This document shows, one piece after another, positions 1-41,122 of a DNA stretch of 41,122 nucleotides. The stretch is from a virus. The position numbers were made by a program, and so were the translations under genes. Numbering within the stretch: position 1 is the stretch's first letter; each line of letters begins with the position of its first letter. The stretch covers positions 1 through 41,122 of IMG/VR virus record IMGVR_UViG_3300006793_005398; one strand, 5' to 3'. The notes below the pieces were generated by a model. It searched no databases. It had not been told where the DNA came from and was given only the letters and a program-made list of their open reading frames with translations.

Positions 1-411
1 GAACGCAGTAATGTTACTAACACTTGGCATTGCTTTAAATTTATCACTAATACTAGTAGTCATATCATTTGTTGTAGTATCCATCTTTAGTGTAAGCATA
101 CGTGGTAATAACTTAACGCCACCGTACCCATACTCTAATCCGTTGATAGGATTTTTTGCTCTCCACACATGAACACAATCTAAATCGTAACTACTAACTT
201 CGTGATCAAATTTAAAATCGTCTACTATCTGGGCGTCACCATCTACTACCCAAAACATTTTTGTAAAACATTTTTTAGCACCTGCTACGTGTGCTTGGTG
301 AATTCCTTTAACGTCTTTAACACGCTTTGCCATTGGATACTGTTGTTTAAGTTTATCCCAATTACTATCAGCGTTTGCTTCACCGTAACTTATAAAAACA
401 ATATCATACAT
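1..411 (-). CDS. Glycosyltransferase-like protein, GT-A type (C-terminus cut off by window edge)
   Basis: The reverse strand reads open from an ATG at 411 to the window edge, giving 137 residues with no stop, so the C-terminus is missing. The start MYDIVFISYGEAN and the acidic VVDGDAQI stretch (Asp57-Gly-Asp59) look like the nucleotide-sugar/metal site of GT-A glycosyltransferases. It is clearly homologous to the protein at 7204-8088: both have a D-I-(V/I)-F-x-S-Y start, P-x-A-K-R-V, an Ala-His pair, a DGD motif and an N-G-L-x-Y-G-x-G stretch. It overlaps the SGNH-like gene upstream by 8 bases, so the two are probably translationally coupled. Sugar donor and acceptor are unknown. The GT-A assignment rests on these motifs only. 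Confidence 0.72.
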   Translation of the reverse strand, partial: MYDIVFISYGEANADSNWDKLKQQYPMAKRVKDVKGIHQAHVAGAKKCFTKMFWVVDGDAQIVDDFKFDHEVSSYDLDCVHVWRAKNPINGLEYGYGGVKLLPRMLTLKMDTTTNDMTTSISDKFKAMPSVSNITAF

Positions 412-1312
412 GTGGTGCTATCTCGTTAGCTAGTTCCTCTTGTATTGTTCTATCTACATGACAGTTATCTGGGAACATGTCGCTGTTTGTCATAATCTCA
501 ATTACTTTTTCGTACTCGTCAACTATAGTTTTAAACTCTGTATCTTCTCCTTCTGGTATCACAGGAATATTAAGTTCAGGTTTTTGTCTAGCAAACATGC
601 GTAAACTTTCTGCCGCATTTTCTGTTAGGTCTGGTCTGCGTCTACGAACGTTTTCTGCTGTACCCCAACTACTAATTAATGGTACTGGTCTTCCTAATAT
701 TTTATCCATCCACTCACGATGTACATATTTTATAAAAGTGTACTTACTAATATCTTTAGGTAGTTTACCCCAACCTTCAATTACTAACCAAGGTATACCT
801 GTTTGCTCGTAAATTGCTTGTGCGCCATCTAATGCTATTGTAAGTAATTCATCATTTATATCTTTAATGCTATTAGCATTTCTAATTTTATCTTCGCTTT
901 TATCGTAATACTTTTGCAAGTCATATAGTCCTGCTTCATCTGGCCATAAACTTCTTTTTAGATCTCTACAAGGCTCAGTAAGCATCCATATAATTAAATT
1001 AGGTTTGTAAAATACAGGACTAGTAAAACAAGGTGCAAGACCCAATGCTTCTTCAACTTTAAAAATTGCTTCAAAGTTGCCTGATCCACCAAAGGCATAA
1101 TTAGCAGTAGCATGACCCATTTGATCTAAGTTATAACCAAACCCTGGCCATACAACTTGAAAAGGCTTAGGTGCAGTACCTTCTAAGTATTTGTCCTTGT
1201 TCCACGGTTCGTATAGTTCCGGGTGTTTAGGATTTGCACAGGCAGGTCCTGGAATAACAGTTCCCCATTCGCCTAGTGCATTACTATCACCAACAATTAA
1301 AATTTTCTTCAT
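404..1312 (-). CDS. SGNH/GDSL-hydrolase-like protein
   Basis: A 302-residue protein. Its N-terminus MKKILIVGDSNALG has the GDS nucleophile block of SGNH hydrolases (Ser10), and near the C-terminus D282-N-C-H285 fits the family's catalytic DxxH pair. SGNH enzymes add or remove acyl groups on sugars, lipids or peptidoglycan. The middle of this protein is not one I recognise, so the substrate is unknown. The start overlaps the stop of the dehydrogenase gene as ATGA (4 bases), and the stop overlaps the next glycosyltransferase by 8 bases, so all three form one transcription unit. Neighbouring sugar genes make a carbohydrate O-acyl esterase or transferase the most likely role (inference). Confidence 0.7.
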   Translation of the reverse strand: MKKILIVGDSNALGEWGTVIPGPACANPKHPELYEPWNKDKYLEGTAPKPFQVVWPGFGYNLDQMGHATANYAFGGSGNFEAIFKVEEALGLAPCFTSPVFYKPNLIIWMLTEPCRDLKRSLWPDEAGLYDLQKYYDKSEDKIRNANSIKDINDELLTIALDGAQAIYEQTGIPWLVIEGWGKLPKDISKYTFIKYVHREWMDKILGRPVPLISSWGTAENVRRRRPDLTENAAESLRMFARQKPELNIPVIPEGEDTEFKTIVDEYEKVIEIMTNSDMFPDNCHVDRTIQEELANEIAPHV

Positions 1313-2481
1313 CTTGTGTTTCCATAATGGAATACTTCTAACTTTTTAGACTCAAACTCTCTCCAAGGATCAACTACAACACTTCCTTCACTGAGATAAC
1401 AGTAAAGAGTTGGATGTGCCAATAATGCTACGGCTGTGAAAGGACCTTTTTGTGGACTAGCCATTGGATCAACTTCAATACAATGATAGCCTGCTTCTTT
1501 ACAATAATGTCCTACTAACAAACTATAACTTCCGTCAGTATATGGTACTCCTGGTTTATATGCAATGCCATTTAGCAAAATTGGTAAAGAACGCTCCTCA
1601 GCAATCTTAATTAAATAATTTGCCATATTTTTAGCCTGCACTTCTCTTGCATTCATTATAGCATCAAATATGTCATATTGCAACCCCAAGTTTTGAGCCA
1701 TGTAGCGTAGAGCTATATTATCTCTTGGATGACATGCTCCACCATCGCCCATTCCTGCTTTCATATAACTTGGACCCATTATACGCTGATCGCTTTTGGC
1801 AAGTGCATTAGTTACTACATCAACATTAATATGTCCTTGCTTTTCTGCAACATCTTGTATCATATTAACCAATCCAATTTTTGCACTAATAAATGTATTG
1901 TAAAATACTTTGATACATTCGCACTCGTCCCACGTTCCAATTTCATAACGTGGATTGTTTTCCATTATAGTTTTGTAAAAGTCTACTAATTCTTTTGCAT
2001 CACCTGTAATATCTCCATTGTCTGTACCAATCATAATCATTTCAGGATTAACCATATCCCAAGCTACTGTACCCATAGCAATCAAATAAGGATTATAAAC
2101 AAATCTAGTATTAGTTACTAGTGGTGCAAATTCTCTACGTACTGTGCCTGGTAATACTGTACTAATTAATACAAGTAATTGATCTTTATTCATGTGCATG
2201 TTTGCTTCACGTATACAATCAATTACAATGTCGTATCCAAAGTCTTTAGGTTCTAAATGAGCTGTAGGTGCTTTGCCATCATAGTCTGGATGATGTGGAG
2301 TAGGTACTGCAATGAATACAATATTTCTATCCTTAACAGCCTCTTTGATACTAGAACAAACTGTTACTTTGTCGCTCTTAACATTAACAACATCATACCC
2401 TGTTACATCATGACCTTTTTCGGCAATGACTTCTGCACAAGGTAACCCCAGTTTTCCTATACCAATAAATCCAATCTTCAC
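1309..2481 (-). CDS. UDP-glucose/GDP-mannose dehydrogenase family protein
   Basis: NAD-dependent nucleotide-sugar dehydrogenase, expected to oxidise C6 of a UDP- or GDP-sugar to a uronic acid. Visible motifs, numbered from the GTG start: Rossmann GxGxxG at residues 7-12, FIAVPTP near 56, STVLPGT near 107, ECIKVFYNT near 188, and the catalytic cysteine block GGACHPRD with Cys250 and the Asp that follows. The C-terminal domain has GIAYKPG. The Arg usual in the family's DDxRxSP motif is not seen; the region reads TDGSYSL. I prefer the GTG at 2481 because GGAG lies six bases before it; a TTG at 2493 would add four residues, but the SD would then lie inside the coding sequence. It is the first gene of the leftward unit. 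Confidence 0.85.
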   Translation of the reverse strand: MKIGFIGIGKLGLPCAEVIAEKGHDVTGYDVVNVKSDKVTVCSSIKEAVKDRNIVFIAVPTPHHPDYDGKAPTAHLEPKDFGYDIVIDCIREANMHMNKDQLLVLISTVLPGTVRREFAPLVTNTRFVYNPYLIAMGTVAWDMVNPEMIMIGTDNGDITGDAKELVDFYKTIMENNPRYEIGTWDECECIKVFYNTFISAKIGLVNMIQDVAEKQGHINVDVVTNALAKSDQRIMGPSYMKAGMGDGGACHPRDNIALRYMAQNLGLQYDIFDAIMNAREVQAKNMANYLIKIAEERSLPILLNGIAYKPGVPYTDGSYSLLVGHYCKEAGYHCIEVDPMASPQKGPFTAVALLAHPTLYCYLSEGSVVVDPWREFESKKLEVFHYGNTR

Positions 2482-2507
2482 TATGATCTCCAATCATTAT
2501 ATACGTA

Positions 2508-2515
2508 CATAAATA
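2508..2515 (+). promoter_or_regulatory. Late-promoter-like octamer CATAAATA (rightward)
   Basis: CATAAATA differs by one base from the T4 late promoter TATAAATA and ends 27 bases before the ATG at 2543, leaving a short leader. It forms the left arm of a perfect inverted repeat whose right arm is the equivalent octamer for the leftward gene. Confidence 0.5.
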
Positions 2516-2521
2516 TAGTAG

Positions 2522-2529
2522 TATTTATG
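2522..2529 (-). promoter_or_regulatory. Late-promoter-like octamer CATAAATA (leftward)
   Basis: On the minus strand this reads CATAAATA, 40 bases upstream of the GTG at 2481. It would drive the dehydrogenase, SGNH and glycosyltransferase unit. With the arm at 2508-2515 it forms a 22-base inverted repeat with 8-base arms and the spacer TAGTAG, so the two putative promoters face each other and their start sites would nearly coincide. Confidence 0.5.
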
Positions 2530-2542
2530 GAAAGTTAAACAC

Positions 2543-3829
2543 ATGAAGTTAATTCAAGACTCTATTGCAAAGAACGATTATGTAGCTCGACCGCATACTA
2601 CGCAGTCTATTGAAAAATTAAAAGAAGCTATTAGTGCCGGAAAACACAAGTTAATTGATGTAAGTGCAATACATTGTTTAATTCAGTATCCTGATTGGCA
2701 TACTGATCTTAACTTGTTTAGATTTGTAAAACCCAAAGCATTAAAACAATTAAAAAACGATCCAAAGTGTTTTTTCCTTTTTGATACAAGTACAGAAGGC
2801 TTTAGTACAATACACGATGTTCCATACTTTGATGTGTTATATTATAGTTGCGAACAAGCAGGTGTTGATCCTGAAAAAGTTATATTTTTTAGTTCGAACA
2901 TGTATGATGAAACTAATATTGTACGTTTTAATATGGAACACAATAAACAAAAATCTATTAAGGTTGTTACGTTTAATAACTTTGAATCAATGCTGTTTGG
3001 TATAGCTGGTGCTCAAAGTATTGGCGATAGTGTACAACAACAGATTGACGGCGAGACTTGTGACCAGTATGTTGAAAGACGCATGAAACAAGAAAAACAA
3101 GAAGTTGCACAACGCTATAAGGGTAAAATATTTTTAAGTTTAAGTCGTGTTAATAGACCGCACCGTACATTGAGTGCTTACGAAATTTTTCATAGTGATT
3201 TATTTTATCACGGATTAGTAAGTCATGATTTATTTAAAAAGAAAACATTAAAACATTGGCATAGTTATCAAATGCCAACTGGTTGTAATATATCAGGAAG
3301 TGATATTAAAAAGTGGCAGAAGAATGTTCTTCCGCTTACAATAGACACTGATGACTTTGTAACTAATCATGCTATGAATCTAAGTAGTTACTTGCACCAA
3401 CAAACATTGTTTCAAATAGTAAACGAAACGTTTGCAGAAAATTGGCAGGGAACTAGTTTGTTCTGGAGTGAAAAAACTTTTAGAAGTATATATCACTTAC
3501 AACCTTTCTTAATATTTGGACAACGACATGCTAATCTAAAACTACAAGATTACGGCTATAAGATCTTTGATAACAACTTTGATTATAGCTTTGACGAAGA
3601 ACACGATACATATAAGCGTTGGTCTAAACTTAGAGTAGAAGTTGAAAAACATGTAAATAGAATATCAGCTTTGCCTATTACTCATCAGATTGACTGGCGT
3701 TGGCGACAAGCTGATCTACTAGCACACAACTTAAAAACAATGGTAGACGAGAATCATACTAAGAGTCAAATGACCGGCTTAGTTAAATACATGGTAGAGA
3801 AAATAAATGAGCAAGAAACTAATACATAA
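2543..3829 (+). CDS. Glycosyltransferase-like protein with EKTF motif (function unproven)
   Basis: A 428-residue protein, one of only two plus-strand genes in the window. The N-terminal 190 residues are unfamiliar. The C-terminal half contains F-L-S-L-S-R-V-N-R-P-H-R-T (residues 197-209), then W-S-E-K-T-F-R-S-I (308-316) followed by QPFLIFG and a D-Y-G-Y-K-I-F stretch. An Asn/Arg-rich HR block followed by an EKT-F-x-x-I/PF block is a pattern in uncharacterised phage, giant-virus and bacterial proteins, and resembles the E-K-x-x-x-(A/P) donor-site block of fucosyltransferase-like GT-B enzymes. That link is inference. It overlaps the downstream SGNH gene by 23 bases, which places it in a sugar-modification pair. 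Confidence 0.5.
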   Translation: MKLIQDSIAKNDYVARPHTTQSIEKLKEAISAGKHKLIDVSAIHCLIQYPDWHTDLNLFRFVKPKALKQLKNDPKCFFLFDTSTEGFSTIHDVPYFDVLYYSCEQAGVDPEKVIFFSSNMYDETNIVRFNMEHNKQKSIKVVTFNNFESMLFGIAGAQSIGDSVQQQIDGETCDQYVERRMKQEKQEVAQRYKGKIFLSLSRVNRPHRTLSAYEIFHSDLFYHGLVSHDLFKKKTLKHWHSYQMPTGCNISGSDIKKWQKNVLPLTIDTDDFVTNHAMNLSSYLHQQTLFQIVNETFAENWQGTSLFWSEKTFRSIYHLQPFLIFGQRHANLKLQDYGYKIFDNNFDYSFDEEHDTYKRWSKLRVEVEKHVNRISALPITHQIDWRWRQADLLAHNLKTMVDENHTKSQMTGLVKYMVEKINEQETNT

Positions 3830-4679
3830 TACTCCACGGAGAATTTTTACCTTTGGTTGTAGCTTTACAGGTTATCAATGGGGTACATGGGCTAATATTT
3901 TAGGTGTAGAATTTCCTGAAGCGGAGTTTAGAAACTTTGGTCGCAGTGGTGCAGGTAATCAGTATATACACAACATGATTATGCAGGCTGATAATGTATA
4001 CAACTTTACACACGAGGATCTAGTTATTGTACAATGGACTAATGTATGTAGAGAAGATAGATATCTACCTGAAAAAGACGGATGGCTAGTACCTGGTAAT
4101 ATATTTTCACAAGGTGACTATAATCAAAACTTTATTGAAAACTACTTTAGCGAGTTTGGATCGTATGTTAGAGATTTTGCACTAATTAAAAGTGCCCACC
4201 AATTACTTAAACATCGTTGCAATCATCATATGATTAAGATGTTAGATTTTGAATATTCAAATCAATGGGAATTAAAACCAAACCCAGACTTAAATTTACA
4301 AACACTTACACATATGTATGAAGAAAGTATAGGTCAAATACTACCTAGCTTTTATGCTACGCTGTGGAATAATAACTTAGAAGCTAAATTAGCAAAAGAT
4401 AAAAAAATTGTACATAAACTTTTCCATGACGGACATCCTACTCCACTCGAACACTACGACTACTTAAAGACAGTATTCAAACATGACTGGAGTGATAAAA
4501 CTGACAAAGTAGTAGGTGCCACACAAAAGAAATGGGTTAAATTAATGACAAGTGCATGTTTGGGTCAGCCTGGACAGGGCTTTAGCTTGTATGAAATGAA
4601 ACAGCGTTGGTTGGATATGTTAAAGTACGAAACTATTATGCGTCCTAATACGCAAATTAATCCGTTAATACGTCAATAA
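3807..4679 (+). CDS. SGNH-hydrolase-like protein
   Basis: A 290-residue protein with the family blocks in order: F-G-C-S-F-T (Ser19 nucleophile), N-F-G-R-S-G-A-G-N-Q (block II, oxyanion Gly), V-I-V-Q-W-T-N-V-C-R (block III, Asn79), and H-D-G-H-P-T-P-L-E-H near residues 207-215, carrying the Asp/His pair. It is not a close relative of the SGNH protein at 404-1312: spacing and block sequences differ and it lies on the opposite strand. An ATG at 3807 preceded by AGAGAAAATAA was chosen; it overlaps the gene before by 23 bases. Its 3' end overlaps the convergent radical SAM gene by 23 bases. Substrate is unknown; O-acyl chemistry on a glycan is the likely role. Confidence 0.72.
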   Translation: MSKKLIHNTPRRIFTFGCSFTGYQWGTWANILGVEFPEAEFRNFGRSGAGNQYIHNMIMQADNVYNFTHEDLVIVQWTNVCREDRYLPEKDGWLVPGNIFSQGDYNQNFIENYFSEFGSYVRDFALIKSAHQLLKHRCNHHMIKMLDFEYSNQWELKPNPDLNLQTLTHMYEESIGQILPSFYATLWNNNLEAKLAKDKKIVHKLFHDGHPTPLEHYDYLKTVFKHDWSDKTDKVVGATQKKWVKLMTSACLGQPGQGFSLYEMKQRWLDMLKYETIMRPNTQINPLIRQ

Positions 4680-5850
4680 GTTCTGGAAACGTTTCGTCAA
4701 AAGAACGATTACGTATTTTATCAAAATACATATTTTTAGATTTAAACAAATCATTTGCACTTTGGTCAAATGTTGACTTTTGCAAGTAATCAATAACACC
4801 ATTTACATATCTTAAATGTTCTGTATGCGTTACTGTATTTGCGTATGCTTGTAACTTATCTATTGCTGTGTGTCTTTGTTCATCTGTTAGTGCATTAAAA
4901 CTATAATGATTAGGTTCAACAATATTATAAAGCGTACTATTGTTTACATCAAATCCTTTACCAGACATGTATTCTAAAAAGTCTACAAGTGTTAGTACAT
5001 TAAATGCACTTACTACACAATTAAAACTAATAATTACATGCGGACTTTCTTCTTTAATAATTTTTAAGTTCTGTTCTATAGTTGGCCAGTCAGTACCTTC
5101 TCTAATATACTCACCTCTGTTTCCATAGCCGTCAATACTTGCACGTACTTCAACGTGTTTAAAATTATTCCAATACTCTGTAATACTTTTCTTCTTAAAA
5201 AATAAATTACTTAAATTACTATTATATTGCAGTACAGCATCAGTCTTTTTATTTTCAATTAAATAATCTAAAATATCATAATGCTTATCTGTAATAAGAG
5301 GCTCACCTCCTGCAAAATAATAATCTTGAATACCTTTGAGGTATGGCTTAAACTGTTCGAAAAGGTTATCGTTGTTGTCGCCGCCTGCAAAAATGTATAC
5401 AGGTTTATTTTCACCTTGCTTGTTATCTTCTACAGCCCATGTAGAACTGTAAGTACTACTACAGGTTCTGCATTTAAAATTACAAATATTACTCCAACGC
5501 ACATCAAAGTATAACAACTTCATTATATCTAACGAACCGTCAAAATTGGTTTCGTCTTTTATACTAATATGCTGTGCAAATCTATTATTTTGTGCAATTC
5601 TATTGCTTTCTAAACCTGCTTCTTCGTGCTTCCAACATTGTGTACACGCACTAGGCTTTTCGTTGTTTAATAATGCAAGTCTTAATTTTTTATATTCTTC
5701 ACTATTCCATATTTCTTCAATAGTGTTATTACGTGTGTTACCAAGAGGTTGTCGCCAATCGCCTATACAACAAGGAAGTACGTTGCCGTCTGGATTAGCA
5801 TAGAAATGAATCCAAGGAAGTATGCAAAATGTATTACTTTCCGCAGTCAT
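4657..5850 (-). CDS. Radical SAM protein, twitch/SPASM type (second of a pair)
   Basis: A 397-residue protein. The radical SAM cluster motif C-N-F-K-C-R-T-C gives Cys123, Cys127 and Cys130 (CX3CX2C), followed by Y-F-A-G-G-E-P-L at 178-185, the SAM-binding GGEP. The N-terminus has extra cysteines (Cys9, Cys27, Cys28, Cys69, Cys72) in FCILPW and CTQCWKHE, arranged like the auxiliary-cluster segments of twitch/SPASM proteins but placed before the core. The C-terminus ends in the SFDETFPEL block that its neighbour also has. The start overlaps the upstream radical SAM gene by 17 bases and has AAGG eight bases before. Substrate is unknown: peptide modification or sugar radical chemistry are both possible, and the glycosyltransferase neighbours favour sugars only weakly. 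Confidence 0.85.
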   Translation of the reverse strand: MTAESNTFCILPWIHFYANPDGNVLPCCIGDWRQPLGNTRNNTIEEIWNSEEYKKLRLALLNNEKPSACTQCWKHEEAGLESNRIAQNNRFAQHISIKDETNFDGSLDIMKLLYFDVRWSNICNFKCRTCSSTYSSTWAVEDNKQGENKPVYIFAGGDNNDNLFEQFKPYLKGIQDYYFAGGEPLITDKHYDILDYLIENKKTDAVLQYNSNLSNLFFKKKSITEYWNNFKHVEVRASIDGYGNRGEYIREGTDWPTIEQNLKIIKEESPHVIISFNCVVSAFNVLTLVDFLEYMSGKGFDVNNSTLYNIVEPNHYSFNALTDEQRHTAIDKLQAYANTVTHTEHLRYVNGVIDYLQKSTFDQSANDLFKSKNMYFDKIRNRSFDETFPELIDVLTD

Positions 5851-7207
5851 TATAAAAGCCTTCTAGTTCTGGAAACGTTTCTACTAAGTTACAATTACGT
5901 CTACGGTCAAATTCTTTGAACCAGTTGTGAAAATCTCTACGTGCTTGTTCTAGTTTACGTGGTTCATAATGTGTTGTACGCATATACTCTACTACACGCT
6001 TAAACTTTTCATATTCTAATCCTGTAAACTTAGTACGATCGTTGTCGTCTTGGTTGTCTTTAATAAACTGTAAATGTTTTTCCATATATGGCATGAATTC
6101 TTCTTTAGGTAAAATGTTCATGTCATATATACTTGGTTCTTTTAAATGAGGTGTGTCAAATCTAACACGTTGCCATTGTGTGGCATTGTCATCACTATTG
6201 TATTTTGTACGCCACTCTAGTATTTTTTCTAATAGTTGCGTAAAACTAGTTACACCAAATATATTAAATGTAATCATAAATGTTACAGGCCAGTTTGTAT
6301 TGCTTAGATAGTAATCTAAGTTTTGTTCCCATAACTTAATGTCTAAACCAGTACGGGCATATTCAGCTCTTGGTCCCCAAGTATCAATACTAGTGTACAA
6401 TTTAAAACTTTTAATCTTACCTTCTGCTTTTAAACGCTTAACTGTTTCAGTTAGCTTTTCAACTAGCTTAGGCTTAACACCCATGTTACTGTTTACTTCA
6501 ATTTGTATGTGTGGCTTAGGATCGTTGTCTAACTTTTCTAACAGTTTCCAAAAACTTTTATGCATTAACGGCTCGCCGCCTGTAATACGCAAAATGTTTA
6601 GTGTCTTACTAAGTTCAGGCCACCATTCCCAGAACGCTTTTACGTATGGATTAGTATCTTCGTCCTTTTGTACTTCAAACCAATCAATGTCTTGCCTATG
6701 TGTGCTTGACATGTCGTATGGTCCATGTTGTTTTATTTCGTTCCAGTACCTACTAGAGGCTTTAGGATGACAGTATCCACACTTGAAATTACATTCATTA
6801 CTAAAACTAATTTCAATATACTCAGGATTTACGTTAAAATCCGCCCCTTTTTGTTTTATTTCCGCTACTCTTTCGGGTGTGTATATACTTGCTGTTTTAA
6901 TATGCCTATCACTTATAAAGTCTTTACCCATTGCTTCAATTTTCCAACAGTAACTACAACCGTCTGGTTTATCTCCACATAGCATTTGTTTACGTTGTTC
7001 TTTTTTCTCAATAGTGTTGTGTAACGCACTAGGATTGCCTTCTAATTCTTCTAAAGGAATCTTATGTGGAGCAGGATGGTAACAACTATGCGTTTCTCCT
7101 GTTGCAAGATAGATAGTTGTGTGATGCCATTTTGCTAAACAGAATGTTGGAGAGGTTTCACTCTCAATTTTAGGCATTACTGTCTTAATTTTTTCTAGTT
7201 CATTCAT
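5834..7207 (-). CDS. Radical SAM protein, twitch/SPASM type (first of a pair)
   Basis: A 457-residue protein. The core motif C-N-F-K-C-G-Y-C gives Cys139, Cys143 and Cys146, and L-R-I-T-G-G-E-P-L at 206-214 is the SAM-binding loop. N-terminal cysteines 23, 42, 77, 84 and 87 (FCLAKW, SCYHP, CSYCWK) match the layout of its downstream partner, and both end with (V/D)-E-T-F-P-E-L, so the two are paralogues. About 60 residues longer than the partner, mostly between the N-terminal cysteines and the core and around 150-200. The ATG overlaps the upstream glycosyltransferase stop as ATGA. Similar twitch-type radical SAM proteins are familiar from marine phage genomes; no substrate is established. Confidence 0.85.
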   Translation of the reverse strand: MNELEKIKTVMPKIESETSPTFCLAKWHHTTIYLATGETHSCYHPAPHKIPLEELEGNPSALHNTIEKKEQRKQMLCGDKPDGCSYCWKIEAMGKDFISDRHIKTASIYTPERVAEIKQKGADFNVNPEYIEISFSNECNFKCGYCHPKASSRYWNEIKQHGPYDMSSTHRQDIDWFEVQKDEDTNPYVKAFWEWWPELSKTLNILRITGGEPLMHKSFWKLLEKLDNDPKPHIQIEVNSNMGVKPKLVEKLTETVKRLKAEGKIKSFKLYTSIDTWGPRAEYARTGLDIKLWEQNLDYYLSNTNWPVTFMITFNIFGVTSFTQLLEKILEWRTKYNSDDNATQWQRVRFDTPHLKEPSIYDMNILPKEEFMPYMEKHLQFIKDNQDDNDRTKFTGLEYEKFKRVVEYMRTTHYEPRKLEQARRDFHNWFKEFDRRRNCNLVETFPELEGFYNDCGK

Positions 7208-8088
7208 TTACGAATAACTCTGTCCGTGTTAATATATACTTGTTTGAAAAAATGACTTTGTTCATCGTCAAAAGGTGCAGACGATATAGGTAATCCACAC
7301 TCACTGCTAAGACGTTGACCTAATTCTTTACTGTATGCTAATGGGTCTTTGTCTTTTGTTTCTTCCCACAGTTTATTAAGATATACAAAGTCTCTTGTTT
7401 GTACAAAGTCCCAATCTGTACACGTTGTCATATAACAACCTTGTCTTGCTCCCATTACACTCCATATACCGTTGTCTACATCAGCACCAACTTGCATCCA
7501 TATCAACAAACGCTGATAATTTTGCCACCAAGTATCGTTTGCAAGGTCTTTAACTTTAGCACCTCTATTCAAACTCATCTTGACTCCTTCACGGAACCCT
7601 GCTCTCCATGCTTGATGTGGAGTTGCATTTATAAGACTTGTACTATAGTTGTCATTTAATTGATAGTAATTATCAAAGTAACAAAATTCAATACTAGTAT
7701 CATCTTCACCGTCTGTATTTTCATGCGTTTGCATATTTTTTACAAAGTCTTTAGTCCACATTTTTAAACTGCCGTTACCGTACTTTAGTCCGTTAACATT
7801 AATATGTCCACACCAACTAAATTGGTAGTCATCGTCAACTTTTAATTCGTCTAAGTCTAATACTACATTTAAAAACTCTGGATCAATAACTGTATCGCCA
7901 TCTACTGTAACAAAGTGTTTAGTTTCGCTCAATTCAGCACAGGCTTTGTGTGCCGCATCAGAACCTTCTACACCATGTACACGCTTTGCCCACGGAACTT
8001 TGTTAACTAAATCAACAAAATTCTTTTCACAGTTAGGCTCGTCATAAGATAGAAATATAATATCCTGCTCTGCAATGTTTATTTTCAT
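7204..8088 (-). CDS. Glycosyltransferase-like protein, GT-A type
   Basis: A 294-residue protein. I-I-F-L-S-Y-D-E-P-N opens a Rossmann-like region, then V-P-W-A-K-R-V, and H-F-V-T-V-D-G-D-T-V-I-D places a DGD at 63-65, the expected metal and nucleotide-sugar site of GT-A enzymes. Paralogue of the truncated protein at 1-411 over at least 120 residues. The C-terminal part (W-R-A-G-F-R-E-G around 170 and L-A-Y-S-K-E-L-G near 260) is not recognised. Start and stop both overlap neighbours by 4 bases as ATGA, and AGGT precedes the start, so translation is coupled through the operon. Acceptor and sugar are unknown. Confidence 0.7.
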   Translation of the reverse strand: MKINIAEQDIIFLSYDEPNCEKNFVDLVNKVPWAKRVHGVEGSDAAHKACAELSETKHFVTVDGDTVIDPEFLNVVLDLDELKVDDDYQFSWCGHINVNGLKYGNGSLKMWTKDFVKNMQTHENTDGEDDTSIEFCYFDNYYQLNDNYSTSLINATPHQAWRAGFREGVKMSLNRGAKVKDLANDTWWQNYQRLLIWMQVGADVDNGIWSVMGARQGCYMTTCTDWDFVQTRDFVYLNKLWEETKDKDPLAYSKELGQRLSSECGLPISSAPFDDEQSHFFKQVYINTDRVIRK

Positions 8089-8675
8089 TTGATTACCTCG
8101 TACATATATCTATCAAAGTTTTTAATAGTATATACGCTAACTGGTTTTGCACTAAACTCAAAATCACTATCAAAAGGAAGTACTACATATTTTATATCTG
8201 ACAAATCAGCAAAACTAAAACTTAATGTTTTTAGTAATATATTTGGATCGTCTTTTTCTGTAATACTAAATGTTATTGTATTTTTAAAGTTAACTTTTTG
8301 TGCCAAGATGTTTGCTTTTAAATCGCCGCCAATAGTAATCTTCCAACATGTATCTTTAATATTTTGTAATACGTGAATATCAGGTGTTTCATCTGACACA
8401 CTTGGTAGCTGATATATTAGATCGTCTACTAGATAACTGTCAATACTAGTATTAGAACGTTGTCTAAGTTCATATTGTTTAGCACGTTTAATATAGTGTA
8501 CGTAATAGTAGCTAAGAGGTTCTTCTCCTGAAATTATACCTTTAACTTCATGCTCCTCTACAGGAATATAACTTCCTTCTTTGGGTTTATAATTAGGTAC
8601 TGAAATAATATCTCCGTTTGCAGGATCAAATACTACATACCTTTCTTGCTTAGGTAACTCTACACTTAGTTTCAT
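8085..8675 (-). CDS. Uncharacterised beta-rich protein in the glycosyltransferase operon
   Basis: A 196-residue protein I do not recognise. It has no signal peptide or membrane segment. The N-terminal third has short strands around a YVVFDPANGDIISV segment, the middle is a charged helical stretch (HYIKRAKQYELRQR), and the C-terminal half alternates polar and hydrophobic residues as in a beta sandwich (ITIGG, NTITFSITE, LLKTLSFSF, IKYVVLPFD). It sits between two glycosyltransferase genes with ATGA overlaps at both ends, so it is co-translated with them. A partner or target of the enzymes, or a small virion protein, are both possible; nothing in the sequence decides. Confidence 0.6.
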   Translation of the reverse strand: MKLSVELPKQERYVVFDPANGDIISVPNYKPKEGSYIPVEEHEVKGIISGEEPLSYYYVHYIKRAKQYELRQRSNTSIDSYLVDDLIYQLPSVSDETPDIHVLQNIKDTCWKITIGGDLKANILAQKVNFKNTITFSITEKDDPNILLKTLSFSFADLSDIKYVVLPFDSDFEFSAKPVSVYTIKNFDRYMYEVIK

Positions 8676-9505
8676 ATGTTAAGATACCTTTCGTACTTTT
8701 GTATTTTAGATGCATCTAAAAATTCTTTCTCAGTATAATGGAAAATACCTTGCTGTTGATGATTACCTATTTTTAATTGTAAGTCATCTGTTAGATATGC
8801 TCCTACTCTACTACGCCAAGTTTCACTAGGGTTATACCAACCTTGTATTCTAGGCTTCATATGTGTAAAACTAGGAAACGTTACTTTCTTGTTTGTAATT
8901 TTATCTTCACAATCTAGTATCTTTGTAACGATTGCTGTGCTTGTGTCAACACTTAGAAAGTTTTGATACTCTTTACTTGCATACTGACCGTAAAAGAACT
9001 GCCAGTTGTTCATTACAAGCTCTAACCATGAATAAAAGTCTTTGGCAAAGTCACATTTTTTAAAGTAATGAAAGCCTGCATATACGTTTGGTAAGTTATT
9101 TGCAATATATGTTTTACGATAGTAATTATCATTTACTACTTCGCCTCTGTATGTGTATACTTTGCTAGTATAGAACACTTCATAGTTGCTTAAAAAGTTC
9201 CACCATGAGTCTAAGTTTTGTAATACAAGCATATCTGTGTCCATTACAATAGTTTCATCATAAGGACTAGCATGATATAACTTCCAACGGTTAGCTACTT
9301 TCCATTCCATGTTAGCAGAATCGTCTTCCCACGGTATTTCTTTAATAACATCGAACAGATCTACATACCTAGATGGTACTGTATCGTTGGTTAACAAACA
9401 AACTTTAGTGTCATTAGTAGCTCTAATACTCATAGCTAACGCACACGCTTGTTCTACGTAGTCATATTCGCTGTTTTGTGCTATTAAAACTATTCCTTTA
9501 GACAT
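8672..9505 (-). CDS. Glycosyltransferase, GT8-like (second of a tandem pair)
   Basis: A 277-residue protein. G-I-V-L-I-A-Q-N at the N-terminus, a run of A-C-A-L-A-M-S-I-R (residues 20-28), and P-Y-D-E-T-I-V-M-D-T-D-M-L-V-L at 81-95 with the D-x-D pair Asp89/Asp91. The P-Y-D-x-T-(I/V)-x-(L/M)-D-x-D block is the pattern seen in glycogenin-like and GT8/LgtC-type enzymes, which transfer a sugar from a nucleotide donor with retention. W-W-N-F after the DxD and F-H-Y-F-K-K near residue 146 are shared in spirit with the adjacent paralogue. The start overlaps the preceding gene by 8 bases. Confidence 0.72.
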   Translation of the reverse strand: MSKGIVLIAQNSEYDYVEQACALAMSIRATNDTKVCLLTNDTVPSRYVDLFDVIKEIPWEDDSANMEWKVANRWKLYHASPYDETIVMDTDMLVLQNLDSWWNFLSNYEVFYTSKVYTYRGEVVNDNYYRKTYIANNLPNVYAGFHYFKKCDFAKDFYSWLELVMNNWQFFYGQYASKEYQNFLSVDTSTAIVTKILDCEDKITNKKVTFPSFTHMKPRIQGWYNPSETWRSRVGAYLTDDLQLKIGNHQQQGIFHYTEKEFLDASKIQKYERYLNI

Positions 9506-10346
9506 TATCTATGATCCTATTCAAACTGAACTTGTTCATAACGTGAACACTACTACCTTTAATACGTAAAGGTGTGTATTCTCCAAGGTGTCCGTCTTTT
9601 TCTACTAAAAATAAAAAGTTATCATCTTTTAATTCCCACAGTATATCTCTATCTGCTGTGTAATACTTTTTGCCTGGTAATGAACTTGCAAAACTACCTG
9701 CTTGATATCCGTTCATAATATGTATTGCAATACTAAACACCCAATCGTTACGAAACGTTGATTTGTTAATTTGAAAAATACTATTATAGTGTTGCCAGTT
9801 ATCTTGTATATGTTGTGTTAAGTTAAAGAATGTTTCTACTTCTTTGCTTTTCTTAAAGTACACAACAGTTGCCCAGTAAAAGTCTACACTAGTTTCGCTA
9901 ATTCTTTGAAACTCTGTAGTATCTCTAAATCCTGTTAGGTCTTTTGCGTCTTTATATATTAGGAAATTGTGTTCTTGTGTAAAACAATTTTTAAGTACAT
10001 CATTTGCAATGATATAATCACTGTCTAACATTATTGTTTCGTCATATGGTGTTAGTTCATATGCTTGTGTACGCAAGTCGTTTTTAAATGCAAGTTGTTT
10101 ATATACACCCGAACCGTCATAGTAACGTTTTTCACTTGCCGCTCTAGTATTTGGTACTTCAATGACCTTGTCAAATACTGTTTCGTAGTCTGTGTATGTT
10201 GCTTTTAAGTAATCGAGACTGTCTGTTACAACAGTTGTTGGTAATCCAAGATATTGTTTAATACGCTTTGCTAGATAATGAGCTTGTTTTAAGTAATCTA
10301 CTTCTAAGTTATTTCTAGCAAATATTAATGCACCTCTATTCTTCAT
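9498..10346 (-). CDS. Glycosyltransferase, GT8-like (first of a tandem pair)
   Basis: A 282-residue protein. A-L-I-F-A-R-N-N at the N-terminus, followed by the same A-x-x-L-A-x-R-I helix as its neighbour, and P-Y-D-E-T-I-M-L-D-S-D-Y-I at 100-112 with Asp108 and Asp110 as the metal-binding DxD. The shared P-Y-D-E-T-I block shows that it and the gene at 8672-9505 are paralogues, but they have diverged elsewhere. The start overlaps the 117-residue protein by 11 bases. Because it is the first enzyme gene after the small protein, it is made at the head of the operon. Donor and acceptor sugars are unknown. Confidence 0.72.
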   Translation of the reverse strand: MKNRGALIFARNNLEVDYLKQAHYLAKRIKQYLGLPTTVVTDSLDYLKATYTDYETVFDKVIEVPNTRAASEKRYYDGSGVYKQLAFKNDLRTQAYELTPYDETIMLDSDYIIANDVLKNCFTQEHNFLIYKDAKDLTGFRDTTEFQRISETSVDFYWATVVYFKKSKEVETFFNLTQHIQDNWQHYNSIFQINKSTFRNDWVFSIAIHIMNGYQAGSFASSLPGKKYYTADRDILWELKDDNFLFLVEKDGHLGEYTPLRIKGSSVHVMNKFSLNRIIDNV

Positions 10347-10689
10347 ATTCTACAAGTCCGGAAACCTTACGCAGGCTTCTTATCTTTTCGTACTCTGTAA
10401 GATACTCGTTTGATGCTGTAAAATAAATGTCTAATATATCACTTAGGAATGTTTCAATATCAGCAACCTTTACTGGAATATCATTATCGTCAATTAGCAC
10501 TACAGACTCTTGTCCTGTGCTTACTAACATATTACAAAAATTCATTAGGTCTTTGTTTACTGAGAATTGACCACCATTGTGGTAATGGATTGCACTTTCG
10601 TAAAACTTTTCTTTTAAGACTCTTTTTTGGTTGTTAAGAGTAGTCATGTAATTGGCAAATTCTAATGCCTTTTCAAGACGTTCATCCAT
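10336..10689 (-). CDS. Small conserved-looking phage protein, function unknown
   Basis: A 117-residue, acidic, mostly helical protein. The helix at 1-35 (LEKALEFANYMTTLNNQKRV) is followed by a short G-G-Q-F-S-V hairpin, then a hydrophobic strand and two more helices. It resembles small hypothetical proteins found near fibre genes in marine T4-like phages, though I cannot name it. It opens the 10689-to-4657 operon, has a good ribosome site (AAAGGAG, seven bases before ATG), and an A/T palindrome and late-promoter-like element upstream. Possible roles are a small regulator or a virion accessory protein. No domain was recognised. Confidence 0.65.
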   Translation of the reverse strand: MDERLEKALEFANYMTTLNNQKRVLKEKFYESAIHYHNGGQFSVNKDLMNFCNMLVSTGQESVVLIDDNDIPVKVADIETFLSDILDIYFTASNEYLTEYEKIRSLRKVSGLVEYEE

Positions 10690-10702
10690 ACTAATTCTCC
10701 TT

Positions 10703-10724
10703 TAGTGTATTATACACTATTTAA
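10703..10724 (-). promoter_or_regulatory. Palindrome plus late-promoter-like element upstream of the glycosyltransferase/radical SAM operon
   Basis: On the minus strand TTAAATAG (10717-10724) leads into a 17-base perfect palindrome TAGTGTATAATACACTA (10703-10719), immediately before the ribosome site AAAGGAG of the gene starting at 10689. TTAAATAG resembles a weak T4 late promoter and TATAAT inside the palindrome resembles a sigma70 -10. The same layout, with a shorter palindrome, lies before gp6. Confidence 0.4.
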
Positions 10725-10740
10725 GGAAGAAAAGCAAGTC

Positions 10741-11634
10741 TTAACTTAGATTTGAACTGCCGTTTGTGGAGTAATTTGGAGAAGCTACTTCTACTGCCGC
10801 TCCGGTTGGACGTAATTGTGTAATTGTACTGTTTAGTACACCTTCTACGTTTTCGTCTGTATTTGGGTTACCTGTGTTATCATCGTTAAATGTAACTTTG
10901 AAACGTAAAACTGTATCACTTACTTTGGATCCTTCGATTTTGTAATCGTTTGCGGCATATAGCCCTGATCCTGTTTTTTCAAAAAGCTGTTGGTAACCAG
11001 CATTTAAATCATGATAACCAATTGCACTACCGTTTCCTGATCCTGTTGCTACAGTTGATGTATAGTTCATACTAACTGTACCCATGTTAACTAACATAGT
11101 CATCCAGTCAATTGTTTTACTACTTGATCCAACATATGTAATGTTAGAAGCAAAACGAATAGTACCGCCTGCATTGAAATAGTGTCTTTGATGGTTTGCA
11201 TCTGCAAACGTTACATCAATAATATGTGAAATTGTACCGTTCCAAGAAGTAGTTCTAGTACCTGCAATGGCCGCTTCAGCTGTAGTTTGGCTAGCATGTG
11301 CTACAAATTTATCATTTTCAAGTGTTGTAGCAAGATTTTCAAATTGTACAATACCTTTTTTGTTAATTGTATCACTGTCTAACACAAGGTCAACGTTTTG
11401 TGTTACAATGTTAATCTCAGACGGTGTTGCACCTGTTTGGTGAATACGTCCGTTTGCCATATCAGTGTATAGTTGATTAATGTCAATTGCTTGTACGTTA
11501 TCGTTAACGCCTACTTGGGCACTACTTAAATTTTGTCCGTATCCGTCATCACCTGACCCTACGCCCATTACAGTAGCAACTCGTGATTGTAAGCTGTTGT
11601 ACCTTGCCGCTGTAATTATATCGCCGACTGCCAT
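10741..11634 (-). CDS. Virion fibre-like structural protein
   Basis: A 297-residue protein. It begins M-A-V-G-D-I-I-T-A-A-R-Y-N-S-L-Q with Y-G-Q-N-L-S-S-A-Q-V and a short helix (Q-L-Y-T-D-M-A-N-G-R-I-H-Q-T-G), a start familiar from structural proteins of marine T4-like phages. The rest is Thr/Ser/Asn-rich beta structure with N-x-T-x-T-S-T-V patterns, typical of virion fibres or caps. It has no signal peptide and no enzyme motif. It lies 12 bases downstream of the 496-residue fibre gene and has the ribosome site AGAGGT. Its exact position in the particle is unknown. Confidence 0.6.
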   Translation of the reverse strand: MAVGDIITAARYNSLQSRVATVMGVGSGDDGYGQNLSSAQVGVNDNVQAIDINQLYTDMANGRIHQTGATPSEINIVTQNVDLVLDSDTINKKGIVQFENLATTLENDKFVAHASQTTAEAAIAGTRTTSWNGTISHIIDVTFADANHQRHYFNAGGTIRFASNITYVGSSSKTIDWMTMLVNMGTVSMNYTSTVATGSGNGSAIGYHDLNAGYQQLFEKTGSGLYAANDYKIEGSKVSDTVLRFKVTFNDDNTGNPNTDENVEGVLNSTITQLRPTGAAVEVASPNYSTNGSSNLS

Positions 11635-11646
11635 ATTATTCTACCT

Positions 11647-13137
11647 CTATACTTTCAGAATAGCTTCTACTAAGCCTTCTTCATCTGCTTCTGGTTCCCA
11701 ACTCTCTAATGCAATACCTACTAGATAATGTCCTTCAGCTCTAATAGTATGTCCTATGCCTTGTGAGTCAGCGTAAATTGCTTCACCCTTATTAATGATC
11801 CCTGTTACTCTTACTGGAACACGCCCTTTAAGTGCAACTGCTTGGCCTTCTGCTTCGCTGTTCATTAAGAACGCAGGTTTAGCACTAATTACACCTACTG
11901 GAATTTCAGTTGGTTCAATAGCTCTTACTTCTGCATCTGTTTCTTCGTCAAATTTTGGAACACTAACAATAGTTCCTGTTGGTAATTCTTCTGCTGTTTT
12001 ATAAATCTCAGCCAAGTCAGCATATTCTGCTGATGTTGCTGTACCTGTAAATTTGTTTGCTACTAAATTACCACTTGCATCTCTAACTGCTACTGTGTTA
12101 TTAGTTGCCGCTGTATCTGCACTACGGTAGTTTACACCAACTTGCATTTTTGAAGCGTTTTCTGCTAACCCATAAAAGTTAGTGGCGTGCATTTCACTGA
12201 ATACAGCACCTGTTCCGCCAATTGCGTATGTGTTAGTAGAACCAGGCATAATACCTGTGTCTTGTACTGTTGCTACGTGTTGCTCAACACCACCTGTGTT
12301 ATCAACTTTAAGTTTAATTTTAGTTCCAACGTCATTTTTAATAACGCCTTCGTTGTCATTTTCAATAAAGATTTTTAAATCACTTGAGTTACCAATTGAA
12401 ATACCTGCATCTGCAAAACTAACAAGTGATGTAAATGATCCTGAACCTGCTAGTGCAAAGTCAGTAGCACTATAGCCACCTAGTTTTAATGAGTTACTTG
12501 CTGTACCCCAGTAATAATCCTGTGTACTTGTAACACCGCCTGTTGCGTTTGTTGTATTTCTTAGTGTTAAACCTTTTTTGACAACGTCAAATCCTGTAAT
12601 AGCATTAAGTGGGTCTGTACTATCAATAGTAAATGTTGCACCTGAAATAATATAAATTGTTTCATCGTTAACAATAGCCTTAATAACTAATCTGTTTACG
12701 TTAGTTGTATCTCTAACGTTAGCTGAAACCATCTGTGTAACAGTTGTACCTGCACCTTGTGGTCCTACTAGTACATAACCTGTACCGCTATATGCGTATA
12801 ATTGTTCGTTTGTTGAATCCCACCATAGGTCACCTGTTGCTAAACCAGCTGGTGCAGTTGCGGCAACTTCAGCACCGCCTGTAGTTCTAAACTTAGATCC
12901 ATCATAAAATTTTAGCTTATTAGCACCCGAGTCGTACCAAACCTGTCCTGAAATGGCCTTTGGAGGTTGGTTAGCACCACTAAAGTTTTCTAATAAGTGT
13001 AAAAAGTTTTCGTTCTGAATTTCACCGTAACCGGCGTAATTTTTACCAACTAGTTTAATATCACTAGTTTGATCCACGGTTCCATCTTCAACAACTGTTA
13101 AAGTAGTTCCATTATATCTATCAATAGTATATGCCAT
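11647..13137 (-). CDS. Tail-fibre-like adhesin with C-terminal YADLAE-type domain
   Basis: A 496-residue protein. Residues 1-130 hold a module shared with two neighbours: G-K-N-Y-A-G-Y-G, E-N-F-L-H-L-L-E-N-F, G-Q-V-W-Y-D, L-K-F-Y-D-G and G-D-L-W-W-D. A middle segment (ITGFDVVKKGL, then GISIG) is also shared. From about 370 a different tip begins, with S-A-E-Y-A-D-L-A-E-I-Y, then P-V-G-V-I-S, A-F-L-M-N-S-E and V-A-L-K-G-R-V-P-V-R-V. This YADLAE-start domain is a common C-terminal cap of marine phage fibres, in some annotations linked to Peptidase_G2-like or chaperone domains; I did not find a catalytic residue. The ribosome site AGAGG is near the ATG and GATAAATA lies further upstream. Likely host-contact fibre. 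Confidence 0.72.
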   Translation of the reverse strand: MAYTIDRYNGTTLTVVEDGTVDQTSDIKLVGKNYAGYGEIQNENFLHLLENFSGANQPPKAISGQVWYDSGANKLKFYDGSKFRTTGGAEVAATAPAGLATGDLWWDSTNEQLYAYSGTGYVLVGPQGAGTTVTQMVSANVRDTTNVNRLVIKAIVNDETIYIISGATFTIDSTDPLNAITGFDVVKKGLTLRNTTNATGGVTSTQDYYWGTASNSLKLGGYSATDFALAGSGSFTSLVSFADAGISIGNSSDLKIFIENDNEGVIKNDVGTKIKLKVDNTGGVEQHVATVQDTGIMPGSTNTYAIGGTGAVFSEMHATNFYGLAENASKMQVGVNYRSADTAATNNTVAVRDASGNLVANKFTGTATSAEYADLAEIYKTAEELPTGTIVSVPKFDEETDAEVRAIEPTEIPVGVISAKPAFLMNSEAEGQAVALKGRVPVRVTGIINKGEAIYADSQGIGHTIRAEGHYLVGIALESWEPEADEEGLVEAILKV

Positions 13138-13156
13138 TTCTTTTCCTCTATGTTAC

Positions 13157-13164
13157 TATTTATC
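13157..13164 (-). promoter_or_regulatory. Late-promoter-like octamer GATAAATA
   Basis: On the minus strand GATAAATA, one base from T4 late TATAAATA, lies 19 bases before the ATG at 13137 and 2-10 bases from the end of the upstream fibre gene. It would allow extra late transcription of the last two fibre genes. Confidence 0.5.
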
Positions 13165-13166
13165 TC

Positions 13167-14978
13167 TTACCACAAGCCGCCGCTCGAACCAAGATCGTTA
13201 TCAAATACCCATGCACCTGCGGCAACTCTAAAGCGTTTTAAACCACGTGATATAGTAACATTTACGTTACCTGAAGCTGATGCAAACGCAACGTCTTGTA
13301 CTACACTCTGATTTAACACACCGTTAGCATCTACTGCAACGTATGAGATGTTTTTAGCCGCGTCTACGTCAATACCTGTAACTGTTGCTCCTGCAATAGT
13401 TGAAGTAGCTATGTACGCATATGTTCCGGTTTTCTTATTACTTGCTGGATAAATGTCCTCGATGATCGTTGCAATATTGCTGTTAGATAATCCAGTGATA
13501 TCTAAACTCATTACAACTGGTTCTAAGTTAATCTGATCATCAACATAAAACTTAGTAGCGGCATCTGTATTAGTTGTTGGTTCCGCTAGTCCAGTAATTT
13601 TTTGGTTATTAGTAATTGTAATACTTCCAGTACTTTCTAGTTGTAATGGAGTACTAGTTGAAATCTTTGCACCTTCAATATTAGTTTGATCAACATTAAG
13701 CTGATTCAATGTACCAATGTCTGTAAGTCCAAGTGCTTGTGTTACTGTTGAACCTAATTCTGTTTTGTTTAATACGTTAACACCTTCAGCTTTGTACCAC
13801 TTAGTTGCAACAACGTCAATGTTTTCACTTGATGTCCAAGAACCTGTAGCATTTCTCCAAATCCATTCTTTATCAAGGTCGCTTGATTTAAGAATAATTC
13901 CGCCAGTGTCTACGCCTGCATTATCTAATGATGTACTATCACTAGTAATACCTAATTCAATGTTTTTATCTTCAACTCTTAAATTTTGTGTTTCAATGTT
14001 AACAGCTGGTGATGTTAAAAATAAGTTACCATCAACTCTCATATCGCCACCAACGTGTAACGTATGCTGTGGTGTATCTTTAAATATACCTAAGAATGAT
14101 TCTGATGTGTCAATAGTTACTGCATCTACAAAACCTGTTGCTTTTCTAACTCTAATTTTATAATCATGATTTGATAATTGGTTTTCGTTAACAACACTAG
14201 TTCCAACTACCTTTTGAATATTGTTTTGTGCAGTACCAATTGTAATACCACCACTGTTAGCAACTGTTACTGTTCCAGTTGTAACTGAGTTAGAGTCTGC
14301 TGATAAAAACTGCGAAGCACTTTTGGCTACGCCTGCATTATCAACTAGTGCCGCGGCACTATCTGCTGAGCCTCTAAATACAAAGTCTGTAACAGTTGAA
14401 ATAATATTAAAACCTTTCTTAATACTATCAAGTCCTGTAATAGCGTATGACGCCGCTGGTGTAAATTCATTGTTTGAATATACACCTATTAGTGTTCCGC
14501 CTATTGAAAACTTTACAATAGTTTTACTATTGTTTTGATTATCTAATACTGTTAGTGTTTCAAACCCTGACTTGCCTTGGTCGCTTGTATAAATTGGACC
14601 TGCTAAGTTAAAATTTGTACCATCATAAAAATGTAATTGCTTTGTTGCATTGTTAATCCAAAGGTCACCTGCAACTACACCTACACCTGGTTGTGAATTT
14701 TGTACAATAGGACCGCCACTAGTTCTAAAGTTTGTTCCGTCATAAACTTTAAGTCTTGATTCTGTACTATCAAACCATAGCTGACCTTTTAGTGGTAAGC
14801 TAGGAGCTGATGTGTTAGCAAAATTTTCTAGTATCTTAATAAAGTTTTCGTTAATACTTTCACCAAACCCTGAATAGTTTTTACCTATTAAGGATATATC
14901 AGTACTTGTAGTATCTAAACTACCGTCGACTAAGTCTACTAGTAATGAGCCGTCCGTTTTATTTAATTTATAACTCAT
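13167..14978 (-). CDS. Tail-fibre-like adhesin, paralogue with unique tip
   Basis: A 603-residue protein. Residues 1-130 match the shared fibre module (G-K-N-Y-S-G-F-G, N-E-N-F-I-K-I-L-E-N-F, G-Q-L-W-F-D, L-K-V-Y-D-G, G-D-L-W-I-N). ITGLDSIKKG and GITIG follow as in its neighbours. A fibre segment (H-T-L-H-V-G-G-D-M-R-V-D-G-N-L, then L-R-V-E-D-K-N-I-E-L-G) precedes the T-D-A-A-T-K-F-Y-V-D-D block near 490, seen in many phage fibre stalks. The last 110 residues differ from both paralogues and form a beta-rich tip of unknown ligand. The ATG overlaps the stop of the gene before by one base (TAATG). Confidence 0.72.
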   Translation of the reverse strand: MSYKLNKTDGSLLVDLVDGSLDTTSTDISLIGKNYSGFGESINENFIKILENFANTSAPSLPLKGQLWFDSTESRLKVYDGTNFRTSGGPIVQNSQPGVGVVAGDLWINNATKQLHFYDGTNFNLAGPIYTSDQGKSGFETLTVLDNQNNSKTIVKFSIGGTLIGVYSNNEFTPAASYAITGLDSIKKGFNIISTVTDFVFRGSADSAAALVDNAGVAKSASQFLSADSNSVTTGTVTVANSGGITIGTAQNNIQKVVGTSVVNENQLSNHDYKIRVRKATGFVDAVTIDTSESFLGIFKDTPQHTLHVGGDMRVDGNLFLTSPAVNIETQNLRVEDKNIELGITSDSTSLDNAGVDTGGIILKSSDLDKEWIWRNATGSWTSSENIDVVATKWYKAEGVNVLNKTELGSTVTQALGLTDIGTLNQLNVDQTNIEGAKISTSTPLQLESTGSITITNNQKITGLAEPTTNTDAATKFYVDDQINLEPVVMSLDITGLSNSNIATIIEDIYPASNKKTGTYAYIATSTIAGATVTGIDVDAAKNISYVAVDANGVLNQSVVQDVAFASASGNVNVTISRGLKRFRVAAGAWVFDNDLGSSGGLW

Positions 14979-17008
14979 TATACTGCTCCCGTGTTTTGTC
15001 CAGCGTATATGATCATTTGCATTGCCATATATGGATTCATAACATCAATTGGTTGTCCTATTGTGCTATTTGTTAGTACACCACCTGATGATGGATAAGC
15101 CTGACCTGCTTGTGTTCCTGTTGGAGCATCGTATTGTATACCTTGTGGATCGTTTGGTACTCCACTAATATCTCTAGTAGTATAGTACTGGTCTCCACTT
15201 GGTCCACGTAAATCATGTTCGTGTTCTGGTAAGTTAGTAAGTCCAATTGATTGTGTTTGTTGTCCTTCAACATTACCTAATGTATCTGCCGCCGCACTAG
15301 TTACACGGTTAGCACTTTCGCCGCCCATGTTATCTAAGCCTAGTACAAATCTACCACGTAAGTCTGGTAACGCAAATTTACCTGCTGTTACAAGTGACTG
15401 TGCTTTAAAGTTATATTCAATAACGTTAAACAAGTTTTGGTATTCAGCAATAGTAATTTCTCTACCATCACATATTAACCAATCTGCTGGTAGTACGCCT
15501 GCCGCAAATGCAGTAATCATACCAACTGGTAATTGTGGAATAGCTTTAAACAAGTTAGTTCTTGATATTTTAAATACACCAGTGTCTCCTTGGACTCTGT
15601 TAAACATGTATTCATCTGTTGCTTCACTTAATGCTTGTTCTGTTTTAGCCGCAATAAATGTGTTGTCAATTGATGTAGTAAAAGTTTTTACACTAGCATC
15701 TTGCCCGTCAAAACTAAACTCAGGAGAACTAACATCGCCAACCATTCTAAATACTGTTGAACTTGCTAGTTTATCAGTTGATCCTGATCTACCACTAATT
15801 GATCCTGTTACGTTACCTGTTAAGTTACCAACAAAGTTTTGTGAAAATACATTTAAGAACTGTTCGTTTGCAGTACCAATATTTCTTGTTGTTGTAATGT
15901 TTGGAACAATATTACCTGTAGTTAATAATCCTGCAATGTTTGTATCGCTACCTACATACAATCTTTTAGCAATACCAACACCACCTTTAGCAATAATGCT
16001 ACCTGTGTTTATAGTTGAACTGTCTGTTGTTCCGTTAACTAATACGCTACTGTCTGTTTGTATATTTCCAACTACGTCTAATGACTCAACTGGTGCTAAA
16101 TTATTAATACCAATTTTGCTTGTTGAATCAACACGTAAAACTGTAGTAGTTGTACCTTCATTGTTAACTCTAATATCAATGTTTGATCCACTTGTTTGGT
16201 GACCAATAATACCTGCTTGTCCTTCAATACCAATATTCAATGCACTATCTGCACCTACTGTGATACCTGAATTATTTTTAACATTAACTGGAACTAGGCT
16301 GTTAGTTTCTTTGTCAGCTCTAATAAAGTTTGCCGCCGGAACATTTTCTGATCCAATAACTAATGCTTCTGCTTTTTCAGCAGTTCCATAATATTTTCCT
16401 GCACCTGAACCTGTAATATCAAATGTACTTAAATTGTATCCTGGCTTAATACTTGTAAAGCCTTGGATTACAGTCTTTGGTGTAAATGCATCTGTTGCAA
16501 TAATTGCAAGTGTTTTTGCTTTTACTTCAATAATTAAAACTGTGTAAGTAATATTGTCTGTGCCAATAATAGTTGTTGGCTTAACACCTGTTGAAAGTCC
16601 ATCACTAAATGTTGGTCCAACTAATATCCAACCCGAACCTGTATACAAATATAACTGTTGGTTATCTGTATCAACCCAAAGGTCGCCTGTAACTGATTGG
16701 TTTGCTTCTGGTGCTGTTGTGGCTTTCTTTAATCCTGATGCACTAACCCAGTTAGTACCATCGTATAATTTTAACTGATCAACACCCGGTGTTGTATCAT
16801 ACCATAACTGTCCTTCTACTGGATTTGTCGGTGCTGTGTTAAAAGCAAAGTTTTCTAATAAGTGTAAGAAGTTTTCGGCAATAGCTGTACCATACGCAGT
16901 TGTATTTCTGCCTGGCAAGTCCAAGGACGTTTGTTGGTTAATAGTGTTGTCTTCAACAACAATAGTACCTTTTTGGGATAAGTCAGTATATTGTACAGTA
17001 TATGCCAT
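14978..17008 (-). CDS. Tail-fibre-like adhesin with phage tail collar domain
   Basis: A 676-residue protein. The N-terminal 130 residues carry the shared module (E-N-F-L-H-L-L-E-N-F, G-Q-L-W-Y-D, L-K-L-Y-D-G, G-D-L-W-V-D). GYN and GITVG segments follow, then a central T/G/N-rich stalk (GKYYGTAEKAEAL, NLTGNVTGSISG). From about 495 a tail collar domain (Pfam PF07484 family) appears: V-G-M-I-T-A-F-A, W-L-I-C-D-G-R, then L-P-D-L-R-G-R-F-V-L-G and L-P-E-H-E-H. In T4 such a collar domain sits in the short tail fibre gp12 that binds the host. The ATG has the SD GAGGTTTAATAA. The domain makes this the best candidate for the distal host-contact fibre. Confidence 0.8.
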   Translation of the reverse strand: MAYTVQYTDLSQKGTIVVEDNTINQQTSLDLPGRNTTAYGTAIAENFLHLLENFAFNTAPTNPVEGQLWYDTTPGVDQLKLYDGTNWVSASGLKKATTAPEANQSVTGDLWVDTDNQQLYLYTGSGWILVGPTFSDGLSTGVKPTTIIGTDNITYTVLIIEVKAKTLAIIATDAFTPKTVIQGFTSIKPGYNLSTFDITGSGAGKYYGTAEKAEALVIGSENVPAANFIRADKETNSLVPVNVKNNSGITVGADSALNIGIEGQAGIIGHQTSGSNIDIRVNNEGTTTTVLRVDSTSKIGINNLAPVESLDVVGNIQTDSSVLVNGTTDSSTINTGSIIAKGGVGIAKRLYVGSDTNIAGLLTTGNIVPNITTTRNIGTANEQFLNVFSQNFVGNLTGNVTGSISGRSGSTDKLASSTVFRMVGDVSSPEFSFDGQDASVKTFTTSIDNTFIAAKTEQALSEATDEYMFNRVQGDTGVFKISRTNLFKAIPQLPVGMITAFAAGVLPADWLICDGREITIAEYQNLFNVIEYNFKAQSLVTAGKFALPDLRGRFVLGLDNMGGESANRVTSAAADTLGNVEGQQTQSIGLTNLPEHEHDLRGPSGDQYYTTRDISGVPNDPQGIQYDAPTGTQAGQAYPSSGGVLTNSTIGQPIDVMNPYMAMQMIIYAGQNTGAV

Positions 17009-17011
17009 TTA

Positions 17012-17629
17012 TTAAACCTCGTTAAAACCTGTTAAACTCTGTACTCTAACAGTATAATCAATTTGGATTAGTCTGTTAAGTGATTTTTGTACAGGGTGGA
17101 AAATTACGTGTGTTAGCAATCTACCTGTTCCGCTAGTTGCATAACTTACAAGTCCTAACTCGTCAAACACATACAAACTATCGTTTGCTGTTGCGTTATC
17201 AAGAGCATCTTGTCCACTAGGCTCACCGTAGTCTAACAAACAAGTTGCTACAATATCTGTGTAGTTTGTTCCGCTTACGTGTCTAGTTTCTAATTTGTTT
17301 CTAGTAGGATCAACGTTATTAACATTGTTGTTGTCAATAACTTTAGCATATGTTTGATTGTACAAACTAGCATTAGTTCCTGTTGAGTTTGGTGACAAGT
17401 ACGTAATAATACCCGTTGGGTCTACGTTAGTACCGCCATTACCAAATGCCATTTGGTAGACCATACCTTGTCCTTGATTAGATAAACTTTCCGCTAATGA
17501 AATACTCATGTTCTCGTAGTGAATAGCATTACGCTTGTCCACCAAGATTTCACCAGTCTCTGGATTGTGTATCTTGATGTGCCCTTGCAAAAGAACACCT
17601 TGTTTATCGTTAAATTTGTCTGTCATCAT
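17012..17629 (-). CDS. Conserved virion structural protein of marine T4-like phages
   Basis: A 205-residue protein. Its opening H-I-K-I-H-N-P-E-T-G-E-I-L and N-A-I-H-Y-E-N-M-S, and the later F-G-N-G-G-T-N-V-D-P-T-G-I-I-T-Y-L, R-H-V-S-G-T-N-Y-T-D and H-P-V-Q-K-S-L-N-R, recur in proteins between the giant or gp7-8 region and the fibres in marine T4-like phages; annotations in relatives vary, including gp8-like. It may be an attachment or collar piece linking the giant protein to the fibres (inference). MM at the start leaves either Met as the initiator; GGAAAT lies just before. A late-promoter-like AATAAATA precedes it. Confidence 0.65.
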   Translation of the reverse strand: MMTDKFNDKQGVLLQGHIKIHNPETGEILVDKRNAIHYENMSISLAESLSNQGQGMVYQMAFGNGGTNVDPTGIITYLSPNSTGTNASLYNQTYAKVIDNNNVNNVDPTRNKLETRHVSGTNYTDIVATCLLDYGEPSGQDALDNATANDSLYVFDELGLVSYATSGTGRLLTHVIFHPVQKSLNRLIQIDYTVRVQSLTGFNEV

Positions 17630-17644
17630 TATTTCCTACAAGTG

Positions 17645-17652
17645 TATTTATT
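17645..17652 (-). promoter_or_regulatory. Late-promoter-like octamer AATAAATA
   Basis: On the minus strand AATAAATA, one base from T4 late TATAAATA, overlaps the stop codon of the giant gene and lies 15 bases before the ATG at 17629. The short leader contains the ribosome site. It would restart transcription for the 205-residue protein and the fibre genes after the 14.8 kb giant gene. Confidence 0.5.
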
Positions 17653-20600
17653 TAGGTAACGCCACCTCTGTTGTTCTTAAGAACCTTGCAATGTCATTTT
17701 CCTGCCTATGTAGAGGAATTCCAGTGTCAGTCCAAGGTCTACCAATGCGTCTAACCACCACTATCTTGGTATTAATAGGTGGTGTTTCAGCTAATACAAC
17801 AGTTGAAGTTGTTCCGTCGACACTAAATTCCGCGGGCGACACAATATCTGCCTCTGGACTGTCTAAATCAACAGTTGGATCATATGTATTTATTGCATTT
17901 TTACGCAGGCGCTTACCAGCGACAAATATTTCAAACTCATGAACTGAATTTGGAATAAAGTCTACTACAATGCTACTAGTTGAGCCATCTGCTGTAAATG
18001 TTTGCTGAAGTGTTCTATCTTGGTATGGTACAGTTTGCTTGTTACTCTGATCTAGTAATTCAGTTCCTTTAGCATGTACTGTTGCAATACCTGTTCCTAG
18101 TGTACCTCTACGTAACTGTCTAAGTACTCCGCCTTCTTTTAAGTAATATTCAATACGTTCTCCATCAACAAATACAATTCCTGGAATACTACGCTCTTTG
18201 TTTGGTTGAGGTAGTGTATCAGAGTTAGTAACTTTGATGCTAGTATCGTAATAGTTTAAGTCTTCAGCTAAGAAGTAACGTGAATCATCACCTAAACGTT
18301 TAAAGTGTGTTCTATTAAGCATATCTTTGAATTGACTAAATCCAAACTTAGGAATTATAGTGCTATTACTAAAGTGTATTACCTCTAATTCATCGTTTGC
18401 ATCAATATCAACTACTACTCTAATAGTTACTTTATCTTCTAGTAATGTATATTCAACGTTTGGACTTAATAGTTCGCCATTTTTAGTTAACCATACATAA
18501 CTTGTATCAATTGCAGGAGATCTTAGTTTAACAAAACCGTTTGCTAACTGATGATATTCATTATACTCTGTTGTATCTGTTGTAAGTGTAGCTCTTGCAA
18601 CAACGTCTAAATTAATTCTTTCAATTTTTGCAATATCATGATTGCTAAATTGGTAAACAGTTACTTTCTCGCCATTTTGTGGAGCAGTAGTTAACTGTAC
18701 TTGGTTTGGTGTTTCAACCCAATAGCCATTAACATCAAACTTTCCAAAGTCATACTCTCCGTCACCTAGTAAGTAAACATCTAAAATGTCTCCGTTGTTA
18801 CCAACACCAGCAAACAATTCAACACTTGAATTAAATCTATTCCAAATATAACTTGTTGATAATATTTGCTCTACACCGTTTAAGAATACTTTAATTTTCT
18901 CTGCTGGTATCTGTGCAAGTCCAACTTGCCAATCACGCAATTTGTATTCTCTAGTTGATGAAACTGTATACTGTTGGTTGTATCCTGGATTAAGTATTTT
19001 ATTACCTACTTTAACAACTACGCTGTTTGCTAATGGGCGTTGTGTAAACGGTGCATTAGCTAAAGTAAATCCTTGTAACGACCCTGAACCTGTAAACTCA
19101 TCAATTGAAATCTGTGAGAACGACTTGGCCGCACTATCATAAATTACATACTGTATAAGTTCGCCTGGAAGAGGAGCAATCGGTAGTCTAAGTAATACTT
19201 GACCTGATGTTTCGTATGTTGCATCTGTTTCTGCAAGTACAGCATCAATTGGAGCACCATCTTTTGTAATAAACAAACTTAGTCCTTGTTTAAACTTAAC
19301 TGATGTAACAAACACTGATGTTGATCCATCACCTGTAAATGTGTCTGCATCAAGAATGTTTTCACCGTTTGCTGACATTGTAATAATGTTAACACTTTGT
19401 CCGTTTGCTATTGCAACGCTGTCATCTAATGTTAATGTTTTATCTTGATAATTTACAGTAAACAAACTGTTATTACCTGAATCTAAAATTGTTCCGTTAG
19501 CTTTAACAAATACATCTTTGCTACTTGCTGGTACTCTATCAAGATTAAATGTACGGCTTCCTGTGTAAATGTAGTTGTAATTATTAATAATACTTGAACC
19601 ATCATTGATTCTGTCGTATACTTTAATGTTTACACTATCAAGTAATTGTCCTGGAACAAGTTCTTCAGGTCCTTTTGATGTTAACGGAGTTACAAACCCA
19701 TCACCATCAACTACAATTTCTTCTGCACTAATACCTTTTGCAGTTGAGTACGCTATGTCACCACCTTGCAACATTGTGTCATATGCATCTGCATCTGGTA
19801 AGAAGCTACCGTCACTTGTTGATTTTCTAATAACAATTACATCGTTACCTGCTGTTGGAATCTTATCATTGTCAATAACAAATGTATCTGTTGTACCATC
19901 ACCTACTAGTGAATTCATTACTGCATTTGGATTACCTGGAACTGTTGATCCATCATATTCTGGATCGTCAATTCTAATACCGTTTTTATATACGTTATAT
20001 GTAACGCCATTAACTAATGGAGCAGACAATGTTAATACTTGTGTACTTCCATCTAATTGGAAAATCTCATCTTCGTATGTTGAATCATATGAATCCCATG
20101 TAGTTGTGTAGTATGGCTCGTTGCCATAACCTGTACCAGTATTAAATGCAAAACTCTTAACTTGTACTCCACCGTAATCAACACCGTCCATTAACTGTGA
20201 AATATCATTACCTAACTGTCCTGTAGTTGGATTGTAGAATAAGTTAATTCTATCTTGTGCTTGTAGCATTGATACATCTTTTTTGTATGTAACAACAATA
20301 ACTGCATTATTAACTGGCGGATTTTCAAATGTAATACGCCCTTTATATCTTGTGTAAGACTTATCAGTATATTCTTTATTACTAACTGAATAGTTTCCTT
20401 GCAATTCTTCAATACCATTAACTGTAATAGTAACTTGGTTACGTCTTACGTCCATTGGCCATTTAACATCAAATAATGTTCTGCTGTTATTGCCTGCAAA
20501 CGTTTGTGTTTCTGCTAATGATGTAATTAAAAACGTTCCTGTTACACGGTCAAACTTACTACGCAAGTGCATAGCTCTAATTTTACTATTACCTATTTGT

Positions 20601-23600
20601 GCTGACGCTTTAGCAATTCTGCTTTCGTTAACAGTTGATAAACTACCTTCAATTTCAATAGTTGGTGCTGACAAATAACCTGAACCTGGATTTGTAACTT
20701 CAATGCTTACAACACTTCCGCCTGATCCTAGTTTAGCAAGTCCTTTAGCACCTGTTCCGCCACCGCCTACAAATTTAATAACAGGTATTTCAGTATACCC
20801 TATACCTTTGTCGCTGATGTTACAGTTAGTTATTTCAAAGCCTACGTTATCTAACCAATGTTTGTTTGGATAAGTGTTTAGTGTTGCATCTTGTCCGTAG
20901 ATTAAATTGTCTTTAACTTTGAGTGATGCTGGTTCAATACGCTGTGTATCTTCGTTGTATTGTGGAGCAAAGTCAAAGTCACTAGTACTACTCGCAGTTA
21001 AATCTGTTTTAGTATAGTTACTTAGGTATTCTCTAATTTTTGTTTTAAAAGGTTTAGTTTCTTTAACAAATTCTTCGTAGCTTGGTAAGTTATCATTTTG
21101 GAATGTAACTTTTTGTTGTAAATCACCAGCATTGTGTTTTGCCTTAATGAAACTAGTTTTAAATGCCCAATCAACAAACGGTTGCTCTGCAAACGCATAT
21201 CTAACACTTGCTAAGAATAACTGATTGTATTCTACTTCTAAGCCATCAACAAATATATCATCTCTAAGTGCTTTTAAAATAATACGTAATTCATTAGTTG
21301 GTTGATTATCGTAGAATGCTGTATCGTAACTTAATCCGTCAAAGCCTACAAAGCTCTTAGTAAAGTTATACAGTTCTTCTTTAAATTCTATAGTTCCGTT
21401 TTCACGTCCAATAGTTCTGTAGTTAGTTGTATAATCACTTGCTTCTTCGTTACTAATTTTTTCTAGTAACAACCAACCGCCAGTACCAATGTTTTTAATT
21501 TTAACAATATCACCAATGGTATCATTTAACGATGTTAGTAAGTAACTTTGATCAATAGTAAAATCAATATCAGTAAATTTACTATAACCTGTAGCATACC
21601 AATCAATATAGTTCCACCAGTTACTTACATCATAAGACTGTGTTGCTGTTCTTTGGTATTCTGCTAATACTGTGTTGTATGAAAATATTGACCATTTACT
21701 GTTTACAGTTTCGTCACTCTTAACAAGTACACTAAACAATCTTACTGATAAGTTTGTATTTGCTGAATAGTTTCTGCCTGGATTTCTAACTGTTACACTA
21801 CCAATACCGCCTGCGGTATTAAGTGTTAATGTAACCTGTGCTTTTTCACCATCACCAATTTGTTCAAACTCATATGTTGGTACTGTAAGGTAACCTGACC
21901 CTGGATTTGTAATATCAACTCTAATTAATTTTCCTTCTTCAAATACAGGAGTTAATGTTGCTGGTTTAACTTTTGAAATGTTAACAAAGCCAAGTTCAGA
22001 ATGTGTATCAATTGCTACATCATATTTAGAACTAATAATATCTGGCTGTGGGTCTGAAGATAATAAGTCAGTAAAGTTATATTCATCTACAATTAATTGT
22101 TGAGCCAACACTCTATTAGTACGTTCAATTACTTGTTTAAGTGCTTCAGTATTGTTTTTAAACATCGACTGTCTAGGTCTGTTAAGTATACCGTATTTCT
22201 GCTTAGGCGATAACGCTGGATCAGGAACTGGTCTATTATAAATGTCTACACCAACTAAACTATCAACCCATTTAGCTTCTAAATCTTTATTAGGTTTACT
22301 CGTTGCTAGTCCGTCAGTAATAAGTTGATACTGATTGTGTTGATTAATTTCTTGGTTAGGAATTGTCCAGTATCTAAAGTTAATTGCTTTTTTATCTTCT
22401 TCAACTAAACTACCGCAGTTGTATAATCCAAATCTATCATTGGCATAAACTGCAACAAATTTATAACCCTGTGCCGCTGGATCATTAATTAATTGTGCAA
22501 CATCATATGCACTTGATTTTCTGTTTTCAAGTGTAGGAATAATTTTAGTATTCTTAACCCAATAGTAATATTTGTTATAGAAACTTGCACTTACACTATT
22601 ATATAATCTTTTAGTTACAAAAGTAGCAGTTCCGTATTTAGGTGTTCCACTAATACCTCTTGCCAATCCATCTTCTGTATCAGCTAGTTCTAACCACTGT
22701 GTCGGTGTTAATGATGTTTCAACCCATTCATATACATCTATACTAGATCCAACCATTTGTTGATTGAAATTAGCTGTGTTATAAATGATATTGTTTTGGT
22801 ATGGCTCTATCCATTGTACTGTACTAATATCCCACCATAGTTTACCTACATGCTCGTTAGCCCAATAGTTTTCTGTATCTACGTTTACACCACTAGTTTG
22901 ATCTGTTTGTGTATAAGTTGCAGGATCAAACGGTGTTGTAAATGCTAATTCTTCTTCCGCCGGTCCAGCAATTTTTCCTTGGATAGGATCAATGTAATCT
23001 AATTGTGTTGCTGTTCCACTTCCGTCTTTGCTATAAACAAATACACCTTTGAATTTATCTAAGTTAACTTGTTTAGTTGGACTTCTATATGTCTGCCATG
23101 GAAGTTCGTTACGTTGACGTTTGTAATCTACGACTGTACCAATAAAGTTGTTACCTGTATTAGATGCACTTAGCTCTGGCATTGAAACATATATGTGGTT
23201 GTTTGACGCATGGATAAATTCTCCAAAGCGTTCAACGTTGCTGTTATTAAATGCTAATTTCTCTGCATACAATAAGTAACCACCAACATACTGGTAAATG
23301 AATACTTCACCACTGTCTAAGTTTTCTTTACTAAACTGTGTTAAGTTATTATCATATGTAGTTTCAACTGCTAAATCAGATTCTTTACTATTAACAAATT
23401 GTGCTGTAACAAGTGTACTGTCATCTAAGTAAGTCTGCGGTTGTGGATCCATTGCCGCTGTATATCTATCAAAGGAAGTGTTATCAACTAAGTTACCACC
23501 TTGTGATGATATCATTAGTTCGTTACCTGAGAAGTCAACTGTTTGACCAAAACGTTCTGCTACAGAACTATCTGGACTGTAAAGCTCTTGGAATAAATTA

Positions 23601-26600
23601 AATGTACCTTCTGTATTTTTGTATACATAAACTTTACCATTGTCGTTTGCTACAGTATCATCTAACGGAGCACCAACTGCAATTAATTCTCCGTCATCAC
23701 TTATTGCTATTGCTGATGCATATTTTGTAGATACAACAGGAGTATTAATAACCTGTGCATACTCATAATGATTATTGTTGAATCTGTAAATTGCAATCTT
23801 AGGAGTTGCATTTTCAAAGTCAGCTACAGTTGCTAACACATTACCGTTTTTACTTACAGTAAATGGATGTGCAAAATTATATAGTGTGTTGCCTTCATTG
23901 TCAAATGTGCTATCGCCATCTGGCTGATAACCTGTATCGTTTGGAACGTATCCAATGAAATCAATATTTTGTGCTAACAATACCCAACTTGAACTAAACG
24001 CACTTGCTACTTGGTTAGTTGAACTCTTATAAAACTGATTGTTATAAAGTACAATATCATTTGTATAGTACGGTAATGTATCACTAAACACACCTTTGTA
24101 TGAAGGATCATTAGTAAATGCCCAATCATATTCACCGTCACTATCAAAACCATTTTTAATAAAGTGTATTCTACCTGGATTAGTTCCGTTGCCGGCACCT
24201 GGCGCACTTACAAACAATCTGTATAGATTATCTTGTTTGGTCATTTCAATCTGTGTAGCTAGGTTTTTATTATTACCTCTTTCAAGATTTGTATAACCGT
24301 GTTGTAAACTGTATTCTCCACTACCTGTTTTATTGTAGATAAAGTATGCACCTTCATTACTGTACGCACTTGCAACACCGTCTTTAGGATCAATTGGTAA
24401 GTTGTATATTTGTGTGTATTCTTTGTTTAGTGGACTTGGAATATTTGCTGTACGTGCCGCACCTGTTACAGAACGGTTTGTATAAAACTGGAATTCAATT
24501 TCATTCTTAAATGATGGTGTTACAACTTGTAACAATGTACTGTCGTTATTTCTAACAACAATATACTTACCTGAGTAATCAGTTGACAAGTCTGTTGATT
24601 CAATACGTCCTGTTAATCTATTAAATCCTTGACCTTGCCAGTTACTAATATGTAAGTCGCCAGTTGCACCATGTGTGTTACCGTATGCAAATACTCCTGC
24701 ACTTGTGTTTAAGTTTTTAACAAATACTCTTGCACCAAGTAATCCTGCTTGTACATACGCTACTTCTGCATAAGCACCTGTAAATAATTGTGTTACAATA
24801 TCTCCTTCAACAGGAACATATGGTACTTGGTTCGGTGGTGGTGTAAAGTTAGTAAATGTAATATCAATATAACCGTCCCACAAGTCATGTACTGTGTGAG
24901 GTGAATTTATATAGTTAAAAGACAATCCTAATGCTGATGGATCGTAAATTGTATTCAAGCTATCTTTAACTTGATTCATTGACATTGTAAAATTATCTGT
25001 AGGACTTAATGTGTCTGTAATTGCTTTTGGTGCTCTAACAAACCAAAACGGTTCTGTTACAGGAAGTCCTTGTTTATCGTAATGACTTAGTATTCCAATT
25101 TTACCACCCTTAGTTGGGTTACCTATATCGTTGTTAAACGCATATACATCGTCCATTGTATTTGCCGCAACTTCTGGTGTTCTACTTTCTGATGAAAGTA
25201 TGTAGTCGCCTATTACAAGGTTTGGAACTGTAATTGTTTTTTCTGTAGTTGTAAAACTGTTAATGCCGTCGATTCTCCACCAACCGCCGTATGCTGTATT
25301 TGGGTTCTCAAATTCAACAGCTACATATGTACCCATATCAACACTTGATGTTATTAGTGAACCTGAAGATTCAAATTGACCGTTAACTTCTGTCATGTAC
25401 AACATTGCCGAGTTAACATTATCAATAATAATATCTTGTACTGTACCAATTGCTGTTGGTGTAGATACAATGTCGCCTACTGCCGGTGTTCTTAAAATAT
25501 TATCAATATATAATATAGCATCAATCTTTCCAGCAATAACTTTAGTGCCTTCAAATGACGCAACACCTGGTCCGTTAACACCAAATGGTAATATGCCATT
25601 TGGATAGTTTTGTGAATACTGATTCCATTGTAAACTAATTTTATCGTTTACAGCTGAACCTTCGTAAGGATCTGCTGGAGCTCTAACTAGTATGTGATCT
25701 GTTGCACCGTCAAAACTGTAACGTCCTCTAATTGCATATACTGTCTCTGGATATACTCCGTCTGCAAAAGTAGCAACTGCAACATCATGTGATGCATGGT
25801 AGCTGTTAAATGTAAACGACCCTGATGCCGCTGTAACAGCATAGTTTGCTCTCCATAAGTTTTGTTGATAAGATACAATATCGTTTGTTGCATAGTTTGA
25901 AGATTCTGAAAACTCACCTTTGTATAATGTTTTAACATTACTTGCTTGTGGTGCACCAATTGCTAAAAATTCTCCGTCTTCTGCAATAGCAACTGACTTA
26001 CCAAAGTTTCCGTTACCAGCATAATAAGTATCACCTGGTGCTTCAATTGTTTGAAGGTGTGTAAAATCTGCTGTGTCTGTAGTTCTACCAAACAAGTATA
26101 CTTCACTGTTGCCAGGCGCACTAATTGCAAGTGTTGTGTTTCTTTGGTCTGCCGCAATTACTTTACCAAACTCTACACTTGAATCACTAGTTTTTATATT
26201 TGATAAAACCTGTTGCTCAGAGTGTACTGGTTCATTTTTTAATACTAACCAGTTGTCTGTAATATCTTTATCAATCCAAATAGTTTCGCCAACTTTTAGA
26301 TCGTTGTTATAATCTGATAACAATAAGTTTGCACTATCAAAACTAGTTGTTCTATTAGAATTAAACTTAGTAACAAATCCGTTTAATAATTCTGCATCTT
26401 CAACAGTACCATTAGGATAACAAATTAATGTATCAAGTTCGTTACGCTTAACTTTGAAAAACTTCTCAACACCTTCAACATCAACTATACCAATAATTTC
26501 GTCAACTTCGTATGCTGATTGTTTACCAAGTGTAATTACAAATTCTTCTACACCAGTAACTGATGATGTTTGAATAGCAAGTACTCTATCATTAGATCTA

Positions 26601-29600
26601 ATATATTTTAGAACGTCCCATTCAATACCCTTTTTACCAATCCAAACATAATCACCAACGTTAAGTGCTGACGGTGATTCTGTTAATAAATCTTCGTATG
26701 TTGCTACGGATAGTTTTACATCTTGCGGGTTTACATACCCTGCTGTTGGTAAAGCATTTTTTTGAACATCGTTAGTTGGAAACGGCTTATGATTATATCC
26801 TTGCGGTTTTAAGTAAGTTTCAAATGGACGTATTCTATAAATTAAATCTGTTTCTTCACCTGAGACTGTATCAACTAATTCAACAGGCTGTGGACTTAGT
26901 CTAAAGTTTGCTTCGTCAAGTGTATATTCAACTTCGTCAAACGCTGTTGACGATCCGTATTGTCCTAATCTAAATCCCCATTCTTCATAAAAGTCTAAGC
27001 TGTCTGCATCTGTATTAGATAACGCATCAAACAATTTAGTTAAGCTATTTTTTGTACCTTTGTCTTGAATAAATCCTTGATAGAATTTATACTGACTTAC
27101 ATCATCATTAATAATGTTTTCTAAATACTTACGCTTTTGATATCCAATTAAATGCTGTGCTAGTCTTTGCTGATCATTATCAAAGTTATCTGTGTCAAGA
27201 TCATAAAAGTCACCAAACTGTTTTGCTTTATAATCTAAGTTTGCTTTTAATCCTGCTTCAGGACGAACTTCTAACTTTTCCCAATCTTTATTATCAAATA
27301 TATTTGTTCCAGGTATTTTTACCTTTGCAACATAATAAAATTCTTTATACTTAACTGTGTCGCCAACTGCATAATCTTTCCATTGTTCCCAAACAGTAGT
27401 TTCTGCACTATCGTAAATGAATCCTGGAATATTAAATCCGCCTGTCCACGCATCAGTTCTATATCCCATAACTTTAAGTCTTGCTTGGCGATAGCCTGGT
27501 GCTTGATCGTAAATTACATCTTTGAATACTGTAGTGTTATCAAGTATTACTACATGTTCTTTTTGTACTAAAGGAATATTAACATTGTAAATACCGTCAG
27601 CAGTATTTCTAGTTGTTACTGTAAATTCGTTATCGTTATCTCTACCAACGTTTATATATTCTGGTATTAGTTTTTTACCATCTGCTTTTAATAAGCTGTA
27701 TTCATAGAACGTATCAAAAATGTTATCTGCTACATTTTGTTCTTTGTAAAACTTTAATTCGTTTGCACCTGGACTTAGTGTAATAACACTATTTTCTGCC
27801 CAACCTTGTGTTGTCCAGAATAAAAATTCTTTAGCACTTACTCTCCAGTTTTCTACATCTAAAATTTTATCACTAAATTTATTAAACGTAAACCCTTCGC
27901 TTTCTAAGTACATGCTGTAGCCTAACAAAAAGTCAACTACTTCCTGTACTGTTCTAAACATTGTACCGTATAATAGCTCTGCTGGCTCTTTAATTAGTTC
28001 AGTATTAAATTCACGTCTAAAGAATGCACTACGTCCACCCTTCATAGGAAGTTCAGGTAGCTTTTGATATAATGCTTGATCAAATTCTGTTCCAGCTACG
28101 TGTTGAGATTTAGCAACATAATATTCATTACCAAATTGGATTATTGATCCTTCAGCATATGTTTTATTTTCGCTCCACTTTACAAAGTCTTCACTAATGC
28201 CACCTACTGTAACAATTGGATCATCTGCTTTTGGTGTTGGCGTAAAATATTTGAAGTATGGGTTAACTCTATCGTAACCTCTAATAATAAAGCCTTCAGC
28301 TTTCTTTTCTATAATTACACCACTATACGAAACTAGTTCTGTAACAGAACTTGTGTTTAAGAAAATTTGATAGTTTTCTTCTGGTACAAAAACATTGCCT
28401 TCGTTGTAAGGAGTTCTTGAATCAAGTATTAGTTTAAATTTACTCTTTTCAGTAAAGCCACCAAGTTTAATTCCTAGTTTGTTGTCAATAGCTGTTACGT
28501 TCTGTTTATACTTTGTATAAACGTCAACATCTTTACTGTTTAAATAGTTTGCAACTACGTTTACTAATCCGCATGTGTTTACTCTTGTTTCATCTATTGA
28601 AGTATTTGGAAATAATAAATCTGCTAATCTTAAACGTTTACCTGTTGTACTGTAAACAATAGTGCCTGCACTATCTCTAACAATTCTACTTCTATCCCAA
28701 CCAAGTCCTAATACTCTGCTTGGCTGATTTAACATTAAAGAAATTATTAATGCAAACGGATATTCACTACTTCTTCTCCAAGCAGTTTCTGTTGGTCCTT
28801 CGTCACCAAACTTAAATGGATTTTTAGTACTACCTAATACAAATTCTTTTGCATAGTTGGCATCAACCGGACTTAACAAGTTACCTGATTCATCAACTGG
28901 TATCCAACTAGTAAGTCCTGGACGTTTATAATGTTCTAAGTATTCTGCAGGTGCGCCTGGCTTTCTACATATACCATCTTCAAGGTCTTGCCATAACAAT
29001 ATGTTTTCACTTGTGTATGGTGCTTTACCGTATTCTGTTTCCCACCATGTAGGCTTAACACTTAGTCCTAACATTTCCCATGGGTGTGTATGAGGACGAT
29101 CAGTATCAAATGCTTGTTTATAAACTGCTCTCCAGTATCCTGGGTTAGTAGTGTTGTTTGAACCTAGCGTTGAAGAATAGTTATATGTAAATGAATCTGT
29201 TGCTTCATAAAAATCGTAATTTGTATAATCTGGGTTTCCTACAACAGATAGCCAATCAATAAATTCTGCAATCATTCCTTTGTCAATAGCCCATTTAGGA
29301 ATGCCTGTTGATCTGCTTGAGCCGCCTACAAAATCATGTATATCAAATAGTGATGTATTGTACGGTACTTTTAAGTTGTTGTAAATTCTTTTTTCTAATT
29401 CAAGTAATAAATCATCTCTAAAATCATCGTATGCTACAAACGTAGATCCGTCATGTCCTCTAATAACAGTTTGGTCAACACCGTAAGTGTTATCAACAAA
29501 CTTTGTAGGAACATATGCAGGATACAATCCTAACTTAGTAGGAGTTTCTGGAATATAAGAACCGTCTGTATTTTCGTATTCGTATATTTTAATAACATCG

Positions 29601-32482
29601 TCAATAGCATTTGGAGTTAAGAATTTTATAAATCCTTCAAATCCTACTTCAAACTCATAATCTTGTCCATGACATAATAACGCATCATTGCGGTATACAC
29701 TTATTGCTTGGTTTGATAACGAACGTAAACTAAAGTTTTCTGTTAAACTATAATATTCTTGTGACGCACTAAAAACTGTATGAACAATTTCATTGCTAAT
29801 ACCATGCCCAATCATATCACTAAAGTAAAATGGCATGTCATTTGTTTTGTTTAAATTTAGTGCAGTTATTACTTTGTCAAAATGGATTCTAGTTGATCCG
29901 TCATAGCCTAAGTTTTCAGCTGTTTGTAAAAACTTTCTTCTAAACTTACCATACTCTGCTCTTGAATATTTTAAAGCATTAATAACGTTTGCAGTTTTAT
30001 CTGTTATGTGATATACTGCAAGGTTAGTTAAACCACTGTGTTGTGTAAATCTACTTCCGTATGGTGATAAGTTTCCTAGATCTCTTAGGTTACTTGTTCC
30101 TGGAAATGCTCCTGTCCAATCATCTCTAAACTCAGTAATACTTTCAACATGGTCATTAACTTCACCTAGTGTAAATGACTCAATATTTTCGTTCTTAGGA
30201 TTACGTTCATAGTTAATTGGAAACTCGTAAATACCGTTAGCATTTTTCTTTGTAGCACTATTAGTTTTAATTACTATAATATCATCTTCTACAAGATCTT
30301 TTGTAAACGTAACATATGCTACGCCATTAATTCTGTTTATAGCATAATCTATATTTTCTAATTTACGCTTGTCGTTAACATAAACTCTTACCCAAAGATC
30401 GTTTAAGTCTCCACTGCGGTCATATACATCAATAGCAAAATCATTAAACTGTGTTGCTACAACATATTGTCTATTAACTAACTGTTTACTTTCTGTATTA
30501 CCTTTGATCCAACCACTTACATATGTAAATGTTTCTCTGTCGCTGTACTGTCTTAGTACACCGTTATCAGACTTTGCAGTAACAACTGCATTAGTTTGTT
30601 GGTATGTATGTTCTGTGTTTAATAAGTTAAAGTCAAACTCAATGTCACCTGTGTTTTCTAATGCTCTATAACTTAACGGAAATCCTAATTCAGTATCATT
30701 AGTTCCAGTACCCTGTTTGTAACTAAACAGTTTGTTACCAATAAATGTTGTACTAGGATATTTTGTTGTGTCAGAAAAAGTACACCCGCTAGTATCAAAT
30801 AAGTCAAACATTGGTGTTTGATTAGTTGCTGTTTTTTCTTGTGCTATACACCACTTAGTTCCATTGTAATACCACATTTTACCTTTGTTAGTATTACCAG
30901 CTTCAATTAGTACTACTTCATTTAACAATGGTGTTGTGTCAGCTTCTTCAACTAAACTAATTTGTCTAACATTGTTATGTGTAATAAAGTTTACTTTATA
31001 AATTTTGCCTTTAACTCTTGTATCAGGATCACCTGTAAACAAAATACGCATACCGTCTGCAACATCAACTCCGTCAATGTTGTAACCTAATTCACCTTCA
31101 ATAGTACTAAACACATCAGATGTAAATGTATCAATTAAATCTACATTAGCTTTTGCTTCAGTACCAAACTCATGCAATTTAATATTTTCGTTAAATTCAA
31201 TAATTGGTCGTTTAGCTCTGTTTGCTTGATCAATTTCTGGAACAATACCGTTGATTGTTGCTGTAGCTTCAATAACAGATTTGTGTGTCCATCTATTATA
31301 TCTTGACCATGGATTTAAATCAGCACTTGATCTATTCATACAAACGTAATCTTTTGTACCTGCAAAACTATTTGCATTACTAAACGGTACTCTATCAAAT
31401 GCTTCTGAATCAAATGGTACAGGTTTGTCTGTAGAATATGTTCCAGGTATCTGTACATTTGCGTCAGATACTAATTTAATTTTATCTCCTACACCTTCAA
31501 CATACCATTCGCCTTCAGCGTACTTTGCAGGAGTTACATCACCTTGGAAGTATACTTTCATTCCATTTGATAATGAATGTCCGTTTGACATTGTATAACT
31601 TTGTTTGCCGATAATTTCTGCTTCAACATCAATTTTACTATTTTCTACAATATCATAAATTTTAATTAAGCCGCTTGTGTTAATGTCATTACCGTTAATA
31701 TAATATAAAGTATCCGGTGCATTAATATCAACTTCAAATGTAATTGTACCAACATCAGTTGTTTGTGTACTATCGTCAACTCCAGTTGTGTATAACACTT
31801 CAGCATCTAAACTTCTAGCAGTTCTAAATGTTAAAGGCATGCCCGGAGTATTAAGAACAAATGTATATGTTTGTCCTCTATATAATTTTAATGATGGGTT
31901 TTGTGTTTTACCATCTGGCGAAAATACATATGCAGTATTATCAAGATTGTCTTGACTAGTAACAGTAAATGTACTGTCAATGTCTTTAGCCTGTCCTGCA
32001 ACACCAATACCTATTGGACCGTTTGGTAGCCAATAATATTCTCTATAGTTAGTAAACTTATCCCAATTAATATGTGGGTTCCAAGAATAGTATTCCTGTT
32101 TGTTTAGTACGCTGTCGTTTTCAACTGTACCATTAAACGCTCTAATTTGATTTTTAAAGTCGTTATAATCTTTGTAAAATGTAACGTTGTTTAATTCGTC
32201 TTGAACTAAAGTAGCAGGTTCAAATTGATAGTTTTCTCTATCAACATTATCGTCTGCGATATAATTATCAGATGCAACTCTAGCTTTTGCAATACGTCTT
32301 CCATAGTATGCTGATATTTTTTCAGCAACACCTGGATTTAAAAGTTGGTCGAGTGTAGCACTAAGAAACTTTTTATTCGAATCCGTTCTAAAGTATTTAG
32401 GTAAGTGATCTACACTAGCCCTTTTAGATTGATTTGCTCCTACTGGAAGAGCATTATCGGATTGATTATCGTTAAAAGCCAT
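17648..32482 (-). CDS. Giant modular virion protein (4,944 residues) in the gp7/gp8 position
   Basis: A single open frame of 4,944 codons (roughly 545 kDa) starting 13 bases after gp6 with the SD AAGGGG. The N-terminus (N-Y-R-E-Y-Y-W-L-P-N-G-P near 150; DLNPWSRYNRWTHKS near 395) is a start I recognise from large structural proteins of marine T4-like phages. Added modules are visible: four chitin-binding-like repeats at about residues 1434, 1697, 2187 and 2797; an FG-GAP propeller-like region at about 2105-3150, split by insertions; GSGY-type repeats near 3527 and 3890; tandem beta-sandwich units to the end; and an ending R-R-I-G-R-P-W-T-D. In T4 the slot after gp6 holds gp7 and gp8, so a baseplate-wedge role is likely. 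No catalytic motif was seen. Stops in other frames show no frameshift. Confidence 0.85.
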   Translation of the reverse strand: MAFNDNQSDNALPVGANQSKRASVDHLPKYFRTDSNKKFLSATLDQLLNPGVAEKISAYYGRRIAKARVASDNYIADDNVDRENYQFEPATLVQDELNNVTFYKDYNDFKNQIRAFNGTVENDSVLNKQEYYSWNPHINWDKFTNYREYYWLPNGPIGIGVAGQAKDIDSTFTVTSQDNLDNTAYVFSPDGKTQNPSLKLYRGQTYTFVLNTPGMPLTFRTARSLDAEVLYTTGVDDSTQTTDVGTITFEVDINAPDTLYYINGNDINTSGLIKIYDIVENSKIDVEAEIIGKQSYTMSNGHSLSNGMKVYFQGDVTPAKYAEGEWYVEGVGDKIKLVSDANVQIPGTYSTDKPVPFDSEAFDRVPFSNANSFAGTKDYVCMNRSSADLNPWSRYNRWTHKSVIEATATINGIVPEIDQANRAKRPIIEFNENIKLHEFGTEAKANVDLIDTFTSDVFSTIEGELGYNIDGVDVADGMRILFTGDPDTRVKGKIYKVNFITHNNVRQISLVEEADTTPLLNEVVLIEAGNTNKGKMWYYNGTKWCIAQEKTATNQTPMFDLFDTSGCTFSDTTKYPSTTFIGNKLFSYKQGTGTNDTELGFPLSYRALENTGDIEFDFNLLNTEHTYQQTNAVVTAKSDNGVLRQYSDRETFTYVSGWIKGNTESKQLVNRQYVVATQFNDFAIDVYDRSGDLNDLWVRVYVNDKRKLENIDYAINRINGVAYVTFTKDLVEDDIIVIKTNSATKKNANGIYEFPINYERNPKNENIESFTLGEVNDHVESITEFRDDWTGAFPGTSNLRDLGNLSPYGSRFTQHSGLTNLAVYHITDKTANVINALKYSRAEYGKFRRKFLQTAENLGYDGSTRIHFDKVITALNLNKTNDMPFYFSDMIGHGISNEIVHTVFSASQEYYSLTENFSLRSLSNQAISVYRNDALLCHGQDYEFEVGFEGFIKFLTPNAIDDVIKIYEYENTDGSYIPETPTKLGLYPAYVPTKFVDNTYGVDQTVIRGHDGSTFVAYDDFRDDLLLELEKRIYNNLKVPYNTSLFDIHDFVGGSSRSTGIPKWAIDKGMIAEFIDWLSVVGNPDYTNYDFYEATDSFTYNYSSTLGSNNTTNPGYWRAVYKQAFDTDRPHTHPWEMLGLSVKPTWWETEYGKAPYTSENILLWQDLEDGICRKPGAPAEYLEHYKRPGLTSWIPVDESGNLLSPVDANYAKEFVLGSTKNPFKFGDEGPTETAWRRSSEYPFALIISLMLNQPSRVLGLGWDRSRIVRDSAGTIVYSTTGKRLRLADLLFPNTSIDETRVNTCGLVNVVANYLNSKDVDVYTKYKQNVTAIDNKLGIKLGGFTEKSKFKLILDSRTPYNEGNVFVPEENYQIFLNTSSVTELVSYSGVIIEKKAEGFIIRGYDRVNPYFKYFTPTPKADDPIVTVGGISEDFVKWSENKTYAEGSIIQFGNEYYVAKSQHVAGTEFDQALYQKLPELPMKGGRSAFFRREFNTELIKEPAELLYGTMFRTVQEVVDFLLGYSMYLESEGFTFNKFSDKILDVENWRVSAKEFLFWTTQGWAENSVITLSPGANELKFYKEQNVADNIFDTFYEYSLLKADGKKLIPEYINVGRDNDNEFTVTTRNTADGIYNVNIPLVQKEHVVILDNTTVFKDVIYDQAPGYRQARLKVMGYRTDAWTGGFNIPGFIYDSAETTVWEQWKDYAVGDTVKYKEFYYVAKVKIPGTNIFDNKDWEKLEVRPEAGLKANLDYKAKQFGDFYDLDTDNFDNDQQRLAQHLIGYQKRKYLENIINDDVSQYKFYQGFIQDKGTKNSLTKLFDALSNTDADSLDFYEEWGFRLGQYGSSTAFDEVEYTLDEANFRLSPQPVELVDTVSGEETDLIYRIRPFETYLKPQGYNHKPFPTNDVQKNALPTAGYVNPQDVKLSVATYEDLLTESPSALNVGDYVWIGKKGIEWDVLKYIRSNDRVLAIQTSSVTGVEEFVITLGKQSAYEVDEIIGIVDVEGVEKFFKVKRNELDTLICYPNGTVEDAELLNGFVTKFNSNRTTSFDSANLLLSDYNNDLKVGETIWIDKDITDNWLVLKNEPVHSEQQVLSNIKTSDSSVEFGKVIAADQRNTTLAISAPGNSEVYLFGRTTDTADFTHLQTIEAPGDTYYAGNGNFGKSVAIAEDGEFLAIGAPQASNVKTLYKGEFSESSNYATNDIVSYQQNLWRANYAVTAASGSFTFNSYHASHDVAVATFADGVYPETVYAIRGRYSFDGATDHILVRAPADPYEGSAVNDKISLQWNQYSQNYPNGILPFGVNGPGVASFEGTKVIAGKIDAILYIDNILRTPAVGDIVSTPTAIGTVQDIIIDNVNSAMLYMTEVNGQFESSGSLITSSVDMGTYVAVEFENPNTAYGGWWRIDGINSFTTTEKTITVPNLVIGDYILSSESRTPEVAANTMDDVYAFNNDIGNPTKGGKIGILSHYDKQGLPVTEPFWFVRAPKAITDTLSPTDNFTMSMNQVKDSLNTIYDPSALGLSFNYINSPHTVHDLWDGYIDITFTNFTPPPNQVPYVPVEGDIVTQLFTGAYAEVAYVQAGLLGARVFVKNLNTSAGVFAYGNTHGATGDLHISNWQGQGFNRLTGRIESTDLSTDYSGKYIVVRNNDSTLLQVVTPSFKNEIEFQFYTNRSVTGAARTANIPSPLNKEYTQIYNLPIDPKDGVASAYSNEGAYFIYNKTGSGEYSLQHGYTNLERGNNKNLATQIEMTKQDNLYRLFVSAPGAGNGTNPGRIHFIKNGFDSDGEYDWAFTNDPSYKGVFSDTLPYYTNDIVLYNNQFYKSSTNQVASAFSSSWVLLAQNIDFIGYVPNDTGYQPDGDSTFDNEGNTLYNFAHPFTVSKNGNVLATVADFENATPKIAIYRFNNNHYEYAQVINTPVVSTKYASAIAISDDGELIAVGAPLDDTVANDNGKVYVYKNTEGTFNLFQELYSPDSSVAERFGQTVDFSGNELMISSQGGNLVDNTSFDRYTAAMDPQPQTYLDDSTLVTAQFVNSKESDLAVETTYDNNLTQFSKENLDSGEVFIYQYVGGYLLYAEKLAFNNSNVERFGEFIHASNNHIYVSMPELSASNTGNNFIGTVVDYKRQRNELPWQTYRSPTKQVNLDKFKGVFVYSKDGSGTATQLDYIDPIQGKIAGPAEEELAFTTPFDPATYTQTDQTSGVNVDTENYWANEHVGKLWWDISTVQWIEPYQNNIIYNTANFNQQMVGSSIDVYEWVETSLTPTQWLELADTEDGLARGISGTPKYGTATFVTKRLYNSVSASFYNKYYYWVKNTKIIPTLENRKSSAYDVAQLINDPAAQGYKFVAVYANDRFGLYNCGSLVEEDKKAINFRYWTIPNQEINQHNQYQLITDGLATSKPNKDLEAKWVDSLVGVDIYNRPVPDPALSPKQKYGILNRPRQSMFKNNTEALKQVIERTNRVLAQQLIVDEYNFTDLLSSDPQPDIISSKYDVAIDTHSELGFVNISKVKPATLTPVFEEGKLIRVDITNPGSGYLTVPTYEFEQIGDGEKAQVTLTLNTAGGIGSVTVRNPGRNYSANTNLSVRLFSVLVKSDETVNSKWSIFSYNTVLAEYQRTATQSYDVSNWWNYIDWYATGYSKFTDIDFTIDQSYLLTSLNDTIGDIVKIKNIGTGGWLLLEKISNEEASDYTTNYRTIGRENGTIEFKEELYNFTKSFVGFDGLSYDTAFYDNQPTNELRIILKALRDDIFVDGLEVEYNQLFLASVRYAFAEQPFVDWAFKTSFIKAKHNAGDLQQKVTFQNDNLPSYEEFVKETKPFKTKIREYLSNYTKTDLTASSTSDFDFAPQYNEDTQRIEPASLKVKDNLIYGQDATLNTYPNKHWLDNVGFEITNCNISDKGIGYTEIPVIKFVGGGGTGAKGLAKLGSGGSVVSIEVTNPGSGYLSAPTIEIEGSLSTVNESRIAKASAQIGNSKIRAMHLRSKFDRVTGTFLITSLAETQTFAGNNSRTLFDVKWPMDVRRNQVTITVNGIEELQGNYSVSNKEYTDKSYTRYKGRITFENPPVNNAVIVVTYKKDVSMLQAQDRINLFYNPTTGQLGNDISQLMDGVDYGGVQVKSFAFNTGTGYGNEPYYTTTWDSYDSTYEDEIFQLDGSTQVLTLSAPLVNGVTYNVYKNGIRIDDPEYDGSTVPGNPNAVMNSLVGDGTTDTFVIDNDKIPTAGNDVIVIRKSTSDGSFLPDADAYDTMLQGGDIAYSTAKGISAEEIVVDGDGFVTPLTSKGPEELVPGQLLDSVNIKVYDRINDGSSIINNYNYIYTGSRTFNLDRVPASSKDVFVKANGTILDSGNNSLFTVNYQDKTLTLDDSVAIANGQSVNIITMSANGENILDADTFTGDGSTSVFVTSVKFKQGLSLFITKDGAPIDAVLAETDATYETSGQVLLRLPIAPLPGELIQYVIYDSAAKSFSQISIDEFTGSGSLQGFTLANAPFTQRPLANSVVVKVGNKILNPGYNQQYTVSSTREYKLRDWQVGLAQIPAEKIKVFLNGVEQILSTSYIWNRFNSSVELFAGVGNNGDILDVYLLGDGEYDFGKFDVNGYWVETPNQVQLTTAPQNGEKVTVYQFSNHDIAKIERINLDVVARATLTTDTTEYNEYHQLANGFVKLRSPAIDTSYVWLTKNGELLSPNVEYTLLEDKVTIRVVVDIDANDELEVIHFSNSTIIPKFGFSQFKDMLNRTHFKRLGDDSRYFLAEDLNYYDTSIKVTNSDTLPQPNKERSIPGIVFVDGERIEYYLKEGGVLRQLRRGTLGTGIATVHAKGTELLDQSNKQTVPYQDRTLQQTFTADGSTSSIVVDFIPNSVHEFEIFVAGKRLRKNAINTYDPTVDLDSPEADIVSPAEFSVDGTTSTVVLAETPPINTKIVVVRRIGRPWTDTGIPLHRQENDIARFLRTTEVALPK
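20640..21910 (-). other. GSGY/GxGY-type beta repeats within the giant protein
   Basis: Three or more units of the form I-x-(N/D)-(P/K)-G-x-G-Y-x-x-x-P: V-D-I-T-N-P-G-S-G-Y-L-T-V-P near residue 3527, V-R-N-P-G-R-N-Y shortly after, I-S-D-K-G-I-G-Y-T-E-I-P near 3890, and V-T-N-P-G-S-G-Y-L-S-A-P soon after it. The pattern is common in marine phage structural proteins and appears to be a small beta-hairpin turn module. Function is unknown. Confidence 0.55.
23030..26180 (-). other. FG-GAP-like (integrin-type) propeller region, split by insertions
   Basis: Within the giant protein, repeats of the F-G-x-x-V-x-I/F-x-x-x-G-x-x-L-x-I-G-A-P type appear: F-G-K-S-V-A-I-A-E-D-G-E-F-L-A-I-G-A-P (about residue 2165), L-F-V-S-A-P-G-A-G (2758), F-T-V-S-K-N-G-N-V-L-A-T (2875), A-I-A-I-S-D-D-G-E-L-I-A-V-G-A-P (2921), F-G-Q-T-V-D-F-S-G-N-E-L-M-I-S (2978) and F-G-E-F-I-H-A-S-N-N-H-I-Y-V-S-M-P (3088). 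A long non-repeat insertion sits at about 2187-2710. The same repeats form seven-bladed propellers in integrins and surface adhesins. Confidence 0.6.
23975..28190 (-). repeat. Four chitin-binding-like (CBM5/12-type) modules within the giant protein
   Basis: Four segments of about 35-45 residues share the W/Y-x(4)-Y-x-x-G/N-D-x-V-x-Y-x-x-x-x-Y-x-A pattern of small carbohydrate-binding modules. Copies: about 28060-28185 (TYAEGSIIQFGNEYYVAKS), 27270-27400 (YAVGDTVKYKEFYYVAKV), 25820-25925 (YATNDIVSYQQNLWRANY), and 23975-24100 (YYTNDIVLYNNQFYKSS). The first two and the last end with a nearby W/Y-x-x-L. The aromatic residues that would hold sugar are present in each copy. The last two share a Y-K-G-x-F-S lead and so are closest relatives. 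Confidence 0.55.
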
Positions 32483-32495
32483 TTAGCTTATCCCC

Positions 32496-35400
32496 TTAAT
32501 AAGATGAACTACTGTAAGTAGTGCCACTTGTAATTCCGCTGTTTGTTGACGTACTTGACGCTGTTACAACATTGCCTGTTGCTTGTATTCTACTTGCTGT
32601 AATGGCATCAATAACTTGAACGTCATCAACCGACGCACCACTAATAAAAATTTCATCTGCTTCACTACGTATTTCAAACAAACTACCAAATGCTTGTCCT
32701 GTTTGTTTTGGAACAATAATTAAACTTACTAAGTTTGGGCTAACAGCATTCATTACGTATGTGCTTAATTCTGTAAAGTAAAAAGTATCGCCAAAGTCCC
32801 AGTTCTCTAATGCAAAGAATTGATTGATTGCATTAATAACTTTTGACTTAATATCATTATCGTTAACAACTTGCTCTGGGTTTTTTACAATCTTAAATGT
32901 TGCCTGCATATTAGTTTCGGCTTTATCTCCAAACAGTACTTTGTACTTAACTGGATGATAAATTACTTCGTCACTAATTGACTTAATTTTATTAATTTCA
33001 GCACCATAACTGTTAAACAAATTATCACTACTTGGTGGTAAAGGTAAACTTGCTGTTACACCAGTTAAGTATTGTCTAAAGTTTGTGTCATATGTTTTTG
33101 TTAACAAGTAACAGTCATTAATATTAGAACTGCTTGGATCAATACGAGCATCATCATCTGCTGTATGCACATAATGGAACTTTAATTTATCTCTACCTGT
33201 AAATGCTTTATAATCTGTTGTTTGTGTTAGTAATAATGTAGTTGCATCATACTTTTTAAATACATCAGTTTTTACAACATAAAATATTTTGCCTGTTGGC
33301 ATTCCTGATGTTTGAATGAAACTGTCGTTAGTAACAACTGTAATTTTTTCAATATCGTTATCAACATATTTAAAATCTTCAATATTATCTGACGTTGTGT
33401 ATTTCTTTAGAAAAACAAATTTATCATTAATATTAGTTTCAGGTGCAATTAATACGTTAAATGTATCCGGGTCGTCAACAACTGAATCGTCATCTCTGTC
33501 AAAGAATCCAACTTCAACTTTTTTACTATCAATATATCCTTCAGGGTCTCTATACTCTTTTGTAATTTGCCAAGGATAGTCAATAGTAAAAGGTGTAATA
33601 GCATCTGGAACTGTGTTAATTGATAATACTTCAATTTTATCTTTAACAATTTGTCCTGTTTTATTATCGTAAATTTTTTGTTCGCTGTCGTAAAAGAATT
33701 TAATTTCTTGATTACTTTCAAACACATATCTTAGACCTCTGTAACTAACAGTATACTGAGCTCCGTCTGTTTCAAATAGTAACAACCAACTTGCATCTAA
33801 TTGTTGATTAGTAATATCACCTGTTTTACCTGTACTAAAGTTACTTGTAATATCTAAATTGTTTTCTGTAATTAAACGCCATTGTCTTAAATTAGTATCG
33901 TATCTTAATCCAAATGTTTTGTATGCAAAAATTTGGTCAATGATTTGTGTTTTAACATCAGTAACAAGTGCTTTACTAAACTTTGGTCTAATCTCTGAAA
34001 GTACTGCACCTGTTGGTATTACATCGTTAAATGCAATTGGTCCACTACCGTCAGTATTATCAGTTCTGCCATCACCTGCTACAGATACAACTTTAGTCCA
34101 AGCATAAGTTTTTGTTCCTGCTGGTAAAACGTTTCCTGTTTGTAGTGTACCGTCTATACCAAAATACTTTCCTACTGGTGCAACAAATTTAATTAAACTT
34201 CCTGGTTCAATAAAACGTAGTCCACTACCTGTAAATGTTCCAACTTGGTATGTAGAACTAACTGAATCTAAAAACTTACCTGTACTATAATTTGTAGCTG
34301 TTGATGATTGTGACCAACTTGCTTGTAAGTCAGTAACTAATACTTTAGGAAACTTATCTAAGTAGTAATTAATAACTGACGTTTTTGATAATATTGGTGT
34401 AATTACATTTTCAATAGTACCTTCAACATCTGTTCTAGTACTAAAAGTAAACGACTCTTTGCTATCTGTTAATTCTTTATATAATAATCCATCTGTGCCA
34501 AACAAGCTAGTATTTGAATACTTTCCTGTTGCATCAAGTAAATCATAATATCTACTGATACCACTAGATGTTCTGTTAACAGTTTTTACTTTAATAATTT
34601 CTTGGCTAACTCCTAATGGTGCTACTTGGTAGTCTTCACCAGTTACCATTCTATTTTGTGTATAGTATGTTGAAGGAGCATTTGATTTAATACTTGCGTT
34701 TGATTCACTTATACTTGAATTATCAACTGTGTACTTTAAAGAAAATACTAAGTTTAATACTTCAGCATTACCTGCTTTAGATGTATAAGGAACTGTTACA
34801 GAAATATTTGTTAAGTCTTTAGGAACAACATTAAATGAATCATTTGCACTAGTTCTAAAATATGCTTTAAAAGATCCTTTAGGAAGATTACCAAATGTTC
34901 CATCACTAAAGATCATATCAATTGAATCTTGTACTTTTGTTAGTACAGCATAAATGTTTCTTTGATTTTTTCTTGTACTATTATAAACAATGTTGTTGCC
35001 TTCAACTGCATCAACCTTTGTCCATAGCTGATCCTCAGCACCAATTGAATTTAATTTGTAAAGCCAAACGTCATCATTATTAACATTAGTTGCGTCAATG
35101 CTTACTGTTTGGTTAGTACTTGGTGTGTCAATATTAAATATTCCGCTATCAAGTGTACCTTGACGGAAGTGTGTAAAGAATCCTGAGTTTGTTGAACCTG
35201 GTCCTCTACCATCATCTCTATAAAGAAATCCTAAACTGTTTCCTGGAAGCGGTGCTTCTTCTGAAATAACACCATCAACAACATCAGTACTAACAAGTTG
35301 GAACTGTAAACTTCTTCCATCAACATTCTTACTAAAGGTATAAACTGGAACATCAGTGTTTGATGCATTAAATCTATACTGGTCTGTTGGAACACCTTCT

Positions 35401-35936
35401 ACTTTATCTTTTTTAATTGGTTTTCCAAATTGCGAATTGTTAGGCAATGCGGCGTTAAGTACTCTTTCAAACTGTTCTCTCCAATTTGAATTACTTGGAT
35501 CGTTCCAAATAACTCCTTGATTAGAAAGATTTGTACCATTACTATCTAATATATCTTCTGATGTTGAAACACTTTCCATTTTAAGTAATCCGTTAGCTGG
35601 TTTGTTACGCTTTGGATTATATGAAAGTAAACGTGCTAAACGTAGAACACTTTCTCTACGTGATGCAAGTTCTAAAAAGTTTTCTCTAGCATTTAAGTCA
35701 ACACGGAAAGCAACGTTTTGACCTAGGAAAGCGATAAGATCAATTAGTGCTAAGTATTCACTTGATTCAATGTAGTCATTAAAATCTTCTGGATAGTTTT
35801 GACGTATATAGTTAATCATTGTTCGACGTAAGTTGTCGAAATCGTATGATTTGAATTCAGCATTACGGAAAGATTGGTATACTTTAGCCCAATCTTCTGC
35901 TATTAATAATCTATTCTGTCTATCTGTTGCCGCCAT
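32496..35936 (-). CDS. gp6: Baseplate wedge protein gp6-like
   Basis: A 1,146-residue protein whose first 120 residues carry the T4-like gp6 signature: L-L-I-A-E-D-W-A-K-V-Y-x-S-F-R, Y-P-E-D-F-N-D-Y-I-E-S-S-E-Y-L-A-L-I-D-L-I-A-F-L-G-Q and R-V-D-L-N-A-R-E-N-F. gp6 joins gp25 and gp53 in the wedge that links the baseplate to the tail tube region. T4 gp6 has 660 residues, so this one is nearly twice as long, the extra length lying in beta-rich regions between the N-terminal domain and the C-terminal domain (INQFFALENWDFGDTF near 1055). The ATG has the SD AAGGA and a promoter-like palindrome just upstream. It ends 13 bases before the giant gene. Confidence 0.85.
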   Translation of the reverse strand: MAATDRQNRLLIAEDWAKVYQSFRNAEFKSYDFDNLRRTMINYIRQNYPEDFNDYIESSEYLALIDLIAFLGQNVAFRVDLNARENFLELASRRESVLRLARLLSYNPKRNKPANGLLKMESVSTSEDILDSNGTNLSNQGVIWNDPSNSNWREQFERVLNAALPNNSQFGKPIKKDKVEGVPTDQYRFNASNTDVPVYTFSKNVDGRSLQFQLVSTDVVDGVISEEAPLPGNSLGFLYRDDGRGPGSTNSGFFTHFRQGTLDSGIFNIDTPSTNQTVSIDATNVNNDDVWLYKLNSIGAEDQLWTKVDAVEGNNIVYNSTRKNQRNIYAVLTKVQDSIDMIFSDGTFGNLPKGSFKAYFRTSANDSFNVVPKDLTNISVTVPYTSKAGNAEVLNLVFSLKYTVDNSSISESNASIKSNAPSTYYTQNRMVTGEDYQVAPLGVSQEIIKVKTVNRTSSGISRYYDLLDATGKYSNTSLFGTDGLLYKELTDSKESFTFSTRTDVEGTIENVITPILSKTSVINYYLDKFPKVLVTDLQASWSQSSTATNYSTGKFLDSVSSTYQVGTFTGSGLRFIEPGSLIKFVAPVGKYFGIDGTLQTGNVLPAGTKTYAWTKVVSVAGDGRTDNTDGSGPIAFNDVIPTGAVLSEIRPKFSKALVTDVKTQIIDQIFAYKTFGLRYDTNLRQWRLITENNLDITSNFSTGKTGDITNQQLDASWLLLFETDGAQYTVSYRGLRYVFESNQEIKFFYDSEQKIYDNKTGQIVKDKIEVLSINTVPDAITPFTIDYPWQITKEYRDPEGYIDSKKVEVGFFDRDDDSVVDDPDTFNVLIAPETNINDKFVFLKKYTTSDNIEDFKYVDNDIEKITVVTNDSFIQTSGMPTGKIFYVVKTDVFKKYDATTLLLTQTTDYKAFTGRDKLKFHYVHTADDDARIDPSSSNINDCYLLTKTYDTNFRQYLTGVTASLPLPPSSDNLFNSYGAEINKIKSISDEVIYHPVKYKVLFGDKAETNMQATFKIVKNPEQVVNDNDIKSKVINAINQFFALENWDFGDTFYFTELSTYVMNAVSPNLVSLIIVPKQTGQAFGSLFEIRSEADEIFISGASVDDVQVIDAITASRIQATGNVVTASSTSTNSGITSGTTYSSSSY

Positions 35937-35950
35937 TTATTTGCTTTCCT

Positions 35951-35968
35951 TAGTATAATACTATTTAG
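35951..35968 (-). promoter_or_regulatory. Palindrome plus late-promoter-like element upstream of gp6
   Basis: On the minus strand CTAAATA (35962-35968) is followed at once by the palindrome TAGTATTATACTA (35951-35963) and then the ribosome site AAGGA of gp6. The order and spacing match the element at 10703-10724. The region lies in the 53-base gap between gp25 and gp6, which otherwise holds nothing I recognise. Confidence 0.45.
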
Positions 35969-35989
35969 TGTAATCTGTTAAGTGTGTAG

Positions 35990-36427
35990 TTAATTCATTC
36001 CCGAGTTTTCATCAAACGTTAAACGCATTTTTTCGCTGATGTTATACGGCAAATATGTTAAATCACAATCTATAATAATTCCACTTTCGTATGTGTCAAT
36101 AATAACTGAATTTGCAGTAACTCTTGGATCTGAATTTACAATTCTTTTAACGTTCTCAGCTATTGCTTCTTCCATTGACGGCGTCAGTGGTTCAAATATT
36201 GCGTCCCAAATAATTGTTCCAAACTCAGGATTCATTAATTTTTCACCCTGTCTAATATGGAAGTGGTTAAGCAAGTCTTGTTTGATTAAACCGATGTCGT
36301 ATAACGTTTTACTAACGTTTTCCGGGTTAACTGTGCTAAGGCCTCTGTAAGCACGATTTGTCGAAGTTGGGTTAGCCGGAGATGCGTTGCTGTTAACTAC
36401 AATATTTTTATATAATTCGCTTGCCAT
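35990..36427 (-). CDS. gp25: Baseplate wedge protein gp25-like (GPW/gp25 family)
   Basis: A 145-residue protein, close to T4 gp25 (132 residues). The core Y-D-I-G-L-I-K-Q-D-L-L-N-H-F, R-Q-G-E-K-L-M-N-P-E-F-G-T-I-I-W-D and I-F-E-P-L-T fits the GPW/gp25 family, a small wedge component related to the T6SS baseplate protein TssE. It sits between gp5 and gp6, as its wedge role suggests. The 5' 45 residues are Ser/Asn-rich, as expected of a flexible extension. The ribosome site AAGG precedes the ATG. Confidence 0.9.
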   Translation of the reverse strand: MASELYKNIVVNSNASPANPTSTNRAYRGLSTVNPENVSKTLYDIGLIKQDLLNHFHIRQGEKLMNPEFGTIIWDAIFEPLTPSMEEAIAENVKRIVNSDPRVTANSVIIDTYESGIIIDCDLTYLPYNISEKMRLTFDENSGMN

Positions 36428-36447
36428 ATCAATATTTACCTTACTTT

Positions 36448-38025
36448 TTATTCGTTAGCTTTACTAGTTTTCTTAAATGTATCTGGAATACTAGGATTTG
36501 GTTCATCATTTTTAGTTGTAAAATTATTATCCCTATCAGTGGCAACTGGTTTAAATGCCTGAGGGTTTAAATTTTCATGCCAAGGCCACGGTTCGTGTTG
36601 TGGCATACGCTGGCTTAACCATCCTAATGACGATGGTCCTGGGTTAATATGTGTGTTCAACGGACTAACTTGATCAGCTATTGCGGCTGTTGGACCGTTC
36701 ATGTCAATCTTAGGTGCTGTTTCTGTATGGTTTCCGCCACTGTTTATATCAGTAGTTGTACCTGCTGTAAACTTGTTTGCAGAACCTGTGTTTAGATCAA
36801 AGTTAGTTGCTGTTGTAATTTTACCGTTAGCACCAATTAAAATATTTGTATCAGCGGAAGATTCTATTTGTATTTTGCCGCCTGGCTTTGAACTACCGCC
36901 ATAATTGTCACTTGCTTTTAAGTATAAATTTGCACCAGCTTCAATAGTAACATTACGATTTGCTGTAAAATTAAAATCATTAGCACTAAACATACTAATA
37001 CTATCTTCAGCATAAATGTCAATCTTACCATCGCTTGTCATCTCAAGCCAAGCAGTACCTCTAGCATTGGCTATGTAGATTAAATCTTCTGTGTTGTGTA
37101 AAAGTATTTGGTGTCCTGTTCTAGTACGCACACGGAATAATTCGTTGTGTGGTAATTCTCTTTTACCGTCTGTTTCATTTTCCATTACATCAGCATACTC
37201 TGGTGGACCTTTGTCTGCTGTTGTTTTTCTTAAAAATTTATCGTCGCCGTCATCTGCTACAAGAGAAGTTCCGCCAAGTCTTGACTTGTAAACATCAACA
37301 AATTCTTCGTTAGTACCTATTCTTGATTTAGGAGCACCTGGACGTTTATCAATAGGTCCTGGTGTATTAAATCCAAAGACTGCACTTGGCACTTCACGTC
37401 TTGCACTTGACGTTGTAATTCCTCTTGTTTCGTCAAATATTAATCCTGATTCAACTAAGCCATTTACAAATTCTTTTTGGTGTGGTTTTTCAAACTTTGT
37501 AGGATCTTGTGCAAGTCCTGTTTCAGTTACTTTATTATATTCACTAACCGGCAATTTAGCAGGTTTCATTTTTTCGTCAATTAAGTCGTTACCTTCAGCG
37601 TCAACTTTTTTAGTAAATGACGTTGCGGCATTTCCCGGTACAGAAAAATTCATATACCTATCTTGAACACAGCCTAACCAGTAACACATATTTGGGTTAC
37701 CTTCTGCAAAAATTATAAGAACCTGCGTTCCAATGTCTGGTGGAATCATCCACATACCATATGCTTGTTGGCTATCTCTATAACCGTCATTTGCTGTTAC
37801 TCCATTTCTTGGAGTTTGTCCTGTAAACGGTGACAAGTATTTCGCTTGGTACATTGACCCGCCAGCAAAGTTTGGGTTACCCGTTGTTGTAGTTTTTAAT
37901 AACTGCACTTGTAAAGTGCCCATGTATTCTGAATCAATAAAGCTCACTACCTTAGCAAGGTAAGGCCCTGGCATCATTATTGGGACGTTATCTTTTGATA
38001 CTTTATCTAGTAATGGATTCATCAT
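36448..38025 (-). CDS. gp5: Baseplate hub/spike protein gp5-like, without lysozyme domain
   Basis: A 525-residue protein. Residues 15-150 hold a gp5-type OB fold: Y-L-A-K-V-V-S-F-I-D-S-E-Y-M-G-T-L-Q-V, then D-I-G-T-Q-V-L-I-I-F-A-E-G-N-P-N-M-C-Y-W-L-G-C-V. The C-terminal third from about 300 is a string of short beta-helix repeats (DLIYIANA, WLEMTSDGKIDIYAED, NVTIEAGANLYLKA, KIQIESSADTNILIGANGKI) like the spike helix of T4 gp5. T4 gp5 has a lysozyme domain between these parts; here the segment 150-300 shows no lysozyme signature that I can see, only a charged linker. The start overlaps the preceding stop as ATGA with the SD GGGAGGG. Likely trimeric puncturing spike. Confidence 0.85.
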   Translation of the reverse strand: MMNPLLDKVSKDNVPIMMPGPYLAKVVSFIDSEYMGTLQVQLLKTTTTGNPNFAGGSMYQAKYLSPFTGQTPRNGVTANDGYRDSQQAYGMWMIPPDIGTQVLIIFAEGNPNMCYWLGCVQDRYMNFSVPGNAATSFTKKVDAEGNDLIDEKMKPAKLPVSEYNKVTETGLAQDPTKFEKPHQKEFVNGLVESGLIFDETRGITTSSARREVPSAVFGFNTPGPIDKRPGAPKSRIGTNEEFVDVYKSRLGGTSLVADDGDDKFLRKTTADKGPPEYADVMENETDGKRELPHNELFRVRTRTGHQILLHNTEDLIYIANARGTAWLEMTSDGKIDIYAEDSISMFSANDFNFTANRNVTIEAGANLYLKASDNYGGSSKPGGKIQIESSADTNILIGANGKITTATNFDLNTGSANKFTAGTTTDINSGGNHTETAPKIDMNGPTAAIADQVSPLNTHINPGPSSLGWLSQRMPQHEPWPWHENLNPQAFKPVATDRDNNFTTKNDEPNPSIPDTFKKTSKANE

Positions 38026-40445
38026 GCCATAAACCCTCCCGGATAGTTGTTTGTTATACCATCGCCTGCATCATCAACTGGTCCTGGTCCTTCTTGTGCC
38101 GCTTTTTCTTTTTTGTAATCTAATTCTGTTTGTGTATTCATTCTTAACAATGATAGTGTTTGTATAAACTTACCTTGATTAAATTCAGACTTAACATACG
38201 TTACTTTATATAACCCACTAAATTGTCTAATTTTAACTCCACTGTCATCCTTTGTTACTGGAAATTCTATTGTACTTGATGTTGGACTATAATCATATGG
38301 TGTTTTAAAATTCAACTCAATAAATTGCTGACTACGTACATGGTCAATATGTCCATTTTCATCTGCAAACCAAGTTGCACCTTGTGCTGACATATAGTTT
38401 CCTGTACCACTGTCACTTATGTAATAAGGATCTCCCATTATTTGTAATTCAACTTTTACTAGATCCACCATACTGTATACCAATGCTTTATGGAAAGTAC
38501 GTGCAATTACTTCTTTAGCATCAGAAGGTACACCTCTCATACCTGATGTAATAATTTCAATGTCAGATTCAATAACTGATTTTAACGGAGACAGTTTAGG
38601 CTCAGCGTCACCTTCGCTGTTTTTTATTGTTCCTGATTTATCTTCACTATTAGCTGTTGCACTTGCACCAATATTCTGTGCAGTTTCTGTGTCTGCACTA
38701 CCATCTCTTGGAACTGGTGTTAAATATCTATTGTTGAACGTTAGATCAAATTCTAATACATTTTTGTTTTTACCTGTGTACAAATAATTATATTCTTTAG
38801 CAATATGATCTATTGGAGTGTCTGGTGCTACATCTCCTGGACCCATCCAAGTACTAGCATGTACTTCATATGGTATTACTTTGAAGATATAGATAAATGG
38901 CGGACGTCCCTTACTTGCTTCTACTTCTTTTACAGGAACTTGAAACACCATTGGTAATATACTAAACCAAGGACGGAAGCCGTCAACTAATTTTTGGTCT
39001 AATAATTGTTTACCATATTCACTTGATAAAACTAGTTCTTCAATAATATTATTAATTTTTGTACCTTTTTCAAATTTAAAGGCACGTTTGTCTTCCGGTA
39101 TATAATTTGCTTTTTGTTCGTAGACATCTTTCGTTTGATCGTAAACTTTATCCATTCCGGCACTTTGTGTACTACCGTTTTGTAATTTATCAGTGACTAG
39201 TCTTGATGTTCCAATTGGATTTATATTTCCAGTTGCTAAACTTTGCGATACAATAGCTTCTCCAAGGTCTGATCGTTTTACTGAAACTCCTGCAATCTTT
39301 TTTAAGAACGATTCGTAGTCAATTACTTGTGTACTTTGCGATTCTCCTGTTAGTGTTTCAACTCGTTCTTTATCAGTTAAGTCGTTTACTGTAGCATCAT
39401 CTTCTTTCTTAGTAGCTAGTTTTCTACTTTCTAAAGCATCAGCAGGTGGAAACAATACAATGTACTGATCGGCAAATTCTTTTTTGTTACCTTTTTCACG
39501 TTTTAATAAATTAGTGTTAAGAACAGTAGTTAAACTTTGTATTCCGCTTTGTAATACTTCTTGAAGATCTCCTCCAACAATTTGCATGTCTGATGGAATT
39601 TTTTGCACTGAATCACTGTTAGCACTAGAATTTGCAGAAATAAATGTTGTTTCATAAACTGTACCTGATGCAGTAACAGACATTGTTGAATCAGTTATTC
39701 TAATTGGAATCATACGTTTTCCAAGACGCTTCATTTGATTATCAGCAGTATATCCTACAAACTCTATTGTTAGTAAAAATGTTGCAAACGTATAAGTTAA
39801 ATGTCCTGCCATAACTGCCGCAACTTGTAGTGTTTCAAGAAACTGACCCATACTATAAGGTTCTGTTACTGTAAATCCACCTTTGTGCATTTGCATTGCA
39901 CGAGTGTCGCTGTTATATCCTATTACAGATTCAATAACAACATCATCCATAAAGTATTCAACTCTGCCGCCACTTTTTTCTAACATAGTTTGAGCTTTGC
40001 GTTCGCCCATGTTTCTAGTTCCGCCACCACTTTTAATAATAACTACTTCTGGTTCGGCTTGCGGTCCCATATATGTAGCGTCAGGGTCTAGTATTTCGTC
40101 AGTGGTTAAGCAGTATAAACCAAACATATGATTTACTGAATTAAATTCTTCTAGTTCATTTGGGAATATAGTTCTTTCAATATTGCCAATACGTTGTATT
40201 CGTGCTATAGCTTGATTTACTGTTGAAAGTGATTTTTTAGCACCCTTTAAATCATCTTGCCTTTTGCGATTATTTGCGGCAATAGTTTCTTTGCTTGGTC
40301 CTCTTCCTGGAGGATATTGATTATCGTCTAATGAATCAGCAGGGCCACCTTCAAGATCTAATACTTGCTTTTCAAACTTTTCTTTTGTTTCTTGAAGTTT
40401 TTTTAATTCCTGTTGCGTCTCAGGTAATAGATCACTAAATGCCAT
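38022..40445 (-). CDS. Large baseplate/hub-like virion protein (gp27-like candidate)
   Basis: An 807-residue protein. The N-terminus (about 5-85) is coiled-coil rich, then a globular region with G-L-Y-C-L-T-T-D-E and F-L-L-T-I-E-F-V-G-Y (near 225). The C-terminal block F-S-G-L-Y-K-V-T-Y-V-K-S-E-F-N-Q-G-K-F (742-760) is followed by I-Q-T-L-S-L-L-R; this Y-x-V-x-x-V-x-S-x-F-x-x-G-x-F pattern is typical of phage hub proteins related to T4 gp27 and gpD. It sits just before gp5, where a hub partner would be expected. It is much longer than T4 gp27 (391 residues). The hub assignment is inference from position and the C-terminal block. Confidence 0.6.
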   Translation of the reverse strand: MAFSDLLPETQQELKKLQETKEKFEKQVLDLEGGPADSLDDNQYPPGRGPSKETIAANNRKRQDDLKGAKKSLSTVNQAIARIQRIGNIERTIFPNELEEFNSVNHMFGLYCLTTDEILDPDATYMGPQAEPEVVIIKSGGGTRNMGERKAQTMLEKSGGRVEYFMDDVVIESVIGYNSDTRAMQMHKGGFTVTEPYSMGQFLETLQVAAVMAGHLTYTFATFLLTIEFVGYTADNQMKRLGKRMIPIRITDSTMSVTASGTVYETTFISANSSANSDSVQKIPSDMQIVGGDLQEVLQSGIQSLTTVLNTNLLKREKGNKKEFADQYIVLFPPADALESRKLATKKEDDATVNDLTDKERVETLTGESQSTQVIDYESFLKKIAGVSVKRSDLGEAIVSQSLATGNINPIGTSRLVTDKLQNGSTQSAGMDKVYDQTKDVYEQKANYIPEDKRAFKFEKGTKINNIIEELVLSSEYGKQLLDQKLVDGFRPWFSILPMVFQVPVKEVEASKGRPPFIYIFKVIPYEVHASTWMGPGDVAPDTPIDHIAKEYNYLYTGKNKNVLEFDLTFNNRYLTPVPRDGSADTETAQNIGASATANSEDKSGTIKNSEGDAEPKLSPLKSVIESDIEIITSGMRGVPSDAKEVIARTFHKALVYSMVDLVKVELQIMGDPYYISDSGTGNYMSAQGATWFADENGHIDHVRSQQFIELNFKTPYDYSPTSSTIEFPVTKDDSGVKIRQFSGLYKVTYVKSEFNQGKFIQTLSLLRMNTQTELDYKKEKAAQEGPGPVDDAGDGITNNYPGGFMA

Positions 40446-40448
40446 AAA

Positions 40449-40754
40449 TTAGGCTCCTAATCTTGCTGAGATATCTGATGCCTTTGGAAGATAAATTTTA
40501 GTTCCTACTTTTAAATCGTAAATAGGATCTTTAATAATATCCATATTGCGTTGTGCAAATACCCACCATAGTTTTGGTGAACCGTAAAGGTCATACGCTA
40601 ATAAATCTGGACGATGATTGTATTGAGGTTCTACCTCATAAAGTGCGTCATCTGCAGAAGCAGGTACTGTACGAATCCTTAATAGATCCATATGTTCGCC
40701 ACTTTCATTTTCAGGCGTGTTGTGCCACGGGCTTGATTGGCTATAAACTGCCAT
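40449..40754 (-). CDS. gp53: Baseplate wedge protein gp53-like
   Basis: A 101-residue protein with Y-N-H-R-P-D-L-L-A-Y-D-L-Y-G-S-P-K-L-W-W-V-F-A-Q-R-N and D-P-I-Y-D-L-K-V-G-T-K-I-Y-L-P, the gp53-type core and a LysM-like ending. T4 gp53 has 196 residues, so the N-terminal half is shorter here. gp53 is a wedge component together with gp6 and gp25. The ATG overlaps the stop of the preceding gene by one base (TAATG) with the SD GGAGG. The stop TAG lies three bases before the next ATG and overlaps its ribosome site. Confidence 0.7.
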   Translation of the reverse strand: MAVYSQSSPWHNTPENESGEHMDLLRIRTVPASADDALYEVEPQYNHRPDLLAYDLYGSPKLWWVFAQRNMDIIKDPIYDLKVGTKIYLPKASDISARLGA

Positions 40755-41122
40755 TAAATAAATCCTCCGCCATTTTTAATATATTCACCGTTAACATAAT
40801 TTTGTAAACTGAACGTTTCAATCTCACGTCTGCTGTAAATTGGCTGTACTGTAACTGTTATTAAACTTTGTGTTGGTGCCCAACTTACGCTATCTCGTTT
40901 TTCAGTTACTACTTGCCCAGCGGCTCCTGATACACTTTTTTCTACTGACATTTCATTTAATCCTGTTGCAATATAGTCAACATCTTGTGGTAAGTCAACT
41001 GTAAAGTTTGTTATTACAACTGGTACATCATTAAAAATAAAATCACCATAGCCGTTAAGTTTAACAACTGGTGGCGGAGCACCTAATGTTTCAGCTTCGC
41101 CTCCATAAAACATTTTAGTTGC
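40754..41122 (-). CDS. gp48: Baseplate tube cap protein gp48-like (C-terminal part only)
   Basis: An open frame that runs to the right edge, so the N-terminus lies outside the window; the ATG at 41113 is probably internal because codons before it (GCA ACT AAA) continue in frame. The visible 123 residues hold G-A-P-P-P-V, Y-G-D-F-I-F-N-D-V-P-V-V-I-T-N-F-T-V-D-L-P-Q-D-V-D-Y-I, and end in N-G-G-G-F-I, a C-terminal pattern I know from gp48 tail-tube caps of marine T4-like phages. In T4, gp48 and gp54 sit at the base of the tail tube on the baseplate. Its position before gp53 fits. Confidence 0.65.
   Translation of the reverse strand, partial: ATKMFYGGEAETLGAPPPVVKLNGYGDFIFNDVPVVITNFTVDLPQDVDYIATGLNEMSVEKSVSGAAGQVVTEKRDSVSWAPTQSLITVTVQPIYSRREIETFSLQNYVNGEYIKNGGGFI

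Follow-up and report, generated by a model that had tools for sequence, protein, structure and literature searches.

Probable face-to-face late promoters in the inverted repeat between two divergent sugar operons of a T4-like marine phage fragment

The window analysed here is the whole of a virus record of 41,122 bases (IMG/VR record IMGVR_UViG_3300006793_005398), which carries tail and baseplate genes of a T4-like phage; it is a fragment of a T4-like marine phage. Only one divergent gap is called in the window (2494-2542), and it lies between two sugar operons. As an earlier note on this DNA had stated, this gap holds an exact 22-base inverted repeat with 8-base arms, consisting of CATAAATA (2508-2515), TAGTAG (2516-2521) and TATTTATG (2522-2529). 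The minus-strand gene likely starts at the GTG at 2481, behind the Shine-Dalgarno sequence GGAG, rather than at the TTG at 2493 of the mechanical open reading frame, in which case the divergent gap spans 2482-2542 (61 bp). The features are as follows:

404-1312, minus strand: second gene of the minus operon, with no family match
1309-2481, minus strand: UDP-glucose/GDP-mannose dehydrogenase-family gene (Pfam PF03721 and PF00984; phrog_9148)
2508-2515, plus strand: putative late promoter element CATAAATA for the plus gene pair (2543-3829 and 3807-4679), a match to NATAAATA at -13 to -6 spacing; predicted start about 2521
2516-2521, no strand: spacer TAGTAG between the arms, containing both predicted starts; 5-12 bp long among relatives
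2522-2529, minus strand: putative late promoter element CATAAATA for the UDP-glucose dehydrogenase gene and the downstream gene(s); predicted start about 2516
2543-3829, plus strand: first gene of the plus operon (428 aa), whose Shine-Dalgarno sequence GGAAAG abuts the right arm
3807-4679, plus strand: second gene (290 aa), with which the plus operon ends; no family match above the cut-off
13157-13164, minus strand: single putative late promoter element GATAAATA upstream of a structural gene (11647-13137), for comparison within the window
17645-17652, minus strand: single putative late promoter element AATAAATA upstream of the gene at 17012-17629, for comparison within the window

The N-terminus of the 404-1312 product (MKKILIVGDSNALGEW) suggests an SGNH-type hydrolase. 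The 428-aa plus-strand gene had no match in Pfam, PHROG or PDB searches, and its homologue (37-68% identity) is the partner gene in most relatives with a divergent layout. Elsewhere in the window, radical SAM/SPASM and unidentified genes form a run (4657-10346) that adjoins the tail genes and occupies the position of a host-recognition or surface-modification island. The tail region also includes one open reading frame of 4944 aa (17648-32482), which is very large for a phage structural protein.

Each arm differs from the T4 late promoter TATAAATA at a single position, as previously claimed, and both arms match the degenerate motif NATAAATA, the late promoter reported for cyanophage S-PM2 (PMC2984593), with no mismatches. 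In T4, the late promoter element spans -13 to -6, and position -13 is only weakly conserved across T4-like phages (PMC1524935). Could such an arrangement arise by chance or from an AT-rich background? Perfect repeats with 8-bp arms and loops of 3-12 bp are equally common in shuffled sequence (nine in the window vs 14 expected), and we therefore dropped symmetry by itself as evidence. One-mismatch matches to TATAAATA are common as well, with 104 in the window, although this is a depletion relative to the 151 expected. Exact copies of ATAAATA on both strands of one 61-bp gap have an expectation of about 1.6e-4, and the locus is more aptly described as two ATAAATA motifs, one per strand, than as an 8-base inverted repeat. 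Conservation of the pair, described below, is far stronger evidence than this expectation.

The genome-wide distribution of ATAAATA also speaks against chance. The motif occurs five times in the window, compared with about 26 times for permutations of the same letters, and four of the five copies lie 15-28 nt before a gene. Four long relatives (148-200 kb) are likewise depleted in ATAAATA, and 65-71% of their copies stand before a gene (defined as 5-70 nt upstream) vs an average of roughly 5-8% for the permutations. Taking the window and the long relatives together, 65-80% of copies are found just upstream of genes. The motif thus sits where a late promoter would, a short distance before a gene that runs in its own direction, and is enriched at this position genome-wide. 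Judging from this placement, ATAAATA behaves as a promoter element that is avoided elsewhere in the genome. Given the depletion of the motif, its concentration before genes and the persistence of the pair in relatives whose neighbouring sequence has diverged, we consider the chance explanation negligible; it is already contradicted by the conservation pattern.

A late sigma factor resembling gp55 is present in all four long relatives (28-32% identity, E-values of 1e-10 to 1e-12), while the window is a 41-kb fragment from outside that region. A tblastn search of the same relatives with HTVC008M proteins gave no match to gp33 or gp45, for which the queries are short or diverged, and divergence is probably the cause of these missing matches. 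In the pelagimyophage HTVC008M itself (L129-L131), ATAAATA is also depleted, and 23 of its 45 copies precede genes, vs about 9 of 93 for permutations. Pelagimyophage late promoters have been looked for before, without success (PMC7029224). Our results indicate that this late-promoter element is identifiable with good confidence both in T4-like marine phages that are uncultured and in HTVC008M.

We then read the gaps upstream of related UDP-glucose dehydrogenase (UGDH) genes in 80 contigs and classified them as divergent or tandem (L042, L043 and L047 were counted as tandem), using gene calls that are heuristic in metagenomic contigs. The arm serving the opposite gene is present in 22/22 distinct divergent gaps, although this count overstates the number of independent trials, the contigs being related rather than independent lineages. 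An opposite-strand arm was found in none of the 35 distinct tandem gaps. Both arms are exact in 19 of the 22 divergent gaps, and in the remaining three the dehydrogenase-side arm has one mismatch (GTAAATA, CTAAATA and TTAAATA). The earlier note proposed that its reading would be refuted by relatives in which both operons are retained without the arms; these 22 gaps include no such case. The partner genes of the divergent relatives fall into four groups with no detectable mutual similarity. The spacing between the arms ranges from 5 to 12 bp, and at two loci (L066 and L071) their order is reversed, so that they stand back to back. This varied spacing and reversed order, together with the restriction of the opposite arm to divergent gaps, point to two independent promoters rather than one rigid palindrome. 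These comparisons of sequence give good support to a late-promoter role for both arms, each serving one of the two divergent genes.

A nucleotide search with the gap sequence gave no match in cultured phages. The nearest cultured UGDH loci, in Bellamy and HTVC008M, have the gene within a co-directional operon, and hence cannot be used to test the pair.

Two further patterns were seen in the gaps upstream of UGDH. Tandem loci with a gap of 145-157 bp (among L031-L057) have a conserved GTAAATA in the place of a late promoter; in 11 such loci, 10 of 20 GTAAATA copies stand before genes, perhaps mostly representing one site. L070 has CTAAATA, the late consensus of Aeh1. In addition, the minus-strand leader (2482-2507) contains an element near TACGYATATAATG directly before the dehydrogenase Shine-Dalgarno sequence, also seen in L060, L063 and L064. 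This element is kept in most divergent relatives, as well as in tandem ones without the paired promoter.

The perfect symmetry of the arms, and their position between divergent genes where such operators are typically found, could also be explained if the repeat were one palindromic operator to which a dimeric regulator binds, and if its likeness to late promoters were incidental. However, an operator would not be expected to tolerate spacers of 5-12 bp or the flipped order of L066 and L071, nor to lose its opposite arm in 35/35 tandem gaps. The arms are also copies of a motif that precedes genes throughout the genome, and single ATAAATA sites stand before other late genes in the window. We therefore consider an operator highly improbable.

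The repeat might otherwise act at the RNA level, by folding in early read-through transcripts into a hairpin that makes a ribosome-binding site inaccessible. At T4 I-TevI and segB, the late promoter forms one half of such a hairpin (PMC2988022, PMC3014915), and T4 face-to-face pairs coincide with precisely these hairpin-regulated genes. The repeat folds at -5.0 kcal/mol on the plus strand and -3.4 kcal/mol on the minus strand, and the plus-gene Shine-Dalgarno sequence lies directly beside the right arm. Unlike I-TevI, however, the stem (2508-2529) contains neither a Shine-Dalgarno sequence nor a start codon, and so does not sequester either of them in the manner of hairpin-regulated late genes of the I-TevI, segB and gene e type. 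The minus strand does not form the repeat hairpin in its context, and read-through across the repeat in a divergent gap would be antisense to the upstream gene. Given also that the spacing varies and that tandem relatives lack the repeat, this explanation is extremely unlikely.

We are thus confident that the repeat represents two T4-type late promoters, one per strand and face to face, which would save space while allowing expression in both directions, and would at most tune the ratio of the two operons. Placing the element at -13 to -6 (PMC1524935) predicts starts at 2521 (plus) and 2516 (minus), the same positions given in the earlier note. The two starts point away from each other from 5 bp apart, so the transcripts themselves would share no sequence. 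In this predicted geometry, the melted regions and -10 elements of the two promoters interlock. Following the T4 model, either promoter would be opened after the onset of DNA replication by host RNA polymerase carrying the late sigma factor gp55, acting with gp33 and the gp45 sliding clamp, and the two late operons would begin within about 5 bp of each other. Space is the simplest cause of this arrangement. With leaders of only about 20-40 nt and a small gap, the two elements would be pushed past each other, so that each -10 element lies immediately downstream of the opposite promoter's start. It is a reasonable inference from the geometry that two open complexes could not form at once. Both operons could still be expressed in the same cell, presumably by alternate firing and from many genome copies, and a modest effect of the pair on the operon ratio is possible.

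The earlier note further suggested that the two sugar operons could be mutually exclusive or stochastically chosen. In such a switch, a polymerase at one promoter would block the other, and most expression in an infected cell would come from a single sugar operon. The predicted open complexes overlap nearly completely, steric constraints prevent opposing polymerases from binding at E. coli bidirectional promoters, and the layout is kept in relatives, all of which would suit such a switch. However, T4 has this geometry between gene 4 and gene 53, both of which are needed in the same cell; gp4 (head closure) and gp53 (baseplate wedge) both go into every T4 particle. Six Straboviridae genera retain this pair, at spacers of 7, 7, 10, 7, 7 and 9. 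At E. coli bidirectional promoters, basal firing is too low for competition, and interference reduces noise by lowering cell-to-cell variation, although one direction could be repressed when the other was strongly activated (PMC12825309). The consequence of exclusion depends on the firing rate. We found neither a feedback element nor a memory element in the gap, and the variable spacing and order of the arms among relatives indicate that no fixed exclusion geometry is apparently under selection. With gene 4 and gene 53 required together under the same layout, and given the E. coli competition data, a mutually exclusive or stochastic choice of operon seems very unlikely. The claim of exclusive operons is therefore unsupported, whereas the identification of the arms as two late promoters is borne out by their conservation and their placement before genes. 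A face-to-face layout is not, by itself, a reason to propose a genetic switch.

The interlocked pair might couple operon output to replication. A sliding clamp can sit on DNA in either of two orientations, which sets the polarity of its contacts with other proteins (PMC2988020). Because the gp45 clamp drives only the promoter matching its orientation, fork direction and nick polarity would decide which promoter fires. We regard this as unlikely; if true, replication geometry would be reflected in the ratio between the two sugar operons.

The layout also occurs elsewhere. In all four long relatives, a baseplate-hub gene is separated from a virion structural gene by another face-to-face pair. 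Separately, two relatives share a back-to-back ATAAATA pair with a 7-bp spacer (TATTTAT-N7-ATAAATA; G003 at 144883 and G005 at 142346). The exact face-to-face pair was absent from S-PM2, Syn9, P-SSM2, Bellamy, HTVC008M and KVP40, and the layout is hence not universal. For T4 gene 4/53 and cyanophage Syn9, we found no usable mapped starts in the literature searched. Late promoters of S-PM2 and other cyanomyoviruses, served by the gp55/gp33/gp45 system, have exactly the motif of both window arms, but are described as single rather than paired (PMC2984593).

The closest known counterparts are in T4, where the exact face-to-face pattern occurs four times (gene 4/gene 53, inh/segE, segB and I-TevI). 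Two of these lie in divergent late gaps, with a spacer of 7 at gene 4/gene 53 and of 6 at inh/segE. The inh/segE pair (NC_000866, 112022-112041; ATAAATA-TAGATA-TATTTAT) shares the motif, the face-to-face order and the 6-bp spacer with the window, amounting to nearly the same 20 bases, within a divergent gap of 49 bp. A late promoter upstream of T4 inh has been mentioned (PMC2988022). The flanking genes differ, being a head-protease inhibitor and homing endonuclease/uvsW genes in T4, and sugar genes in the window. The gene 4/gene 53 gap (in T4, Dhakavirus, Jiaodavirus, Gelderlandvirus, Mosigvirus and Bragavirus) is likewise a short divergent late gap with face-to-face ATAAATA, but it separates virion structural genes, both of whose products are required per particle, rather than sugar genes.

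Outside phages, the window pair resembles the bidirectional promoters of E. coli and Salmonella (PMC10268837, PMC12825309), where divergent starts are too close together for two polymerases, and it would act in the same way to the extent that only one polymerase could sit there at a time. The details differ. The bacterial promoters superimpose their sigma70 -10 elements, with starts 7-25 bp apart (mostly 18), whereas the late -10 elements in the window stand side by side and its predicted starts, about 5 bp apart, fall outside the 7-25 bp of the Warman/Grainger criterion. Among UGDH relatives, the predicted separation takes values between 6 and about -1. These comparisons document a solution for short divergent late gaps that recurs from T4 to marine phages, namely the interlocking of late promoters.
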